Positions 1-64,000 of a stretch of DNA of 64,000 nt are shown here, piece after piece. The position numbers and the translations under genes were made by a program. This stretch comes from Streptomyces sp. Tu6071. GTDB taxonomy: Bacteria > Actinomycetota > Actinomycetes > Streptomycetales > Streptomycetaceae. The notes beneath the pieces are model-generated. The model saw only the letters and a list, made by a program, of their open reading frames with translations, searched no databases and was not told the origin of the DNA. Positions within the stretch are counted from its first letter, which is position 1. Each line of letters opens with the position of its first letter. Location of the stretch: NCBI RefSeq assembly GCF_000213055.1, contig NZ_CM001166.1, forward strand, positions 62,001 to 126,000. Reading direction: 5' to 3'.

Positions 1-689
1 GGCAGATCCGCCGACACGGGAGCGGCGCCCACGGGGAGGTTCAGCAGCAGCGTCTCGAACAGGGTCCTGCCCGCCAGGAGCGTGACGCCCATCTGGCCAA
101 GCGGGCCCGTCGGGTTCCCTGTGGTCTTGCCCGCCTTCGCCTGCGGGTCGCCGACCGCCCCGGTCTTGATCGCCGCCGTATCCCAGCAGTGGGTGTGCAG
201 CAGCCAGAGCACGGCCTGCGCCGGCGTCAGAGCGAACACGTCCCCTTCCGTACGCGAGGCGAACAGCGGGACGTTGTTCCCGGTCGCCGCGTGCGGCACG
301 ATCAGGGCGGCATTCTTCGTCTCCCCCCTCGGGGTGTGCAGCCCGGCCACCTGCGCAAATGGCCGCACCGGATCGAAGAGACCGAACGCCTCACGGTACG
401 CGTCCAGATACGCGGTGAGCCGCGCGCGCTGCTCGGGCGTCCAGCGCCCGGCGGCGAACCATTGCGTCCATTCCCGCTCGTCAGCGGGACGGCCCAGCGC
501 ATCGACGACCACCGGAAGAAGCAGCTGCCGCAGTACCGCCGGCCGCTGGGTGGCACTCTCCACCGCCAGGTCCCCGAACTCGTGCGCGTCCAGCAGCACC
601 GTACTCAGCGAACGCTCCCGCGCCAGACCGCCGACCGCCGGCGGCACACGCAGCCACCGCTCCTCGAGCAGGGAAAACCCAAACCCCAT
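1..689 (-). CDS. casA: Cse1/CasA, type I-E Cascade large subunit (C-terminus beyond window)
   Basis: About 229 N-terminal residues are visible. They begin MGFGFSLLEERWLRV and continue with FDPVRPFAQV and a segment HAATGNNVPLFA, which matches the N-terminal domain of Cse1/CasA. In the family this subunit recognises the PAM and helps recruit Cas3 to the Cascade complex. The ATG at 689 follows AAGGGGG at 694-700, an excellent ribosome site. The gene lies downstream of cas3 on the same strand, but a terminator and its own promoter separate them, so it probably heads a separate Cascade operon that continues past the left edge (casB, casC, casD, casE and perhaps cas1-cas2, none visible). The promoter overlaps the target of the crRNA-like element at 797-884. 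The family assignment is firm; the missing C-terminus cannot be assessed. Confidence 0.93.
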   Translation of the reverse strand, partial: MGFGFSLLEERWLRVPPAVGGLARERSLSTVLLDAHEFGDLAVESATQRPAVLRQLLLPVVVDALGRPADEREWTQWFAAGRWTPEQRARLTAYLDAYREAFGLFDPVRPFAQVAGLHTPRGETKNAALIVPHAATGNNVPLFASRTEGDVFALTPAQAVLWLLHTHCWDTAAIKTGAVGDPQAKAGKTTGNPTGPLGQMGVTLLAGRTLFETLLLNLPVGAAPVSADL

Positions 690-693
690 CAAT

Positions 694-722
694 CCCCCTT
701 GAAACCTTCTCTGTTTAACCTA
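694..722 (-). promoter_or_regulatory. casA core promoter, leader and probable Cascade target
   Basis: Read on the minus strand, TAGGTT (717-722) is a good -10 hexamer, which puts the start of transcription near 710 and the AAGGGGG ribosome site at 694-700. The + strand stretch 705-716 (CCTTCTCTGTTT) is identical to 825-836, the start of the spacer in the degenerate mini-array upstream. Its 5' flank is AAC at 703-705. A complex bound here would cover the start site and the -10 region. Promoter calling is by eye; no strong -35 was found. Confidence 0.6.
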
Positions 723-796
723 CGCACACCCACCACGCGCGCGGGCAGGTTTCCCGCAATCCGATGCGAGAATCCGTTGACCGACAACCGACCCCA

Positions 797-884
797 CCCC
801 TGGCGCTGTCCGCGGGGATGATCCCCTTCTCTGTTTCCGCAGCGGATCGGGAAAGCCGTCGACCCCGCATCACGCGGGGAGACC
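797..884 (+). ncRNA. CreR-like crRNA element: two degenerate repeats around one 32-nt spacer
   Basis: Two decayed repeats lie 62 nt apart, close to the array period. The upstream one (about 797-825) keeps only GCGGGGATGATCC at its 3' side. The downstream one (858-884) reads GTCGACCCCGCATCACG followed by CGGGGAGACC and still folds CCCCGC with GCGGGG. Between them 826-857 is exactly 32 nt, the spacer length of the neighbouring arrays. Its first 11 nt (12 counting the preceding C) are identical to the casA promoter at 705-716, with the seed on the PAM side. In other type I systems such crRNA-like RNAs (CreR) guide Cascade to repress cas promoters without cleavage. The layout and match are seen in the sequence; transcription and repression are inferred. 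Confidence 0.6.
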
Positions 885-886
885 AG

Positions 887-918
887 CCGGGGTGCCCGGC
901 CACCGCCCGGCACCCCGG
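887..918 (-). terminator. Terminator of cas3
   Basis: CCGGGGTGCC (887-896) and GGCACCCCGG (909-918) form a perfect 10-bp stem around a 12-nt loop, four bases beyond the cas3 stop codon. It separates cas3 transcription from casA and also closes the right side of the crRNA-like element. Confidence 0.7.
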
Positions 919-921
919 CCC

Positions 922-3822
922 TCATACCTGCCGCAACCCCAGCACGCCGTCGTACGCCACCGCGAAATCGCCCAGCCGGGCCCTACCCGAGGCGTCCAGC
1001 ACCAGAGCACGGCTGCGGCCGAGCCACGGATGCCCGTGCCAGCCCGGCAGCGGCGCCAGCCCTGCGGCCGCCTTGGTGAACTTCGCGGGCAGCCGCACCA
1101 CGGAACCGAGTACCTCCTCCAGCACCTCTGGAGCCACGTCCCCGTTGACACTCAGCGCCCGCCCCGCAAGCGTCCGGAACGCTCCGTCGTCCCCGTCGCG
1201 GCGCACGAGCACGACCTCCACGGACTCGTCCCCGTCCCGTACCGCCGCCCGCAACGCGTCCTCACCGCCGCCCGCCGTCCCCCCGCCGTAATGCAACCCG
1301 GCCAGCGTCCGCCGCTCGTGCTCACCCGGCCCCGTCAGCAAAAACTGCCGCGCGTTCTGCGCCCGCTCCCGGTCCTGCGTCTCCTGCTCGCTCCGGGCCG
1401 CCTCACCCGCCGTACGCCACCCCTCGGGCAAGAGCGACTCCTCATCCCCGTACACCTCCTCGACCAGAGCGGGCACCCGCCCCGGAACCGGCCACACCCC
1501 GCCCGCACCCGCCTTCGCCCCCACACCCGCACCGGGCAGTACGGCCGCCGTCCGCAACAGCAGATGACGCCCGTAGATCCCCTCACTCGCGGACACGAAC
1601 TCCGGCTCCCGCCCCTCACGAGGACTGAAACCCGTCACGAAGACACGCGGAACCCGCAGCCCCTCCGGCCTCCACGTGCCCTCGTGCCGGTGCAAGCGCC
1701 CCACGCGCTGCAACAAAAGATCCACCGGCGCCACATCCGTGACCAGCACATCCGCATCCACATCGAAAGACTGCTCCGCAAGCTGCGTCGCCACCACGAC
1801 CAACCGCCCCGAACGCGAACGCCCCGCCCCCGGCCCCAGCAGCCGCAAACACTCCTCCGTCAGCTCCGCACGCCGCGCCACCGTGAACCGCGCGTGCAGC
1901 AACCGCACCTCATCCCCGCCAAAACGCCCCCGCAACTCCTCGAAAAGGCTCTGCGCCCGCGCCACCGAATTACGGATCACCAGCGCCGTACCACCCCCGG
2001 CAAGCTCACCGGCCAGCAACTCCCCCACCCGCGCATCCGCAGAAGCCTGCGCCCGCTCCCGCTCCTCACGCGAACTCCCCCGCCCCGGAACCGCCTCAGG
2101 AACCACCCGCACCTCAACCCCGAGATCCGCCCGCCAGCTACCCGTCGCCCGAACCCGGATCTGCGGCTCGCCCCCAGCCGGCGACCACGCGGTCGTCACA
2201 CTCGGATACCCCTCAGCGGCCGGCACCTCGACCCGCAACTCCTCCACGGACGCCGCACCCGCCAGATACGCCTCCAGCAAGCCCCGCCGCTGCGCCGGGG
2301 CCAGCGTCGCCGACAGCACCACCACCGGGACCCCCGCCTGCCCCAGCCACCGCAACGCCTCGTGCAAGAACTGACTCATGTACACGTCGCACGCGTGCAC
2401 CTCGTCCAGCACCACGACCTTCCCGCCCAGCCCCGCCATCCGCAACATCACATGCCGCGTCCGCGTCGCCGCATACAGCAGCTGATCAACCGTCCCCACC
2501 ACGAACGGAGCCAGCAGACCCCGCTTCGACCCCAAAAACCACTCCACCAGAGCCTGACACTCCAGCTCCCCACCCCCCTCCCCGCTCACACCGAACGGAT
2601 CACCAGCCAAACCGAACTCATCCACCCCACCAAAGGCCTCCCTCGCCCCCGCCCCCTCCTCCACCAGCCCCTTCCACTCCCGGTTGAACGCCCGCTTGCC
2701 GTGCAACAGCACCACCCGCGACGCGAACTCCTCCGAAACCGCCCCCAGCCACCCACGCACCCGGGAGAACATCGGGTCACTCGTCGCCTGCGTCGGCATC
2801 CCCACGAACACACCGTCCGCACCAAACCGCGCCGCCAGAACCTCCGCGGCGAACAGCGCCGCCTCCGTCTTCCCCTCCCCCGTCGGAGCCTCCACCACCA
2901 CCAGCCCCGCACCCCCCATATCCCCCATCGCGTCGACGACCATCCGCTGCGCCGGCCGCGGCACACACCCGAACCGCCCCGCAAAAACCTCCCGCCCCGG
3001 CACACCCCGCTCACCCCAGCCACCACGCAGCCCCAGCGCCTTCCACGCCCCCGCGGCCCGCCGACGAGAACCCTCCGCACTCACCTCTCGCAGGTCATCG
3101 ACCCCACCGAAGTACCGCTCGTCGCTCGCGATCCAGTCCGCCATCACCACCAGACCACTCACCTGCAACTGCAATGCCCTCGACGGAACAACCACAGGCT
3201 CCACCTCCGCCGGCCCCGCAAAGCCCACCTCGCGCGAGACCACATCGAGCAGTGCGCGCTGAACCTCCCGCCACACCCCGATCCCGCGCAACTGCCGCTT
3301 CGCGGACCCCGGTTCACGCACGTCCTTCAGCGTCGGGAAAGCCCCGTGGTGACCGGCGACCAGCGGCCACACCCAGTCCACCTGCTCGCCACTCCACCCC
3401 ACCTCCCCCAGCAACTCCCGAACGATCAGCCCACCGGCCCAGTCGTGCCGCCAACGCTGCTTCGCCCCCGCTACAGCCGAAGGCTCGTGCCACGTCAACC
3501 CAGCAGCACGAACCGCCTCAGCCCCCTCATCCCACAACCGCTGATGCGCAGGCGTCGCCTTCCCGCAGTCATGCACCGCGCACAACCACACAAACAACCC
3601 ACGCCCACACCCCACCCCACCCGCCACCTCATCCAGCGCCGAACGCGTCGCCGGCGCCAAGAACTCCTCCCACATCAGCTCCGCAACCGCCGCCGTATCC
3701 AGCAGATGCCCCAGCAGAAGACTCGTCCTCCCCGCAGCCCTCTCCCGCGACTTCCCCCACAACGTCTCCAGCCCCCGCACCACCGCCGCGCCGTACCTCA
3801 ACGCCAGCTCATTCACATCCAC
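922..3822 (-). CDS. cas3: Cas3, type I-E HD nuclease-helicase
   Basis: Cas3 is the effector that unwinds and degrades DNA marked by Cascade. The product is 966 residues, normal for the family. The N-terminal HD domain shows GHLLDTA (about 39), CAVHDCGKATPAH (81-93), WRHDWAGG (124) and AGHHGAF (156). The SF2 helicase part shows Walker A APTGEGKTE (312-320), the DEVH box VVLDEVHACD, the SAT motif VVLSATLAP and motif VI QRVGRLHRH. All key residues are present, so it looks active. I chose the GTG at 3822 (reading VDVNELALRYG) because GGTGGGGG lies just upstream; the frame stays open further upstream but that stretch overlaps decayed CRISPR repeats. It stands alone between its own terminator and the relic array upstream. 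Confidence 0.95.
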   Translation of the reverse strand: MDVNELALRYGAAVVRGLETLWGKSRERAAGRTSLLLGHLLDTAAVAELMWEEFLAPATRSALDEVAGGVGCGRGLFVWLCAVHDCGKATPAHQRLWDEGAEAVRAAGLTWHEPSAVAGAKQRWRHDWAGGLIVRELLGEVGWSGEQVDWVWPLVAGHHGAFPTLKDVREPGSAKRQLRGIGVWREVQRALLDVVSREVGFAGPAEVEPVVVPSRALQLQVSGLVVMADWIASDERYFGGVDDLREVSAEGSRRRAAGAWKALGLRGGWGERGVPGREVFAGRFGCVPRPAQRMVVDAMGDMGGAGLVVVEAPTGEGKTEAALFAAEVLAARFGADGVFVGMPTQATSDPMFSRVRGWLGAVSEEFASRVVLLHGKRAFNREWKGLVEEGAGAREAFGGVDEFGLAGDPFGVSGEGGGELECQALVEWFLGSKRGLLAPFVVGTVDQLLYAATRTRHVMLRMAGLGGKVVVLDEVHACDVYMSQFLHEALRWLGQAGVPVVVLSATLAPAQRRGLLEAYLAGAASVEELRVEVPAAEGYPSVTTAWSPAGGEPQIRVRATGSWRADLGVEVRVVPEAVPGRGSSREERERAQASADARVGELLAGELAGGGTALVIRNSVARAQSLFEELRGRFGGDEVRLLHARFTVARRAELTEECLRLLGPGAGRSRSGRLVVVATQLAEQSFDVDADVLVTDVAPVDLLLQRVGRLHRHEGTWRPEGLRVPRVFVTGFSPREGREPEFVSASEGIYGRHLLLRTAAVLPGAGVGAKAGAGGVWPVPGRVPALVEEVYGDEESLLPEGWRTAGEAARSEQETQDRERAQNARQFLLTGPGEHERRTLAGLHYGGGTAGGGEDALRAAVRDGDESVEVVLVRRDGDDGAFRTLAGRALSVNGDVAPEVLEEVLGSVVRLPAKFTKAAAGLAPLPGWHGHPWLGRSRALVLDASGRARLGDFAVAYDGVLGLRQV

Positions 3823-4030
3823 CGAAAACCCCCACCTCACACACGAATTCGAGAACCGGATCGTAAACGGCACCACCGACAACACCCTCTGAACTGCACA
3901 AACGATAAGGAGAATCACCAAAACGACACCCGCCACCCCCGACCCCGTGATACAAGGGCACCGCCCGAACCCAGATGGGCTGACCCGCACCCGCAGGCCC
4001 CCACCCCCCCACCGCCGCGGCGACACGCGT

Positions 4031-4473
4031 GCCACCCGCCGCCAGGGATGTTCCGGGCCGCTTCGAGGAGACAGGCAGCATCGCCCGGTTGCCCCCGCGC
4101 CTGCGGGATCCTCCAAGCTGGACCTCATATGGCAGGACCCGTCTGGCGTCGACCCCGCGCACGCGGAGATCCTCCGTTGAGGCCGCAGCCGGGCATCCAC
4201 TCGCTCAGGTCGCGGGTACCCTCCTACCCGTCGATCCACCGGTCGTGAAAGCCCTCGGTCGGCCCCGTGCTCGTAGGGATGGGGCGCCCGGACCGTCCTG
4301 GTGGCGACATCAGCGTGACGGCGTCGACCTCGCGCTCGCGGGGGATCCTCCGATCCTCGCGCGCCTGGAAGCGGACGGTCCGCTGTCGACTCCACGCTCG
4401 CGGGGATCTTCCGGCCGCTCGGTGCGCGCGCGGCGAGCGATCCTGTCGGCCCTGCGCTGGTGGGGATCAGTCG
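4031..4473 (+). CRISPR. Relic array upstream of array A (about 8 decayed repeats)
   Basis: Repeat-like units start near 4031, 4088, 4148, 4200, 4258, 4323, 4385 and 4445, about 60 nt apart. Several keep the palindromic core, for example GTCGACCCCGCGCACG at 4148. None is a perfect copy and types are mixed (GTTGCCCCC and GTCGACC forms). The last unit, GTCGGCCCTGCGCTGG at 4445, and the preceding spacer recur before other leaders. It is probably the dead distal end of an older array whose leader was lost. Confidence 0.75.
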
Positions 4474-4637
4474 CGCCGCCGAGCGGCTTTCGGGGGTTTT
4501 CGGGGGTTACGGTGTTGACGTGGAGGGTGAGAGCTGGTGGGGGCGAGCTGTTGTTTCTGTTCTGGGCTCAGTAGCCGGCCGGAAAGCAACTGAAGGAAAA
4601 CCGGCAGACCGGCTGGTATGACTGCAGGTCAGCAAGC
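4474..4637 (+). promoter_or_regulatory. Leader of array A (family 1)
   Basis: This segment is shared with the leaders of arrays D, G, I, J and M. It contains TTACGGTGTTGACGTGGA, a GGTGAGAGCTGGTGG block, TTCTGTTCTGGGCTCAG and GGAAAGCAACTGAAGGAAAA. It ends in TGGTATGACTGCAGGTCAGC directly before repeat 1. TATGAC at 4617-4622 could be an extended -10 giving a start about 9 nt before the first repeat. It is also the expected site of spacer insertion. Confidence 0.8.
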
Positions 4638-5762
4638 GTCGGCCCCGCGCACGCGGGGATCTTCCAGCTGACCCGGGGGCGTCGCCGGGAGAACGAGGGT
4701 CGGCCCCGCGCACGCGGGGATCTTCCGGGCGCGGGCGGGGGGCCGGACGTCCTCAACGGGTCGGCCCCGCGCACGCGGGGATCTTCCGCGTCTGCGGGCC
4801 GCCTGGCGGCGCGTCGGCGCGTCGGCCCCGCGCACGCGGGGATCTTCCGGTCTCGTTCAGCGAGGCCGCGCTCGAGCGGGCGTCGGCCCCGCGCACGCGG
4901 GGATCTTCCGTCCCACAGCCGGTAGAGCATCTGGAACGGCACGTCGGCCCCGCGCACGCGGGGATCTTCCGAACCAGCGTCGGCGTGACAACAAGGGGCA
5001 AGGTGTCGGCCCCGCGCACGCGGGGATCTTCCTGGTCGTGAGCTGTTCGCCGATCAGGTGCACGGGTCGGCCCCGCGCACGCGGGGATCTTCCGACGCAG
5101 GACGGCCGCTCGCCCGCGCTCGAACTGTCGGCCCCGCGCACGCGGGGATCTTCCCACGGTGTCGGTCGGGATGAGGACCAGTGGCATGTCGGCCCCGCGC
5201 ACGCGGGGATCTTCCGCGGATCAGGGGCAGTCGTCGCAGGCTCCACCGGTCGGCCCCGCGCACGCGGGGATCCTCCGCGGCTGCACGCCTCGCGGCGGCG
5301 CGTCGGCGCGTCGGCCCCGCGAGCGCGGGGATCCTCCGGACAAGCCGTACCTGTCCGCCGAGTCGGCTCCGGTCGGCCCCGCGCCCGCGGGGATCCTCCG
5401 ATCGCCTCCGCGAGGCCGAAGCGAGGGAGGTGGTCGGCCCCGCGCCCGCGGGGATCTTCCCAGGCCGGGTGCCTCCGGCTCGGCACGGCGGGCGTCGACC
5501 CCGCGCACGCGGGGTCCTCCGCTGGAGAGCGGCGGCGCGCGCACCTGGCAAGGTCGACTCGCGCTCGCGGGGGATCCTCCGGCGCCCTGTGCTCCCCCCT
5601 CGGCCCGCTGGGTCCCGACCCCGCGCTCGCAGGGATCCTCCTCCGCTGGCTCGCCGACGTGTTCAGGGCCATCGGCCCAGCGCTCGCGGGGATCCTCCGG
5701 GACTCTTGCGCGAGGCCGCAGGCACACCGAGCGTCGACCCCACGCTCGTAGAGATCGTCCGC
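4638..5762 (+). CRISPR. CRISPR array A, about 19 repeats
   Basis: The repeat is 29 nt, period 61 (32-nt spacers). The leader-proximal form is GTCGGCCCCGCGCACG then CGGGGATCTTCCG. From 5249 the 3' part becomes GATCCTCCG and the loop changes (GAGC, then GCCC), and from 5494 repeats are visibly decayed (5494, 5553, 5614, 5672, 5734). The distal four units, 5520-5762, are nearly duplicated at the end of array J (23,090-23,331). The CCCCGCG/CGCGGGG hairpin is typical of type I-E repeats cut by Cas6e. Confidence 0.97.
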
Positions 5763-5916
5763 GCTCTCGGTGTGGCTGGCCGGCGATACGGTGTACGTGT
5801 GGGGGTGAGAGCTGGTGGGTTCGGGCGGTTGTTTCTGTTCTGGGCTCAGCGGCCGGACCGGAAAGCCACCGAAGGGAAACTGGCAGACCTGCCGGTATGA
5901 CCGCAGGTCAGCAAGT
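5763..5916 (+). promoter_or_regulatory. Leader of array B (family 2)
   Basis: It shares the 3' half of the family 1 leader (GGTGAGAGCTGGTGGG, TTCTGTTCTGGGCTCAGC, GGTATGACCGCAGGTCAGC) but starts with its own GGCCGGCGATACGGTGTACG. It is nearly identical to the leader of array K at 23,332-23,486. Confidence 0.8.
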
Positions 5917-6311
5917 GTTGCCCCCGCGCCTGCGGGGATTTTCCCGAGCCTGAGCGCGAACAGGCGCTCGGGAGGATGTTGCCCCCGCGCCTGCGGGGAT
6001 TTTCCTACTGGGCGTGTGCGTCGGTGTTCCCACCGATCGTTGCCCCCGCGCCTGCGGGGATTTTCCGGACCTCTTCGAGTCGTTCGCCGCCCTCGCCCGG
6101 TTGCCCCCGCGCCTGCGGGGATTTTCCCTCACCAGCTACGACCGTCCCACCGCCCGGAACGTTGCCCCCGCGCCTGCGGGGATTTTCCGAGCAGCCGCAG
6201 ACCACCGACGTGTGGAACGTGGTCGCCCCCGCGTCGGCGGGGATTTTCCGTCCACCCCCGCCGCCTCGGCCCCGGACATGTGGTTGCCCCCGCACCTGCG
6301 GAGATGCTCCG
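5917..6311 (+). CRISPR. CRISPR array B, 7 repeats
   Basis: Five near-perfect repeats start at 5917, 5978, 6039, 6100 and 6161, with the form GTTGCCCCCGCGCCTG then CGGGGATTTTCC. Two decayed ones follow at 6222 and 6283. The repeat matches that of leaderless array F but not those of flanking arrays A and C. The array ends next to the regulator island that starts at 6497. Confidence 0.95.
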
Positions 6312-6496
6312 GTTCGGTGGGCGGAGTGCCACGGCTCGATCGGGGCCGGGTTGTCGCCGTGTTCGTTGGTGTCATCGCCTATGGGCTTCTCCTCTTCTTG
6401 GTGGATGAGGTGTTCTGCGTCCCGAGTGGGGCGGAAGTCGTAGGTCACTCTGGGCTGCACGGCCCCTTCTCAGCGTAGGACGTGAGGCGGTACGAC

Positions 6497-6766
6497 TCAC
6501 GTCCAGGGCTGGCAGGCGAAGAGACGGCCGGCCGTGCCGGGGCCCGACATGGGTTCCACGACATCGATGAGGGTGACGTCTTCGGCGAGGCCGCGGTGCC
6601 ACGCGCACCAGGCGATGGTGCGGGCGAGGCCGCCGCTTATCGTTCGTCCCTGCCGTAGCAGCAGCGGCGGCAGCCGCGGGGGAACCAGGCTGGCCCGGTG
6701 CGGGTGGCGGGGCGGGCGCCGAGGTCGATGTCGTCGATGCCGGGCTGGAGCGTGGTCTCGCACCAC
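6497..6766 (-). CDS. Small conserved-looking protein, start uncertain
   Basis: The C-terminal half, ISGGLARTIAWCAWHRGL then DVTLIDVVEPMSGPG and RLFACQP, reads like a real small Streptomyces protein. The N-terminal 40 residues of the open frame are Arg/Pro/His-rich and are probably only the shifted frame of the overlapping upstream gene. No ATG or GTG lies near the conserved part (about 6645), so a CTG or a coupled start after the stop of the upstream gene at 6637 is possible. It is the last gene of a three-gene leftward operon. I know no function; WCAWH and FACQP suggest a small metal-binding or redox protein, as speculation. Confidence 0.45.
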   Translation of the reverse strand: MVRDHAPARHRRHRPRRPPRHPHRASLVPPRLPPLLLRQGRTISGGLARTIAWCAWHRGLAEDVTLIDVVEPMSGPGTAGRLFACQPWT

Positions 6767-6846
6767 ACGCAGGCGGCGCCGCGCCGCTGCTCGGCCGTGA
6801 GCGTCTCGACGGCGGGAAGGAGGTCCGCGTCCAGTTGGGTACTCAC
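6637..6846 (-). CDS. Small Cys-rich hypothetical protein
   Basis: The product is 69 residues: MSTQLDADLL, then CVWCETTL and a C-terminal RGCRRCCYGRDER. CxxC plus the C-terminal CRRCC suggest a zinc ribbon. It starts with GTG at 6846 overlapping the upstream stop (GTGA), so translation is probably coupled. It is the middle gene of the leftward operon facing the DUF6879/DUF5753 pair, a neighbourhood common in Streptomyces. Function unknown. Confidence 0.65.
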   Translation of the reverse strand: MSTQLDADLLPAVETLTAEQRRGAACVWCETTLQPGIDDIDLGARPATRTGPAWFPRGCRRCCYGRDER

Positions 6847-7298
6847 CGCTCCATCACCTCCATCTCCCGCGCGTCGAGGAGCGCTTCACGGAGGAGGCGT
6901 GCGGGAGTGAGGAGACCGGTGCCGTAGGGCGGGTGCAGCCAAGTGCGCCCGGCGGCGCCGATGCCGGGTGCGGGGCAGTCGAGCACCCACCCGGCGGGGT
7001 GGGCGAGGGTGCCCGGGACGTCGGTGAGGAGGGTCGCGGTCCCGGCGGCCACGAGCCACCAGGCGCGGCGAGCGTCGGAGGACCCCTGGACGGGACCGGC
7101 GTTGCCGCTCATCCGGAGCACGCACAAGGCGTCGATCGACGGGTAGAGCGGGGCCTCGACGACCCGCCAGATTCCCGTCGAGGGCACCGGCGCGAGCCGT
7201 TCCCGCTGCCAGTCGGCGTAGGCGGGGGACGGGTCGAGCAGGGTTTCGGTCAGCCATGCGCACCCGGGGTGGGCCCTCGGGAGGAGAGTCGAGGTCAT
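6843..7298 (-). CDS. Hypothetical protein, first gene of leftward operon
   Basis: The product is 151 residues starting MTSTLLPRAHPGCAWLTE. The ATG at 7298 follows AGGAGGCGC, a very strong ribosome site, so I prefer it to upstream in-frame starts. Recognisable stretches are WRVVEAPLYPSIDALCVL and ARRAWWLVAAG, and a C-terminal WLHPPYG. Some resemblance to the N-terminal part of bifunctional primase-polymerase-like proteins is possible but not firm. It is divergent from the 7530 gene; the 230-bp gap between them must hold both promoters. Confidence 0.65.
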   Translation of the reverse strand: MTSTLLPRAHPGCAWLTETLLDPSPAYADWQRERLAPVPSTGIWRVVEAPLYPSIDALCVLRMSGNAGPVQGSSDARRAWWLVAAGTATLLTDVPGTLAHPAGWVLDCPAPGIGAAGRTWLHPPYGTGLLTPARLLREALLDAREMEVMER

Positions 7299-7529
7299 GC
7301 TGCGCCTCCTGCGCCCGGCCCCGTAGGTCGCGGCGTGCACGGGCTTGCGATAGGGGCTGCCGCAGATCACAGACGCTAGGGATGTGACGTGCGACACGGC
7401 CAGGCATGTGCAGATCTGTGCATCCGCCTCCCCTCGAACGGGTGGTCAACGAGCTGGGCCCTTGACGGGGACCGCCAGTTCGCTGACGGTGTCGCACACA
7501 GCTGCACACCCCCATACCTGGAGGGCACC

Positions 7530-7790
7530 ATGTCGTTACGGTTCATCGGGATCGACCCGAACACAGGAGACAAGGAGAGCCCGACCGTCTGGGTGGACGA
7601 GGAGCACAGCGAGCTGGTCTTCCAGGGCTGGGTGCCGTCACCGGCCCTGGAGGCGGAGTGCACGGCCACGGAGGTACCGGGCCACGCGAAGGGGATTCCC
7701 GAGGGGGAAGCGGTCGTCCGCATCCCGGCCCGGATGGTGGAGATGGTGAGGGAGGCGTGCGATGCCATCGAGCAAGCCCACGTTCGATGA
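7530..7790 (+). CDS. Small hypothetical protein in DUF6879/XRE operon
   Basis: The product is 86 residues starting MSLRFIGIDPNTGDKESPTV. The ATG at 7530 has GGAGGG six bases upstream; the frame is open further upstream but without a better start. It is acidic, with the C-terminal segment RIPARMVEMVREACDAIEQ. It overlaps the next gene by 29 nt. Proteins of this size often precede DUF6879 and DUF5753 genes in Streptomyces. A possible -35 TTGACG is at 7462-7467 with only a weak -10. Confidence 0.7.
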   Translation: MSLRFIGIDPNTGDKESPTVWVDEEHSELVFQGWVPSPALEAECTATEVPGHAKGIPEGEAVVRIPARMVEMVREACDAIEQAHVR

Positions 7791-8286
7791 GCTGATCGCG
7801 ACGTGCCGGAGCGCTCTCCACCTGGAGATGCGCGACGCCTACGCCGTGGACTACGAGAAGGGTCCCTTCGCGGACTGGCGCGCCGGACACCGGCTCAACC
7901 CGGCGGAACGCGAGACCTGGTGGCGTCCGTGGCTCGACCTCATCAGCGAAACGGTCGACCGCGGCGCGGAAGTGCGGCGCGCGCGGATCGTGTCCGAGCC
8001 GGTCAGCGAGTACACCCGCTTCCTCTACGACGGCACCTTCACCAATGTGGCCGCCGGGGAGCAGGTCCGCTGGCTGCCCCGACGCCAGGCATCCGACATT
8101 CCCCTGCCGGGCAATGACTTCTGGCTCTTCGACGGCGTGTGGGTGCACTGGAACCACTTCGCCGGGGACGGGTCATCGCTCGGCGCGGAGATCACCGACG
8201 ATCCCCGCGCGGCGGCTGTGTGCCGTGACGCCTTCGAGCAGGTGTGGGAACGAGCTACACCGCACGACGAGTACAAGATCCGCTGA
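7762..8286 (+). CDS. DUF6879 family protein
   Basis: The product is 174 residues with the family signature: FDELIATCRSALHLEMRDAY at the N-terminus, then RRARIVSEPVSEYTRF, VAAGEQVRWLPRRQASDI, and PGNDFWLFDG followed by WNHFAGDG. DUF6879 proteins are found beside XRE/DUF5753 regulators across Streptomyces; their biochemical role is not known to me. Length is typical. The downstream regulator starts 14 nt after the stop, so the two are surely one transcript. Confidence 0.85.
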   Translation: MPSSKPTFDELIATCRSALHLEMRDAYAVDYEKGPFADWRAGHRLNPAERETWWRPWLDLISETVDRGAEVRRARIVSEPVSEYTRFLYDGTFTNVAAGEQVRWLPRRQASDIPLPGNDFWLFDGVWVHWNHFAGDGSSLGAEITDDPRAAAVCRDAFEQVWERATPHDEYKIR

Positions 8287-8299
8287 GCAGAAAGACCGC

Positions 8300-9166
8300 G
8301 TGCCGCCCCCCATGCCCACCTCTCCGTCGTCGTCCGCCCAAGCGGCCCGACAGGCCGTGGCCGAGCGGCTGCGCGACCTCCGCCGAGCCGCAGGGCTCAC
8401 GGTGACAGAGCTGGGGGCGGCGTGCGGCTGGCACCACGCAAAGACGTCCCGGATCGAGAACGCCCGTACCGCGCCCTCGGCCAAGGACATCACCGCCTGG
8501 TGCCGTGCATGCGGAGTTGAGGCGCTGACCGGGGACCTGGTGGCGCAGTCCCTCAACGCCGAGTCGATGTACAGCGAGTGGCGCGACCAGATGCGGGGCG
8601 GAATAAAGCGCCTCCAGGAGTCCTTGACGGACTTCTACCGGGAGACGCGCCTGTTCCGGGTCTACTCCTCCACGCTCATCCCCGGGCTGTTGCAGACGGA
8701 GGGATACGCCGCGGGCCTCCTCACGGCCATCGCCGACTTCCGCCAGATCCCGGTGAACGACGGGGCGGAGGCGGGCGCCGCCCGGGTGGCCCGGTCTCGG
8801 GTCATCTACGAGCCCGGCCACCGCTTCGTCCTCCTGATCGAGGAGGCCGCCCTCTACTACCGGATCGGCGACGACGAGGCAATGGCCGCCCAACTCGGCT
8901 TTCTCCTCACGGCTGGTGCCCTGCCCGCCGTGTCGCTGGGCATCGTCCCCTCGTCGCACCCACAGCGTCGGCAGTGGCCGCACGAGACGTTCCACATGTA
9001 CGACGACGCCTTCGTGTCGGTCGAACTGCTCTCCGCGCAGGTGAAGCTGACCCAGCCCTCCGAGATCGCCCTGTATTTGCGGGCGTTCGAAGAGCTGCGG
9101 AGCATGGCCGTCTACGGCGCGGACGCGCGCGCTCTGGTCGTGCGGGCGATCGACGCGTTGCGGTAG
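8300..9166 (+). CDS. XRE-family regulator with DUF5753 domain
   Basis: An N-terminal helix-turn-helix (VAERLRDLRRAAGLTVTELG, then KTSRIENARTAPS) is followed by a DUF5753 domain: FYRETRLFRVYSSTLIPG, LLQTEGYAAGLL, RFVLLIEEAALYYRIGD and FHMYDDAFVSVELL. This is the standard Streptomyces architecture (about 285 residues), thought to sense an unknown ligand and act with its DUF6879 or DUF397 neighbour. I used the GTG at 8300 (288 residues) because an ATG at 8312 has no ribosome site; either is possible. The gene ends only 100 bp before the first repeat of array C, so readthrough could feed that array. Confidence 0.85.
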   Translation: MPPPMPTSPSSSAQAARQAVAERLRDLRRAAGLTVTELGAACGWHHAKTSRIENARTAPSAKDITAWCRACGVEALTGDLVAQSLNAESMYSEWRDQMRGGIKRLQESLTDFYRETRLFRVYSSTLIPGLLQTEGYAAGLLTAIADFRQIPVNDGAEAGAARVARSRVIYEPGHRFVLLIEEAALYYRIGDDEAMAAQLGFLLTAGALPAVSLGIVPSSHPQRRQWPHETFHMYDDAFVSVELLSAQVKLTQPSEIALYLRAFEELRSMAVYGADARALVVRAIDALR

Positions 9167-9266
9167 CCGAAACGGTAGAGGCGGCCCTCCACGCGCGTGG
9201 CGGGGGAAGGTCGCTGAAGTTGCTGAAAACCGGCTGCCGGGTCAGTAACGTTGCAGGTCACGAAGT
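9167..9266 (+). promoter_or_regulatory. Leader of array C (divergent family)
   Basis: Only 100 bp separate the regulator stop from repeat 1. A perfect 12-bp palindrome CCACGCGCGTGG (9189-9200) may end the upstream gene. The 3' end keeps the leader core in altered form: AAAACCGGCTGC, then TGCAGGTCACGAAGT before the repeat. It lacks the GGTGAGAGCT block of the other leaders. Confidence 0.65.
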
Positions 9267-10022
9267 ATGGTCCCCGCACGCGCGGGGATGGCCCCACGCT
9301 CGGTCGTGGCCTGGGATGCCCGTGCTGATGGTCCCCGCACGCGCGGGGATGGCCCCATGGACACCCCCGACGAGGACTTCCAGACGGTATGGTCCCCGCA
9401 CGCGCGGGGATGGCCCAAACAGCAGGTCAGCGACATGCCGGAAGTCGAAATGGTCCCCGCACGCGCGGGGATGGCCCCGAAGGTCGCCTTCTCGGGTTTC
9501 ACGGATGCGGATGGTCCCCGCACGCGCGGGGATGGCCCCCAGGTGCCGCAGAGCGAGCACTGCCACATCGAATGGTCCCCGCACGCGCGGGGATGGCCCC
9601 CACTCGTCCTCGTAGCCGTGCGTCACCCACCTATGGTCCCCGCACGCGCGGGGATGGCCCCCGGGCTGGGTCCGTCGGTAAGACGACCGTGGGATGGTCC
9701 CCGCACACGCGGGGATCCTCCACGGCGGCCTCCACCGCCACCGCGCTCATCGGCGTCGGCCCCGCGAGCGCGGGGATCCTCCGCGGGCGAAGCGCTGCGC
9801 GACCTTCTCGCAGAAGTCGGCCCCGCGCCCGCGGGGATCCTCCGCCGTTGTAGACGTTCACGACAGACCGGTCCTGGTCGTCCCCGCGTGCGCAGGGATC
9901 CTCCGTGCGGACTTGAGGTCATCGCCAGACATTTCCGGTCGGCCCCGCGCACGCGGGGATCTTCCGACCGCTCGGGGCGGCGCGCCGGCCGAACCTGTCG
10001 GCACCGCGCTCGTGGGGATCAG
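9267..10022 (+). CRISPR. CRISPR array C, two repeat classes in one phase (13 repeats)
   Basis: Seven repeats from 9267 to 9633 have the form ATGGTCCCCGCACG then CGCGGGGATGGCCCC. The repeat at 9694 is a hybrid with the same 5' half but ending GGGGATCCTCC. From 9755 the array continues in the same 61-nt phase with the ordinary GTCGGCCCC class (9755, 9816, 9877, 9938), and a decayed unit at 9997 borders the next leader. The proximal class resembles the other common Streptomyces I-E repeat ending GATGGTCCC. Confidence 0.95.
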
Positions 10023-10179
10023 TCGCGCCGCCGAGTGGGTTTCGGGGGTTACGGTGTTGATGTGGAGGGTGAGAGCTGGTGGAGACGGGCTGTTGTTTCT
10101 GTTCTGGGCTCAGCGGCCGGTCGGAAAGCAACTGAAGGAAAACCGGCAGACCCGCTGGTATGACTGCAGGTCAGCAAGT
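10023..10179 (+). promoter_or_regulatory. Leader of array D (family 1)
   Basis: It contains TTACGGTGTTGATGTGGA, GGTGAGAGCTGGTGG and TTCTGTTCTGGGCTCAGC and ends GGTATGACTGCAGGTCAGC before the repeat at 10180. Together with the preceding terminal unit it is a diverged copy of the block at 4411-4637. Confidence 0.8.
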
Positions 10180-12245
10180 GTCGGCCCCGCGAGCGCGGGG
10201 ATCCTCCGTACAAGCTCCACATCTCGGGGACGGAGCTGTAGTCGGCCCCGCGAGCGCGGGGATCCTCCGGGCAGCCATGCCCGGCATCCTGCCGCCGCCC
10301 CGTCGGCCCCGCGAGCGCGGGGATCCTCCGCAGAAGACGCGGGCGTTGGCGGGAGGCCGCGTGTCGGCCTCGCGAGCGCGGGGATCCTCCGATCTACTGC
10401 TCCGAGGCGTGCAAGAAGCGCGGGTCGGCCCCGCGAGCGCGGGGATCCTCCGCCCCAGCCGACGCCGGTCACCAGGGGCGAGTGGTCGGCCCCGCGAGCG
10501 CGGGGATCCTCCGCTCTGCAAGGTCTCCCCGAGGCGGTAGCGCCCGTCGGCCCCGCGAGCGCGGGGATCCTCCGTCCTTGACGTGCACCACCTCATCTCC
10601 CCAGGAGTCGGCCCCGCGAGCGCGGGGATCCTCCGCCGTGGTCGCCCCCGAACAGGGGACCCGATGCGTCGGCCCCGCGAGCGCGGGGATCCTCCGGGTC
10701 GCCTGCACCGTGAGGAACGCCGCGACGGCGTCGGCCCCGCGAGCGCGGGGATCCTCCCTTGCCCAGTGCGTCCTTGTCCTCCCAGAGCTCGTCGGCCCCG
10801 CGAGCGCGGGGATCCTCCGAGCTTGGCGGCTACAGCACCACCGGGACCCCGGTCGGCCCCGCGAGCGCGGGGATCCTCCGTGTAGAGCCATGACGTCTCC
10901 TGACTGGGTATCGTCGGCCCCGCGAGCGCGGGGATCCTCCGTGGAGGAGGCTATGGCGGCGCCACGGCGGCCGGTCGGCCCCGCGAGCGCGGGGATCCTC
11001 CGCTCTCCCTTCGCGCGGCCGACCGGGCCATGCAGTCGGCCCCGCGAGCGCGGGGATCCTCCTGGGGATGGGATCACATCCCGGTCACCGACGAGGTCGG
11101 CCCCGCGAGCGCGGGGATCCTCCGGACGGCACCCGGATGCAGGTCCGCCCCGCGTCGGCCCCGCGAGCGCGGGGATCCTCCCTCGACCTGTCCGCGCACA
11201 TCGTGTTCGACCACGTCGGCCCCGCGAGCGCGGGGATCCTCCGCCGCTGTCCGGGGAGGCGTGGACTTCGAGGCGGTCGGCCCCGCGAGCGCGGGGATCC
11301 TCCGGGTGCTCTCCGAGGAACTCTGGCGGGGGCCCTGTCGGCCCCGCGAGCGCGGGGATCCTCCGCTCGGTGCGGAGGCGGGCGAGTTCCGGCTCGCGTC
11401 GGCCCCGCGAGCGCGGGGATCCTCCGCCCTGACCGAGCGCACGCTCACCGCCGCCTAGGTCGGCCCCGCGAGCGCGGGGATCCTCCCCGCGCGTGAGTCT
11501 GGCCCGGCGCGCGGATGAGCGTCGGCCCCGCGTGCGCGGGGATCCTCCCCGGTCTTCCCGAGGCCGGGTGGCGAGGGGCGGGTCGACCCTGCGCTCGCGG
11601 GGATCCTCCCTTGAGGGACAGGGTCGCGAGGGTCTCGGCCAGGTCGGCCCCGCGCACGCGGGGATCCTCCGTTCAGCGAGCACGACACCGTGACCGTGCT
11701 CGAGTCGGCCCCGCGAGCGCGGGGATCCTCCGGGCGTCGAGACGAGACAGGATGGTGGTGCGAAGTCGGCCCCGCGAGCGCGGGGATCCTCTGCCGCCCC
11801 GGCCGGGCTCGTCGGCGCGGTTGAAGTTGGCCCCGCGTGTGCGGGGATCCTCCGTGAGTACGTCGTACGGCGAGGAGCACCGCCTCGTTGGCCCCGTCCC
11901 CGCGGGGACTCTCCCCTCGCGGTCATCTCGCTGGTGGAGTCGACCCCGCACACGCTGGGATGCTCTGGGCACCACGGTGTCTATGACCTCGACGCTCTGG
12001 TCGGCCTCGCACGCAGGGATCCTGCAACGTCCATGTCGCCCCGTGTCGGCGGGGAGCCTTACGGTCCTGTGCGTGACGGCACCCGCGCCCTGCAGTTGTC
12101 CCTGTCTCGAGGCGAGCTTTCCGGGCGTGCATAGGCACGGTCGGGACCAGGAGCTGGTGCCCGCGCGCGTGCGGGGATTCTCCCATGAGTCGGACAGTAT
12201 GGGTCTGCATCTGAGGGGTGCCCCCGCGCGTGCGGGGATTCTCCG
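10180..12245 (+). CRISPR. CRISPR array D, about 33 repeats (largest array)
   Basis: Twenty-two near-identical repeats run from 10180 to 11459 (GTCGGCCCCGCGAGCG then CGGGGATCCTCC); one spacer, before 11154, is 3 nt short. After 11521 the repeats change loop and decay (11582, 11643, 11704, 11765, 11826, 11887, 11939, 12000), ending with two GTGCCCGCGCGCGTGCG-type units at about 12157 and 12218. The long homogeneous part suggests recent, active spacer gain at this leader. Confidence 0.97.
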
Positions 12246-12509
12246 GTCCTCACCGTCCGGAAGGGGCCAGGGCATCACAACCCCTTGCGCTTGCCGGGAA
12301 AAAAGAAATTCAGAGTCTCGATGAAAAATAATTTCAAGGGGAGTCTTTGAAAGTGCTGGTAGGGAACAACCTCTGCGGGACGTTTGATGCGCACTGTAAT
12401 CGCCGCGCCGCGAGCATCGGTCCTCACATTCGCAAGAGGGGTGAGTGGGGAAAAATGCCAGAACGGGTGATCTCCACCTATCGCTAGACTGTGATGGCAG
12501 GCATCGACC
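12246..12509. other. Gene-free stretch after array D
   Basis: No convincing gene is visible. The GC content drops locally (around 12300-12350), unlike the flanking arrays, which suggests imported or decayed DNA. Confidence 0.4.
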
Positions 12510-12735
12510 CCTATGACCAGATCGCGTCGATGGGGATGTTCCGCCCTTCCGCTTACCGGGCGAAGCTGGTTCGCCGTTGCCCCTGCGCCGCGCAGGGAAC
12601 CTTTCTCAGCCGCCGGACAGTATCCGGCGGCTGAGACTTCGTAGCCCCCGTGGTCGCGGAGATTTTTCGTCGGAGGGTCGTACCCCTTGTAGCGGGCGCC
12701 TGCTTGGCGGCGTCCCTGCGGGAGATACACGCCAT
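12510..12735 (+). CRISPR. Relic array of four decayed repeats
   Basis: Repeat 3' cores recur at about 62-64 nt: TGGGGATGTTCC (12531), CGCAGGGAACCTTTC (12591), GCGGAGATTTTTCG (12656) and CTGCGGGAGATAC (12716). The unit at 12641 reads GTAGCCCCCGTGG and that at 12576 GTTGCCCCTGCGCC, so the ancestor was of the GTTGCCCCC type (as arrays B and F). The spacer position between the second and third unit is filled by a perfect hairpin. Confidence 0.55.
12605..12635. repeat. Perfect 13-bp inverted repeat inside relic array
   Basis: CTCAGCCGCCGGA and TCCGGCGGCTGAG are separated by CAGTA. It lies between two decayed repeats where a spacer would be. No U-run follows, so it is not a classic terminator. Confidence 0.7.
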
Positions 12736-13483
12736 GGCGGAGATACATAGCTCTGCGTTCAGCCCGAGCATCGACATCGGGAGCAGCTCGGTTTCCGCCC
12801 AGTCCTTGGGCAGTGCCTATAGGCGTTCGGCAATGGCCTTGGTAGTGCCGCTGCCGTCGTGTTCGGCGCGGACACAGCCGACGCTGCCGCGCAGAGCAAG
12901 CCCGGGAAGGCCCACAGATGCCCATCTACCGCTCTCTACCGCCTTCTCAGCGGGCTGAACCTGCCGCTCGGACCCGCAACATTCCGCTCTCCACTGACAT
13001 AATTCATGAATCCCAAACAGTTACCGGGCGTGCGATGCTAACGTCACGTATAGCAGAGGACCACCGTGGTGGTGAGCACTCACCAGCGCAGTGGTGCATG
13101 CAAAAGAGGGAGGGGCCGCTACCTGGTTGGCAACGACCCCTCGTGTGTGGCGTTTGGCCGACTACGAGCAGACCCAGATCATCAGCTGGAGCTGCAACTC
13201 CATCAGGCTGACGATGAAGGTCCATAGCTCGTAGTCAGGCCGGTCATTGCAGATCAACGCCGCTCCCTTGACCCCGCTTTCCGCAGTGCGGCCGTGGCGG
13301 GGGTCGATTCCATCCGGCCGCGCGGACCGGGTGGGACAGCAACTCGTCTGTAGACGACTACGCCGAGGTCGACTCTAGAGGTACGTGTGCAGCGAAAGAT
13401 GCCGTTCATCAAAAGCGCTCATATTTGAGGCGCAATACAACACGCGTTCTTTCATAAGTGATCCCTTGGGGCTCGCAACACGA
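12736..13483. other. Gene-free stretch between relic array and IS remnant
   Basis: Only short frames without ribosome sites are seen, including a 46-codon frame near 13090. The stretch contains a near-palindrome ACCACCGTGGTGGT (13060-13073) and AGGTCGACTCTAGAGG at 13366-13381. Its base composition is more even than its surroundings. I see no supported gene. Confidence 0.4.
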
Positions 13484-13660
13484 TCATGGGCGGGTCTTGT
13501 TAGGGCGTCGGTAGCAGATGAGGCTGCAGACGAGGGAGACGAAGGCGTCGTGGAGTTCGGTGCGGCGTTCCCAGCGGACGGCGAGGCGTTTGAACTGGTG
13601 GAACAGGGCGATGGTCTACTCAACGACGTAAGCGGAGTTTGCCCAGGCCCTTGATGTTCG
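13484..13660 (-). pseudogene. Remnant of an IS5-type transposase (C-terminus)
   Basis: In minus-strand frames this encodes IKGLGKLR, a frameshift, YVVE followed by an in-frame stop, then TIALFHQFKRLAVRWERR and TELHDAFVSLVCSLICYRR. That is the typical C-terminal tail of Streptomyces IS5-family DDE transposases. Everything upstream is missing, and the remnant abuts the first decayed repeat of array E with no leader between. The insertion probably removed the leader of array E. Confidence 0.75.
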
Positions 13661-13670
13661 GACGCACTCC

Positions 13671-14491
13671 GTGACTCCGCGCACGCGGGGATCCTGCTCC
13701 ATCCCGGTCAGACAGGTGGAGCGACTGTTCGTCAGCCCCGCTTGCGCGGGATCCTCCGGGTGGCGAGGTGTCACTCCTCAACGCCGTCGTCGCCGACCCC
13801 CGCGCACGCGGGGATCTTCCGGAGTTGGCGTTCTGGTCTGCGGACCGGAGGGGGCCGGCCCCGCGTCCGCGGGGATCCTCCGCGGCAGACCGCCGACGCC
13901 GAGGCCGTAGCGCAGTCGGCCCCGCGTCCGCGGGGATCCTCCGCGGTACGTCAGGTCGTTGGTCGTCGCGTTCGGGTCGGCCCCGCGCTCGCGGGGATCC
14001 TCCGGCCACGACCTCGGCGGCGGCCAGGATGAGGACGTCGGCCCCGCGCTCGCGGGGATCCTCCGTTCACCTGTCCGCTCTTCTGCCCGGCAACCTGGTC
14101 GACCCCGCGCTCGCGGGGATCCTCCTTGCGAGACGCCTCCTGCACGTCCCCGAGCGCCGTCGACCCCGCGCTCGCGGGGATCCTCCGCGGCTGATGGTGG
14201 AGGGCGGTGGGACGATCCAGTCGGCCCCGCGCTCGCGGGGATCCTCCTCGTCGGCGGGAAGTCGTGAGGACGTGACGGGAGTCGGCCCCGCGCTCGCGGG
14301 GATCCTCCGGCGGCGACGGCGCGCTCCAGGCGCTCTCGCTCGTCGGCCCCGCGCTCGCGGGGATCCTCCGTCCATCTACGAGGACACCGCCGCGCACGTC
14401 CTGTCGGCCCCGCGCCCGCGGGGATCCTCCCGAGATGAACCGGTCCGCCGCGCCGAGCCCGGCCGTCGGCCCCGCGCTGCGGGGATTCTCC
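13671..14491 (+). CRISPR. CRISPR array E, 14 repeats, leaderless
   Basis: Repeats start at 13671, 13731, 13792, 13853, 13915, 13976, 14037 and then every 61 nt to 14403, with a shortened last unit at 14465. The main form is GTCGGCCCCGCGCTCG then CGGGGATCCTCC. Unlike the other arrays the three left-most repeats are the most mixed, and no leader precedes them. The sequence after the last repeat (CTCCATGCCCGGTCAACGCC) is also a spacer in array F. Confidence 0.93.
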
Positions 14492-14514
14492 CTCCATGCC
14501 CGGTCAACGCCCGA

Positions 14515-14828
14515 CCCCCGACCGGACTGGCTGGAGCACCGGCGAAGTCGGTGGCCGAACACCGCGAATCTCCACCTGCTGATCAACAACGAGACCGCCA
14601 CCAAGACCAGCCGAGCCAGTAACCACTGGATCAGCGCCTCAATGCGAGGGCAGGACGCGACACTGGAGCGGCTCCGCGTCGAACCGGCAACTCGAAGAGG
14701 TCCTGACCCACGGGCCCGATCCACTCCATCTCGCCGAGGTGTTCGGTCTCGACGAGAAGACAGCGATGCGCTACGCGGACTCCGCACGATCCCTGCTGAA
14801 ACAGGGCGCTGAACAGCAACTTCGATGA
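14515..14828 (+). pseudogene. Truncated, frameshifted tyrosine recombinase
   Basis: The first part reads DWLEHRRSRWPNTANLHLLI then ATLERLRV. A frameshift near 14680 leads to RQLEEVLTHGPDPLHLAEV, FGLDEKTAMRYADSA and RSLLKQGAEQQLR, ending at TGA 14826-14828. This matches the C-terminal half of a Streptomyces tyrosine recombinase that contains WL-HRR-RWPNTANPHLLI. The N-terminal domain is absent. It lies directly after array E, suggesting that a mobile element once split the arrays here. Confidence 0.7.
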
Positions 14829-14871
14829 AACCTGCTCGACCAGGACGCACCGTGGAGGGAATCATGGGCGA

Positions 14872-15381
14872 GTGACGTCGACCGAAGCAGCAGCAATCGC
14901 TCTACAGGACCATGCCGCCCTCTGGAGCATGGGGGAAATCCGTGCGAGCGATGTCGTCAATGCCGCCTGTGAGGCGCTCGTCGCCGGACTCGACACCCCC
15001 GGCCTTCGAGTCCTCGCCGCCTGCACACGCGCCGAGTCGGACTACGACGTCCACGAGTTGCTTCCTGAGGCACTCAACGAACTCGGCCTCACCTTTTATC
15101 CCATCGCCAGCGATGCCGGCCAAGAAGCCGCTGCCCGAGCGCTCGCACGCCGCATGCTCGCGGGTGAGCTGACACCTCGGGAGTTCACAGTCCGCATTCA
15201 CCAGCGCTACGGACATGAGCTGCCACTGACTGAGCGGCTCGCCGAACTCGATGACGAGTACGACGTCCTCGAATACGGCGACGGAACCGTGGACCACGTT
15301 GATGTCGAGGTCACCGCCGAAGCGCGCCGCCTCGCAGCCCACCCCCACGTTCCAGCCGAATCCACGGACACGCCCAGCTGA
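14872..15381 (+). CDS. Hypothetical protein, possibly contact- or immunity-related
   Basis: The product is 169 residues starting MTSTEAAAIALQDHAALWSM. The GTG at 14872 has GGAGGGA 11 nt upstream. It is helical and acidic with no transmembrane segment, including FTVRIHQRYGHELPLTERLA and ELDDEYDVLEYGDGTVDHVD. The mid-part REFTVRIHQRYGH followed by a DDEYDVLEY segment recalls small Streptomyces proteins next to integrases or toxins, but I cannot name a family. Its only neighbours are the broken recombinase and leaderless array F, so it is probably cargo of a lost element. Confidence 0.6.
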   Translation: MTSTEAAAIALQDHAALWSMGEIRASDVVNAACEALVAGLDTPGLRVLAACTRAESDYDVHELLPEALNELGLTFYPIASDAGQEAAARALARRMLAGELTPREFTVRIHQRYGHELPLTERLAELDDEYDVLEYGDGTVDHVDVEVTAEARRLAAHPHVPAESTDTPS

Positions 15382-15640
15382 TGCTCACGGACCGACCGCG
15401 AGTTCCCGCCGAACAGGCTTCAGTTTCCCTGAACCCATGGGGCTCCCCGGGTGTGAGTAGTTGCGGTACAGGAAGTGCCGTTGAGATTGATCATGGTCCG
15501 GCTGGGTGTCGGGGTGAGCGGGTCGTCCGGCTGCCGGATGCGAACTCGGCGGGGCGGGGGATGTCGTCAGCGTCCTGGAGATCGGCGAAGTCGGCGTGCG
15601 CCTGGGCGACGGCTTCGCTGCGCTGGCTGGCTCAGAGCGG

Positions 15641-16026
15641 GTTGCCCCCGCGCCTGCGGGGATTTTCCGATCCCGCCGTGGTTCCAGGCATGCCTCGACC
15701 TGTTGCCCCCGCGCCTGCGGGGATTTTCCGATCCCGCCGTGGTTCCAGGCATGCCTCGACCTGTTGCCCCCGCGCCTGCGGGGATCCTCCCTCCATGCCC
15801 GGTCAACGCCCGACCGTCGACCCCGCGCACGCGGGGATCCTCCGGTGGCTCCGATGCCCGTCTCCTACCGCGACATGTCGTCCCCGCGTGCGCGGGGACC
15901 TTCCGACGGGCGTGCAGGCCGGTCTGGAGCACATGCAGTTGGCCGGCGGGCGCGGGGATCTTCCGGCCGCTCGGTGCGGCGCGCGGCGAGCGATCCTGTC
16001 GGCCCTGCGCTGGTGGGGATCAGTCG
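15641..16026 (+). CRISPR. CRISPR array F, 7 repeats, leaderless mosaic
   Basis: Repeats start at 15641, 15702, 15763, 15816, 15877, 15938 and 15998. The first three are of the GTTGCCCCCGCGCCTG type (the third switches to a GATCCTCC end) and the first two spacers are identical. The others are GTCGACC, GTCGTCC and GTTGGCC types. The spacer before 15816 is shortened to about 25 nt and is shared with the end of array E; the spacer before 15938 is shared with array L. No leader lies upstream (15382-15640 shows nothing recognisable). Confidence 0.9.
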
Positions 16027-16180
16027 CGCCTCCGTGCGGCTGTCGGGGGTTACGGTGTTGACGTGGAAAGTGAGGGCTGGCGGGGGCGGGCTGCTGTTTT
16101 TGTTCTGGGCTCAGCGACCGGCCGGAAAGCAACTGAAGGAAAACCGGCAGACTCGCTGGTATGACTGCAGGTCAGCAAGT
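16027..16180 (+). promoter_or_regulatory. Leader of array G (family 1)
   Basis: It contains TTACGGTGTTGACGTGGA, a GTGAGGGCTGGCGGGGG version of the block and GGTATGACTGCAGGTCAGC before the repeat at 16181. It is most similar to the leader of array M. Confidence 0.8.
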
Positions 16181-17952
16181 GTCGGCCCCGCGAGCGCGGG
16201 GATGCTCCGCCCACGACGAAGCTGCTCGTGAGCCCAAGCGCGTCGGCCCCGCGAGCGCGGGGATGCTCCGGCGTCGCGCACGTCAACTACAAGGCGTCCG
16301 CAGTCGGCCCCGCGAGCGCGGGGATGCTCCGGGCCGGGGGATTGCGCCCTCCGGCCCTTCCCGGTCGGCCCCGCGAGCGCGGGGATGCTCCGCGCCTGGT
16401 CATCTCCATCCTGCGCAACGACCAGTCGGCCCCGCGAGCGCGGGGATGCTCCGACCGCGAAGAGGACTTCGGCCAGGGAGAGGAGGTCGGCCCCGCGAGC
16501 GCGGGGATGCTCCGTCGTCCGGGTCGTTCGGCGAGGTCCCGGCGCCGTCGGCCCCGCGAGCGCGGGGATGCTCCGCCTTCGGGTCGTGATGCATAGGTGT
16601 GGCGGTCGTCGGCCCCGCGAGCGCGGGGATGCTCCGAGAGGAGCTGGAGCCGTGGCCCCGAGAGAGCCGTCGGCCCCGCGAGCGCGGGGATGCTCCGTAC
16701 CAGGCATCGAGGGGTCCCCAGCCGTCGCGGTCGGCCCCGCGAGCGCGGGGATGCTCCTGATGCCGGAGCGGATGACCAGTCTGATCCGAGGTCGGCCCCG
16801 CGCACGCGGGGATGCTCCGGTCTCCCCGCCGTCGTCGAGGACGAGAGCGAGGTCGGCCCCGCGCACGCGGGGATGCTCCGGCGGTGGCGGCATGAGTATC
16901 CACATCCCGCACGTCGGCCCCGCGCACGCGGGGATGCTCCGTGAGCAGCCCTTACGTCCCGTCGGCCCCGCGCACGCGGGGATGCTCCGGGTGGTGGAGC
17001 GCCGCTCTCGACCGGCGTGGGGTCGGCCCCGCGCACGCGGGGATGCTCCGGTCTCCCCGCCGTCGTCGAGGACGAGAGCGAGGTCGGCCCCGCGCACGCG
17101 GGGATGCTCCTGGGCCATCCGTCCGCCCGCAGCTCCCGCATACGTCGGCCCCGCGCACCCGGGGATGCTCCGGCGGTGGCGGCATGAGTATCCACATCCC
17201 GCACGTCGGCCCCGCGCACGCGGGGATGCTCCGTGAGCAGCCCTTACGTCCCGTCGGCCCCGCGCACGCGGGGATGCTCCGGGTGGTGGAGCCAAGCCCT
17301 CGCCAGCCAGGCCCTCAATTTCTCGCACGCGGAGCGTCAGGCCGACCACGCGCACTGGGGCACCCTCCGTGATGTCGGCCCCGCGCACGCGGGGATGCTC
17401 CGCGGCCTACGCGCACGATGACCGGACGCTGCAGGTCGGCCCCGCGCACGCGGGGATGCTCCGGCCGTTCCACTGGGGTTGGCCCGCGATGGGCCGTCGG
17501 CCCCGCGCACGCGGGGATGCTCCGCTCGGCCAGCGCATCACCAGCCGCCTCTCGCAGTCGGCCCCGCGCACGCGGGGATGCTCCGCCGGACTGCGGCCAC
17601 ATCGTCCCGCCCCGACGGTCGGCCCCGCGCACGCGGGGATGCTCCGCTGCGGGGTCTTGTCGACGCGCTGCTCTGGCCGTCGGCCCCGCGCACGCGGGGA
17701 TGCTCCTCCCCGCGCTGCTCCTCGGGCAGCCGGACCACGGTCGGCCCCGCGCACGCGGGGATCCTCCGTCCACGACGCCGAGCTCTACCGGCTTCATCCA
17801 AGTTGTCCTCGCGGGCGCGGGGATGCTCCGCACTTCCTTCAGGCTCGTGAGATGTTCCTGGCGTTGGCCCTGGGGGCGCGGGGACCCTCCGGTCGTCCTC
17901 GGCGACCACGACGACGACCTCGGGTCGGCCCTACGGGTGTGGGGATCTCCTG
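16181..17952 (+). CRISPR. CRISPR array G, about 30 repeats with internal duplication
   Basis: Ten repeats (16181-16730) have loop GAGC and 3' end GATGCTCCG; from 16791 the loop is CACG with the same 3' end. A run of spacers is duplicated: those after 16791, 16852 and 16913 recur after 17022, 17144 and 17205. A truncated 19-nt spacer (16942-16960) recurs at 17234-17252. A decayed unit lies near 17337, and units from 17802 onward are degenerate. GATGCTCCG is a 3' end found mainly in this array. Confidence 0.96.
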
Positions 17953-18169
17953 AGGGGTGCGGGCGACGGGGAGGAGGGACGACCCCGCGCTCCCGGGATC
18001 GGTGGCGTTACGGGGGTGGCTGGGCGGGGCTACGGTGTTCGTATGAGCGGTGGTGAGAGCTACTGGGGCTGGGGTCGGGCGGTCGTTTCTATCCTGGGCT
18101 CCGCGGCCGTTTGAAAAGCGACCGAAGGAAAACTGGCGGACCAGCCGGTATGACCGCAGGTCAGAAAGT
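17953..18169 (+). promoter_or_regulatory. Leader of array H (family 3)
   Basis: It contains GCTACGGTGTTCGTATGAGC, GGTGGTGAGAGCTACTGGGG, CCTGGGCTCCGCGGCCG, GAAAAGCGACCGAAGG and a GGTATGACCGCAGGTCAG end with AAAGT before the repeat. It is nearly identical to the leader of array L (24,308-24,522); those two arrays also share the same repeat. Confidence 0.8.
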
Positions 18170-19174
18170 GTCGTCCCCGCATGCGCGGGGATCCTCCGCC
18201 CATGAGCCTGCCGCCGCTCGGGACGGTGGGGTCGTCCCCGCATGCGCGGGGATCCTCCGCGGTCTTGTGCGGGGTGGAAGCCGGGCCGTGGGTCGTCCCC
18301 GCATGCGCGGGGATCCTCCGCACCGGTTGTACCAGCGGTATCTGGACGCGTGGTCGTCCCCGCATGCGCGGGGATCCTCCGGCGCTGACGGCCAACGGGC
18401 TGTCGACGTCCGGGTCGTCCCCGCATGCGCGGGGATCCTCCGGAGCACATGCGGCAGGCGAGCACCAACACGCGGTCGTCCCCGCATGCGCGGGGATCCT
18501 CCGAGGAGGGGTGGTACCCGCGCGAGCCGGAGTGGGTCGTCCCCGCATGCGCGGGGATCCTCCGGCCGTGACCCGGGCCGCCCTGGAGGAGGTCACGTCG
18601 TCCCCGCATGCGCGGGGATCCTCCGGCCAACGGCATCAAGAACGTCAACCTGATCCGGTCGTCCCCGCATGCGCGGGGATCCTCCGTTCTGCGTACGGGG
18701 CCTTCGGCGTGCACGAACGTCGTCCCCGCATGCGCGGGGATCCTCCGCTGGTCAACGCCATCACCGCCCGTGTCGAGCTGTCGTCCCCGCATGCGCGGGG
18801 ATCCTCCCTGTGCGCGCGAAGCTGCGCCTCGCAGCTGGCCGTCGTCCCCGCATGCGCGGGGATCCTCCGCGGGCGCTGGAATGGCTGCGCGCCCGCGCGA
18901 CGTCGTCCCCGCATGCGCGGGGATCCTCCGAGAGCACGTCATGACGGACACCCTCACCCCGGGTCGTCCCCGCATGCGCGGGGATCCTCCGACCGGCACG
19001 AGGGCGCTGGTCGTCACCGGCCGGTCGTCCCCGCATGCGCGGGGATCTTCCGCCGAACATGGTGGTGATTTGCTCGATGAGGCCGTCGACCTTGCGCCCG
19101 CGGGGACCCTCCCCGGGCTTGGGCTGCCACGCGCCCATGGACCGCGTCGACCCCGCGTGCGGGGGCCCTGTCCG
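18170..19174 (+). CRISPR. CRISPR array H, 17 repeats
   Basis: Fifteen practically identical repeats every 61 nt (18170-19024) have the form GTCGTCCCCGCATG then CGCGGGGATCCTCCG. Two decayed units follow at 19085 and 19146. The stem is CCCCGC/GCGGGG with an ATGC-type loop. It is one of the most uniform arrays, suggesting recent activity. Confidence 0.97.
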
Positions 19175-19213
19175 AGGCTTTTCAGGTCGAAGAGGAGGGC
19201 CTACCGTCCTGGT

Positions 19214-19435
19214 ATGTCCACAGGAGACCGGCAACGCCGCGACGGGTCCGCGAGACGAGTACGGCTGACGAGCGGCGACCACGGAGACCGCAAAAGCAGA
19301 AAGGGTAAAAGGCCGCGCCTCACCAAACCGGACCGTCCCGCGATCGACCGGGCGTGGCGGGAACTATTCGACAGGCTCAGCAAAATCAAGCAGCGTGAAC
19401 AGGCGCGAGCCCGCAACGAACCTGAAGCACCGTAA
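19214..19435 (+). CDS. Possible small basic protein
   Basis: A 73-codon frame starts ATG at 19214 (MSTGDRQRRDGSARRVRL) with GAGGAGGGCC about 12 nt upstream. It ends with the helical stretch DRAWRELFDRLSKIKQREQA. The composition is strongly basic. It lies between the decayed end of array H and a relic array, so it may be a chance frame in decayed spacers; the ribosome site and helix are the only arguments for it. Confidence 0.35.
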   Translation: MSTGDRQRRDGSARRVRLTSGDHGDRKSRKGKRPRLTKPDRPAIDRAWRELFDRLSKIKQREQARARNEPEAP

Positions 19436-19469
19436 AGCAGCGTTCCTCTCCCCGTGCCACGGCAAGCGC

Positions 19470-19618
19470 GTCGAACCCGCGCGCGCGGAATCCTCCCCGG
19501 TGCTCGCGGCGCGGCTCGTCAATGTCCCCGTCGACGCAGCGCCCGCGGGGATGGCCTGCCTGCGCCGGGGCCGAGGCAGGTCGCGGGGAGTGGCCCCGCG
19601 TCCGCGGGGATTCTCCGC
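19470..19618 (+). CRISPR. Relic array of three repeats
   Basis: Units start at 19470 (GTCGAACCCGCGCGCGCGG), 19530 (GTCGACGCAGCGCCCG) and 19590 (GTGGCCCCGCGTCCGCGG), 60 nt apart. All are decayed and there is no leader. They lie 140 bp upstream of the toxin-antitoxin-like pair. Confidence 0.7.
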
Positions 19619-19756
19619 CCCGGTCTCTCTTGGGCCGGGGCGGCCGACACGGCGGCAGGAAACCGGTAAGGCGCCCACCCCGCGCAACAGCGCCACCTGA
19701 CGGCCGCTCTTGTAGGACACTCAACAGCCATAGACCCAACCCTTGAGGAGGAGCTC

Positions 19757-20050
19757 GTGACCGCCCCACACGAGCACTACCAGCCCACCGACGACGCCCC
19801 GCCCATGCGGACCTTCGCCGACCTCCGCGCCGCACTACGCCGGCACGGCTACCCCAGCGACCTCGACCAGTTCGACAGGGAACTCGCTGCCACCGACCTC
19901 GACGACCTCACTCACGTCCGCGAGATCACCCAGGCATACCGGCACCGTGTCCTCCTCCACCGCGACGCGGACGCGGCCACCGCCATCTCCCGCTCCAGCC
20001 AGGACATCGAGGCGGAACTGCGGCGCAAGATGAGCGAGGCCGACCGGTGA
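19757..20050 (+). CDS. Putative antitoxin of a RelE/ParE-like module
   Basis: The product is 97 residues, acidic, starting MTAPHEHYQPTDDAPPMRTF. The GTG start at 19757 has GAGGAGGAG four bases upstream. A helical middle (FADLRAALRRHGYPSDL) is followed by a C-terminal SRSSQDIEAELRRKM. The stop overlaps the next start (GTGA), the usual arrangement of type II antitoxin then toxin. No known DNA-binding fold is recognised, so the role is inferred from position, size and the partner. Confidence 0.6.
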   Translation: MTAPHEHYQPTDDAPPMRTFADLRAALRRHGYPSDLDQFDRELAATDLDDLTHVREITQAYRHRVLLHRDADAATAISRSSQDIEAELRRKMSEADR

Positions 20051-20319
20051 GCCTGGCGTTCTACTCCGACGCCGCCGAAAAGACCCTCCGAGAGCTCACC
20101 CGCTCCGAGCAAGCAGCCGTCGAAATGGTACGCCGCCGTCTCGAGGAGCAGCCCGACCAGCCCAGCGCCCGTCCGCTGCCCGATCGAGGAACGCGCAGCG
20201 CGACCTACGCCTACGAGCTCCTCCCCGAGCAGACCGGCGGCCGCGGTATCAGCGTCGTCTACCGCTACGCCGAGAACCTCGACGCGGTCTTAATCCTGTG
20301 GCTCATCGCCGGGCCCTGA
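20047..20319 (+). CDS. Putative RelE/ParE-fold toxin
   Basis: The product is 90 residues. The N-terminus MSLAFYSDAAEKTLRELTRS matches the helix-rich start of RelE/ParE toxins. It is followed by MVRRRLEEQPDQPSARPLPD and the strand pattern RSATYAYELLPEQ, GISVVYRYAE and AVLILWLIAGP. In that family the protein is an mRNA interferase or gyrase poison. It is coupled to the upstream gene by a 4-nt overlap and sits between relic repeats inside the CRISPR cluster, so it could stabilise the locus against loss. Toxicity is untested. Confidence 0.6.
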   Translation: MSLAFYSDAAEKTLRELTRSEQAAVEMVRRRLEEQPDQPSARPLPDRGTRSATYAYELLPEQTGGRGISVVYRYAENLDAVLILWLIAGP

Positions 20320-20358
20320 ACCACTGCCGGACCCACCGCCACCCCGCCCAGACCCCAG

Positions 20359-20509
20359 GCCGACCCCGCGCACGCGGAAATCTTCCGCCGCGGAGCCCTC
20401 GTCCTCGGCAAGGCAGATGGTAGGCCCCGCATACACGGGGAACTTCCGACCGCTCGGGGCGGCGCGCGCTGGCCGAACCTGTCGGCACCGCGCTCGTGGG
20501 GATCAGTCG
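20359..20509 (+). CRISPR. Relic array before leader I (3 units)
   Basis: Decayed units lie at 20359 (CCGACCCCGCGCACGCGG), 20420 (GTAGGCCCCGCATACACGG) and 20481 (GTCGGCACCGCGCTCGTGG). The last spacer and unit (ACCGCTCGGGGCGGCGCGCG onward) are copied at 9966-10022 and 21,737-21,797. Confidence 0.7.
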
Positions 20510-20673
20510 CGCCGCTGAGCGGCTGTCGGGGGTTTTCGCGGGTTACGGTGTGACGTGGAGGATGAGAGCTGGTGGGAGCAGGCTGTTGTTCCTGTTCTGG
20601 GCTCAGCGGCCGGCCGGAAAGCCACCGAAGGAAAACTGGCAGACCCGCTGGTATGACTGCAGGTCAGCAAGTG
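20510..20673 (+). promoter_or_regulatory. Leader of array I (family 1)
   Basis: It contains GGTTACGGTGTGACGTGGA (one T shorter than its relatives), GAGAGCTGGTGGGAGC and a GGTATGACTGCAGGTCAGC end. Repeat 1 follows at 20674. Confidence 0.8.
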
Positions 20674-21797
20674 GTTGGCCCCGCGCCTGCGGGGATCCTC
20701 CGAAAATCACCGCGCACTCCGCGCGGGCAGGCGCGTTGGCCCCGCGCCTGCGGGGATCCTCCGTGGAGCGGCTGTTGCGCGAGCGCGCCCTGCGCGTTGG
20801 CCCCGCGCCTGCGGGGATCCTCCGACCGGCCGGGGCTCACGGCAGCAGGTCACGCAGTTGGCCCCGCGCCTGCGGGGATCCTCCCCAGCCCAGCATCGAG
20901 GACGCGTTGCCCTGCGGGTTGGCCCCGCGCCTGCGGGGATCCTCCGAGGATCGGCACGACGCCGTGAGCGCCGGCCACGTTGGCCCCGCGCCTGCGGGGA
21001 TCCTCCTCCCTCGCCGGTGATGGGGTTAGGCACGGGCGGGTTGGCCCCGCGCCTGCGGGGATACTCCGCCAGTGAGCACTGGCGCCTCGCGCGAGCTGGC
21101 GTTGGCCCCGCGCCTGCGGGGATCCTCCGTTTCGTACGGCGGGGTCCAGGCCGGTCAGGCGGTTGGCCCCGCGCCTGCGGGGATCCTCCGGTCTCGCCGG
21201 TCAGGGTGACGCGGGCGACCCAGTTGGCCCCGCGCCTGCGGGGATCCTCCGGAGCACCAGGCGGACGGCGTCCGCACCGAGTGGTTGGCCCCGCGCCTGC
21301 GGGGATCCTCCTCGCGGGCTCCCCTCTCGGTCAGGGCTCTTGGGGTTGGCCCCGCGCCCGCGGGGATCCTCCGTGGGCCCGCTCGAGCGCGGGGAACCTT
21401 TGCAAGTCGGCCCCGCGAGCGCAGGGATCCTCCAGATCGCGGCCCTCTTCGTCGGTGGGGTCATGCGTCGGCCCTGCGGGCGCGGGGATCCTCCGGTCAC
21501 CAGCTCGACCACCACGGCGGTCAACTTGTTGGCCCTGCGGGCGCGGGGATCTTCCGCACGGTCAGCGGAGCTACTGGCGGACCAACAGGTCGACCACGCG
21601 CACGCGGGGATCTTCCGACGATCAGGCCGACGATCACGTTTCGTACCCCGTCGACCCCGCGCGCGCGGGGATCCTCCGGCTGCTGCAGGCGAACTGGCGG
21701 GCGCCGGGTTGCCCTCGCGCTGGCGGGGATCTTCCGACCGCTCGGGGCGGCGCGCGCTGGCTGAGCCTGTCGGCACCGCGCTCGTGGGGATCAGTCG
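20674..21797 (+). CRISPR. CRISPR array I, 19 repeats
   Basis: Eleven uniform repeats (20674-21284, GTTGGCCCCGCGCCTG then CGGGGATCCTCCG; one unit at 21040 reads GATACTCCG) are followed by changing forms: GCCCG loop at 21345, GTCGGCCCCGCGAGCG at 21406, CTGCGGGCG types at 21467 and 21528, then GTCGACC types and a final unit at 21769. Period 61 throughout. Confidence 0.96.
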
Positions 21798-21951
21798 CGC
21801 CGCCGAGCGGATTACGGGAGTTACGGTGTTGACGTGGAGAGTGAGAGCTGCTGGGGTCGGGCGGTCATTTCTGTCCTGGGCTCAGCGACCGGCCGGAAAG
21901 CAACTGAAGGAAAACTGGCAGACCAGCCGGTATGACCGCAGGTCGGCAAGC
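21798..21951 (+). promoter_or_regulatory. Leader of array J (family 1)
   Basis: It contains TTACGGTGTTGACGTGGAG, GAGAGCTGCTGGGGTCGG, TTCTGTCCTGGGCTCAGC and GGTATGACCGCAGGTCGGC before repeat 1. GAGAGCTGCTGGGG differs from the GCTGGTGGG version of the other family 1 leaders. Confidence 0.78.
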
Positions 21952-23331
21952 GTCGTCCCCGCGGGCGCGGGGATCCTTCTCTGAGCGGCACTCATGCCGC
22001 CGAGTCCCGCGAGTCGTCCCCGCGGGCGCGGGGATCCTTCACCTTGATCAAGGTGAAGCCCTCGTCTCGCCCGGGTCGTCCCCGCGGGCGCGGGGATCCT
22101 TCGGGAGGGGCGTCGTGTTCTGGCAGTCCGGGGTCGTCGTCCCCGCGGGCGCGGGGATCCTTCCTCGGCCTCGACCTCGGCATCTGACGCCCAGAAGTCG
22201 TCCCCGCGGGCGCGGGGATCCTTCGACACGCTCGCCTCGCCGTTCCGCCGAACGGTGGTCGTCCCCGCGGGCGCGGGGATCCTTCCTCCTGCGCGGCCGG
22301 GGACGCTGGCACGTGCGCGGTCGTCCCCGCGGGCGCGGGGATCCTTCGGTCCTCGACTTCCTCATCCGCTTCTGCGACGAGTCGTCCCCGCGGGCGCGGG
22401 GATCCTTCGGAGATGCGCTTGAACGTGATGATCTGGACGTCGTCGTCCCCGCGGGCGCGGGGATCCTTCTGGCCGGGCGGGGGTACGAGACGCTGACCGC
22501 CCGTCGTCCCCGCGGGCGCGGGGATCCTTCGGGCTACGGTCTGGCCGCCGAGGTGGAGGGATCGTCGTCCCCGCGGGCGCGGGGATCCTTCGGTGCTGGC
22601 GTCCAAGCGGGCTCGCTTCCAGGCGTCGTCCCCGCGGGCGCGGGGATCCTTCGACGTACTGCTCGGACCGCTGCCGCAAGGCCGCGTCGTCCCCGCGGGC
22701 GCGGGGATCCTTCGCGTGGAGAGCGTGGTGCTGTGCAGTTACGGCGGTCGTCCCCGCGTGCGCCGCGGGGATCCTCCGGTCACCTTTGCCACTAACTTGC
22801 TCCGCCCGGAGTCGGCCCCGCGAGCGCGGGGATCCTCCGTCCGAGCCGGTGAGGGCGACCCCGGGAGGCCGGTCGGCCCCGCGAGCGCGGGGATCCTCCG
22901 CGGTCCTGTCCGCGCGGTGGTCCTGGCCAGAGGTGTCGGCCCCGCAGGCGCGGGGATCCTCCGACGGAGAACTGGGTGGTCGAGGCGATCCAGGCGTCGG
23001 CCCCGCGCTCGCGGGGGTCCTCCGGTGTGCGGCGCACTTCGGGAATCCGCTTCGCCCCGTCGGCCCCGCGTGCGCGGGGATCCTCCGCTGGAGAGCGGCA
23101 GCACGCGCATCCTGGCGAGGTCGACTCGCGCTCGCGGGGGATCCTCCGGCCCCGTGTGCTCCGCCCTCGGCCCGCTGGGTCCCGGCCCCGCGCTCGCAGG
23201 GGCCCTCCTCCCTCGGCTGCCTCGCCGACGTGTTCAGGGCCATCGGCCCAGCGCTTGCGGGATCCTCCGGGACTCTTGCGCGAGGCCGCAGGCACACCGA
23301 GCGTCGACCCCGCGCTCGCAGGGATCGTCCG
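21952..23331 (+). CRISPR. CRISPR array J, about 23 repeats
   Basis: Thirteen uniform repeats (21952-22686) have GTCGTCCCCGCGGGCG then CGGGGATCCTTC. The unit at 22747 carries a 3-nt insertion in the stem-loop (CGTGCGCCGCGGGG), and from there the array switches to GTCGGCCCC types (22811, 22872, 22935, 22996, 23059). The last four units from 23120 are decayed and nearly identical, spacers included, to 5553-5762 of array A. Confidence 0.96.
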
Positions 23332-23486
23332 CGCTCTCGGTGTGGCTGGCCGGCGATACGGTGTACGTGTGGGGGTGAGAGCTGGTGGGTTCGGGCGGTT
23401 GTTTCTGTTCTGGGCTCAGCGGCCGGACCGGAAAGCCACCGAAGGGATACTGGCAGACCCGCTGGTATGACTGCAGGTCAGCAAGT
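23332..23486 (+). promoter_or_regulatory. Leader of array K (family 2)
   Basis: GGCCGGCGATACGGTGTACG and GGTGAGAGCTGGTGGGTTCG are identical to leader B; only scattered changes follow (GGGATACTGGCAG instead of GGGAAACTGGCAG). It ends GGTATGACTGCAGGTCAGC. Confidence 0.8.
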
Positions 23487-24307
23487 GTTGGCCCCGCGCC
23501 TGCGGGGATCCTCCGGCCGGGGGGCTGCTCGCGTGGTCGGTGGAGCAGTTGGCCCCGCGCCTGCGGGGATCCTCCGGCCGGGGGGCTGCTCGCGTGGTCG
23601 GTGGAGCAGTTGGCCCCGCGCCTGCGGGGATCCTCCGGGGCAGCGCCTGAACTCGTCCAGCTTCGTGGAGTTGGCCCCGCGCCTGCGGGGATCCTCCGGT
23701 CCTCGGCAGCGGCTGGCGGGCAGAGGCTGAGTTGGCCCCGCGCCTGCGGGGATCCTCCTCCCCCGCGTCCCGCGCCCACGCCGAGAGCTGGGTTGGCCCC
23801 GCGCCTGCGGGGATCCTCCGCTTTCGTGGACGCGTCCGAGATCGACCCGATCGTTGGCCCCGCGCCTGCGGGGATCCTCCCTCCTCATGGTCCGCACGGG
23901 GCGCCGTCAGGTGGTTGGCCCCGCGCCTGCGGGGATCCTCCGTCCACCCCCACCCCCGAGCGCGAGCCCGCGTTGTTGGCCCCGCGCCTGCGGGGATCCT
24001 CCGGTATTGATCGGCACACCGAAACCTGAGAGGGTGCTGGCCCCGCGCCTGCGGGGATCCTCCCAGACGGCACATCACCGCAAATCTCTACGAACGGTTG
24101 GCCCCGCGCCCGCGGGGATCCTCCGACGAGAGCGGCGCCGCCGGGCCGGGTGAGGCGGTTGGCCCCGCGTGCGCGGGGATCCTCCGCGGCTCGCCGACCA
24201 GATCCTCAAGACCCCCGAATCGGCCCCGCGCTCGCGGGGATCCTCCGAGGCCCGTGTCCGCCGCGCGCCCCGCCTCCGCGTCGGCCCCGCGCGCGGGGAT
24301 CTTTAGA
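23487..24307 (+). CRISPR. CRISPR array K, 14 repeats
   Basis: The repeat is GTTGGCCCCGCGCCTG then CGGGGATCCTCCG, as in array I. Repeats run every 61 nt from 23487. The first two spacers are identical (GCCGGGGGGCTGCTCGCGTG onward), a tandem duplication next to the leader. From 24097 the loop changes, 24219 has lost the first G, and 24280 is shortened. Confidence 0.96.
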
Positions 24308-24522
24308 CGGATGCGGCGACGGGGAGGAGGGACAGCCCCGCGCTCGGGGGATCGGTGGCGTTACGGGGGTGGCTGGGCGGGGCTACGGTGTTCGTATGAG
24401 CGGTGGTGAGAGCTACTGGGGCTGGTGTTGGGCGGTCGTTTCTGTCCTGGGCTCCGCGGCCGTTTGAAAAGCGACCGAAGGAAAACTGGCAGACCAGCCG
24501 GTATGACCACAGGTCAGAAAGT
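24308..24522 (+). promoter_or_regulatory. Leader of array L (family 3)
   Basis: It shares GCTACGGTGTTCGTATGAGC and GGTGGTGAGAGCTACTGGGG with leader H; differences are few (GGTATGACCACAGGTCAG at the end). Confidence 0.8.
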
Positions 24523-25219
24523 GTCGTCCCCGCATGCGCGGGGATCCTCCGGGGAGACCCTGGCCCTCGCGCCCGAGCCTGAGGTCGTCCCCGCATGCGC
24601 GGGGATCCTCCGTACGACTTCTACCGCATGGATGCGCTGAGGAAGTCGTCCCCGCATGCGCGGGGATCCTCCGAGCCCGACCAGTCCGACGGGCTGATCT
24701 ACGGCGTCGTCCCCGCATGCGCGGGGATCCTCCCGGTTTCAGGGAGCGGGCCGGGAGTCCCGTGCCGTCGTCCCCGCATGCGCGGGGATCCTCCCCAGCA
24801 CTAGGAGCTGACCGACTGTGCGTGATGGTCGTCCCCGCATGCGCGGGGATCTTCCAGCCGAACTTGAGGCTCTTCGAGCTCGCGGCGTGTCGTCCCCGCG
24901 TGTGCGGGTATCTTCCTTCCCTGGCCTCAGCATCCGTCATGAAAAGCACCTCGTCCCCGCGTGTGCGGGGATCTTCCTGCCCAGAGGCCGACGCGGACCA
25001 GGAGCGGGTCGTTGCCCCCGCGCCTGCGGGGATTTTCCGCGGATTAACTTCCCGCTGGCCTCGCGCGGCCCGTTGCCCCGCGTGCGCGGGGATCTTCCGA
25101 CGGGCGTGCAGGCCGGTCTGGAGCACATGCAGTTGGCCCGCGGGCGCGGGGATCTTCCGGCCGCTCGGGGCGGCGCGCGCCGGCCGAACTTGTCGGTCCT
25201 GCGCTGGTGGGGATCAGTC
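24523..25219 (+). CRISPR. CRISPR array L, 12 repeats, mosaic distal end
   Basis: Six repeats (24523-24828) are of the array H type, GTCGTCCCCGCATG. The distal units are of four other types: GCGTGTGCGGG at 24889 and 24950, GTTGCCCCCGCGCCTG at 25011, GTTGCCCCGCGTGCG at 25072, GTTGGCCCGCGGG at 25132 and GTCGGTCCTGCGCTGG at 25192. The last two spacers are shared with the end of array F. Confidence 0.95.
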
Positions 25220-25374
25220 GCGCCGCCGGGCGGCTGTCGAGGGTTACGGTGTTGACGTGGAAAGTGAGGGCTGGCGGGGGCGGTCTGTTGTTTCTGATCT
25301 GGGCTTAGCGACCGGCCGGAAAGCAACTGCTGGAAAACTGGCAGACCCGCTGGTATGACTGCAGGTCAGCAAGT
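25220..25374 (+). promoter_or_regulatory. Leader of array M (family 1)
   Basis: It contains TTACGGTGTTGACGTGGA, AAGTGAGGGCTGGCGGGGGC and AGCAACTGCTGGAAAACTGG, and ends GGTATGACTGCAGGTCAGC. Confidence 0.78.
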
Positions 25375-25889
25375 GTCGGCCCCGCGAGCGCGGGGATCCT
25401 CCAGCTCGTCGGCGAGCTTCGCGTGCGCGGCCTCGGTCGGCCCCGCGAGCGCGGGGATCCTCCGATGTGCGCTGGATGCAGCGTGCGATCGGCCTTGTCG
25501 GCCCCGCGAGCGCGGGGATCCTCCGGCGGGCTGGTACTTCCGGCCCGTAGACCGGATGTCGGCCCCGCGAGCGCGGGGATCCTCCGGGAACCTGCTACGC
25601 CGACCGCGAGTTCGACGGGTCGGCCCCGCGAGCGCGGGGATGCTCCCTCCGGGGCGACGGGCCGGGCGTGACGAACGAGGTCGGCCCCGCGCACGCGGGG
25701 ATTCTCCGGTTGTCGAACATCGAGCCGTACGGGCTCGTCTGTCGTCCCCGCGTGCGCGGGGATCCTCCGGGCTACGCGCTCCTCTTCGACCAGGACTTGG
25801 GGTCGGCCTCGCGTGCGCGGGGATCCTCTGCTGCTGGTGGGTGACGGCACGTGTATACACGTGGACCCCGCGCTCGGGGAGCGGTCACT
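25375..25889 (+). CRISPR. CRISPR array M, 9 repeats
   Basis: Five repeats (25375-25619) are of the array D type, GTCGGCCCCGCGAGCG, the fifth already ending GATGCTCC. The units at 25680, 25741 and 25802 are of other types, and 25861 (GTGGACCCCGCGCTCGG) is decayed. The array is the last of the cluster and ends beside the leftward DUF721 gene. Confidence 0.94.
25848..25863. promoter_or_regulatory. 16-bp perfect palindrome at the end of array M
   Basis: CACGTGTATACACGTG reads the same on both strands. It straddles the end of the last spacer and the final decayed repeat. It could be an operator of a homodimeric regulator acting on a neighbouring gene, or part of a palindromic spacer. Confidence 0.5.
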
Positions 25890-25918
25890 CGGCCTGTTCC
25901 ACGCATCACCGTGTCGCC

Positions 25919-26708
25919 TTACGGGATCGCACGACGCGGGGCCCGGTCCGCGCGGGCCCGGCGACGTGCGGCCGCCTCGATCTCGGCACCGGTGCGCCGC
26001 TCCGCGTCGACGTCCTCGCGCGCCGAGAGACGGGGCACTTCGTCGGGGAAGGCGTGGTGGGACAGGGCGCGCATCGCGGCCGCCTGGCGCTCGCCGGCGC
26101 GGCGGTCGGCCTTGAGGACGTCGTGGTCGACGCGCTGGGCGGGGGCTGCCTGCTGGTGGGCGCGGAGCGCAGGGCGGTATCCGGGCGAGGCGTTCTCCCG
26201 GGTCCGTACGGGCGTGGGTGCGGCGGTGCCTTCGCCGTCGGCAGTGGCCGGGGCCGGGGTGGGCGCGGGGCCGGTGCTGGGGGCGAGGACCCGTACGGCC
26301 CGGACCACGGTGCGCCCCGCCGCCGTGTTTGCGGCCTCAATGATCTGGGCCTTTCGCAACCGGGTCTCGGTGGCCCAGACAGCCGAGCTTGGCCGCAGGA
26401 TCAGGCACCCGCTGGCAGCGTTGTAGCCGACGGCGGCGACGGATCCGGCGAGGTCGGGTGCGATCGCCGTCCAGCGGTCGCGGAGCGTGGCTCCGGCGGC
26501 GGGGAGTTCCCAGGCGCGCTCGGCGAGCAGCGCTTGGAGGGCGGCGCCGAGCCCGAGCGGCTCGCGCCCGCCGGGCTCCGGTGCGGGTGGAGCGCGGCGT
26601 CGTGCTCGCGGGGCGGCCGCCGCCGTTCTTCCGCGCGGCCTTCATCGCCGCCCGCAGTGCGACCCGGGCGAGGTCCGCGCCGGAAGTCTTGTTCTCGGTG
26701 CTGCTCAT
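25919..26708 (-). pseudogene. DUF721 (DciA-like) protein gene with a frameshift
   Basis: The start at 26708 reads MSSTENKTSGADLARVALRA then AMKAARKNGG. After a GGC run near 26620 the sequence continues only in another frame: EPGGREPLGLGAALQ, LLAERAWELPAAGATLRDRW, a LAGSVAAVGYN segment, SAVWATETRLRKAQIIEAAN and VVRAVRVLAP. Together these give the usual DUF721 protein of about 260 residues. DUF721/DciA proteins load or assist the replicative helicase. The ATG overlaps the upstream stop by 4 nt. The indel may be a true mutation, a sequencing error in a GC run or a recoding site; I cannot tell. Confidence 0.65.
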
Positions 26709-28918
26709 GCGATCCCCCAGGGGCTCGTGGTGAGGGTGAGGTGGTCGCGGCCGGTCACGCGGTGGACGGTGGCGACGAGCGCGCGGGTGAACAGCCGCTG
26801 CGCGGAGTGCTCGCCGTAGCGGGCGATGTGGTCGAGAACGACCTGGTGGTCGTAGGTGGCGCGGGCGCGCCAGTCGAGGATCTGCTCGCGAGTCAGCTCC
26901 TCCAGCACGAGCTCGTCGACGACCTCGCGGACCTGTCGCCCGGCAGGCGCCACAGCGGGGGCGGCCGTACGGGACGCCAGCACCCGAGCCCGCGGCGCCG
27001 GGAGCGCGCCCAGGGCGGGAGCGGTGGGCTCCGGCTGGTCCTGGCGGGCGGCATCGGCGCGTGCGCGGGCCGCGGCCTGCCGCGCCCGGACCCGCTCCCA
27101 CTCCCACTCGCGCGCCCACCCGGCGGCCCTTACGTCCTCGTGCAGCTGCCGCACAGTCGCCGCGCGCCGCTCCTCCTCCCCCGCGTACGGGAGCCGCTCC
27201 TCGACCTCGGCGGCGATCCGGCGACGCTGCGCACGGCGATCGACCTGCCGGTCCTCGCACCGCGGGCACGCCTGCCCGGAGTCGAGCAGGATGCGGTCGT
27301 CGCAGCGCACGTCCCCGCACTGCTGGCGCTGCGGCAACCCCCGCGCGAGCAGCCAGCCCGCCGGATCCCGGATCACGCCGCCCGTACGGATCTGCTCCCC
27401 CAGGCGCCGGAACAGCCGGGCACCGAGGACCTGCGGCGCATCCGTACGGCCCACGAGGCCCTGCAGGACGGCGAGCTCGGCGTGCGCGGCCGCCTCGACG
27501 ACGCGGCGCAGCCCCGGCCTGGGCAGCTGCGCCCACATCCAGTCCACCGGCTCCAGGACCGCCCGCAGATCCTCCGGCGGCAGCGGCGCTGGAGCCTGCT
27601 TCGGTTGCTGACGGCCTTGAGCGCAGCCCTGAGGCTCCGGCACCAGGGTCACCGCCGGGCCCGGCCCGCGCTTTTCACTGCTGCTCGACGAGGGGGACTC
27701 CTCACGCTTTTCCCCGCGCAGCGGGCCCTCCTCACGCGCGCTCGCGCGGTCCGGCGACGGCGGGGTCCCCCCACGGCCTTCGCCGGAAAAACCCGAGGAG
27801 TCCTCAACTTGATCAGCAGGAGTAGCCCCAGAAGCGTGAGAGGCGTGAAGGTGTGCAGCATCGGCGCGGTCTGCCGAATCAGGCTCCTGGCCCATCCCGG
27901 TACCCTGAACCCCAGTAACCACAGGGGACACAGTCTCAACCGTCGTCTCAAGATCGCCGGATGCAGTAACGGCGAGGTCTGAAAACACCGCGCCGGCGGC
28001 CCCGCGGGCCTCCCGGACAGCGATCCCGTGCGCCCTGGCCACCGGCAGCAGCCGGACCCGACTGCGCGCATGCAGACCCGACGCCGTCTCCCGCCGGTCC
28101 ACCGACAGCACGCCCTGCTCCTGGAGCCGCTTGAGGCTCTTCGCCCCGGCCGCCGCCGTGCAGCCCATCAGCCGCGCCACCGTCGCCGCCGGACGGCCCC
28201 GCCCGGTGTCCACGCTGCCCGAGCACAGCTGCAGCCACCCTCTGGAGTTCGACGACAGCACCATCAGCAGCAGCCCGAGCCGGTCCGTCGCCGCCCCGCG
28301 CCCCGTACGCCCCGCGAGCATCCCGGCCGGGGTTACCCGGCCGTCCCGGTGTTCCCAGCCCGGCGCGAACAGCACCTCGATCAGCGCTAGGAGCACGACC
28401 AGCTCCACCCGCGACAGCGCCAGGACGTGCCTACGGTCCCCGCCGTGCTGCGCCCGGTACATCGGGATCACCCAGCACTCCAGGCCCGTCATCCACCCGG
28501 CAGCGTTCGTCGTCCCGTTCGAGCCCAGCACGCCACGCTCGCGCAGCTCCGGTACTACGTGGTGCGCGACCCGGGACTTCTTCAGCCCGATCCACCGACC
28601 CAGCTCCGTCGCGGTGATCCGCGTGCTGTAGTCGGTTGCCACCGTGGCCTTCGCCATCAGCACTACCGCCGCCAGGCGCGCGGGGTCGCCCGCCCCGTCC
28701 AGGGCGGGATCGGACACCAGAGCGCGCACCGCGGCGAGCAGCCGGGTACGCATCGTCGCGGTCAGCTGGAGCGGGTTGCCCACCTCCAGCTGACCGACCG
28801 GACCGGCCGGGGCCGGGACCGACCGCAGCCGACGGCGCGCAGTCCTACCGGTGAACGTACGGGGGCGCGGGAGCGCGGCCGGTACCGTCACGGCGCTCAC
28901 AGGCCCACCCGCACACAC
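26705..28918 (-). CDS. Large HTH/zinc-finger protein, possible plasmid replication protein
   Basis: The product is about 737 residues. The N-terminal part contains a winged-helix-like segment: TRITATELGRWIGLKKSRVA, then HHVVPELRERGVLGSNG, and a second one, ARLMGCTAAAGAKSLKRLQE. A low-complexity Ser/Glu/Gly linker follows (residues about 340-430), then a C-terminal domain with a zinc motif (CGDVRCDDRILL, then CPRCEDRQ) and long charged helices. Similar large proteins sit beside partition and DUF721 genes on Streptomyces plasmids and may be replication initiators, but I do not recognise a specific Rep family. GTG at 28918 is used; another GTG at 28900 has GGTGGG upstream and may be the true start. 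Confidence 0.6.
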   Translation of the reverse strand: MCAGGPVSAVTVPAALPRPRTFTGRTARRRLRSVPAPAGPVGQLEVGNPLQLTATMRTRLLAAVRALVSDPALDGAGDPARLAAVVLMAKATVATDYSTRITATELGRWIGLKKSRVAHHVVPELRERGVLGSNGTTNAAGWMTGLECWVIPMYRAQHGGDRRHVLALSRVELVVLLALIEVLFAPGWEHRDGRVTPAGMLAGRTGRGAATDRLGLLLMVLSSNSRGWLQLCSGSVDTGRGRPAATVARLMGCTAAAGAKSLKRLQEQGVLSVDRRETASGLHARSRVRLLPVARAHGIAVREARGAAGAVFSDLAVTASGDLETTVETVSPVVTGVQGTGMGQEPDSADRADAAHLHASHASGATPADQVEDSSGFSGEGRGGTPPSPDRASAREEGPLRGEKREESPSSSSSEKRGPGPAVTLVPEPQGCAQGRQQPKQAPAPLPPEDLRAVLEPVDWMWAQLPRPGLRRVVEAAAHAELAVLQGLVGRTDAPQVLGARLFRRLGEQIRTGGVIRDPAGWLLARGLPQRQQCGDVRCDDRILLDSGQACPRCEDRQVDRRAQRRRIAAEVEERLPYAGEEERRAATVRQLHEDVRAAGWAREWEWERVRARQAAARARADAARQDQPEPTAPALGALPAPRARVLASRTAAPAVAPAGRQVREVVDELVLEELTREQILDWRARATYDHQVVLDHIARYGEHSAQRLFTRALVATVHRVTGRDHLTLTTSPWGIA

Positions 28919-30059
28919 GAACCAGAGATCATCCCGGCAGCCTCACGCGAGCTGCCTGTGGACAGAGGCCGAGCAGCAGAGAACCCCCTGCTCCTTCCCG
29001 ACTCCTGAGCTGGGACCTGCAACCGTCTCCCGCCCGACGGGACACGGCGCCCGAGCACAGCAGCGGCCCCCGCTGACAGACTCACCCGGTACCCCGCTCG
29101 GAGACACATGACAGCCTCCGACAGCACGAGCGGACGAAGGGGAGAAAATGCCCCGACCGTCCAATGAAAGGACTTTTTACGCGAATCGCCCACACGGGGG
29201 CGCGAGAGATGACAGGGGATGGGCGCGTACGGCACTATGAACTCCGTTCTCGTCCCGGCTTGCGCCGCGCACGTGAAAGGGCCCCATCTCGATGGGGTGC
29301 GGTTCGCCTAGAACCTGAAATTCGCTCGATCTACGGGTGCCGGTCGCCAAACCGGTGCCTCAAGATCGGGCCTTAGATCGGAGCTGTTACTCCGGTCCGT
29401 GGAAGTAGGCCGCACGGTGCGCCAACACCAGCGGCCGGCGGTAGAGGAAGAGCGCCCCCGCCAAGGGGCCCAAAACCTCCCGCGTGCAAGATCTCTACGT
29501 CATCCGACCCCCCGCAGCGGGTGGGGTCTGCCCCGAGACGCCGACAACGCGGCGCTCGGGGATGAGGCGTGTGGGCATGACGGCGAGAGCGGGGGCAGCC
29601 CCGCTCCGGGCGGTCACGCGTGTGCGGCGGTAGGAGGGACAGGGGTAACGTCCGTCGGCGGTGTGATCCTCACGCCGGAACCGTGGCTCCACCTGTCTGA
29701 CCGGGGTGAACTCCGGGTACTCTGCTTCATGTCGCGTCCTGGCTTTGGAGGTTGCGGCCAGCCCGAGGGGTAGTTGCATACCGCCTCCGGCACCGGCTCC
29801 GCGTCGATCCTGGGTTACCAGCCCAGGGGAGCGGAGCCGCTTATAGTTCTGCGTGCCCCGACGATCCATAGAGATCATTGGCGCGAGGATCACCCTACCC
29901 CGGCGATAGCGCTCCGGTGCCCCATCCGCCACTGCGCGTACAGGAACAGACGGCACCGCACCACAAATCGCATAGGGGCACCGTTCACTCCGGCGCACAT
30001 CCGCGATGATCGTCGACTGCGGACACTGGAATGGCACATTGATACTGGGCACGATCACC
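28919..30059. other. 1.1-kb gene-poor region, candidate replication origin or promoter region
   Basis: The region lies upstream of the large HTH protein. No frame has a good ribosome site and coding character. Structures seen are CCCCATC-TC-GATGGGG (29282-29297), CCGGT-CGCCAA-ACCGG (29340-29355) and a GACCCC/GGGGTC hairpin (29507-29528). The last 230 bp (29830-30059) have a more even base composition than the surroundings. I saw no iteron series. Confidence 0.35.
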
Positions 30060-31310
30060 TCATTCCGCCGCGGACGCCCGCGCGGCCAGAGCCACCAGAT
30101 CGGCGGACGCCTTCGGCCCGCTCACGAGCAACAGCTCTCTGATCGCGGCCCGGGCCGCGCTGTGCTGACGTACTAGGTCCGGTGACATTTCCTCCGCGCG
30201 CAGCAGGCATTCGACTGCGTCGGGCGTGTGTCGCCGCTGCGCGTGGGCTCGCCCCAAGTCCATCAACAACCTAGCTTGGCGCTCGGGCGACAACGAGGCG
30301 GCATCGATGGATTGCCCTATGTCGAGAGCCTCCCCGGCATCACCGAGATCCAGGGCGGTTGAGACTGTCTGGATCATGACATTGGTCGGGCCGAATTCGA
30401 GGTTGTAGTCATTGCGGTCCTCGCCGATCTGCTCCGCTACCCGTCTCGCGCTCTCCAGTTCCGCGCGGGCCTCCGAGCGTTGCCCAGACCTGGCGTGAAC
30501 CAGCGCTTTTGCGAGGTGGAGCGAGCCGAGCACGGACAGGCCCTCCGGGGGGAGGTCCGCGCGCCGTTGGAGAGCTGCGACCGCTTCGGTGACCGCGTGT
30601 TCGGCTTCCTGGTTGTGCCCCAGGCGGACGAAGGCGTGCACCATGCGGAAGATCCCCGCGTGCACGAGGAAAATGTCACCGGATCTCTCGCCGGCGGCTA
30701 CTGCCCGGTCAGCGGACACCCATGATGAGCGAGAATCGCCCTGCCGAGCGAAGGCGGCGGCGAGTGCTTGGTACGCCCGCGCCAGGTTCCGGTAGGCGAC
30801 AGGCCGGTCCGGGGCGGGGACGGTGCGTACGGCACGTTCCAGCTGAGGGAGCAGCGCGGCGATTGTCTCGCTGATCTCCGGATACGCATTGCGGTGGGTG
30901 TACTCCCAAATCTGCTCGACGGACTCTTCGAGCGCACCAAGGTCAATGGCTCCCGATTCCTCGACCCCGGTGATGAGGCCGATCGCGGGGTGCCCTGAGA
31001 TGACGGTTCGAGCACCGTCGAGGTCGTTGGTGGCCTCGGTGACAGGTGGAACCGAAGGGGTGAAAATCGGGGAGCTGGGGTCGAGCATCTGGATGGAGAC
31101 ACCCAGCGCGTCAGCAATCTCCTGGAGAACATCGACGCGACGTACCGGCTGGATTCCGCGTTCTACCTGGCTCATCCAGCCAGCGGACCGTCCATTCAAC
31201 CGGGCTGCCAGCTCCTGTTGCGTCATGCCGCGCTCCTTGCGGAGCTTGGCGACGCGTTGGCCGAGAGCTCGGTCGCGGGGGTCTACCTCCTTGCCCGTGG
31301 GCTTGTTCAT
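30060..31310 (-). CDS. XRE-family regulator with TPR-like C-terminal region
   Basis: The product is 416 residues. The N-terminal helix-turn-helix is GQRVAKLRKERGMTQQELAA then GRSAGWMSQVERGIQPVRRV. The rest is a helical repeat region of TPR type: AYRNLARAYQALAAAFARQG, FRMVHAFVRLGHNQEAEHA, LHLAKALVHARSGQRSEARA and RLLMDLGRAHAQRRHTPDAV. Proteins of this build are peptide- or metabolite-responsive regulators in actinomycetes. It is translated from an ATGA overlap with the monooxygenase gene upstream, so both are one operon. The inverted repeat split by the IS element 360 bp upstream is a plausible operator for it. Confidence 0.85.
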   Translation of the reverse strand: MNKPTGKEVDPRDRALGQRVAKLRKERGMTQQELAARLNGRSAGWMSQVERGIQPVRRVDVLQEIADALGVSIQMLDPSSPIFTPSVPPVTEATNDLDGARTVISGHPAIGLITGVEESGAIDLGALEESVEQIWEYTHRNAYPEISETIAALLPQLERAVRTVPAPDRPVAYRNLARAYQALAAAFARQGDSRSSWVSADRAVAAGERSGDIFLVHAGIFRMVHAFVRLGHNQEAEHAVTEAVAALQRRADLPPEGLSVLGSLHLAKALVHARSGQRSEARAELESARRVAEQIGEDRNDYNLEFGPTNVMIQTVSTALDLGDAGEALDIGQSIDAASLSPERQARLLMDLGRAHAQRRHTPDAVECLLRAEEMSPDLVRQHSAARAAIRELLLVSGPKASADLVALAARASAAE

Positions 31311-31645
31311 GTCGTCTCCGTCGGGCGCTTGCCCATCAGCTCGTTGAGAAACGTGACCTCGCTGCCGTCGAGGTACTGCTCTCGCTCGCTGAGCATCCGC
31401 TGCGTATGGGGCTGCGCCTCGTGGATCTGAAACGCGTCGTAGCTCGCGTAGAGCTCATAGAACACGCGGACCAGTGGTTCGCCCTCCGGGACATGGACGA
31501 CGTAGGCGAGAGTGCCGGGTTCGTAGCGGATGCCCTCCAAAGTGCGACTCACGAGGGCGTCGAACTTCTTGGCTGAGTCGGCGTCACGGGTGGTGAACCG
31601 CACGACGAGTGCGTATCCGCTCACTTCTCCTCCTGGGATGGTCAT
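31307..31645 (-). CDS. Antibiotic-biosynthesis-monooxygenase (ABM) domain protein
   Basis: The product is 112 residues: GYALVVRFTTRDADSAKKFD, GIRYEPGTLAYVVHVPEGEP, VFYELYASYDAFQIHEAQPH and a LNELMGKRP tail. This fits the dimeric ferredoxin-like ABM/YgiN fold, where the E-x-Y and H-x-x-Q/H pattern is typical. Members act on quinones, haem or polyketides; the substrate here is unknown. GGAGGAGA lies six bases before the ATG. It is the first gene of the leftward operon with the XRE-TPR regulator. Confidence 0.8.
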   Translation of the reverse strand: MTIPGGEVSGYALVVRFTTRDADSAKKFDALVSRTLEGIRYEPGTLAYVVHVPEGEPLVRVFYELYASYDAFQIHEAQPHTQRMLSEREQYLDGSEVTFLNELMGKRPTETT

Positions 31646-31694
31646 GCATACAGTCTCACACTAAAACCTTCAGTGCTATGGATGCAACGACTAG
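31646..31694 (-). promoter_or_regulatory. Promoter and left operator arm of the ABM-XRE operon
   Basis: On the minus strand TTGCAT, 18 nt, then TAGTGT forms a good promoter (TTGCAT within 31682-31687). The + strand arm CTTCAGTGCTA (31668-31678) lies between the two hexamers. Its inverted partner is beyond the IS element at 32586-32596. Confidence 0.6.
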
Positions 31695-32584
31695 GTTCTG
31701 TCGTCAAATGTCACGCCCACATCAGGAGTGACGCGAGCGTGACAGCTGCTTCGTAGGACTCGGCAGTCTTGTCGTACCGGGTGGCGATCCCGCGCCACTG
31801 CTTCAGACGGTTGAAGCACCGCTCCACGACGTTGCGGTGCTTGTAGACCTCGCGGTCGAAGGCCGGCGGGCGGCCTCCGCGGCTGCCCCGCCGGGCCCGG
31901 TTGCGGGCCTGGTCGGCCCGCTCGGGAATCGTGTGGGCGATGCCCTTGCGACGGAGCCAGGCGCGGATCGCCTTCGAGCTGTAGCCCTTGTCGCCTAGGA
32001 CGTGATCGGGCCGGACCCGGGGACGGCCGGGTCCGATCCGGGGCACGCGGATCGCTTCCATCACGGCGGGGAACCGGGTGCAGTCGTTGGTGTTTCCACC
32101 CGTGACCACGAATGCCAGGGGTCGGCCCCGCCCGTCACAGGCCAGGTGGATTTTGCTGGTCAGACCGCCTCTTGACCGGCCGAGGGCCGGGTCGCGGAGC
32201 CCCCTTTTCGGGCCCCGGCCGCGTGCTGGTGAGCGCGGACGATCGTCGAGTCGACGGACACCAGCCAGTCGACGTCGCCCGCCGCATCCGCTTTCGCCTG
32301 GGCGGCGCGGAGCATCCGGTCGAACGTCCCGTCCGCCGCCCACCTGCGGAAACGCGTATGCAGCGTGGCCCACGGGCCATAGCGCTCGGGCACGTCCCGC
32401 CAGGCCGTCCCGGTCCGGAACTTCCACACGATCCCGTTCAGGACCCTGCGATCGTCCAACCGCTTGCGTCCCCGCAACGACTCGGGCAGCAGCGGCCGGA
32501 CGAACTCCCACTCGGCATCCGACAGTTCATGGCGACGTATCACGACACCATGATCCACCAGCGGTGATCATTTGAAGACACTGC
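31695..32584 (-). mobile_element. Intact IS5-family insertion sequence (IS427-like), 890 bp
   Basis: The ends read GTTCTGTCGTCAAATG (left) and, inverted, GCAGTGTCTTCAAATG (right), an imperfect inverted repeat sharing TGTC and TCAAATG. The target CTAG is duplicated at 31691-31694 and 32585-32588. One transposase is encoded by two overlapping frames. The CTAG duplication and split transposase are typical of the IS427 group of IS5. Intact ends, target duplication and frames argue for recent insertion. Confidence 0.88.
31711..32558 (-). CDS. IS5-family transposase, two frames joined by frameshifting
   Basis: Frame A (32160-32558) starts MDHGVVIRRHELSDAEWEFV and covers the N-terminal domain (WRDVPERYGPWATLHTRFRR, VDSTIVRAHQHAAGA). 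Frame B (31711 to about 32210) continues with RSRGGLTSKIHLACDGRGRP, VLGDKGYSSKAIRAWLRRKG and NVVERCFNRLKQWRGIATRY, the catalytic DDE parts: D in VSVDSTIV, D in LGDKGY, E in NVVERCFN. A slippery AAAAGGGGG run lies at the junction (about 32200-32209, minus strand). The fusion product would be the active transposase. No ribosome site is needed for frame B. Confidence 0.88.
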
Positions 32585-32585
32585 C

Positions 32586-32627
32586 TAGCACTGAAGTATT
32601 GACTAGCACGAAAAGTGTGCGTAGCGT
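32586..32627 (+). promoter_or_regulatory. Rightward promoter with right operator arm
   Basis: TAGCACTGAAG (32586-32596) is the inverted copy of 31668-31678. TTGACT (32599-32604), 17 nt, then TAGCGT (32622-32627) is a near-consensus housekeeping promoter. It would drive the gene at 32853 and perhaps the long transfer-gene series. Removing the IS element and one CTAG restores an 11-bp inverted repeat with a 13-nt spacer. Confidence 0.7.
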
Positions 32628-32852
32628 CGGTCGTGTCGCCACCGCAGTTTCTGCGGCTCGTCTCTTCGGAGTCGGGCAGGTGGCCGGAGGCGGTAGCACC
32701 ACCAAACCCCCTGGCTGGCAGGACTGCTGTATGACCTCAGCGCTGATGCGCTGTCTGTCCGCCAGGACGTGGGCCGCTGGCTCGTGGACCTGGTGGGCGG
32801 AGAGAGCACCCGCCCCGCGAATCCCCCTCCCTTCTCCTGCCGAGGAGTCGCC

Positions 32853-33716
32853 ATGCCCGAGCTCGCCATGCCCACGGCCCGTACGCGCCGGGGCCGCACC
32901 CGTACCTCCCGCGTCAGCCCCCTGGACGCGATCGTCGTCTCGACCCTGTCGCCCGGTCACATCGACATGCGCAGGGTGGAGGCCACGCAGGCCCGCCGTA
33001 TCTCGCTGGTGTGCCCGGACTGCCGCACCTGGGTGGCCGTGACCCCGCACCGGGGTACCTACCTCCTCAAGCTCGTCCCGCACCACACCGGTCGTGCTGG
33101 CGTCGACGCCGCGATCCGCTGCCGCTCCAGCAACCGCCTCGTCGACGTGGACCTCACCGACTCCATGTGGCGCCGCCAGTACGACGAGTGGGCGCGCGAG
33201 GAGCGTCTCGCCGTCGACCTCACCCGCCACCGCCGAGCCACCGTCCAGACCCTCAAAGTCGCCCGGCCCCAGCAGCGGCCTGCCGACCGGCGCGCGCAGT
33301 GGGAGCGCGCGGTGCCCGCCGCCCGCCAGGCCGACGCCGCCCGCGCGGTCCCCGCCGACGCGCTCCCCACCACTCGCGGCCGGGCCGTCGACGGCCCCGC
33401 CGGCGCCCCGCCGGCCCTGCGCCGCCAGAGTGCCGGGGACCGCCGTTCCGTCCGCGCCCTGGCCACCGGCACCCTGCGCGCTCTGGCCGACGCCCGCCAG
33501 GACCGGCTCGCGGGCGACGGGCTCGCCGAGCACCTCACCCGCGCCGCGTACCTGCACCTGGCCACCCTCTGGCGCCGCCCCCTGACCCCGGCCGACCAGC
33601 CCGCACACACCGCGCTCATCGCTGCGGTCAGGGCCGCGCTGCCCGCGCCAGTCCCGGGCGAGACCGTCGCCGCGTACATCACCCGCTGCCGCAGGTCCCC
33701 GCTCGCCGCCGCATGA
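32853..33716 (+). CDS. Hypothetical protein with N-terminal zinc ribbon
   Basis: The product is 287 residues. ATG at 32853 (MPELAMPTARTRRGRTR) follows CGAGGAGTCG. A single CPDC knuckle (RRISLVCPDCRTWVAVTPHR) and a CRSSNRLVD segment suggest a small metal or nucleic-acid binding domain in residues 40-100. The rest is Arg/Ala-rich and helical (VRALATGTLRALADARQDRL, AAYLHLATLWRRPLTPADQP). It is the first gene after the promoter at 32586 and starts the rightward gene series of the conjugative backbone. No function is known to me. Confidence 0.7.
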   Translation: MPELAMPTARTRRGRTRTSRVSPLDAIVVSTLSPGHIDMRRVEATQARRISLVCPDCRTWVAVTPHRGTYLLKLVPHHTGRAGVDAAIRCRSSNRLVDVDLTDSMWRRQYDEWAREERLAVDLTRHRRATVQTLKVARPQQRPADRRAQWERAVPAARQADAARAVPADALPTTRGRAVDGPAGAPPALRRQSAGDRRSVRALATGTLRALADARQDRLAGDGLAEHLTRAAYLHLATLWRRPLTPADQPAHTALIAAVRAALPAPVPGETVAAYITRCRRSPLAAA

Positions 33717-33740
33717 CCCGCACCACCATCCACACCCTCC

Positions 33741-33774
33741 GGGCCCCGGAGCTGCACCTCGCAGCCCGGGGCCC
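33741..33774 (+). terminator. GC-rich hairpin between genes
   Basis: GGGCCCCGG (33741-33749) and CCGGGGCCC (33766-33774) form a 9-bp stem without a U-run. It may attenuate transcription rather than end it, since the next gene starts 50 bp further. Confidence 0.5.
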
Positions 33775-33821
33775 TCGCGCTCCCCCACACGGGAGCCCCC
33801 CAGACCCCCATGGAGATACCG

Positions 33822-34214
33822 ATGTCCGCTACCGACCCGCTGACTGAGTTCGACACGGAGACGCTCGCGCTCCTGGAGGCGGTCGAGGTGCCGCTCCCCG
33901 CGTTCGGCGACCTGGACCTGGACGTCGCCTTCGGCACGCCGCTGGAGATGTACGACCTGGTGACCGCAGACGAGCTGGCCCGATGGGACGCCGTCTCCGT
34001 GGTGAAGAAAGGCCGGGCCCGGGCGCGCGAGGAGGTTGTTGCGGCCTCCGGGGCGCGGCGGGATGCGGCGCGGGACATCCTCGCCGCCGATCCGACCGTC
34101 ACCGAGCGGGTCCGCGAGCGCCTCGTCGACATCCTCATCCCCGCCGCGCGGCAGCTGCGGATCGACCGCACCGTCGTCGTGTCGTTCGCGGAGTCCGAGG
34201 TGCTGGCGGCCTGA
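33822..34214 (+). CDS. Hypothetical acidic/helical protein
   Basis: The product is 130 residues starting MSATDPLTEFDTETLALLEA. ATG at 33822 has GGAGA upstream; an in-frame ATG 12 nt earlier has none. Recognisable stretches are TPLEMYDLVTADELARWDAV and TERVRERLVDILIPAARQLR. Very probably a plasmid-backbone protein; I know no family or function. Confidence 0.7.
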   Translation: MSATDPLTEFDTETLALLEAVEVPLPAFGDLDLDVAFGTPLEMYDLVTADELARWDAVSVVKKGRARAREEVVAASGARRDAARDILAADPTVTERVRERLVDILIPAARQLRIDRTVVVSFAESEVLAA

Positions 34215-34326
34215 TCCTCGCGCGCCCCGTCGCTCACCGCACGGCCCAGACGGGGCTGGTCGGTGAGCGAGCGGAGAGCGCGACGGATCACGCTCTACGC
34301 CAACGCCCGGCCCCCACAACGACGAA

Positions 34327-34352
34327 CGCCCCGGTGGTTGGACACCGGGGCG
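34327..34352 (+). terminator. Intergenic hairpin
   Basis: CGCCCCGGTG and CACCGGGGCG form a perfect 10-bp stem with a 6-nt loop, followed by no U-run, 49 bp before the next start. A possible attenuator. Confidence 0.5.
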
Positions 34353-34400
34353 TACGTGGGCCGGAGCCCGGCGAATCACCCGTCACGAGATGGAGTTCGC

Positions 34401-34775
34401 ATGCCGAACGCTACCCTGCCCCGCTCGCCGCGCGTCCAGCGCGACCCGCTCCCGACCCGCCCGCAGCCGCACGAGACCGGGGGCCGTCAGCCGCAGCCGC
34501 CGACCGAGCCCGCCCGCCCCCACCCTCAGCGCACCGCCGCGACGTTCGAGGACCGGATGCTCGCCGAGGCCCGCCAGGCCGACACCCGTATCCCCGCCGG
34601 TCGTCGCGCGCCGCGTACCGCCGCCGAGCAGCGCGCCCGCCTGAACCACGCCGCGGGCATCGCCTGCTCGGACTGCGACGGCCACGGCGGCCGTACCTCG
34701 ACCACCCACACCGACGATGTCGTGCGCACCTCTTGGGCGCGGTGCCTGACGTGCAGTGGGACGGGTGCGCGGTGA
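34401..34775 (+). CDS. DnaJ-type zinc-finger-like protein
   Basis: The product is 124 residues starting MPNATLPRSPRVQRDPLPTR, ATG at 34401 after GATGGAG. The N-terminal half is Pro/Arg-rich; the C-terminal half carries CSDCDGHGG and CLTCSGTGAR, two CxxCxGxG-like knuckles as in DnaJ zinc fingers. It probably binds one zinc ion and a partner protein or RNA. Its stop overlaps the start of the next small gene (GTGA). Confidence 0.7.
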   Translation: MPNATLPRSPRVQRDPLPTRPQPHETGGRQPQPPTEPARPHPQRTAATFEDRMLAEARQADTRIPAGRRAPRTAAEQRARLNHAAGIACSDCDGHGGRTSTTHTDDVVRTSWARCLTCSGTGAR

Positions 34776-34915
34776 GCGCCCCCTGCGGTCACCCGGACCG
34801 CATGATCACCTACAACCACACCGGCGCGGACGGCAAACCGTTCCAGAGCGTCGCCATGTCGCCCTGCGAGTGCGGGCAGACCCCGCCCCCGCCGCCGCCC
34901 GCTCCCGCGAAGTAG
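34772..34915 (+). CDS. 47-residue Cys protein coupled to upstream gene
   Basis: GTG at 34772 overlaps the upstream stop. The product starts MSAPCGHPDRMITYNHTGAD, continues VAMSPCECGQ and ends in a poly-proline tail. Cys residues at positions 5, 32 and 34 suggest a metal site. The overlap and clean frame are the main support. Confidence 0.6.
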   Translation: MSAPCGHPDRMITYNHTGADGKPFQSVAMSPCECGQTPPPPPPAPAK

Positions 34916-34940
34916 CGGTGGGCGTGCCCCACATAAGACG

Positions 34941-34974
34941 CGCCCGCGCCGCGCAACTCCTCGCGGCGCGGGCG
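34941..34974 (+). terminator. Strong intergenic hairpin
   Basis: CGCCCGCGCCGCG and CGCGGCGCGGGCG form a perfect 13-bp stem with loop CAACTCCT. No U-run follows. It lies between the coupled pair upstream and the WhiB operon. Confidence 0.6.
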
Positions 34975-35103
34975 CTCTCCCACGGACCCGCGCATCCCCG
35001 CGCGCGCCGTTTGCTCGCCCTCGCCGGGCGGACGGCGGCGCGCGCTTTCAACGCGGGCCACCACGTCACGGACGTTCACCCTGCATCTCTCCCGGGAGCC
35101 TCG

Positions 35104-35280
35104 ATGCCGACCACCTCCCCCACCTCCCAGCCGATCCCCGCGCCCGCGCCGACGCTGTGCCGCTACCGGCGCGAGCACGGCGACCCGACGACCTGGACCA
35201 CCTCGGAGATTGAGGGCTGGCTGCACCGCCAGGACGCCGCCCACGCCGACCTCACGACGCACGCGAAGGGAACCCGATGA
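35104..35280 (+). CDS. Small hypothetical protein preceding whiB
   Basis: The product is 58 residues starting MPTTSPTSQPIPAPAPTLCR with the helical stretch TWTTSEIEGWLHRQDAAHAD. ATG at 35104 follows CGGGAGCC. The frame is open upstream (from about 34919) but that part is Arg/Ala-rich and contains the hairpin. Stop and the WhiB start overlap (ATGA at 35277), so it is translationally coupled to whiB. Confidence 0.6.
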   Translation: MPTTSPTSQPIPAPAPTLCRYRREHGDPTTWTTSEIEGWLHRQDAAHADLTTHAKGTR

Positions 35281-35615
35281 CCCGCACCCGCACCGGTGGC
35301 CGTCCCCGCACCCTCACCGCCCTCAAGCGCCAGCCCGCGCCCACGCCCACCATCCCCGATTGGCGTCACCAGGCCCTGTGCCGTGACGAGGACCCCGAGC
35401 TTTTCTTCCCCGTGGGCGAGACCGGCCCGGGGGCCGTGCAGCTCGAGGAGGCCAAGAAGATCTGCACGGGCTGCCCCGTCCGCGCCCTGTGCCTGGAGTT
35501 CGCGCTCGACTCCCGCCAGCAGGACGGCGTGTGGGGCGGCATCTCCGCCGAGGAACGCCGCCGCATGCGCCGGCGCCGCGCATGGCCCGCGACCACGGAC
35601 ACCCCCGCCGCGTGA
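35277..35615 (+). CDS. WhiB-family iron-sulfur transcription factor
   Basis: The product is 112 residues. The four cluster cysteines are in RHQALCRDEDP, KICTGCPVRALC (CxxCxxxxxC), followed by GVWGGIS, the characteristic turn, and a basic tail RRRMRRRRAWP. WhiB proteins bind a 4Fe-4S cluster and usually act with the housekeeping sigma factor. Plasmid-encoded WhiB copies are common in Streptomyces and may control transfer or development genes. It is coupled to the small gene upstream by ATGA. Confidence 0.93.
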   Translation: MTRTRTGGRPRTLTALKRQPAPTPTIPDWRHQALCRDEDPELFFPVGETGPGAVQLEEAKKICTGCPVRALCLEFALDSRQQDGVWGGISAEERRRMRRRRAWPATTDTPAA

Positions 35616-35713
35616 CGGCCTGTCCGCTGCCTTTCCCCGCGCGGCTCCGGTTCGTCTCGTGCGAGCCGTGGCCGGGCGGGGCGAGGGGAGCCGGACAGCC
35701 CGGACCACGAAAC
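35612..35713 (+). repeat. Intergenic direct repeat, copy 1
   Basis: The spacer after whiB is repeated after the next gene (35922-36023). Both copies contain CTGCCTTTCCCCGC, GTCTCGTGCGAG, GGGCGGGG followed by GAGGGGAG and CGGACAGCCCG, then an ACCACGA end just before a ribosome site. Confidence 0.7.
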
Positions 35714-35731
35714 CCCCGAGGAGAACCCGCC

Positions 35732-35887
35732 ATGCCCGATCAGCCGCAGCCCACCACCGAGCAGGTTGCCCAGGCCATCGTCGACGCCGCCACCAGCGGG
35801 GACCAGGCGTTCACCGAGACGGTCGCCAACTCCTACACGACCGAGCAGCTCGAAGCGGCCCAGGCCTACCTCACGCAGGGACGCTGA
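35732..35887 (+). CDS. 51-residue acidic protein
   Basis: MPDQPQPTTEQVAQAIVDAA starts at ATG 35732 after GAGGAGAACC; it ends TEQLEAAQAYLTQGR. The product is helical and acidic. Conserved size and spacing between two copies of an intergenic repeat suggest a real small gene of unknown role. Confidence 0.6.
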   Translation: MPDQPQPTTEQVAQAIVDAATSGDQAFTETVANSYTTEQLEAAQAYLTQGR

Positions 35888-35921
35888 CACGCGGCTGTTG
35901 CCGTGTGAGGCCGAGAAAGCC

Positions 35922-36023
35922 GCGTGACCGCCTGCCTGCCTGCTGCCTTTCCCCGCCCGACCTCGCGCGTCTCGTGCGAGGGCCGGGCGGGGTGAGGGGA
36001 GTCGGACAGCCCGAACCACGACC
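35922..36023 (+). repeat. Intergenic direct repeat, copy 2
   Basis: Diverged copy of 35612-35713; GGGCGGGGTGAGGGGAG and CGGACAGCCCGAACCACGA are the best preserved parts. It precedes the AAGGGAG ribosome site of the next gene. Confidence 0.7.
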
Positions 36024-36045
36024 ACTCAGTAAGGGAGTTAATCCC

Positions 36046-36243
36046 ATGGCCTTTCTCCAGCGCCTCGTCAGCCCGCTGCGCCGCATAAACGCCGACCCCG
36101 ACAAGCTCGTGGAAGAGGCGTGGACGCACATCGCGGAGGCGGAGCGGAACCACGGCCTGTGGCCCGCGATGAGCGCCCTCACCGACCTCGCCACAGCCAA
36201 GGTCCAGGTCGCCCAGTACCTCAAGGAGCACCGCGACACGTGA
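36046..36243 (+). CDS. 65-residue helical protein
   Basis: MAFLQRLVSPLRRINADPDK starts at ATG 36046 after AAGGGAG, followed by LVEEAWTHIAEAERNHGLWP and LATAKVQVAQYLKEH. Two amphipathic helices; no known family. It is encoded just before a strong terminator. Confidence 0.65.
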   Translation: MAFLQRLVSPLRRINADPDKLVEEAWTHIAEAERNHGLWPAMSALTDLATAKVQVAQYLKEHRDT

Positions 36244-36373
36244 TCCGGGGCGCCCCGCACTCGGCACGCCGCGGCCCCGGCCGGAGACATCCTCCGCGCC
36301 GGGGCCGGCGGTTCTCCCGCTCCGCCAGGGCCGTGCAGGCCGTGGCGGAGCCGGAGAGCCGAATCAGGCTCGG

Positions 36374-36412
36374 CAAAGGAAAGAGGCCCCGTTGCCCGGG
36401 GCCTCTCCTTTG
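36374..36412 (+). terminator. Intrinsic terminator
   Basis: AGAGGCCCCG (36382-36391) and CGGGGCCTCT (36397-36406) form a 10-bp stem with a 5-nt loop, extended by flanking CAAAGG/CCTTTG. It ends the group of small genes from 32853 and precedes the SpdB-like gene series. Confidence 0.75.
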
Positions 36413-36444
36413 TTCTCGCGACCCGCTGACAAGGAGCGTTTCGC

Positions 36445-36477
36445 ATGGTCAACGCTACCAGTGGGGGTGCCCGATGA
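36445..36477 (+). CDS. 10-residue leader peptide coupled to membrane protein
   Basis: ATG at 36445 follows AAGGAGCG, the only good ribosome site in this gap. The frame reads MVNATSGGAR and its stop overlaps the next ATG (ATGA at 36474-36477). The larger gene has only GTGGGGG close to its start, so ribosomes may enter through this mini-frame. Confidence 0.5.
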   Translation: MVNATSGGAR

Positions 36478-36737
36478 GTACCACGACGGCCACCCCGACC
36501 CCGAGCAAGATGACGGACGACGTCTTCGTCCCGCGCAACCCGCTGCCCGCTCTGCTGGCCACGGTCATCGCGGTGATCTCCACCGTCCTCGCCCTGTTCG
36601 ACCTCTTCGTGAACGGCCTGTGGCCCACCCTGCTGCATCTCGCCGTCGGCCTCGCCGTGTTCGGCGCGGTCCGGCTGTGCGTCGGCCTGGCCCTGGACCC
36701 GTTCTTCCCCGCTGATGACCCGGAGAGCAGTACATGA
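36474..36737 (+). CDS. Small membrane protein, two helices
   Basis: The product is 87 residues starting MSTTTATPTPSKMTDDVFVP, with hydrophobic segments LLATVIAVISTVLALFDLF (about 27-45) and LLHLAVGLAVFGAVRLCVGL (about 53-72). It overlaps the next gene by 4 nt (ATGA). It is the first of several small membrane proteins near the transfer gene, like the spread (spd) genes of Streptomyces plasmids. Confidence 0.7.
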   Translation: MSTTTATPTPSKMTDDVFVPRNPLPALLATVIAVISTVLALFDLFVNGLWPTLLHLAVGLAVFGAVRLCVGLALDPFFPADDPESST

Positions 36738-38467
36738 CCGCCGTCGATATCCGCAAGCCCGAAACGGTCCGCCCGGACGACGACGACCAGCACTCCTGGC
36801 CCGTCCCGGCCCCGGCCGACCACACCGATCACGACCAGGAGCAGCCCGGCTCCCAGCAGCACGACCAGGACGACCGGGACGACGACCCGCGCACCATGCG
36901 GCTGCTCGCCGTCGTCGCTGGCGTCGGCGGCCTGGTCCTCGCCGGGATCGGTTTCACCGGCTCCTACAACACGCTGCGCCACCTCGCGGAGAGCAAGGGC
37001 TTCGGGACTTTCTCCTACGCCTTCCCCGTCGGTATCGACGCCGGCATCCTCGTGCTGCTCGCGCTCGATCTGTACATGATGCGCAAGCGGATGCCGTGGC
37101 CGATCCTTCGCTGGACCGCGCACGGCCTGACCGTCGCGACCGTCGCTTTCAACGCGGCCGCCGCCGGCCCGGTGACCGAGGACCCGCTCGCTGCGTCCAT
37201 GCACGGCGTCATCCCGGTGCTGTTCATCATCGCCGTGGAGGCCGCTCGCCACTACATCGGCCGGATGGCCGACCTGCTCGCCGGTGAGACCCCGCTCGGG
37301 TCGGTCCCGCTGACCCGCTGGATCCTCGCCCCGCTGTCCACGCCGCGCCTGGCCCGTCGGATGCGGTTGTACAACCTCCCCTACAAGGAGGTCGCCGCCC
37401 AGCACCAGGCGTTGCGGATCTACCGCGAGGGCCTGCGCCAGAAGTACGAGAACCACGAGCAGAGCTGGCGCCGGGCGGCGACGCCGGACGAGCTGCTGCC
37501 GTTCAAGCTGGCCCCGTTCGGGTTCAGCGTGGAGCGCGCTCTCGGGGTCCCGCTGGAGGAAGAGACCAAGCGCCTCCAGCGGGCGGCGCGGGCCGCTGTT
37601 CAGCGTGCTGAGGCTGAGATTCAGCGCGTGCGCACCGATGTTCAACTGGGCGAGGCCCGCATTCAGGCGGAGGTCGACAAGATCCGTGGCGAGGGTCGCC
37701 TGAAGATCGCCCGGGCTGAAGCGGAACGCGAGGCTCAGGCGGAGATTCAGGCCGCCGAGGCCGATGCTCAACTGCGTGAGGCGCAGCGTCAGCACGCGCT
37801 CAAGCTCGCGGAGGACCAGGCTGCGGCCGAAGCGCAGGAGCTCGCCGACGAGACCGAGAAGCGGCGCACGCTCTCCCGGATCGACCGGGAGAAGGTGCAG
37901 GCCAGTTGGGGTCTGGAGCAGAAGCAGATGGCCACCGAGGCCACCGAGCGCGAGCGCCGTATCCAGGCCGATGCCGCCGCCCGCGCCCAGCGCGAGGAGA
38001 TCACACGGCAGGCCGGCATCGCGGAGCAGGCGGAGCGGCGCGCGCGGGCGCTCGCCGGGGAGAGGGCGGCCCTGGAAGAGGCCGCTGAACGCGAGAGGAA
38101 GGAGGCTGAACATCGCGCCGCGACGGTGAACACGATCTTGGAGGCGCAGCGCGGAGCCGAGTCGATCGCCGTGTCGAAGGCCCGCGAGCAGGCCGCGATC
38201 GAGGACGCCGCCGCCCGCAAGGCGCGTGCGGCTGAACACGAGGCGGCGGCGGTTGAAGCCGCGGCGCGCGCCCGCATGACCCAGGTCGACTGGGATGTGC
38301 AGCGGGTCTCCGCGATGATCCAGGCCCGGGGCGATAGCGCGGTCACCGTCCGCGTCATCGCTGACGAGCTGGGCATCTCCACCGGCTCCGCGCAGGACCG
38401 CAAGACCAAGGCGCTCGCCCTGCTCAGGGGCGAGTCCACCGGCGATCTCGAGCGGGCTGCGGCCTGA
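36734..38467 (+). CDS. DUF2637/SpdB-like membrane protein with long coiled coil
   Basis: The product is 577 residues. An acidic N-terminus is followed by a membrane domain of about four helices (LLAVVAGVGGLVLAGIGFTG, FPVGIDAGILVLLALDLYMM, VIPVLFIIAVEAARHYIG), the typical DUF2637 core. From about residue 270 to 520 there is an Ala/Glu/Arg-rich coiled coil (AEIQRVRTDVQLGEARIQAE). The C-terminus has a helix-turn-helix-like tail, VTVRVIADELGISTGSAQDR. DUF2637/SpdB proteins accompany conjugative plasmids of Streptomyces and are thought to help plasmid spread between hyphal compartments. Start ATG at 36734 is coupled to the upstream gene. Confidence 0.8.
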   Translation: MTAVDIRKPETVRPDDDDQHSWPVPAPADHTDHDQEQPGSQQHDQDDRDDDPRTMRLLAVVAGVGGLVLAGIGFTGSYNTLRHLAESKGFGTFSYAFPVGIDAGILVLLALDLYMMRKRMPWPILRWTAHGLTVATVAFNAAAAGPVTEDPLAASMHGVIPVLFIIAVEAARHYIGRMADLLAGETPLGSVPLTRWILAPLSTPRLARRMRLYNLPYKEVAAQHQALRIYREGLRQKYENHEQSWRRAATPDELLPFKLAPFGFSVERALGVPLEEETKRLQRAARAAVQRAEAEIQRVRTDVQLGEARIQAEVDKIRGEGRLKIARAEAEREAQAEIQAAEADAQLREAQRQHALKLAEDQAAAEAQELADETEKRRTLSRIDREKVQASWGLEQKQMATEATERERRIQADAAARAQREEITRQAGIAEQAERRARALAGERAALEEAAERERKEAEHRAATVNTILEAQRGAESIAVSKAREQAAIEDAAARKARAAEHEAAAVEAAARARMTQVDWDVQRVSAMIQARGDSAVTVRVIADELGISTGSAQDRKTKALALLRGESTGDLERAAA

Positions 38468-38675
38468 AACGGAAGCTGATCACCGGGTCCTCCTGGCCCC
38501 CACGGTCGTCCCTCGCACCGTCCCGCCCGGCCTTCGCCGGACGGGGCGGCTGCGGGGGCCGGCCGCGGCCGCCAGGCCGACCGCGTCACCCGCTCCACCA
38601 AGCATGATCCGACCCTCAAAAGGGCCCGGAAATTTCCCTTTTGCACCCCCGACCTGGCCGTTTACGGAAAGTAGC

Positions 38676-38797
38676 GGCGAGGCGAAGCGAAGCGAGGCGA
38701 GGCGAGGGGATCACCCCCCTCCCCGCCCCCGCTGAGCCCTCCAATCGGGGGGTCACGGGGGTGTTCGCGCCCGCTTCGCGCCGCCTCGCCTCGCCTC
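38676..38797. promoter_or_regulatory. Direct/inverted repeat region, candidate cis-acting transfer locus
   Basis: GGCGAGGCGAAGCGAAGCG then AGGCGAGGCGAGG (38676-38707) is a run of 5-bp units GCGAG/GCGAA. CCTCGCCTCGCCTC at 38784-38797 is the inverted copy of GAGGCGAGGCGAGG (38694-38707). The segment between holds C- and G-runs that can pair. The whole non-coding gap is 38468-38825. Streptomyces plasmids have a clt site near tra, but its sequence is not conserved, so this is a guess. Confidence 0.4.
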
Positions 38798-38825
38798 TCC
38801 GCTACGCACTGTGAGGAGATTCGTC

Positions 38826-40931
38826 GTGGCAGACACCGCGACCGCGACCCCTGAAACCACCGCCGACACCACCGGCGACGGGGCCACGGACACCGCCGAA
38901 TACACCGTCGTCACCGAGCCCGAGACCACCACCGACACGGCCTCGGACAAGCCGAAAGCCAACCGGTCGCGGCCGAGGGCGATGCCGCTGCTGATCCACG
39001 GCGGCAACGCAACCGGAATCGCCGCAGGCGTCGCCTACGGACTCGCCGGAGTGCCCGGTCTCATCGCCGCCGGCGCGGCCGGAGCCGCGGTCGGCGCCGC
39101 CGCGCTGGCGGGCCGCAAGAAGCGCTCGAAGGTCTCCGCCGCCCGCACGAACGCCGCGAGCAACCGCTCCGGCGGCGGGACGCACCGCTCCGGAGGTGGC
39201 GCGGGCAAGGGCGGCCTGCTCGGACGCGGCGGCGGTCGCGGCCGGGGCGGCGGCGGTGCTGCTGGTGGCGGCGGCCGCGGGCCCGGGCGCGGTGGCAAGG
39301 GCGGCGGCTGGCTGAACGGCTCCGGGTCAGGGGGCGGTGGGACCGGCACGAAGAACCGGCCCGGCGGCGGCAAGCACGGCGCCGGTGGCGGCGGGCGCGG
39401 CCCGGGAGGAACGGGCGGCGGCAAGCACGGCCGCGGCGGCGGCCTGGGCGGACTGCTCGGAGGTGGCAGGAACCGGCGCGGTCCCGGCGGTCCCAACTCG
39501 CCCGGCGCGAACACCCCGAAGGGCACCGGGAACGGCAAGAACAACGGGGGAGGCAAGAACGGTCCCGGCGGGAAGGCCGGCGCCCACCAGCAGTCTCGCA
39601 CCGGCAAGGCCTGGCAGACCCTCAAGGGCTGGGGCAACAAGATGCGCCGCAACAACGGCGGCACCTCGAGCTCCGGCGGCTCCGGATCCTCCGGTTCGGG
39701 CGGCGGCTCCAGCTCGGGCACCTCCGGCTCCGGCACGAAGACCATCACGCCCGCCAAGACCCGCCTCGGTCGCGCCCTGCAGAAGATGCGCGGCCTCGCG
39801 AGCAAGCTCCGCCGCTCCAAGAAGAAGAGCGGCTCCACCAGCTCCGGTGGAAGCGGCCCGACCTCGGGCCGCTTCCACCGGATGCGCCGCCTAGCCGCCC
39901 GCAAGCTCGGGCACTGGCTGCGCTGCGCAGGCGCCGGACTCCTCGCCGGACTCGGAGGGCTGGCAACGCTGCCCCTCGGACTCCTGTGGGGACTGGCCCT
40001 GCTGCCGTTCAAGCGCCGCGACCCGCTCCACGGGTTCGCGCTGCCCGTCCGTGTCGCCGGACGGATCTGGCGGTTCTTCTTCCGCCGCTCCAAGGCCCGC
40101 CACGACAAGAGCGCCAAGGCGGACACGCTCAACCTCAAGGTCAACAACCCCAGGAAGGACACCGATCCCGTGACCGGACCCTCGCTCGCTGCTGGCACCA
40201 CGGTGCTGGACGGCAACAGCTCCAAGTTCGCGATGGCCATGCGCGCCGCGCACGCCTCCTACACCGGCTACAGCCCGCGCAGCATGATGGAGGTCGCTGC
40301 CGAGTACGCCGGCCTGCCCAACGGCATCCGCGCCGCGGCCCTGGCGGTCCAGCAGATGGCCGTCAACGCCGACCAGAAGTACCCGTGCAGCAAGAAGGCG
40401 CTCGCCAAGCTGAGCGAGGCCTGCGCCAAGCTGGTCGCCGCCGCCGCTCGCGCGGACGGCATGGTCGCCTTCTTCCGCATGGTCCACGCCTTCGACATCG
40501 AGCGGATCGTCGCCCCGAGGACGAACGAGTGGATGTGGAACGTCACCCCGACCGGCTCCGACGCCGCTGAGGGCGCGATGTTCATGCCCGGCCGCATCGA
40601 GTCCGGGTGCGTCCTGATGGCCGTGCTCTACCGCACCTTCGAGCCGGTCCACATGATGCAGGTCGGCTCCGAGTTCCAGGGCATCGCCTACGGGCTCACC
40701 GCCCTGGCCGACTGCGTCCAGGCCCTCTACGAGCGCACCATTGCCCTCTACCCGGTCGACGACCGCGTCACCGACGAGATCGGCAAGCTCGTCTCGATGA
40801 TCCGGGCCGCGTCCGACGACGCGGACATGGCCGCGAAGCTGTTCGTGGAGGACCACAGCCGCGAGATCAGCCACAACACCAGCCCCCGCAAGGGCCCGGC
40901 TGCCGAGTCCATGTGGAACACCCCCCGCTGA
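38826..40931 (+). CDS. Glycine-rich membrane-associated plasmid protein
   Basis: The product is about 701 residues. The start GTG at 38826 has GAGGAGA eight bases upstream. After a Thr/Asp-rich head, a small hydrophobic segment (VAYGLAGVPGLIAAGAAGAA, about 65-85) precedes a very long Gly/Lys/Arg/Ser low-complexity region (about 100-320). A hydrophobic segment LLAGLGGLATLPLGLLWGLA lies at about 375, and a helical globular domain ends the protein (MMEVAAEYAGLPNGIRAAAL, NEWMWNVTPTG). The C-terminal domain recurs in Streptomyces conjugative elements, as far as I can judge. The glycine-rich part may bind DNA or cell wall. Upstream of tra. Confidence 0.65.
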   Translation: MADTATATPETTADTTGDGATDTAEYTVVTEPETTTDTASDKPKANRSRPRAMPLLIHGGNATGIAAGVAYGLAGVPGLIAAGAAGAAVGAAALAGRKKRSKVSAARTNAASNRSGGGTHRSGGGAGKGGLLGRGGGRGRGGGGAAGGGGRGPGRGGKGGGWLNGSGSGGGGTGTKNRPGGGKHGAGGGGRGPGGTGGGKHGRGGGLGGLLGGGRNRRGPGGPNSPGANTPKGTGNGKNNGGGKNGPGGKAGAHQQSRTGKAWQTLKGWGNKMRRNNGGTSSSGGSGSSGSGGGSSSGTSGSGTKTITPAKTRLGRALQKMRGLASKLRRSKKKSGSTSSGGSGPTSGRFHRMRRLAARKLGHWLRCAGAGLLAGLGGLATLPLGLLWGLALLPFKRRDPLHGFALPVRVAGRIWRFFFRRSKARHDKSAKADTLNLKVNNPRKDTDPVTGPSLAAGTTVLDGNSSKFAMAMRAAHASYTGYSPRSMMEVAAEYAGLPNGIRAAALAVQQMAVNADQKYPCSKKALAKLSEACAKLVAAAARADGMVAFFRMVHAFDIERIVAPRTNEWMWNVTPTGSDAAEGAMFMPGRIESGCVLMAVLYRTFEPVHMMQVGSEFQGIAYGLTALADCVQALYERTIALYPVDDRVTDEIGKLVSMIRAASDDADMAAKLFVEDHSREISHNTSPRKGPAAESMWNTPR

Positions 40932-40963
40932 CCCAAGCGGACCGAGCACGACCCGCACCACCA

Positions 40964-41009
40964 GGAGCCGGTGGCCGACCCCGCCAACGCGGGGCAGGCC
41001 ACCGGCTCC
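40964..41009 (+). terminator. Large two-part hairpin before tra
   Basis: GGAGCCGGTGGCC (40964-40976) pairs perfectly with GGCCACCGGCTCC (40997-41009). Inside, CCCCGC and GCGGGG form a second stem. No U-run. It lies between the stop at 40931 and the tra start at 41074 and might be an attenuator or a recognition site. The inner part resembles the CRISPR repeat stem, probably by chance. Confidence 0.55.
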
Positions 41010-41073
41010 TCTGCTGCCTATCCCCTGCTGCCGCCCCACCCCCGCCTTCCCGACCAGGACGGAGAACCTCCCC

Positions 41074-43521
41074 ATGTCGATGCGTCACTGGGACTGGTCG
41101 CTGCCCAGCGGCCACACCACCTTCCTCGGATACGCCACCGAGACCGCCATGACCACCGTCGCGCTCGCCCCGCTCACCGGCCTGCCCTGGCAGGCTGCCG
41201 CCCTCACCCTGGGCAGCGCGGCCGCCGCCGGCACCGTCCACGACCTGCGCGTGAGCACCACCCTGGGCACGCTCACCACCCGTGCCGTCTCCTGGCTGAC
41301 CGCGTCCGCATGGGCGTCCTGGGCGCTGGCGACCGCGCCGCTGACCACCACCGGCTGGGCGAGCGGCCTGGGCCTGGCCACCGTCGGCCTCGCCGCCAAC
41401 GCCTCCGCCAACCGCACCGAGAACACCCGCTCCGAGCGCAAGAAGCTCCTCAAGCTCCGCCGCAAGTCGGTCGGCATCCTCCTGGACTGGGAAGACCGCA
41501 TGAAGCGCGTCGCCCGCATCGAGGACTGCCACGGCAAGGACGTGCAGCACTGGCCCGGCGAAGTCGGCTACACCGTGGAGATGGACCTGCCCGCCGGCGG
41601 CACCAACGTCGACGACCTCAACGGCTACGGCCCGAAGTTCGCCAGCGACCTGCGCCTGCCCGACGGCTGCGGAGTCGAGCTGTTCCCCGGTGCCAACCGC
41701 GGCACCATCCTGATCGAGGTCACCCTCAAGGACGTCATCACCGCCGACATCCCTTACCCCGAGGACTACTCCGAGATCAGCCTCACCGAGCGGTTCCCGT
41801 TCGGCGTGTACCGCAACGGCGAGCCCGCGCTCGGCAGCCTCTGCAACGACTGCGGGATCCTCGTGGGCGAGACCGACGCGGGCAAGACCAACACCCTGCG
41901 CGTCGTCACCGCCCAGCTCGCCCGCATGCCCGACGCGCTGATCTGGGCGATCGACACCACCGGCGGCGGCGTCGCCCTCCCCTGGATCACTCCGTGGGCC
42001 ACCGAGGGCATCGCGTCCGCGCCGATCGTCGACTGGATCGCGCACACCGAGGACGAAGCCCGCCTCATGCTCAAGATGGCCGCCGAGATCATCGCCGCGC
42101 GCAAGGCCGGCTACCAGCAGCTGATGCGCGAGAGGAAGACCGACAACAAGCTGCCGATCAGCGCGGAGATCCCCGGCATCGTCATCATCACCGACGAGAC
42201 CGCCTCCCTGCCGTACGACATCAAGGAGATGATCGACAAGGTCGAGCAGGAGGGCCGCGCGATGCGCGTGCGCGCACTCGTGGCCGCCCTGCGCGCCACG
42301 CAGGACGCCATCACCGCGATGATGAAGCTGATGTCGAAGTGGCGGGTCGGCATGACCGTCTCCGACGCCGAAGAGCTCGCCTACCTCTTCCCCGGCTACA
42401 TCAAGATCGACCCGAAGGACGCGCCCGTCGCAGGGTCCGGGTGGAACATGCACACCCGCCTCGGACCGAAGAAGCCGACCGCGATGAAGGTATGGCGCCT
42501 GGTCGACGAGCTGATGGACACCATCTGCCAGGCCACGGCCGGGCGACGGCCCAAGCTCGATGAGCTGTCTGCCGCGGTGGACAGCGGCGAGCACTACCCG
42601 CAGCGGTGGGCGCGCACCCTGCCCGACCTGTACAAGGGGCAGAAGCTCACCGAGTCCGCGCAGTACGCCGTCGACAACGCCGGTGAGATCATCGCCGCCG
42701 CGACGCTGCTCGCCTCCGACCCGGTGCCGCAGGGCAGCAGCATGGCGTCGCCCGCTCCGGTGGTGCCGGCCGGGTTCGAGGGGTTCGGCGGTGCAGAGGA
42801 GCTGTTCGCAGCCGTCACCGCACAGCTGGACCCGAACGCCGCGCACCTCGCCGTCCCCACGGCTCCGGCCCCCACGCCGGCCGCCGCGCCGACGGCACCG
42901 GCCCCGCTCCCCCGCCCTGCCCGCCCGGTCGATCCGCGCGAGCTGGGCTGGGAGCTCCTGGCCGCCGCCGGGGCGACCGGCTACACGCCCAAGCTCCTGC
43001 ACGAAGCCCTCGCGGCGGAGATGGACCGGCGGAAGGTGGGCGACGCCCCGGCACAGCGCACGGTCGGCGGCTGGCTCCAGGCGTGGGCGAAGGACGGCAA
43101 GGCCATCAAGGACGACTCCGGGCAGTACACCCGCTACGTCGCCCGCGAAGCCGCGGTCGGCCCGGCCGTCTCCGGCCCGGCCACCCCGGCCGGGTCGGAG
43201 ACGGCACCCCTGCCCGAGGGTCTGGACGCGGCCCTGGTCCTCCAGGCCGTGGACTTGGTCGTCTCCACGCAGTTCGGGTCGGCGTCGATGCTCCAACGCA
43301 AGCTGCGCATCGGCTTCGCCCCCGTCCAGAACCTGATGGACTTCCTCCACCAGCTGGGCATCGTCGGCCCGTCCGACGGCTCAAAGGCACGCGAAATCCT
43401 GGTCTCGACGGCAGACTTGGACGCGACCATGATGAGGATCGCCGACGAACTCGGCTACACCACGCGCGACTTGGGCGCGATGGGCCTCGCGGCGGCTGCC
43501 GCTTCGCATGCCAAGGAGTGA
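41074..43521 (+). CDS. tra: FtsK/SpoIIIE-type plasmid transfer protein (TraB/TraSA-like)
   Basis: The product is 815 residues. The N-terminus has membrane helices (TTFLGYATETAMTTVALAPL, SWLTASAWASWALATAPLTT). The motor domain has Walker A GETDAGKTNTLRVV (about 270) and Walker B IPGIVIITDETASL, with the arginine/glutamine-type ALRATQDAITAMM. The C-terminal 150 residues hold winged-helix-like segments. Such hexameric translocases move double-stranded plasmid DNA between Streptomyces mycelia, without a relaxase. Walker A has D in place of the usual second G (GETDAGKT). No second ATPase or relaxase is visible nearby. Start ATG 41074 after GACGGAGAAC. Confidence 0.88.
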   Translation: MSMRHWDWSLPSGHTTFLGYATETAMTTVALAPLTGLPWQAAALTLGSAAAAGTVHDLRVSTTLGTLTTRAVSWLTASAWASWALATAPLTTTGWASGLGLATVGLAANASANRTENTRSERKKLLKLRRKSVGILLDWEDRMKRVARIEDCHGKDVQHWPGEVGYTVEMDLPAGGTNVDDLNGYGPKFASDLRLPDGCGVELFPGANRGTILIEVTLKDVITADIPYPEDYSEISLTERFPFGVYRNGEPALGSLCNDCGILVGETDAGKTNTLRVVTAQLARMPDALIWAIDTTGGGVALPWITPWATEGIASAPIVDWIAHTEDEARLMLKMAAEIIAARKAGYQQLMRERKTDNKLPISAEIPGIVIITDETASLPYDIKEMIDKVEQEGRAMRVRALVAALRATQDAITAMMKLMSKWRVGMTVSDAEELAYLFPGYIKIDPKDAPVAGSGWNMHTRLGPKKPTAMKVWRLVDELMDTICQATAGRRPKLDELSAAVDSGEHYPQRWARTLPDLYKGQKLTESAQYAVDNAGEIIAAATLLASDPVPQGSSMASPAPVVPAGFEGFGGAEELFAAVTAQLDPNAAHLAVPTAPAPTPAAAPTAPAPLPRPARPVDPRELGWELLAAAGATGYTPKLLHEALAAEMDRRKVGDAPAQRTVGGWLQAWAKDGKAIKDDSGQYTRYVAREAAVGPAVSGPATPAGSETAPLPEGLDAALVLQAVDLVVSTQFGSASMLQRKLRIGFAPVQNLMDFLHQLGIVGPSDGSKAREILVSTADLDATMMRIADELGYTTRDLGAMGLAAAAASHAKE

Positions 43522-43525
43522 CCAG

Positions 43526-43831
43526 ATGGCTGAGACCGCAGACGAGGAGATCGAGCGCCTGGAGGCCGAACGGCACTCCTACAGCGAGACCTTCAAGAAC
43601 ACGTCCGACACGGACGCGGTCACGCGCGCGCACCTCCAGTCCGAGATGGACCGGCGCACCGACCGGATCCAGGAACTCCAGCAGCACCAGCCGCTCGGGT
43701 TCCTCGCCCGCTGGGGGCTGCGCGCCGCCTCCCTCGCCCTGCTCTGGGGCGCCTGGGAGGTCGGCCCCTGGTGGGCCAAGACCGGCTGCGTCCTGCTCGC
43801 TGCCTTCCTCGCCTTCTACAGCCTCGGCTGA
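43526..43831 (+). CDS. Small coiled-coil membrane protein
   Basis: The product is 101 residues starting MAETADEEIERLEAERHSYS, ATG at 43526 after AAGGAG. A charged helix (residues 5-55) is followed by hydrophobic segments around GLRAASLALLWGAWEVGPWW and GCVLLAAFLAFYSLG. It lies four bases after tra, so it is probably cotranscribed and may be a spread-type protein. Confidence 0.7.
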   Translation: MAETADEEIERLEAERHSYSETFKNTSDTDAVTRAHLQSEMDRRTDRIQELQQHQPLGFLARWGLRAASLALLWGAWEVGPWWAKTGCVLLAAFLAFYSLG

Positions 43832-43869
43832 CGCACCCCCGCACCGTCACGGCCCGCCCGGGCCACCAC

Positions 43870-43901
43870 GGACCCGCCCCGCCACCCGGCAGGGCGGGTC
43901 C
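43870..43901 (+). terminator. Terminator after tra operon
   Basis: GGACCCGCCC and GGGCGGGTCC form a 10-bp stem with a 12-nt loop, followed by TTCGCG. It could end the tra transcript before the next membrane-protein gene. Confidence 0.65.
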
Positions 43902-43942
43902 TTCGCGTTCCCGCACCACCTGTCCCCCGCAAGGAGCCCGCC

Positions 43943-44572
43943 GTGGAACCCCGCGACCTCACCCTCACCGACCAGACCCCCGCCCCGCCCGCCGTCGCAC
44001 TCCCCTACGAGGGCCTGGAAAAGATCTGGGAGCTGTTCCCCGACGCCCGACCCGGCGCCGGCGGCCTGCCCGCCCCCACCCCGCACACCGCCGTCGGCCT
44101 GCCCACCGACGAGGCGTACATGGCCCGGGTCTACGACCTGGTCCGCCGGGAAGAGGCACTGAACCACATCCGCGCGCAGTACCAGCAGGCCGCCGCGCAC
44201 GTCGCCCTCGCCCCGGCCCCGGTCTACCCCCAGATCGTCGCCCAGACCCCGGCTCCCGCCCTGCCGCCCGCCCCGGCCCCCGAGCCCCAGCGCGCGGTGC
44301 CGGCGTACGTGTGGAAGTACAGCGCGCTCACCCTGTCCACCGGCGGCTGCATCGCGCTCACCGGCGTCGGCATCGGAGCCGCCGCCCCGACCCTCGCCCA
44401 GATCCCCGCCATCCTCACCGCGACCGGCCAGGTCCTGATGAGCGGGACCGTCCTGGTCGTCGTCGTCCTCCTGCTGCTCGCCCTGCGCGGCACCGGGGGC
44501 GGCGGCGGGCGCGGCGGCAACACCTTCAACATCCGCAAAGCGGTCTTCCGGCGCAACACCTTCCGGGGATGA
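43943..44572 (+). CDS. Membrane-anchored protein, proline-rich
   Basis: The product is 209 residues starting MEPRDLTLTDQTPAPPAVAL (GTG at 43943 after AAGGAG). Helical segments include YEGLEKIWELFPDARPG and YMARVYDLVRREEALNHIRA. A Pro-rich linker (100-120) leads to two hydrophobic helices (STGGCIALTGVGIGAAA and SGTVLVVVVLLLLALRG) and a basic tail. Likely an SpdB-type accessory factor of transfer. Confidence 0.7.
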   Translation: MEPRDLTLTDQTPAPPAVALPYEGLEKIWELFPDARPGAGGLPAPTPHTAVGLPTDEAYMARVYDLVRREEALNHIRAQYQQAAAHVALAPAPVYPQIVAQTPAPALPPAPAPEPQRAVPAYVWKYSALTLSTGGCIALTGVGIGAAAPTLAQIPAILTATGQVLMSGTVLVVVVLLLLALRGTGGGGGRGGNTFNIRKAVFRRNTFRG

Positions 44573-44666
44573 GCCGGGCCGCCTGCCTCGCCCCCGCGCC
44601 CCGCGCCGGGGACGGGACAGGCCGCCCGGCCCGCACCACCGCCTCCCGACAAGGAGCAGCCACCCC

Positions 44667-45410
44667 TTGGCTACCAACGACCCCAACACGCGCGCCGAGA
44701 ACGACCTCACCACGAAGGTCGCGACGACCAAGACGCCCCCGCGCCTCAAGACCGCCCGCGCCTGGTGGACCCAGGCGTGGAACGAAGGCGGCATCCTGTA
44801 CTCGCTGTGGGACGACGTCCGCCAGGCACCCGACGCCGGATGGCACGGCATGGCCAACTGGATCAAGACCGCCCTCGGCATGATCGCGTTCTCGTTCGTC
44901 GTGTTCCTCTTCACCGGCGCCGTCGACGTCCTGATGGACGCCGTGGACCACCTCCTGACCGCCGTGCCCACGGTCCAGATCAGCGACAACACCTCCAGCG
45001 GCGTGTGGGCCACGATCGACAACCCGATCCGCTCCTACATCGCCGCCCACAGCGCGGACCTGCCGATCAGCGGGGCCACCGTCTACACCCTGTGGCGGTT
45101 CACCGGCCTGTTCTGCCTGGTCGCCGGGTTCTTCACCCGCAACAACGGCGTCCGTCTGACCTGGACGGCCTGGGGCGCGGCAGGCATCGCGATGGTGTGG
45201 ACGACCACCCCGGACACCAGCCGCACCGTCGCCACCGCCGTCGCCCTGCTGGCCTGGACGCTCGCCTCCGCCTTCGCACTGCGCGGCCTCAACCTGCGCC
45301 CCCGCGTGCTCACCAACATCGGCGCACCGCAGATCACCGTCCAGCCCGAGATCCACGTCCCCGTCCAGCCCGGCCCCGCTGACAACGACAACATCCGCCA
45401 CCTGCGCTGA
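44667..45410 (+). CDS. Multi-pass membrane protein, spread-gene-like
   Basis: The product is 247 residues, starting at TTG 44667 after AAGGAGCAG. Hydrophobic segments are LGMIAFSFVVFLFTGAVDVL (about 75), YTLWRFTGLFCLVAGFFTR (about 140), AWGAAGIAMVWTT and VATAVALLAWTLASAFALRG (about 195). The size and position behind tra are like the Spd membrane proteins. No known enzymatic motif. The TTG start is unusual but has the only good ribosome site nearby. Confidence 0.7.
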   Translation: MATNDPNTRAENDLTTKVATTKTPPRLKTARAWWTQAWNEGGILYSLWDDVRQAPDAGWHGMANWIKTALGMIAFSFVVFLFTGAVDVLMDAVDHLLTAVPTVQISDNTSSGVWATIDNPIRSYIAAHSADLPISGATVYTLWRFTGLFCLVAGFFTRNNGVRLTWTAWGAAGIAMVWTTTPDTSRTVATAVALLAWTLASAFALRGLNLRPRVLTNIGAPQITVQPEIHVPVQPGPADNDNIRHLR

Positions 45411-45520
45411 TCCGGTCGCTCTGCCTGGTCACCGCCACCGACGCCCACGCATCCCGAGCGCCGGCCGCGGTGACCGGACAGGCCGCCCGGCCCACCCCAC
45501 CCCAGCGTCGAAGGAGCCCC

Positions 45521-46099
45521 ATGGCCCTCACCCTCTTCACCCGCCGCCCCGAGCCCGCCCCCACCGAGGAGGTCCTCCACCCCGCGCGCTGCCCCGAGAC
45601 CGGTGAGTCCTGGACGCCCGAAGGCGTCACCGTCGCCGAGCGCTACTACAACCTCGCGGGCGCGGTTGTCCTCGTCTACACCGCCGACACCTCGACGAGC
45701 CCCGGCACCTACTACGCGGTCGCCTGCCTCGGCTGCCACTACGCCACCCGCCAGGACTCCACGTACGCGCGCTACACCCTGACCGCCGCCGCGAAGGTCG
45801 CCAACACGCACGCGAGCAGCTGCCGGGCACTGCCCCGCACCATCCCCGCCCGCCCCGACGACGACACCGTCCGCGAACGCCTGCACTCCTGGGTGCGCCG
45901 CGCCCGCCGCCAGGACGAGGGCGTCCAGATTTGGATCCGTGACCTGGACCTGATGCGCCTCACCCTCCAGCGCACCACCAAGTGGATCGAGGCCGTGCTT
46001 CATCAGCTGGCCGAGGACCAGCCGGACGTCCTCTGGATCGCGCACAGCCAGTACAGCGACGCCGTCGCCTACTCCGCCCGCCAGCTCCCGGAGGCCTGA
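45521..46099 (+). CDS. Hypothetical protein with possible zinc site
   Basis: The product is 192 residues starting MALTLFTRRPEPAPTEEVLH, ATG 45521 after AAGGAG. CLGCHYATRQD and two other cysteines (ARCPETG, SSCRALP) may bind metal. The C-terminus is helical (RTTKWIEAVLHQLAEDQPDV). The gene is in line with neighbours, 10 nt from the next ribosome site. No family known to me. Confidence 0.68.
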   Translation: MALTLFTRRPEPAPTEEVLHPARCPETGESWTPEGVTVAERYYNLAGAVVLVYTADTSTSPGTYYAVACLGCHYATRQDSTYARYTLTAAAKVANTHASSCRALPRTIPARPDDDTVRERLHSWVRRARRQDEGVQIWIRDLDLMRLTLQRTTKWIEAVLHQLAEDQPDVLWIAHSQYSDAVAYSARQLPEA

Positions 46100-46101
46100 C
46101 G

Positions 46102-46416
46102 GTGCCGCCCGGTGACCGCGACCATCCCGCCGCGACCACGCCCGGCACCGTCCCGTCCGGCTGCTACTGGTGGACCGACCCGGACGGCGACCTGTGCCTG
46201 ATGCCCGGCTGCATGGCCCGCCTCCAGGACCCGGACGCCGACTGCACCTGCCCCACCCTCCAGGCCCGGCTCCTGCGCCTCGAGAACAAGCAGCGCGAGC
46301 GCGAGGCCGCCGACCGCTACGCCCGCCGGTGGTGGGACGCGCTGTCCAACGCCGTCAAAGCCCACCCCGACGCGCAGAGCATCCTCGCCGACGCCCGCCG
46401 CCGCGCGGGCCGCTGA
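46102..46416 (+). CDS. Small Cys-rich hypothetical protein
   Basis: The product is 104 residues: GTG at 46102, after GGAGGCC. It contains SGCYWWTDPDGDLCLMPGCM and DCTCPTLQARLLRLENKQRE, four cysteines that may form a zinc knuckle, followed by a charged helix. It starts two bases after the upstream stop. Function unknown. Confidence 0.65.
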   Translation: MPPGDRDHPAATTPGTVPSGCYWWTDPDGDLCLMPGCMARLQDPDADCTCPTLQARLLRLENKQREREAADRYARRWWDALSNAVKAHPDAQSILADARRRAGR

Positions 46417-46490
46417 CCGGTGCGGGACGGCCGCAGGCCCAGCGCCCGGCCGTCCCGGAGCCCCACCCCGCCCCGAACACCGGAGCCCTC

Positions 46491-46913
46491 ATGCCCCTCA
46501 CTCGTCATCGCCTCGACACGCTCGCCGCCCGGTTCGGCCGGCACCGCGCCCACACCACCACCCGCGCGATCGACAGCGCGCTCGCCGAACAGACCGAGAC
46601 CGCGAACGCACAATTCGCCGACCACGCGGCGCTCGCCATCGCGAAGCACCCGACCGCGCTGTCCCTCCAGCCCTCCGTCCTCGACGTCCGAGACCGACTC
46701 CTCCTCGACCTCGCCCGCCTCGAAGGCGTTCTCGTCGGCGCCCGCCACCACAACCTGGACCCGCGCCTCACCGAGCTCATGGAGGCCGCCGTCGCGCAGG
46801 GACACCGGCTCAGCCGGACCCTCGCAGCCGTCGCCCACGGCACCACCGACCCCACCCCCACGCCGCCGCGTGTCCAGCACGCCGCCGCCGACCTTCCCGG
46901 CCCGCACAGCTGA
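46491..46913 (+). CDS. Helical hypothetical protein
   Basis: The product is 140 residues starting MPLTRHRLDTLAARFGRHRA, ATG 46491; CCCGGAG lies 14-20 nt upstream and CGGAG is 6 nt before the start. It is mainly helical (FADHAALAIAKHPTALSLQP, LLLDLARLEGVLVGARHHNL). No motif recognised. Confidence 0.62.
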   Translation: MPLTRHRLDTLAARFGRHRAHTTTRAIDSALAEQTETANAQFADHAALAIAKHPTALSLQPSVLDVRDRLLLDLARLEGVLVGARHHNLDPRLTELMEAAVAQGHRLSRTLAAVAHGTTDPTPTPPRVQHAAADLPGPHS

Positions 46914-46926
46914 GGGGCCTCCGTGT

Positions 46927-46955
46927 TGCCTCGGCCCTCCTCCAGGGCCGGGGCA
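46927..46955 (+). terminator. Intergenic hairpin
   Basis: TGCCTCGGCCCT pairs with AGGGCCGGGGCA (one wobble). It lies between the upstream stop and the kinase-like gene at 46995; a possible attenuator. Confidence 0.5.
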
Positions 46956-46994
46956 GTGCGGTGGTCCCTCAGCCGCCTCACGCGAGGAGAAAAC

Positions 46995-47828
46995 GTGTCC
47001 GACACACAGCTGCCCACCGATCACGTCCGCGCGCTGCACGAGTTCGCGCTCCACGCGCACATCCGCCTGTCCATGCGCATCCCGGCCGCCCCCGACCCGC
47101 AGACGATGTGGGCGTACGCCTCCGGGAGCGCTGCCGCGTGGAACCTGCACCGCACCCTCGCCGCCCTGGCCCAGACCGACCCGGACGGCGCCACAGCCCT
47201 CGCCGCCGCCCTGGAAGAGGAGGGCGAGTGGCCGGAGATGACCGACCCGTACGCGGCCGCCGAAGGCCTCGGCCTTCCCGTACAGGGCTGGATCGACGAG
47301 GAGTTCGCCCGCAAGGACGAGGAGCGCGCCACACGCGAGGCATCGAAGGTCCGCGCGGGCCTGCTCGCGGGCTTCCCGCCCGGCAGCCTCATCGTCTTCG
47401 TCGGGGCGCCCGCCGCAGGCAAATCGACTGCCGCGGCCCATTTCCCGCAGGCCTCCAGGATCTGCCTCGACACCTACCGCGGCCTGCTCACCGGCGACGA
47501 GGGCGACCAGAGCGCCAACGCGCAGGTCGTCGCGATGCAGGAGATCGTCCTCGACGCGCGCCTGGAACGCGGGCTGACCACCGTCGCCGACAGCACGAAC
47601 ACCGCCCCTACCGCGCGCACGTTCCTCGTGCAGCGTGCCCGCCACCACGGGCGTCTGGTGCACGCCGTGCTCTTCGACACCCCGCTCGAGGAATGCCTCG
47701 CCCGCAACGCGGCCCGCGAGCGCCGCGTGCCGGAGCACGTGATCCGCGCGAAGCACGCGCAGCTCCCGTCCCTCGACGAGCTCCTCGCCGAGGGCTTTGA
47801 CACCGCAGCCCGTTGGAGCCCCCGATGA
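46995..47828 (+). CDS. P-loop ATPase, polynucleotide-kinase-like, with N-terminal extension
   Basis: The product is 277 residues, GTG 46995 after GAGGAGA. The kinase domain begins at about 125: Walker A VFVGAPAAGKSTAAAHF, then ICLDTYRGLLTGDEGDQ, TTVADSTNTAPTARTFLV (the D-S-T-N motif) and LVHAVLFDTPLEECLARNAA. This pattern matches the T4 PNK/AAA_33 group, which phosphorylates nucleic acid ends or small substrates. The first 120 residues are unrelated (LHEFALHAHIRLSMRIPAAP). A second such gene lies at 51886. Substrate unknown. Confidence 0.75.
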   Translation: MSDTQLPTDHVRALHEFALHAHIRLSMRIPAAPDPQTMWAYASGSAAAWNLHRTLAALAQTDPDGATALAAALEEEGEWPEMTDPYAAAEGLGLPVQGWIDEEFARKDEERATREASKVRAGLLAGFPPGSLIVFVGAPAAGKSTAAAHFPQASRICLDTYRGLLTGDEGDQSANAQVVAMQEIVLDARLERGLTTVADSTNTAPTARTFLVQRARHHGRLVHAVLFDTPLEECLARNAARERRVPEHVIRAKHAQLPSLDELLAEGFDTAARWSPR

Positions 47829-48112
47829 GCGGCACCCCGAACGCCAGGACCGGGCAGGGCTGGGACCGGGCGGACTTCCGGTGCGGGCGGTGCGGCGCCC
47901 GCCGCACCGCGACCACGGAACCCGAGTACACCGCCGTTGTCGCGGCTCACCAGCACGCGCACGCGCTGTGGGACCGGCTCACCCCCGCCGAGCGGCTCGC
48001 GCTCACCGAGGCCACCCGACTCGTCCTCGGCGATCTGCGCCTGAGCGCCGAGTGGCTCCACGTCGTCACCCTGCACGCCGAGCAGACCGCAAGGAAGGAC
48101 CCGACCTTCTGA
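47825..48112 (+). CDS. Small zinc-ribbon protein coupled to ATPase
   Basis: The product is 95 residues; ATG at 47825 overlaps the ATPase stop. The N-terminus carries FRCGRCGARRTAT, a CxxC knuckle, followed by helices ERLALTEATRLVLGDLRLSA. Its stop (48112) also overlaps the next start. Its function is unknown; coupling suggests it works with the ATPase. Confidence 0.65.
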   Translation: MSGTPNARTGQGWDRADFRCGRCGARRTATTEPEYTAVVAAHQHAHALWDRLTPAERLALTEATRLVLGDLRLSAEWLHVVTLHAEQTARKDPTF

Positions 48113-48762
48113 TGAACGCCCTCGACCGCCTGATCACAGTGCTGCGCGAGCGCAGCACTGTCACGGACACCAACCCGCCACGCGGCTGGGTCGTCCTCCT
48201 CGCGCCCGACGGGAGCCACCTCGCCTACCTGCCCCTGGCCGCCCCCGACATCCTCCAGCTCGCCGAGGACTGCGGCCTCGACACCACCGGGGAGAGCGCG
48301 GACGCCGACCTGCTCTGGGACGCCCTCGACGACGCCGCCCCGCCCACCCTCCTCACCGGGGACTGGACAGCGCTGCTCCGCGTCCACGACGGCACCAGCA
48401 CAGTCGACGAGATCCGCCTGACCGACACCGAGCTCACCGACCTCGCCACCCTCCTCGACGACAGCGCGCGCCGCCGCGCTGAGCGCGAGCAGCTGCACGC
48501 CGATCATCCCGAGCTCGTCGCCGAGGTCACCGCGATCGCGGCCTGGCCCGAGGACGAACTCTCCGCCGACATCACTGCGATCGCCGCCTGGCCGGAAGAC
48601 GAGCTCGCCGCTGAAATCGAGGATCTCGCCCCGCGCAGTCAGAGCGACATCTGCGTGCTCTACGCCGAAGTCCTCGCCCACGGCCGCCGAGTGGCTGCGA
48701 CCCGCGCCCTCGACGACTGGTTCGGCGCGGTCACCGACCCCAGCGACGAAGACCCCCGATAA
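48112..48762 (+). CDS. Acidic protein with tandem repeat segment
   Basis: The product is 216 residues starting MNALDRLITVLRERSTVTDT, ATG 48112 after AAGGAAGG. Residues about 140-165 hold a duplicated unit, TAIAAWPEDEL twice in close succession. It is very acidic. No known domain. The start overlaps the previous stop. Confidence 0.65.
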   Translation: MNALDRLITVLRERSTVTDTNPPRGWVVLLAPDGSHLAYLPLAAPDILQLAEDCGLDTTGESADADLLWDALDDAAPPTLLTGDWTALLRVHDGTSTVDEIRLTDTELTDLATLLDDSARRRAEREQLHADHPELVAEVTAIAAWPEDELSADITAIAAWPEDELAAEIEDLAPRSQSDICVLYAEVLAHGRRVAATRALDDWFGAVTDPSDEDPR

Positions 48763-48811
48763 GCACCCCGCTCACACCTCCCCTGTTCGGTCAACAAGCA
48801 AGGAGCGTCTC

Positions 48812-49207
48812 GTGCGCGTACACATCACCTCCTTCGGGCACCTCCACGGCCCCCGCCCCCAGGACGCGGACATCACCCTGGACCTGCGCCCGTTCCGCGA
48901 CCCACACTTCGACCCGGCCCTGCGCGAACTGACCGCCCGCGACCGACGCGTCATCAAGACGGTCCTCACGACCCCCGGAATCCGCGAGCTGATCGCGGCG
49001 ACCGTGGCGCAGGCCCGCGCCTATGCCGCCGCGCCCGCCGCCCGCGAGCGGACCCTGCACATCGCGGTCGGCTGCTCGGGGGGCCGACACCGCGCCGGTG
49101 TCACCGCCCACGTCCTCGGCCGACGCCTGCGCCGCCGCGGCCACACCGTCACCGTCGTCGACCGCGACTTACACCGCCCCGTCGTCGACCGCCCCGCCCC
49201 ACGGTGA
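48812..49207 (+). CDS. Stand-alone RapZ C-terminal-like domain
   Basis: The product is 131 residues, GTG 48812 after AAGGAGCG. ITSFGHLHGPRPQDADITLD, RPFRDPHFDPALRELTARD, IAVGCSGGRHRAGVTAHVLG and VVDRDLHRPVV match the C-terminal RNA/phosphate-binding domain of RapZ (GC-GG-HRS signature). The N-terminal P-loop kinase domain of RapZ is missing, but a kinase-like ATPase is encoded three genes upstream. In RapZ this domain binds small RNAs or GlcN6P; here its role is open. Confidence 0.78.
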   Translation: MRVHITSFGHLHGPRPQDADITLDLRPFRDPHFDPALRELTARDRRVIKTVLTTPGIRELIAATVAQARAYAAAPAARERTLHIAVGCSGGRHRAGVTAHVLGRRLRRRGHTVTVVDRDLHRPVVDRPAPR

Positions 49208-49307
49208 CCCGTACGACATCCCCGCCACCACTTCCCCCGACCCCGCTCCTTGCGCCCGCCGACCCCTGGTCAGCGGGCGCTTCGCATACCCCTCGGAGGT
49301 CTTCTTC

Positions 49308-49415
49308 GTGCTGATCCCCCGCCCGCGCCGCCGGATCGGCCGCCCCCGCCCCCAGCGGCCCGGCCCCCGCTACCCGAAGCCGCCCCGCCCGCTCCCCGGC
49401 CCATGGAGCAGGTGA
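49308..49415 (+). CDS. 35-residue Arg/Pro-rich peptide coupled to RRQRL protein
   Basis: GTG at 49308 follows GGAGG at the right spacing. The frame reads MLIPRPRRRIGRPRPQRPGP and ends at TGA overlapping the ATG of the next gene (TGATG). The very basic composition suggests RNA binding or simply a leader frame. Confidence 0.5.
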   Translation: MLIPRPRRRIGRPRPQRPGPRYPKPPRPLPGPWSR

Positions 49416-49768
49416 TGCCCCGGGCCCGCCGGAAGCGCCGTCGCGAGGCCCGCCGCGTCCCGCGCAGCGACGCGCACCTGCCCGAGTACGACCGCGGGGA
49501 CTGCCCCGAGGGCCTCCTCACCCGACGGCAGTTACGCGACCTGGGACTGAGCCCCGGCGGACACGGCCCGGTCGCGGTGCTGCGCTGCAAAGGCTGCGCC
49601 TACCGGCCCGACCAGGCGTGCAACCACCCCACCCGGGCCTGGCTCTACAGCGTGGCGCTCGCCCGACCGAAGCGCACGCCGACGCTCGCCCAGGAATGGG
49701 CCCTGGACAGAGCGATGGCCGCGAGGTCCACGTGCCCGGAATGCAAGCGCCGGTACTACTTCAGGTAG
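49415..49768 (+). CDS. RRQRL-motif zinc-binding protein
   Basis: The product is 117 residues. Motif LLTRRQLRDLGLSPGGHGPV, then RCKGCAYRPDQACNHPTRAW and a C-terminal STCPECKRRYYFR: two CxxC pairs, matching the RRQRL motif zinc-binding family found on Streptomyces plasmids. ATG 49415 is chosen over 49403 because it overlaps the upstream small frame and has GGAG at 49405-49408. Function unknown. Confidence 0.75.
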   Translation: MPRARRKRRREARRVPRSDAHLPEYDRGDCPEGLLTRRQLRDLGLSPGGHGPVAVLRCKGCAYRPDQACNHPTRAWLYSVALARPKRTPTLAQEWALDRAMAARSTCPECKRRYYFR

Positions 49769-49956
49769 CGTCGCTCGGGCGTGACATAACGACGAACCAA
49801 TGCCAGCAACTCAGCATCGTCGTGAGGATGGCGTATCACACTGGCGATCTTGCCTTGCCGCCTCGGAACAGAGCCAGTCCTCCCTTGCCCCGATGTGAAT
49901 GAGTACGGCAGTTGGCACCTGTGCTGAAGTATGCGCTCAGACCCAAGGCCCGTAGG

Positions 49957-50619
49957 TCAGCCGCCGTAGAGGCCCCACTCGTCGAGGCCCCCGTAGATGT
50001 GCGCTTCGAGGCATTGCGGGGCGTCAAGGCCCACGGCCTCACCCCGGTACACGGCGATGAGGGAGTCCTTGCCCCGCCACCACGAGTCGGTCACACCCTG
50101 TACTTCGGGTACCGGCTCGAATGCGCCGAGATCCAGTGCGTCGACGGCCTTGCGCTTGACCCTCGTGACGGTCGTGGCCCAGCGGCGGGCATGAGCGGCG
50201 AGCGCCAGGGATTCCACCCATCCGTCAGTGTTGGCATGCAGGGGCGTCCACTGGTAGGCGTCGATGCCGAACGCACCGTCGGGGCCGATCGCGAAGCTGT
50301 AGGCCATGGAAACCCGGCAGCCCCCTGCCGGGAACGACCAGCCTTCTGCGGGCATCTCCTCGGGGCAGTCGGCATCCAGGATGCGCGGACCGCCCTCGTA
50401 GAACGGGGCCGGCGGCAAGGCGAGGCCGCCCCAGCGGTCCTGGAAGGCAGCAGCCCGCTCGATCTCCGCAGCGGGGACCCCGTACTCGATCCACGCGTCG
50501 CGGTGTCGCCGGATGTCCGGCCGGCGAACACGTATGCCCTCCGTCTCGACAAACCGCTGGGCCCTACGGCTCAGGCCGGCAGGCGCGACCGGGACGGACG
50601 ATACGGGCTGGTCAGCCAT
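49957..50619 (-). CDS. Hypothetical protein, second gene of leftward pair
   Basis: The product is 220 residues starting MADQPVSSVPVAPAGLSRRA. Tryptophan/glycine-rich stretches (WGGLALPPAPFYEGG, AYSFAIGPDGAFGIDAYQWT, SWWRGKDSLIAVYRGEAVGL) resemble SMI1/KNR4-type or other polymorphic-toxin immunity proteins, but the match is weak. It overlaps the DUF2199 gene by one base (TAATG). The pair reads opposite to all neighbours and is probably an inserted cargo. Confidence 0.65.
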   Translation of the reverse strand: MADQPVSSVPVAPAGLSRRAQRFVETEGIRVRRPDIRRHRDAWIEYGVPAAEIERAAAFQDRWGGLALPPAPFYEGGPRILDADCPEEMPAEGWSFPAGGCRVSMAYSFAIGPDGAFGIDAYQWTPLHANTDGWVESLALAAHARRWATTVTRVKRKAVDALDLGAFEPVPEVQGVTDSWWRGKDSLIAVYRGEAVGLDAPQCLEAHIYGGLDEWGLYGG

Positions 50620-51143
50620 TACCGCTGCTCGCCGTCACCGGCGTGGAGCACGGCCGACGCAATCTCCCGCACGCGCTCCGGGCTGATCCCTGTGCGCTGC
50701 TCGACGGCGAGGGGGTGGTCGGTGGGCTCCAGCTCGACGAAGGGGCGCTCACCGACCGGACGGGTATGGACGCGCGTCTTCAGGTTGAGCGTCGTCGCCG
50801 GGTATACCGGAAGATCGGTGGTGAGCCAGCCGAAGTACGGCTTCTCAGCCTCGCGGCCGGGCCTGTCCCACAGATCCGAGGCTTGGGAGAAGCTCTCTCG
50901 GCTGAGCGAGACCCAGACGCCCCAGGAGAACACCTCGGCACTGCCGATGACCGGTATCTCGATCAGGCCCTTCACGAAGTAGTGCTGCCCGCGGACCACG
51001 CACTGGTCCGCGGAGAGCAAGCAGTCCTCGGCGTCGGCGAAGGCCGGCTCCCACACGGCGGGGGCCTCGGCCGTGTAGTTCATCGGCAGCTCAGGGTGGT
51101 GGTCCCCGCAGCATGCGCAGGTGAACCCCAAATCACTGGTCAT
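50619..51143 (-). CDS. DUF2199 family protein
   Basis: The product is 174 residues: GFTCACCGDHHPELPMNYTA at the N-terminus, then ADAEDCLLSADQCVVRGQHY, FVKGLIEIPVIGSAEVFSWG and VWVSLSRESF. The CACCGxHH-ELP start and F-KG-IEIPV are the DUF2199 signature. The cysteines probably bind zinc. Members are often immunity-like or of unknown function. First gene of the leftward pair; promoter in 51144-51257. Confidence 0.85.
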   Translation of the reverse strand: MTSDLGFTCACCGDHHPELPMNYTAEAPAVWEPAFADAEDCLLSADQCVVRGQHYFVKGLIEIPVIGSAEVFSWGVWVSLSRESFSQASDLWDRPGREAEKPYFGWLTTDLPVYPATTLNLKTRVHTRPVGERPFVELEPTDHPLAVEQRTGISPERVREIASAVLHAGDGEQR

Positions 51144-51257
51144 GGGCCCGGAGCCTAGCGACGGACTCCGGCCAGACCCGAAGGGGGCTTACTCGGCCAC
51201 CGCTCTGCGCGGCCAACTACCACGCTCAGTCGCGGCTGGTTCCCCCGAGGACAGGCG

Positions 51258-51428
51258 ATGGCGTGTGGCTCTCTTGGCGCCGGAATACAGCAGCTACGGA
51301 ACAAGTGCACTCCGCCAACACCGCTGCGTACCCAGGGCTGCTGCGACCCCTGCGCATGGGGCTACGAGCCCAGCCCCGACACCTACTTCGTCCCCACGGC
51401 CCCGGTCATCCACCGGCTGGCCGCCTGA
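51258..51428 (+). CDS. 56-residue Cys-containing protein
   Basis: ATG 51258 has GAGGA six bases upstream. The product starts MACGSLGAGIQQLRNK and ends TQGCCDPCAWGYEPSPDTYF then VPTAPVIHRLAA. CCDPCAWGYE is protein-like and has the look of a conserved zinc site. It restarts the rightward series after the inserted pair. Confidence 0.55.
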   Translation: MACGSLGAGIQQLRNKCTPPTPLRTQGCCDPCAWGYEPSPDTYFVPTAPVIHRLAA

Positions 51429-51443
51429 TCAAGGAGAATCACC

Positions 51444-51542
51444 GTGGCTCGTCCACCCCTTCGCCCGGCCCTGACCATCCGCGCCCGAACCGCCGTGCTG
51501 GTCGCGGCCGTGGTCGCCACCACCAAGGCCACCACCCGGTGA
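51444..51542 (+). CDS. 32-residue peptide coupled to next gene
   Basis: GTG at 51444 follows AAGGAG. The frame reads MARPPLRPALTIRARTAVLV and ends GTGA overlapping the next start at 51539. The C-terminal half is a short hydrophobic/Ala stretch. Like 36445 and 49308 it carries the only good ribosome site of the pair. Confidence 0.5.
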   Translation: MARPPLRPALTIRARTAVLVAAVVATTKATTR

Positions 51543-51889
51543 CCGGCCGCACCCGCACCCGCCTGAACCGGGTGCGCGCCTCCGTCGGCATCGCCCAGCT
51601 CGCCCTCCAGCAGATCGAGGACGACATGAGCGCCGACGACGTCGACGGCCAGGAGCTCGCCGCGATCCTGCGCGAGCTCCAGGAGGACGCCGACGTCCCC
51701 TGCGGCCTCTTCCCCGCCCTCGCGCAGCTGGTCACCGCCGCCGCACGCCGGGCGGAGCAGATCGAGCCCGACCGCGACGGCGACGCCTCCTGCCCCCTGC
51801 ACGAGGCCGCCGCCCTGCTCACCGACAACGCCGGGCCCCGCCTGAACTGGGCGGCCCGCTCCCTCGACCCGCAAGGAGATCTCGCATGA
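51539..51889 (+). CDS. Helical hypothetical protein
   Basis: The product is 116 residues starting MTGRTRTRLNRVRASVGIAQ; GTG 51539 is coupled to the upstream peptide. Contains QIEDDMSADDVDGQELAAIL and LAQLVTAAARRAEQIEPDRD. Acidic, helical, no known domain. Overlaps the kinase-like gene at ATGA 51886. Confidence 0.62.
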   Translation: MTGRTRTRLNRVRASVGIAQLALQQIEDDMSADDVDGQELAAILRELQEDADVPCGLFPALAQLVTAAARRAEQIEPDRDGDASCPLHEAAALLTDNAGPRLNWAARSLDPQGDLA

Positions 51890-52848
51890 CCGAGCTGATC
51901 TGCTACCCGCCGATGCCCGAGCACAGCCTCGTGGTCCTCATCGGTGCGTCCGGCGCCGGGAAGTCGACGCTCGCGCGCACCTGGCCCGCCTCGCAGGTCC
52001 TGTCCCTGGACGCACTGCGGGAGGCCGTGGCCGACGACGCGGGCGACCAGGACGCGACCGGCGACGCCGTCGCCGCCCTGCACCTGCTCCTGGAGGCGAG
52101 GATGCGCCGCCGGTTGTTCACGGTCGTCGACGCCACCAACGTCACGGCCGCCGCCAGGAAGCCGCTCATCGCCGCCGCCAAGCGCCACGACATGCTCCCG
52201 ATCGCGGTCGTGTTCACCACGCCCGGCAGCATCTGCATCGAGCGGCAGGGCCCGCGGCCGGCCAACCGCACGGTGCCGGAAGAGGTGGTTGCCCAGCAGC
52301 ACGACGACATGTTCGCCTCCCGCCGCACCCTGCGGGCCGAGGGCTTCCCCGAGATCGTCTACTCCGACAGCATCTGCCGACTCGCGCCGTACCTGGAGCG
52401 CCTGAGCGAGAGGCGGCAGGCCGACCTCGGGCTGGACGGTGGCGCCGGCCTCGGTGACCTGAACCTCGTGGCCCGGGTGTTCGGCGAGAACATCCTGCCG
52501 CTGTGGCAGTGGAAGCCCGGCTCGAACATCGCCGGCGGCGACCGCGTCGCGGAGATCCGCCTCGGTCAGCAGTACCTCACCCTCGCCCTGCGCACCGACG
52601 TCGACGGCGAGGGCGACGTCGGGTTCGACGTGATGGTGCCGTGCCCGCACGACGACGAATGCACCGGCCACGCCTGGGTGCCCGCCTACAGCGTCACCTG
52701 CCTGTTCCGCGCGCTCAACGGCGACCTGGACGACGACGAGGACATCGTCTGCACCGTCCACGGCCCGAACACCGACGAGGACCAGGAGGACGATCCCGAG
52801 GGCCGCGCCGACCTAGAAGAGCAGTTCGCGACTGCGGTCCGCGAGTGA
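51886..52848 (+). CDS. P-loop ATPase, polynucleotide-kinase-like, with C-terminal extension
   Basis: The product is 320 residues. Walker A LVVLIGASGAGKSTLARTW at about 15, VLSLDALREAVADDAGDQDA, FTVVDATNVTAAARKPLIAA (D-A-T-N) and LPIAVVFTTPGSICIERQGP match the AAA_33/PNK group. The last 120 residues form an extra acidic domain (FDVMVPCPHDDECTGHAWVP) with a CPHDDEC metal-like motif. It is a different arrangement from the ATPase at 46995 (kinase domain N-terminal here). Coupled to the upstream gene. Confidence 0.75.
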   Translation: MTELICYPPMPEHSLVVLIGASGAGKSTLARTWPASQVLSLDALREAVADDAGDQDATGDAVAALHLLLEARMRRRLFTVVDATNVTAAARKPLIAAAKRHDMLPIAVVFTTPGSICIERQGPRPANRTVPEEVVAQQHDDMFASRRTLRAEGFPEIVYSDSICRLAPYLERLSERRQADLGLDGGAGLGDLNLVARVFGENILPLWQWKPGSNIAGGDRVAEIRLGQQYLTLALRTDVDGEGDVGFDVMVPCPHDDECTGHAWVPAYSVTCLFRALNGDLDDDEDIVCTVHGPNTDEDQEDDPEGRADLEEQFATAVRE

Positions 52849-53038
52849 GCCGCGCCGCCGACGGTCCGCACCCGCACCCGCTCACCCCGGCCGATCTCCC
52901 GGCCGGGGTGAGCGGGCGCACGGGTGCCCGGACTGCCACCTCCCGATCCAAGGCGGAAGCGCCGGCCTCGCCGCGCACCGCCGCACCGTCCACACCAGCG
53001 CGGACGACCCGCGCGGCCAGATCAACATCCAGTTCTGA
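52845..53038 (+). pseudogene. Small zinc-finger gene, apparently frameshifted
   Basis: GTG 52845 overlaps the ATPase stop and opens MSRAADGPHPHPLTPADLP. The conserved-looking C-terminal part GCPDCHLPIQGGSAGLAAHR then TVHTSADDPRGQINIQF lies in another frame, with no start codon of its own, from about 52920 to the stop at 53036-53038. The two parts together would make a typical small C-x2-C...H-x4-H protein, so an indel near 52915 is likely. Confidence 0.4.
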
Positions 53039-53075
53039 GCGGCCCGGCCGCTCTCACCCCTTCTCGGAGGCCCGC

Positions 53076-53849
53076 ATGGCCCGCAAGCCCATCACCTGGT
53101 ACATCGCCACCCCCACCGACGGCACCATCGAGATGTCCCGCGAGGCCGGAACCCCGGTGGACCTTTCCGTCAACGTCGGCAAGGCCATCGACCACCCCAA
53201 CCCCTGCCGCAACAAGTGGTACGACGAGAGCGGCTTCTCCTACTTCCGCATGGTCAAGCGCGTCGGCGAGGCGCTGGAGGACACCGGTATCTGGCCCATC
53301 ACCTGGCCCGTCCGGTTGTGGATCGTGGAGCCGCTCGGGGAGACCGGCAACTGGAGCCAGCGCCACTACCCCTACCGGCTGCTCTCCCACCGGATCCGCG
53401 TCCTCGAGGAGACCGACGCCCACCGCGCGCTCGGACCCGCCGGCCTCGACGTCCTGAACGTCGTCCAGCAGGAGATCCCCGAGCGGGCCGCACGCTGGGC
53501 CGCGGACTGGGACGCCGACCCCGAGGGCATGCGCGTCCGGACGTGGAACTGGGAGCAGTGCGGCGGTCCCACCTGCGGCAGCGGCCGATGGGCGGACGAA
53601 CTCGCCATGGCGGTCTCGCACAACCGCCGCGAGTCGGGCGCCCAGACCTGGATCGAGCACCTAGCGCGCAACGCCGTCGACCAGGCCCTCGCCGACACCG
53701 ACGCCAGCATGACGGCCCGCTGCTACGCCTACGGCCGCGCCACCGGCCACGCGGTAGCCGCCCAGCACCAGAGCCGCTTCGAGCCGTACGTCCTGGACGC
53801 GCTGCGCGGCGTCGGCCTCGACTCCCCTGCCCCGGCCGTGGCCGCCTGA
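53076..53849 (+). CDS. Hypothetical protein, plasmid backbone
   Basis: The product is 257 residues starting MARKPITWYIATPTDGTIEM, ATG 53076 after TCGGAGG. Aromatic-rich stretches (WPITWPVRLWIVEPLGETGN, WSQRHYPYRLLSHRIRVLEE) in the middle, helices at the end. No known family. Confidence 0.7.
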   Translation: MARKPITWYIATPTDGTIEMSREAGTPVDLSVNVGKAIDHPNPCRNKWYDESGFSYFRMVKRVGEALEDTGIWPITWPVRLWIVEPLGETGNWSQRHYPYRLLSHRIRVLEETDAHRALGPAGLDVLNVVQQEIPERAARWAADWDADPEGMRVRTWNWEQCGGPTCGSGRWADELAMAVSHNRRESGAQTWIEHLARNAVDQALADTDASMTARCYAYGRATGHAVAAQHQSRFEPYVLDALRGVGLDSPAPAVAA

Positions 53850-53980
53850 TCTGCACGAACAGAAAAGGCATCCAGCCCCTTCGACCTGTAGCCCTGCCCC
53901 GGGACGGCCGCCATCGGCCTGGTAACCAGTCGGCCGCCCCGGGCCCCCAACCCGTACGAGACGAGAGGGAGATCCTCAGT

Positions 53981-54658
53981 ATGGACTCCGTCCTGCACAC
54001 CACGGGCCGCTTTGGCCCACGCACCCTCCTGATCACCGCCGCTGCCGTCCCGCTGACCGGCTGGGCCGTCCACGCGACCGTGCTGCTCAAGCAGATCGCT
54101 GCCAAGGAGAAGGACCCGCTGACCGGGCTGCTGCGCCGCGACACCTACACCGCCCGCGCCCGCCGGATCCTCGCCCGGCACGGTGACAACACGACCGTGG
54201 TCATGGTCGACGCCGACCACTTCAAGCAGATCAACGACCGCGACGGCCACGAGGCGGGGGACGCGGTCCTCGCCGCGCTCGGGCAGCGGCTCACGGCCTG
54301 GGCCGGTCCGCGCGCGGTGTGCGGGCGCCTGGGCGGCGACGAGTTCGCCGTCGCCCTCCCCCTGCCCGCCGAGCACCGCGCCGAGCGCCTGGAGCAGCTC
54401 GTGCGGGCACTGCACGCGCCGGTCCGCCTCGACGACGGGCGCCTCATCCAGGTCGCGGTCTCCGTTGGCGCCGCCACCACCGACACCCTCCACACCCGCG
54501 ACCTCGCCGCGCTCCAGCGCGCCTCGGACGCGGCCCTCTACGACGGCAAGCACACCGGCCGCGCCGTCCTCGCGACCACCGCGCACACCCGCGTCCCCTC
54601 CATCAACGGGCGCAGGATGGGCCGTCCCGGCACCAGCGTGTGGGGGCAGGCCGCATGA
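53981..54658 (+). CDS. GGDEF domain protein (diguanylate cyclase-like)
   Basis: The product is 225 residues, ATG 53981 after GAGAGGGAG. A hydrophobic N-terminal helix (LLITAAAVPLTGWAVHATVL) precedes the cyclase domain: KDPLTGLLRRDTYTARARRI, VVMVDADHFKQINDRDGHEA, and the active-site loop GRLGGDEFAVAL (GGDEF intact). The I-site motif RxxD is not obvious. Diguanylate cyclases make c-di-GMP, which controls Streptomyces development via BldD. Membrane anchored and single-domain, so it may alter host signalling. Overlaps the next gene by 4 nt. Confidence 0.88.
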   Translation: MDSVLHTTGRFGPRTLLITAAAVPLTGWAVHATVLLKQIAAKEKDPLTGLLRRDTYTARARRILARHGDNTTVVMVDADHFKQINDRDGHEAGDAVLAALGQRLTAWAGPRAVCGRLGGDEFAVALPLPAEHRAERLEQLVRALHAPVRLDDGRLIQVAVSVGAATTDTLHTRDLAALQRASDAALYDGKHTGRAVLATTAHTRVPSINGRRMGRPGTSVWGQAA

Positions 54659-55092
54659 CCAGCACACCGCCGCGCGGCGACGGGCTGCGCGCGCTCACCG
54701 TCCGCCAGCCCTGGGCCTCCTGTATCGCCCACGGCTCGAAGAGGGTAGAGAACCGCACCCGGCCCTGGTGGTGGCGCGGATGGTTCCTCATCCACGCCGG
54801 CCGCGGCACCGACCACCAGGCGCTCACCGACCCCCGCGTCACCTGCACCTTCCCCCGACAGCCGCTGGAGTTCGGCGCCGTCCTGGCCGTCGCGCGCCTG
54901 ACCGACTGCCACCAGGACGAGCCCGGCCGCGCCTGTTCGGCGTGGGCCGACCCGGAGGCGTGGCACCTCACCCTCACCGACGTCACCCCGCTCCTGGAGC
55001 CGATCCCCGCGCTCGGCCGCCTCGGCCTGTGGCGCCCCAGCTGCGAGCTCACCGCCCACGCCCTCGCCCAACTCCCCCACCTGAAGCCGTGA
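54655..55092 (+). CDS. ASCH-domain protein
   Basis: The product is 145 residues. LRALTVRQPWASCIAHGSKR then VENRTRPWWWRGWFLIHAGR is the ASCH/PUA-like signature, followed by LAVARLTDCHQDEPG and WHLTLTDVTPLLEPIPALGR. ASCH domains bind modified nucleotides or RNA; some have amidohydrolase activity on N4-acetylcytidine. Translationally coupled to the GGDEF gene (ATGA). Confidence 0.82.
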   Translation: MTSTPPRGDGLRALTVRQPWASCIAHGSKRVENRTRPWWWRGWFLIHAGRGTDHQALTDPRVTCTFPRQPLEFGAVLAVARLTDCHQDEPGRACSAWADPEAWHLTLTDVTPLLEPIPALGRLGLWRPSCELTAHALAQLPHLKP

Positions 55093-55376
55093 CGCGCGCG
55101 AACCGGCCGAAACAGCTGTGGGAGCCGGGTCTCATCCCGGCTCCCGGCGCCCTCCTGGACTGGCGCGACGCCCGCCACCACGACGCCCGCAACGCCTACC
55201 CCTGCACGCTGTGCGGCCACCCCACCCACCTGCGCTCCCACACCGGCGAACCCGCCCATAAAACGTGCGCCGAAACGTGGATCGCCACCCACTACCCCGA
55301 GGCCCGCCGCACCGCGCGCTTCGCCTCCGACCCGGCCCCCGCGCGCCGCTCCGATGCCGCCGACGACCACGCCTGA
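55089..55376 (+). CDS. Small protein with CxxC..C metal site
   Basis: The product is 95 residues starting MTRANRPKQLWEPGLIPAPG, GTG 55089 overlapping the ASCH stop. AYPCTLCGHPTHLRSHTGEP then AHKTCAETWIATHYPEARRT indicates a zinc finger of HNH or C2H2 type. No nuclease histidine pair is clear. Confidence 0.65.
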   Translation: MTRANRPKQLWEPGLIPAPGALLDWRDARHHDARNAYPCTLCGHPTHLRSHTGEPAHKTCAETWIATHYPEARRTARFASDPAPARRSDAADDHA

Positions 55377-55401
55377 CCACTGCGAGTACGAGGAGATGCC
55401 C

Positions 55402-55572
55402 GTGAACCACACCCCGCGCGCCGACTCCGACCGCGCCCTCGCCTACCCCGAACCCCCCGCCACCTCCACCTGGCACCACACCACCACGCCCCGCCCGCGC
55501 ACCCGCAAGCTCACCCCCGAGCAGCAGCGCCACAACCGCGAACGCCTCCAGCACGAGCTCAGCGCGAAGTGA
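55402..55572 (+). CDS. 56-residue basic C-terminus protein
   Basis: GTG 55402 has GAGGAG at 55390-55395; the ATG at 55396 is too close to it. The product starts MNHTPRADSDRALAYPEPPA and ends KLTPEQQRHNRERLQHELSA. Stop overlaps the next start. Confidence 0.55.
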   Translation: MNHTPRADSDRALAYPEPPATSTWHHTTTPRPRTRKLTPEQQRHNRERLQHELSAK

Positions 55573-56447
55573 GCGCCGTGTACGCCGACCTGAACCCCGC
55601 CCAGACCGCCGAAGCCCTCGAACTCACCCCACCCAGCCCCGACACCGAAGCAGCCGCCGCCCGCACCGTCGCCCGCCACGCCCACGGCAAGGAGGACCTC
55701 GTCCTCCTCCTCGACGCCCTCGGCCTCCCCCACAACGACGACACCCTCACCGCGCTGTTCCCCCTCCTCACGGAAACCGGAGCCACCCTTCCCATGACCG
55801 CCAAGAACCCCGCCACCGTCCTCGCCCCCGCAGTCGATATCGCGGCCTTCGACGCCGCTCCCGCTCCCGCTCCCGCTGGCCGGAGCGTGTCTGCGTTCGA
55901 GGCCATGGCCCTCTCGATGCACACCAACGGCGACAGCATCCAGGGGATCTGCGCGGCCACCGGCCTGAGCGAGACCGAACTCAGCGACCTCCTCGCCGCC
56001 CCGGCCACCGGTACCCCGGACGTCGCGCTCGCCGTCACCCCCGAGATCCAGGAACTGCTCGACTGGGCGGCCGCGCACCCGGCCGCCTCGGTCCGCAGCC
56101 GCGCCGCCCGCATCACCGCCGACCTGGCCGAGCTGTCCGAGCGCCGCGACAGCGAGGCCGCGCAGCGCGAGGCCGAAGCGAAGGTCGCCAGGGCCAAGGC
56201 CGAACTGGAGAAGGCGCAGGAGGAGCTGCGCACCGTCAAGGCCGGCACCCGCACCACCACGGCGGCCGCCGTGGCCGCCCCGATTCGCGCGGCCCTCGGC
56301 AGCGGCCGTACCCGGGAGGAGCTCGCCGCCGTACGGGCGTGGGCGCGCGAGAACGGCCATCAGGTCGCCGACACCGGGATCGTGCCCAAGCGGGTCCTTC
56401 AGGCGTACGACACCGCGCACCGGGCGCCGGTCCGGAAGGCCGGCTGA
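55569..56447 (+). CDS. Protein with Lsr2-like C-terminal domain
   Basis: The product is 292 residues. The middle has a helix-turn-helix-like segment (NGDSIQGICAATGLSETELS) and a coiled coil (REAEAKVARAKAELEKAQEE). The C-terminus LGSGRTREELAAVRAWAREN then GHQVADTGIVPKRVLQAYDT follows the Lsr2 DNA-binding tail, which normally has an RGR minor-groove hook; here the site reads DTGIVPK, so the hook is lost. It may bind DNA through the other parts. GTG 55569 is coupled to the gene before. Confidence 0.72.
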   Translation: MSAVYADLNPAQTAEALELTPPSPDTEAAAARTVARHAHGKEDLVLLLDALGLPHNDDTLTALFPLLTETGATLPMTAKNPATVLAPAVDIAAFDAAPAPAPAGRSVSAFEAMALSMHTNGDSIQGICAATGLSETELSDLLAAPATGTPDVALAVTPEIQELLDWAAAHPAASVRSRAARITADLAELSERRDSEAAQREAEAKVARAKAELEKAQEELRTVKAGTRTTTAAAVAAPIRAALGSGRTREELAAVRAWARENGHQVADTGIVPKRVLQAYDTAHRAPVRKAG

Positions 56448-56449
56448 CC

Positions 56450-56932
56450 ATGACCGACGACGCGATAGCCCTGGACGAGGAGACCGTGCCCGGCGACCTG
56501 CACGGATCGACGGCGCGGTTCCGCCTCACCGTCTCCCCCACGGACGAGCGCACGGACGAGATGATCCTTCCCTGCAGCGTCACCGACCCGGCGCTCGCGC
56601 ACACCGTCATCCACGACCTGGTCCCCGGCGACAAGCTCCGCGTCACCGGCCACCTCCGGCTGCCCCGCACGCCGGACGAGCCGATGCGGCTGGACGTCAC
56701 CGAGCTCGCCGTGCTGGAGACCGCGCCGGAACTGTCCGACCCGGCCGCCGTCACCACAGCCGTCCTCGAGCGGCACGGGCCGTACGTCTGCTGGTTCGAC
56801 GCCGAGAACTCCGGTGAGATCCCGGTGTGGACCGAGGCCGGGGTCTGGGTCGGGCACGCCGGTGACCCGGACGCTCTGGGCGAGCTGATCGAAGCCTTCG
56901 AGCAGCGCCAGGCCGCCAGCGGCGAGCAATAG
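56450..56932 (+). CDS. Hypothetical OB-fold-like protein
   Basis: The product is 160 residues. STARFRLTVSPTDERTDEMI, then HDLVPGDKLRVTGHLRLPRT and PMRLDVTELAVLE look like a small OB-type beta barrel, followed by a C-terminal helix (DALGELIEAFEQRQAA). It may bind single-stranded nucleic acid. Two bases separate its ATG from the previous stop. Family unrecognised. Confidence 0.62.
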   Translation: MTDDAIALDEETVPGDLHGSTARFRLTVSPTDERTDEMILPCSVTDPALAHTVIHDLVPGDKLRVTGHLRLPRTPDEPMRLDVTELAVLETAPELSDPAAVTTAVLERHGPYVCWFDAENSGEIPVWTEAGVWVGHAGDPDALGELIEAFEQRQAASGEQ

Positions 56933-56942
56933 CGGAACCGCC

Positions 56943-57410
56943 GTGCCCATCCGTCCCGAGAACCTGCACCGCTACCCGCGCAACTGGCCCCAGATCAGTG
57001 CGCGCATCCGCTTCGAGCGGGCGGGCGGCCGCTGCGAGTGCGAAGGCCAGTGCGGCCTGACGCACCCGGGCGGCCGCTGCCCCGCCGTCCACGCGGAGAC
57101 CCACCCCACTACCGGGTCCGTTGTCTGCCTCACCACCGCCCACCTCAACCACACACCCGAAGACGTGCGGGACGAAAACCTCCTCGCCGCCTGCCAGCTC
57201 TGCCACCTGCGCATCGACCACGGCCACCACCAGGTCACCCGCGCACGCACCCTCGACGCCCGTACGGCGGCCACCGGACAGCTCGGCATCCTCGACAACG
57301 CCGACCTGGTCCGAACCGAACCACCCACCCCGCCGCCCCGGCCGCCCGCACCCCGCACAACACCCGCCGACCGCCAGCAACTCACCCTCACCGACCAGGA
57401 GGCCCCCTGA
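56943..57410 (+). CDS. HNH-endonuclease-like protein
   Basis: The product is 155 residues, GTG 56943. RIRFERAGGRCECEGQCGLT gives two cysteine pairs; VVCLTTAHLNHTPEDVRDEN then LLAACQLCHLRIDHGHH holds the H-N-H core and the second CxxC. The arrangement matches HNH proteins widespread in Streptomyces phages and plasmids. The second motif residue (N of PEDVRDENLLA) and last H are present. Pro-rich tail. Probably a nuclease, activity unproved. Confidence 0.75.
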   Translation: MPIRPENLHRYPRNWPQISARIRFERAGGRCECEGQCGLTHPGGRCPAVHAETHPTTGSVVCLTTAHLNHTPEDVRDENLLAACQLCHLRIDHGHHQVTRARTLDARTAATGQLGILDNADLVRTEPPTPPPRPPAPRTTPADRQQLTLTDQEAP

Positions 57411-57592
57411 TGCCCAAGCAGCCCCAACCCCCGCGCACCGTCCTGGAGCGCTTCCCCGCCGGAGGCCCCCGCGGCTCCTGGCCCGCCGAAGCGTTCGCCG
57501 CCGCCCAGCGCGCTCAAGGTGCGCGGGTGCAGGTCGTCATGGACCTGCACACCGACCAGTTCCTCGTGGTCACCGACACCACTACCCACTGA
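57410..57592 (+). CDS. Small hypothetical protein
   Basis: The product is 60 residues: MPKQPQPPRTVLERFPAGGP, then FAAAQRAQGARVQVVMDLHT and DQFLVVTDTTTH. ATG 57410 overlaps the previous stop, and CAGGAGG is nine bases upstream. No known family. Confidence 0.6.
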   Translation: MPKQPQPPRTVLERFPAGGPRGSWPAEAFAAAQRAQGARVQVVMDLHTDQFLVVTDTTTH

Positions 57593-57614
57593 TCCACTTC
57601 ACCGAGAGGTACTC

Positions 57615-58034
57615 ATGACCGAGACCGAGACCACCCGCTACACCGCCGACGTGGTCGCCCTGACTCCCGACGGCAACGTCCTGCTGATCGAGCGCGACTG
57701 GCCGCCCTTCGAGGGCGCCTGGGCGCTGCCGGGTGGCCACCAGGATGAGGGGGAGACCAGCCGCATGGCGGCTGCTTGGGAACTCCTGGAGGAGACCGGG
57801 GTCCGCGTCGACCCCGACCAGCTGCGCACGATCGGCACATGGGACCAGCCCGGCCGCGACCCGCGCGGCAGGTACAGCACCGACGCCTACCTCGACGTCG
57901 TCCCCACCGGCACTCCGATCACCGCCGGGGACGACACCCGCACCGCCCGCTGGTGGCCTCTGGACGCACTTCTGGAACGGCTCGCGTTCGACCACGCCGA
58001 CATCCTCCACGCGGCCACAGCGTCCAGCGCCTGA
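57615..58034 (+). CDS. Nudix hydrolase
   Basis: The product is 139 residues. The Nudix box is GGHQDEGETSRMAAAWELLE then ETGV, with the catalytic EE; the usual Arg of the R-E-L element is Trp here (WELLEE). Flanks VVALTPDGNVLLIERDWPPF and GAWALPGGH are typical. It hydrolyses a nucleoside diphosphate linked to another group, the substrate being unknown. ATG 57615 after GAGAGG. It is the last gene of the rightward series before two hairpins. Confidence 0.88.
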   Translation: MTETETTRYTADVVALTPDGNVLLIERDWPPFEGAWALPGGHQDEGETSRMAAAWELLEETGVRVDPDQLRTIGTWDQPGRDPRGRYSTDAYLDVVPTGTPITAGDDTRTARWWPLDALLERLAFDHADILHAATASSA

Positions 58035-58291
58035 ACACACCGCACATACCGCGACACCGGAGCGCCGCGCCCGACCTCCCTGGCCGGAGGCGGCGCTTCG
58101 GTGTCGCCACCCTGCTGGGTGCCATGGTGAGCGGCCGATTCCAGGAGCGCGCCGCCGAACGGCAGGTGCTCACCGCCCACGGAGAGACGATCCGCCGTGA
58201 CCGCTCCCCCGCTCTGATGGCTGCCGCAGACATTCCCGACCCCGACGAAGATGCGCCCGCTGACTGGGGATCTGACGCTCCGCTCAGCCTT

Positions 58292-58327
58292 GAAGCCCCG
58301 TCCCAGCACAGGCTGGGACGGGGCTTC
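58292..58327 (+). terminator. Strong intrinsic terminator
   Basis: GAAGCCCCGTCCCAGC and GCTGGGACGGGGCTTC are a perfect 16-bp stem with loop ACAG, followed by TTTG. It ends the long rightward gene series. Between it and the Nudix stop (58035-58291) I see no supported gene. Confidence 0.9.
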
Positions 58328-58351
58328 TTTGCGTTCCAGGCCCAACTCCCC

Positions 58352-58395
58352 GACCAAGATCGTTCTACCGCAATCGGGGTAGAACGATCTTGGTC
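58352..58395. repeat. Perfect 18-bp inverted repeat
   Basis: GACCAAGATCGTTCTACC and GGTAGAACGATCTTGGTC flank 8 nt (GCAATCGG). No U-run follows, and the arms are less GC-rich than the surroundings, unlike a terminator. It could be a binding site for a recombinase or regulator, or the end of an element. Confidence 0.75.
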
Positions 58396-58471
58396 GAGTC
58401 TGGAGCAACGGCGAGGCGTCTGGCTGGAACCGCCCCGCAGCGACCTTCTTTCCTCACACGCGAAGAGTGAC

Positions 58472-58501
58472 GGGCCCCGGAGACGACTACATCCGGGGCC
58501 C
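58472..58501. terminator. GC-rich hairpin
   Basis: GGGCCCCGG and CCGGGGCCC form a 9-bp stem with a 12-nt loop, then GTAGCCGTCC. Possible second terminator of the same transcript. Confidence 0.5.
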
Positions 58502-59109
58502 GTAGCCGTCCTAGTTCCCACGAGAGGGCGAAGCATTCCGGGTTCACGGAAGTCTCACCCGCCTCCCGCCTGACGACAGGGGACCATCGCGCGTGAAGAG
58601 GCCTCGCGTCGCGCTTCGGCAGCACGCTCACGTTTTCAGGAGGGCCGGTCTCGTGCCGAGCACACGGCGCCCGTCCGCCACCGCGCGGGTGGCGGCGGCC
58701 CGGACCGCCTCGGGCACGTCGAGGAGCCGTTCCGCAGGGATGCGGGGCTCAACATCCGACGCGACCCTCTTGGCCAGCAAGAACGGGACACCGGGCTGGG
58801 GGCCTGTGCCCAGGCGGCGGCGGGCGGTACTCATCCACCGCTCCTGCCCCGTGTGGAGCGCCGTCAAAACGACCACGACTTTGCTTCTGAATTCCTGTGA
58901 GACCCTGTCCGGCCCGCCGCTCTCACGGCGCTGCAGCGGCTGGGAGCGAGATACCCCCCGGCCGGAGCAAGCAGTGGAAAGGCCCTCTGTCACTGGCCGC
59001 GGGCGGCGGCCCGATCCTGGCCAGTCGGTGTGCCTCACCAAATTTTGCGCGGCCGTCGCCTCCTTAAGGGCGGGCGCCGTTCACGACGGCTACAGCGTGA
59101 CGGGAGGCC
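58502..59109. other. 608 bp without a supported gene
   Basis: A leftward frame (58628-59041) contains STARRRLGTGPQPGVPFLLA and DVPEAVRAAATRAVADGRRV but has no ribosome site and no clear homology. The stretch is probably decayed mobile DNA next to the transposase fragment that begins near 59110. Confidence 0.4.
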
Positions 59110-59475
59110 TGCCAACGGGTGCGGCCGGCTCGGCCCGGGTCTTGCCCGGCCGGACGCCGTCTTGGCGGACCGCGCGTATGCATCCCGCGCGATCCGTGAG
59201 CATCTCCGGCGGCGAGGCATCCGTGCCGTGATCCCGCAGCCCGCCGACCAGGTCGGTCACCGTCTGCGGCGAGGTCGCGCCGGTGGCCGACCGCCCGGCT
59301 TCGATGCGGAGGCGTACAAGCAGCGCAACGCGGTCGAGCGGTGTATCAATCGGTTCAAGCAGTGGCGTGGTCTGGCCATGCGAACGGACAAGCTCGCCAT
59401 CGCCTACCGGGCAGCGCTCCATTTCGCTGCCATCCTCATCTGGGCTCGGGCGTATGGACGTTGGGCGGCCCTATT
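59110..59475 (+). pseudogene. Truncated IS5-family transposase (C-terminal half)
   Basis: The frame encodes PDAVLADRAYASRAIREHLR, RRGIRAVIPQPADQVGHRLR, RGRAGGRPPGFDAEAYKQRN then AVERCINRFKQWRGLAMRTD and YRAALHFAAILIWAR, the C-terminal DDE part of another IS5-type transposase. N-terminal half and inverted repeats are missing. It differs from the intact element at 31695, so it comes from a separate insertion. Confidence 0.8.
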
Positions 59476-59516
59476 TGGAGAGGCACGTCCTCAGCCCAGC
59501 GTGGCAGCATGCGGCA

Positions 59517-59978
59517 ATGGTCTTTCGACACCCCGACGGCGACTATGCGATCACCGCAATCTACTCCGTGCCCGATGACGCCTGGCATCTGGAACTGGAT
59601 CTCGTGGCCGGGCAACGGAGTCTCGTGACCGCAACCACCCCCGACGAGGATCCGGCACGGGAGCCGACAGTGCGCTTCAACCCGAGCGCAGAACACACCG
59701 ACGTCCCGTACGAGGTCATGCGCTGGTTCATGCACCAGGTTGATGAAGAGATCCGTAGCTCCCGTGCCTGGATGCGGCTGAGACCGGAGCTCGTCGAGAT
59801 CGTCTATCAACTACGTCAGGAGCACATGGGTGTCATCGACGATGACGCCTTTCCCCAGGTTCTGGCGGACATGCGTACCACGGTGCCTGAGGAGGACCTC
59901 CCCGCCGTTCTAGAGGCCGCCTTCGGGCGGAACCCTGACGGCACCACCAAGACCACCCGCAAACGCCCCAGCCTGTAG
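59517..59978 (+). CDS. Hypothetical protein
   Basis: The product is 153 residues starting MVFRHPDGDYAITAIYSVPD. It has WHLELDLVAGQRSLVTATTP, EVMRWFMHQVDEEIRSSRAW and VLADMRTTVPEEDLPAVLEA. Acidic, mixed alpha/beta. The frame is open upstream over the transposase fragment, and no clear ribosome site precedes the ATG at 59517. It ends close to a terminator shared with parB. Confidence 0.65.
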   Translation: MVFRHPDGDYAITAIYSVPDDAWHLELDLVAGQRSLVTATTPDEDPAREPTVRFNPSAEHTDVPYEVMRWFMHQVDEEIRSSRAWMRLRPELVEIVYQLRQEHMGVIDDDAFPQVLADMRTTVPEEDLPAVLEAAFGRNPDGTTKTTRKRPSL

Positions 59979-60044
59979 GCGATCAAGGAGACACGCCCTA
60001 CCGCCCTGGCGCCGCTCGCGACCAAGCCGCAGTGGGGCGAGGGC

Positions 60045-60086
60045 CCTCCGGTCTCAGCAACGAGCCGGCGTTGCTGAGATCGGAGG
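60045..60086. terminator. Bidirectional terminator between 59978 and parB
   Basis: CCTCCGGTCTCAGCAACG and CGTTGCTGAGATCGGAGG form an 18-bp stem with one wobble and a 6-nt loop, between two convergent genes. Confidence 0.8.
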
Positions 60087-60105
60087 ACCTCGGTGAGGCA
60101 CCGTC

Positions 60106-61158
60106 TCATGTGGCCATGAGCTCTTGGAGCGCCTTGTAGTCCTCCGGCGTCATGTGCTCCCGCAGGATCCGGTGGACAACGTTGACGTGCCGCCATGGGA
60201 TCGCTGTGACCGGGATGAGAGCTGCTGGCGCTGTGCGGGGAGTTGCGGGCTGTGGAGGGCGCGGCGGCTGCGACGACTCAGGCGGTTCGGATGATGAGGC
60301 GGGGGCGGAGGTGATTACGGCGTAATCATGCGCCGGCTGTTTTCTGCTCTCGGGCACGTTCGGTGAGGCGATTACGCCGTAATCATTCTCGGCCCGCTCC
60401 CCCGTGTCGGCCGCCTGGGTGGCCGCACCTTTCCGGCTCCGCACGGTGCGCTGCGTGGATTCCTTGTCCTTGAGCGCCTGGAGCGCTGCGGGTTGCTCCT
60501 CGGCCGGTTTGTTGCCGATGGCTCGGAGGTGTTCGATCTTCTCGGTGCCGACCAGGTTCTGCATCTCTTCGGAGAGTCCGAGGAGTGCGAGGCGCGTCGA
60601 GATCCATGGCTGGGAGCGGTGCAGGCGTGCGGCGAGGGCACGTTGTGAGCCGTGGAGGGCGAGGAGTCGTTGCAGGGCGCGGGCTTCGTCCAGTTCGGAG
60701 AGTTCGCGGCGGTGGATGTTGGCGACGAGGGCGGATTCGAGGATCTCTTCGCTGGTGCCGCCCTGGCCGTCGTCGACCATGACCTTCACGGTGGTGAGGC
60801 CGGCTTCGCGGGCTGCTGCGAGACGGCTGGAGCCGTCGACGACGACGTATGCCGTGTCGGGTTCGAGTTTCTCCTCGGCGGCGGGGTTCGCGGCGATGTA
60901 TGCGTCGCGGTTCATGACCGTGATGGCCTGCTTCTGCCCGTGGTCCTTGAGGCTTCCGGCGAGGTCGGTGAGGTCGCCGAGGGAGGAGCGCGGGTTGTCC
61001 GGGTTCAGGCTGATCCGGTGAGGGGGCAGCTCGGTGGGGGAGGGCACGCCTTCAGTGGGTACTTGGCGTGCTTGGGCGATGGCTGCTCGGCGGGGGCTGA
61101 CGGGGGCGCCGCGGCCTGCGAAGCGTCCGCCTCCGAGCTTGTCTGCTTTGGGTGTCAT
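60106..61158 (-). CDS. parB: ParB, partition DNA-binding protein
   Basis: The product is 350 residues. The ParB/Spo0J N-terminal domain is RISLNPDNPRSSLGDLTDLA then GSLKDHGQKQAITVMNRDAY, VVVDGSSRLAAAREAGLTTV and ALVANIHRRELSELDEARAL. A helix-turn-helix follows (GSQRALAARLHRSQPWISTR). The linker and C-terminus are Pro/Ser-rich. The gene overlaps parA by ATGA. Two copies of the 15-bp palindrome lie inside it, encoding NDYGVI and HDYAVI. ParB binds parS and, with ParA, segregates the replicon. GRR-type CTPase residues appear only in part. Confidence 0.92.
   Translation of the reverse strand: MTPKADKLGGGRFAGRGAPVSPRRAAIAQARQVPTEGVPSPTELPPHRISLNPDNPRSSLGDLTDLAGSLKDHGQKQAITVMNRDAYIAANPAAEEKLEPDTAYVVVDGSSRLAAAREAGLTTVKVMVDDGQGGTSEEILESALVANIHRRELSELDEARALQRLLALHGSQRALAARLHRSQPWISTRLALLGLSEEMQNLVGTEKIEHLRAIGNKPAEEQPAALQALKDKESTQRTVRSRKGAATQAADTGERAENDYGVIASPNVPESRKQPAHDYAVITSAPASSSEPPESSQPPRPPQPATPRTAPAALIPVTAIPWRHVNVVHRILREHMTPEDYKALQELMAT
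60312..60328. promoter_or_regulatory. parS-like palindrome 1, inside parB
   Basis: TGATTACGGCGTAATCA, 17 bp, symmetric except for the centre base. It encodes HDYAVIT on the minus strand. Confidence 0.75.
60370..60384. promoter_or_regulatory. parS-like palindrome 2, inside parB
   Basis: GATTACGCCGTAATC, same core as copy 1, 58 bp away. It encodes NDYGVI. Confidence 0.72.
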
Positions 61159-62399
61159 GCGAGCTCCCGGGCGAGGGCGCGCATGGCGACGGACTGTGTG
61201 CAGGTGGGGGAGTAGGACAGGAGCGGTTGTTGCATGCGTACGGCTTCCTTCTGCTCCTTGAGGTCGCCGACGAGGCCGACGACGCGGGGGTCCTTTATGT
61301 CGACCCAGCCCTGGAGGGAGCTGGTGGCGATGTAGCCGCGGCGGGCGTCGTAGAGGTTGACGACGATGCCGAGGTAATCGATGACGACGTCGAGGTCGCT
61401 GCGGAGGTCGTCGATCTGGGTGGTGAGCATGTCGTAGGCGTCGGCGGAGCTGTCTTCGGCCTGGACGACGATGAGGGTGCCTGACTGTCCGGGGGCTTCG
61501 CCGTCGCGGCGGTGGCCGTAGTAGATCGCGGCGTCCATGGAGAGGCCGAGGCTGGGTGGGCAGTCGACGATGATTACGTCGTAATCACCTTCGAGGGGGG
61601 CGAGGGCTCGTTCCAGGGCTTTCTCGCTGGCGCGAACGGACGCGAGTTTGACGTCGAGGAGGAAGGCGTCGTTGCAGCCGGGCAGCATGTGGAGCCGGTC
61701 GCCGAAGTGTTCCTGGTCGACGGCGACGATCAGGTCGCGGAGTTCGCCCTTTGCCTCTCCGCCCATGTGCTTGGTGAGGCTGTCGCCGTCGAGGGGGAGG
61801 GGCTCGGCGCCGAGCTGGCGGGTGAGGTGGCATTGGGGGTCGAAGTCGATCAGGAGGACGCGCAAGCCGAGGCCGGGGAGGTTTTCTACCTCGAGCGCGT
61901 CGCTGCTGCCGTCAGTTTCCGGTGATGCGAGTTGTGCGGCGGCGAGCTGCTTGGCGACTCGTACCGGGCGCAGGGTGTCAGGGTTCTCGGCCAGGGCTTC
62001 TCCTGTCCCTGCCGTGATGGCGGTCTTGCCGACACCGCCTTTCTGGTTGCAGACGATGATGCGGCGGGTTGTCTCTGGACGGATGACCTCGGGGGAGGGG
62101 TTCATGTCGAGCCACAGCTGCACGGCTTGTGCCAGGCCCTGAGTAAGAGTCACGTCACGGGCGGCGGCAGCCTTCTTGAAGGTGTCCCACTGGCCCGGGG
62201 GGAGGAAGGTCGCGAAGGAGCTGGCGCCGCTGACGTCAACGGCTGCGGGGGAGGCGGCGAGGGCGGTCCAGGCGTGGATGGCTTGTTCCACGGCGATCTG
62301 GATGTCGAGGCGATGTTGTGCCGCACGGATCTTGAGTTGTTGGCGGAGGCTGGCGGGGAGTTTGGAGACGACCTTTTCGCGGTCGCTGGGCTGACTCAT
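61155..62399 (-). CDS. parA: ParA, Walker-type partition ATPase
   Basis: The product is about 414 residues. An N-terminal ribbon-helix-like extension (SKLPASLRQQLKIRAAQHRL) precedes the ATPase: RRIIVCNQKGGVGKTAITAG (deviant Walker A KGGVGKT), VLLIDFDPQCHLTRQLG, DYDVIIVDCPPSLGLSMDAA and LIVVQAEDSSADAYDMLTTQ. The extension is longer than in chromosomal ParA and typical of plasmid ParA proteins that also repress their operon. I used ATG 62399 (MSQPSDREK); GTG/ATG codons at 62423 and 62420 are also possible and neither has a clear ribosome site. The third palindrome lies in the Walker B region. Confidence 0.9.
   Translation of the reverse strand: MSQPSDREKVVSKLPASLRQQLKIRAAQHRLDIQIAVEQAIHAWTALAASPAAVDVSGASSFATFLPPGQWDTFKKAAAARDVTLTQGLAQAVQLWLDMNPSPEVIRPETTRRIIVCNQKGGVGKTAITAGTGEALAENPDTLRPVRVAKQLAAAQLASPETDGSSDALEVENLPGLGLRVLLIDFDPQCHLTRQLGAEPLPLDGDSLTKHMGGEAKGELRDLIVAVDQEHFGDRLHMLPGCNDAFLLDVKLASVRASEKALERALAPLEGDYDVIIVDCPPSLGLSMDAAIYYGHRRDGEAPGQSGTLIVVQAEDSSADAYDMLTTQIDDLRSDLDVVIDYLGIVVNLYDARRGYIATSSLQGWVDIKDPRVVGLVGDLKEQKEAVRMQQPLLSYSPTCTQSVAMRALARELA
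61571..61587. promoter_or_regulatory. parS-like palindrome 3, inside parA
   Basis: TGATTACGTCGTAATCA; encodes GDYDVII on the minus strand, just before the conserved VDCPPSL. Confidence 0.72.
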
Positions 62400-62461
62400 G
62401 GGTGAGATGTTACTAACCATCACGAGGGAGATGGGGGGTGCGGGGTTAGTTCACTCAATTG

Positions 62462-62490
62462 CCTGGGTGATTACGCCGTAATCACCCAGG
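62462..62490. promoter_or_regulatory. parS site / parA operator upstream of parA
   Basis: A 29-bp near-perfect palindrome: CCTGGGTGATTACG and CGTAATCACCCAGG with one centre base C. It contains the same core as the three intragenic copies and lies 63 bp before the parA start, where it could serve as main parS and as operator. Confidence 0.8.
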
Positions 62491-62905
62491 GCTCTTGATG
62501 CCGGTCGCCGTAGGCCGATTCAGTCTTCCGTCCGGCTGTCCTCGGACAACTGCAGGGCCGGGAGACCGCTTCTTGCGCTGGGCTCTGCCTCACGGAGGGA
62601 GGCGCGCGGCATCGGCGAGCTGATCCAGGCGCTCACGCGGCTCCGGCGAGAGGTGAGGAGGGCCGGGGCAACCAGGTGGCCTCCGTTCTTAAGGGTGCGG
62701 TCCCCGTTACTTTCCCCCGTTCCCGGGCGGCTTCGGGGGCGGGCAACCGGTCGCGTTCCGACACCTGGTGCGGTCACGCCAACGTCTGTCCTGCTGCCCC
62801 GTGCGCGGAGGCGAGCGGGGGCCACGGTGTGCGTTCCACCTGGTGCAGTTCACCCGGTGGGGGAGTGCGGGACATCCCGTCATCCGGTGCGCTCGGTGAG
62901 GTGCA
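62491..62905. other. Gene-free stretch between parA promoter and membrane-protein gene
   Basis: No frame with a good ribosome site and coding character was seen. Only weak hairpins are present. Confidence 0.45.
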
Positions 62906-63775
62906 TTAGGCGCGCCGTTCCCGTGCCGGGGGCACACACCACCACCGGGCCCCTGACGGCCCGCTCAGCGCTGCGAGCACGACGGCGCCGAGGAGCACCA
63001 GGACCACGGCGCGGGTCGTCCCCGGCGCCGCGAGCACCCCCCACGCCAGCACCCCCGGCGCGATCCGTACGGCCGCGCGCGCCGCGTACGGCCACCGCCC
63101 CCACGCCCGCAGCACCCGCACCACTCCCACGGCCGCGCCGCTCACCACCCGCCCTGCGGCACGTCCCGACCGCACCGCCGCCGCGTACGCCGCCCGCCCG
63201 GCCCGCACCGTCCACCGCCCGGCCCGGCCCGCCCCGCGCCCGCACGCCGCCCCGGCCGCCGCCGTTGCGGCCCATGCCGCCGGTCCGCTCCGCGCGAGCG
63301 TCCGGGCGACGGCCCGTCCGAGTGCCGGCCACTGCGCGAGGGACCGCGCGGCCCGGCCCGCTCCCGCCGCCGACCTCACCCCGCGCCCCGCCGCCCGCAG
63401 CACGTCCGGGAACCGCTCGCGCACCCGTCCCCGCACCCGCCGCCCGTACCGAACTCCCGACGTCCTCGCGCGTACCGCGCACCGCTTCACCGCCGTCGCA
63501 GCCGCCCGCAGGGGCCGGGCCCTCGGGGGCGGCGCCGGGGCCTCGTTCGTCGCCGGACGCCACCACGTCGCGTCACCTGGTGCGGTCCCGCTGCCCAGCT
63601 CGCGGCCGGACAGGTACCGCACCACTGCCCGCACGCCCGTCTCGAAACCGCGGTTGAAGTCCTCGGCGGGCACGATCACGAGCGACAGGACGACGGCGCC
63701 GACCACCCCCACCACCACCCCGCCCGCCAGGCCCAGACGCCCCAGAAGGTCCCACACGCTCGGCAGCTCGCTCAT
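62906..63775 (-). CDS. Ala/Arg-rich membrane protein
   Basis: The product is 289 residues starting MSELPSVWDLLGRLGLAGGV. ATG 63775 follows GAGAGGAGC; the longer frame upstream has no ribosome site. Hydrophobic segments at the N-terminus (GGVVVGVVGAVVLSLVIVPA, about 18-37) and the C-terminus (GVLAWGVLAAPGTTRAVVL, VLLGAVVLAALSG) flank a long region rich in Arg, Ala and Gly. Divergent from the XRE gene at 63923. No family recognised. Confidence 0.62.
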   Translation of the reverse strand: MSELPSVWDLLGRLGLAGGVVVGVVGAVVLSLVIVPAEDFNRGFETGVRAVVRYLSGRELGSGTAPGDATWWRPATNEAPAPPPRARPLRAAATAVKRCAVRARTSGVRYGRRVRGRVRERFPDVLRAAGRGVRSAAGAGRAARSLAQWPALGRAVARTLARSGPAAWAATAAAGAACGRGAGRAGRWTVRAGRAAYAAAVRSGRAAGRVVSGAAVGVVRVLRAWGRWPYAARAAVRIAPGVLAWGVLAAPGTTRAVVLVLLGAVVLAALSGPSGARWWCVPPARERRA

Positions 63776-63922
63776 CCCCGCTCCTCTCACCACCTCCTCA
63801 ACGGGCGCGCCCACCACCTCGGCACGGCCCAACCCCCGCCCCTGCTGGGCAATTCGGTCCGGGGCCGGGGTGCGCGTGGCTACGCTGCGGGTACAGAGAA
63901 GAAGAGCGGAAGGGGGCCCCTC

Positions 63923-64000
63923 ATGGACGGCCCGACCGAAGAGACCCTGTGCGTGGACGGCGCGCGGCTGCGGCGCGCGCGCGAAGCCCGGCACCTGACG
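63923..64000 (+). CDS. XRE-type regulator, N-terminus only (cut by window end)
   Basis: ATG 63923 follows AAGGGGGC. The visible 26 residues MDGPTEETLCVDGARLRRAR then EARHLT match the first helix of an XRE-type helix-turn-helix. The rest is outside the window. Confidence 0.6.
   Translation, partial: MDGPTEETLCVDGARLRRAREARHLT

Follow-up and report, generated by a model that had tools for sequence, protein, structure and literature searches.

The 232-nt gap between casA and cas3 of Streptomyces sp. Tu6071 carries on its + strand a small element that resembles a miniature CRISPR array, which raises the question of whether this element controls the neighbouring cas genes. The initial annotation of the window (the whole 64-kb stretch of DNA analysed here) had read it as a CreR, a cas-regulating RNA of the kind known for types I-B, I-E and V-A (PMC13131331, citing Liu et al. 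2023, Cell Host Microbe; this and the other papers are cited from excerpts). casA runs past the start of the window from its ATG (689-687, − strand) and is followed in its own genome by casB, casC, casD, casE and then cas1, forming a type I-E operon. The CRISPR-Cas locus is located on a contig of 147,347 bases (G000:C2), one of two in the 7.5-Mb assembly. When plasmid records were searched with positions 640-1400, one match was obtained, to cas3 of Streptomyces globosus. From 4638 onward, the + strand holds arrays with several repeat variants, and between 4638 and 14000 neighbouring arrays differ in this variant (e.g., ...GGGGATCTTCC, ...GGGGATTTTCC, ...GGGGATGGCCC, and ...GGGGATCCTCC). A leader-like stretch of 171 nt occurs three times ahead of arrays, at 4495-4665 and, with 63% and 92% identity to that copy, at 5774-5944 and 10037-10207. 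Degenerate repeat remnants occupy 4040-4482, between the start of cas3 and the leader-like 4495-4637.

Read directly from the sequence, the element contains the two degenerate repeats and the 32-nt spacer that the initial annotation had described (Table 1). The GGGG boxes of the two repeats (814-817 and 876-879) are spaced 62 nt apart, and the first belongs to a GCGGGG (812-817) that, with the handle directly after it, forms the end of the first repeat. The described match between spacer and casA leader was also found as claimed: 825-836 is identical to 705-716 over 12 nt, including the C that precedes the 11-nt seed, and the 5′ flank of the target is AAC. One detail required correction, as the seed had been said to overlap the predicted −10 of casA, which it only abuts. 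The target sits 17 nt upstream of the casA ATG, between the start codon and this −10, and the guide's own DNA has the 5′ flank CCC. As expected of a CreR, 792-886 is an isolated mini-array with degenerate repeats beside cas genes, and it is conserved in near relatives. It differs from an ordinary type I-E array in having one spacer and two repeats that are unlike each other and unlike the arrays of the window.

The second repeat folds well (853-886, −16 kcal/mol, z −3.43), and the first-repeat side (788-857) folds no better than its shuffles (z +0.54). The first repeat, the 5′ arm of which is weak, probably begins further left, at 792 or 776, and would then have a larger loop; the search for this arm was run without a control. 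The long hairpin that follows the second repeat is kept in the alignment of near relatives and is probably a terminator for one or both strands; the terminator scan called no T-run terminator at 886-919. Another terminator-like hairpin, at 814-826, was set aside as part of the handle (one found against 0.5 expected in shuffles). The sigma-70 consensus scan found no promoter on either strand of 640-960, and both promoters in Table 1 are therefore predictions from reading and from conservation among 12 aligned relatives. In this sense the target lies in the predicted casA promoter.

Table 1. Coordinates of the casA–cas3 element, its flanking genes, and a second, weaker element in the window.
Feature	Position	Strand	Remarks
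casA/cse1, first 229 codons	1-689	−	TIGR02547, 86.3 bits (cut-off 70.05); Pfam PF09481
PAM-like flank AAC of target	703-705	+	AAN precedes 54/59 PAM-free perfect sites
Target (protospacer seed) in casA leader/start region	706-716	+	Identical to spacer nt 1-11
Predicted casA −10, TAGGTT	717-722	−	Conserved CTAG box there in relatives; without sigma-70 consensus match
Possible CreR promoter, TGC-GAGAAT	765-773	+	Extended −10-like; TGc.A.AAT conserved in 12 aligned near relatives
Degenerate first repeat	792-825	+	8-nt handle ATGATCCC at 818-825; GGGATnnnCCn handle conserved
CreR spacer, 32 nt	826-857	+	Seed is nt 1-11
Degenerate second repeat, intact stem	858-886	+	CCCCGC 863-868 / GCGGGG 874-879
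Long hairpin between CreR and cas3 stop codon	886-919	+	Fold of 780-925, z −3.03
cas3	922-3822	−	Cas3 HD, helicase and C-terminal domains; start (about 3822) estimated
Second-element target, AAC + CCCTTGCGCTT	12279-12292		
Second-element repeat-like stem + handle ATGTTCCG	handle ends 12543		
Second-element spacer, 32 nt	12544-12575		
Second-element second repeat	from 12576		
Second-element hairpin	12604-12636		

We then surveyed the regions upstream of casA for covariation between guide and target. Homologues of casA were taken from 100 relatives, the genome contigs (31 loci), and 392 genomes of the genus, 394 of the family, and 394 of the class. The sets share members, and each search contributed at most 30 loci in addition to the 31 from the contigs. 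tblastn placed casA in 132 of 133 loci, and removal of 13 with a duplicate upstream stretch left 119 distinct regions, which are not independent because near relatives remain among them. A candidate was defined as an antisense handle-like site 60-460 nt upstream of casA, matching 6 or more of the 7 fixed letters and followed by a repeat-like stem matching 5 or more of 6; the handle pattern had been relaxed to 6/7 after an initial stricter version missed L034 and L047. This handle-plus-repeat search found candidates in 81 of the 119 regions and none in the other 38.

In 54 of these 81 loci, spacer positions 1-5 and 7-11 all matched a site in the same region that is preceded by AAN. When guides were instead paired with the regions of loci whose seed differs from theirs, 3 of 6,408 cross-pairings matched, which ruled out chance as the origin of the matches. 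The initial annotation had proposed the architecture of a CreR autorepressor and, as a check on it, a search of the cas3–casA gaps of other Streptomyces for such degenerate repeats and covarying seed/promoter pairs; this comparison of sequences supports the proposal. Five further loci matched at 9 of 10 positions (L007, L048, L051, L090, and L103), giving 59 loci; in the remaining 22 candidate loci, no site of the own region reached nine matched positions. The 59 loci carry 44 seeds, and the casA tree requires a minimum of 42 seed changes, through which the target still matches. This tree was built by a "quick" method from 58 rows, with L056 excluded as too short, and has long branches at L022, L011, L121, and L060; the match of L022, on a very long branch and with its target 232 nt away, may be due to chance. 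The sister loci L075 (21-nt spacer) and L005 (32 nt) have different seeds, each of which fits its own target.

Among loci with a casA fragment sharing 70% identity or more with that of the window, all 12, including the window itself, carry the element. At lower identity the element was present in 13 of 22 loci (60-70%), 26 of 36 (55-60%), 7 of 22 (45-55%), and 1 of 27 below that. By reading, L043, L044, L050, L003, L076, and others are seemingly without such an element. In a small hold-out sample of eight fresh casA loci (L157, L158, L159, L162 = L164, L165, L166, L167, and L168), one (L165) carried the element, with an AAC flank, 10 of 10 positions matched, and position 6 mismatched. A looser search (4/7 letters, no second-repeat condition; cross-pair rate 18/3,532) added, outside the 59, the believable cases L004 and L074, with 20-nt spacers by reading; its matches in L071, L055, L020, and L025 look like chance and were likewise left out. 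L040, also uncounted, has a CreR-like guide and a target that by reading seems one base short near position 6. In L092 and L071, an ordinary-looking array lies upstream of casA, where relatives have a CreR.

For each single position among 1-5 and 7-11, guide and target were identical in 56-59 of the 59 loci; the figure was 11 at position 6 and 8-18 at positions 12-16. As the scoring itself skips position 6, the control omitted each of the 11 positions in turn for every candidate, with no PAM required. When position 6 was omitted, 55 loci were found, and in 45 of these that position was a mismatch; omission of any other position gave 10-11 loci, of which 0-1 were mismatched. The 59 PAM-free sites in these 55 loci comprised 54 starting with AAN (21 AAC, 18 AAG, 14 AAT, and 1 AAA) and five starting with CTG, all in L092 within repeats of an ordinary array. 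In E. coli Cascade, position 6 is a base flipped out of the hybrid (excerpts of PMC5904413), and a review names AAN as the effective PAM in the type I-E system of S. avermitilis (PMC12231136). The changes of seed, the free position 6, and the AAN flank thus indicate that guide and target have been kept matched by a Cascade-like reader. The AAC flank of the window target counts against the CreR reading when set beside newly acquired spacers of S. avermitilis, which used AAG almost without exception (from excerpts of PMC4762764).

A pattern search of the 7.5-Mb genome found AANCTTCTNTGTTT once, at the casA target. This bears on the possibility that the RNA guards the system like CreA of CreTA, by silencing a toxin, with control of casA secondary or absent. 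CreA shares with our element two degenerate repeats, the first more degenerate, and an 11-bp seed match to a promoter, with Cascade acting as the repressor (excerpts of PMC9458426 and PMC10989794); it differs in silencing a toxic RNA, the window element being directed at casA. The sole genomic target stands so close to casA, 17 nt ahead of its ATG, that no space is left for a toxin gene under the targeted promoter, and in 36 of the 59 loci target and casA start are no more than 40 nt apart. We consider toxin silencing very improbable, and retain autorepression of casA as the preferred reading.

A scan of the + strand of the window from 1 to 16500 gave 135 handle-like sites, four of which match an AAN site in the 64 kb at the ten seed positions, at distances of 120 nt (the casA CreR), 262 nt (12544), 30 kb, and 51 kb. 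The match at 12544 outlines a second element (Table 1), with 10 of 10 seed positions matched, position 6 mismatched, and a target pattern that occurs once in the genome. Across 33 records with 2,868 handle-plus-repeat sites, 25 matches lay within 500 nt, compared with one in the distance control, and among those 25 only 12279-12636 and one match in L042 are not casA CreRs. By count alone, 12279-12636 does not go beyond chance, and its stand-alone build is the sole argument for a second, weaker element. It was not found in the 20 relatives searched, an empty result that carries no weight, and plasmid records gave no match to 12240-12640. Between the second target and its guide lies a 44-aa frame (12353-12487), with an RBS-like AAGGGGAG at 12336-12343, for which the searches run found no homologue and no Pfam match.

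We further measured spacer length, with the handle as one limit and the point five nt ahead of the second stem as the other. The 59 CreR spacers were 14 (13 loci), 15 (1), 20 (12), 21 (5), 26 (4), 32 (23), or 33 nt (1) long; 52 had lengths of 14, 20, 26, or 32 nt, the remaining seven were one nt longer, and none measured 16-19, 22-25, or 27-31 nt. Spacers under about 13 nt would be missed, because the candidate search took in about 13-44 nt. In ordinary arrays, sampled on the 21 strands that held enough repeats in 33 records (the window, the stretch before it, and 31 named loci), 660 of 707 intervals were 32 nt and 28 were 33 nt long (688/707 together), and none was 14, 20, or 26 nt. On the casA tree, the CreR length classes change at least seven times. 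For type I-F1, spacer length is given as 6N−4 for N Cas7 subunits, with a lower limit of about 14 nt for a stable complex (excerpts of PMC7296934), and the CreR lengths equal 6N−4 for N = 3 to 6, plus one nt in 7/59. As pairing ends at nt 11 over the 59 loci, guide length would follow assembly, not pairing. We lean towards the reading that type I-E CreR guides of actinobacteria have been resized by whole Cas7 steps, giving graded small Cascades (32, 26, 20, and 14 nt for 6, 5, 4, and 3 subunits) that regulate and cannot cut. With the same moderate inclination, we read the smallest guides (14 nt, 3 Cas7) as reaching the smallest stable size of a type I-F1 Cascade. This 6N−4 length ladder is possibly new.

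These lengths also bear on whether the element is a functionless, worn-out remnant of an ordinary array that matches the casA leader by chance. Arrays and degenerate repeat remnants do lie close by (4040-4482), and some casA loci lack the element, but guide and target stay paired through the recorded seed changes, own regions match far more often than crossed ones, and the shorter length classes do not occur in ordinary intervals. Unless the comparison is faulty, the covariation refutes this reading, which we hold to be even less probable than toxin silencing. Least probable of all is a repeated site for a protein regulator, such as two operators, for although two similar 11-nt words do lie about 120 nt apart between genes that we describe as divergent, the shared word takes 44 forms across the 59 loci, one copy stands behind a crRNA-like handle (by virtue of the search) and the other behind an AAN that was not required, and the distance to the second repeat holds a 6-nt register.

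Because of the covariation and the freedom of position 6, we infer a Cascade-dependent repression of the cas genes, and we are highly confident that the window element is a CreR-type autorepressor of a type I-E system, with transcription, processing, loading, repression, and release proposed as follows. Transcription of a short RNA would begin at about 780 and proceed to the right, in the direction leading away from casA, and Cas6e would cleave this RNA at both degenerate repeats, after which the guide would be loaded into Cascade. This complex would bind the AAC-flanked site at the casA transcription start through ten base pairs (1-5 and 7-11) and block RNA polymerase. Ten pairs would be too few to license Cas3, sparing the locus from cutting, and the guide DNA, with its CCC flank, would not be targeted. 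Repression of the casA operon would last until Cascade is drawn away by ordinary crRNAs or an anti-CRISPR; for CreR, release by competing crRNAs or by anti-CRISPR loss of Cascade is reported in reviews (PMC12737573, PMC13131331, and PMC12948488).

Data from E. coli bear on this model in both directions. About 5 bp suffice there for type I-E binding, and interference and priming require more than 18 bp (PMC5904413, in part), a pattern that the seed-only match, read by analogy as binding without cleavage, fits. Easy repression of casA is disfavoured because, in the excerpts of the same study, seed-only off-target binding left transcription unchanged; distal mismatches weakened repression. We counted for the CreR reading that type I-B CreA represses mainly via its 11-bp seed (excerpts of PMC10989794). 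All 18 guides of 14, 15, or 26 nt (group B) have their target 84-128 nt upstream of casA. Control of another gene by group B was at first suspected, but L058, the one tested, has cas3 upstream and a target that by reading lies between −35-like and −10-like boxes, so control of casA was kept as the reading.

In the literature searched, outside which most subscription papers lie, there was no report of such elements in actinobacteria and no paper that brings together CreR, Streptomyces, and type I-E. The element resembles CreRs, as known here from excerpts of reviews, in being a mini-array beside cas genes with a guide that partly matches a cas promoter; compared on that basis, the survey differs in showing a free position 6 and a length ladder of 14, 20, 26, and 32 nt. 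In the autorepression of SpyCas9, the guide is a long tracrRNA. That system likewise has an effector that represses its own genes and is released by anti-CRISPR proteins (work cited in the available part of PMC13131331), the difference being Cas9 there and Cascade with a mini-array in the window. Engineered Cascades are comparable in that 6-nt spacer steps lead to fewer Cas7 subunits and short guides repress without cutting (excerpts of PMC7296934 for I-F1 and PMC10989794 for I-B), but they are artificial, whereas the lengths of 14, 20, 26, and 32 nt are natural in CreR loci.

The comparison by itself indicates that Cascade very probably regulates its own operon in many Streptomyces and their relatives, hosts whose native type I-E systems are of interest as tools. 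The freedom of position 6 and the 6N−4 lengths would be an evolutionary trace of Cascade structure, and the length ladder opens the existence of small natural Cascades to testing. If the model is true, cas expression would rise when crRNAs or anti-CRISPRs occupy Cascade, and users of the native systems should allow for it.
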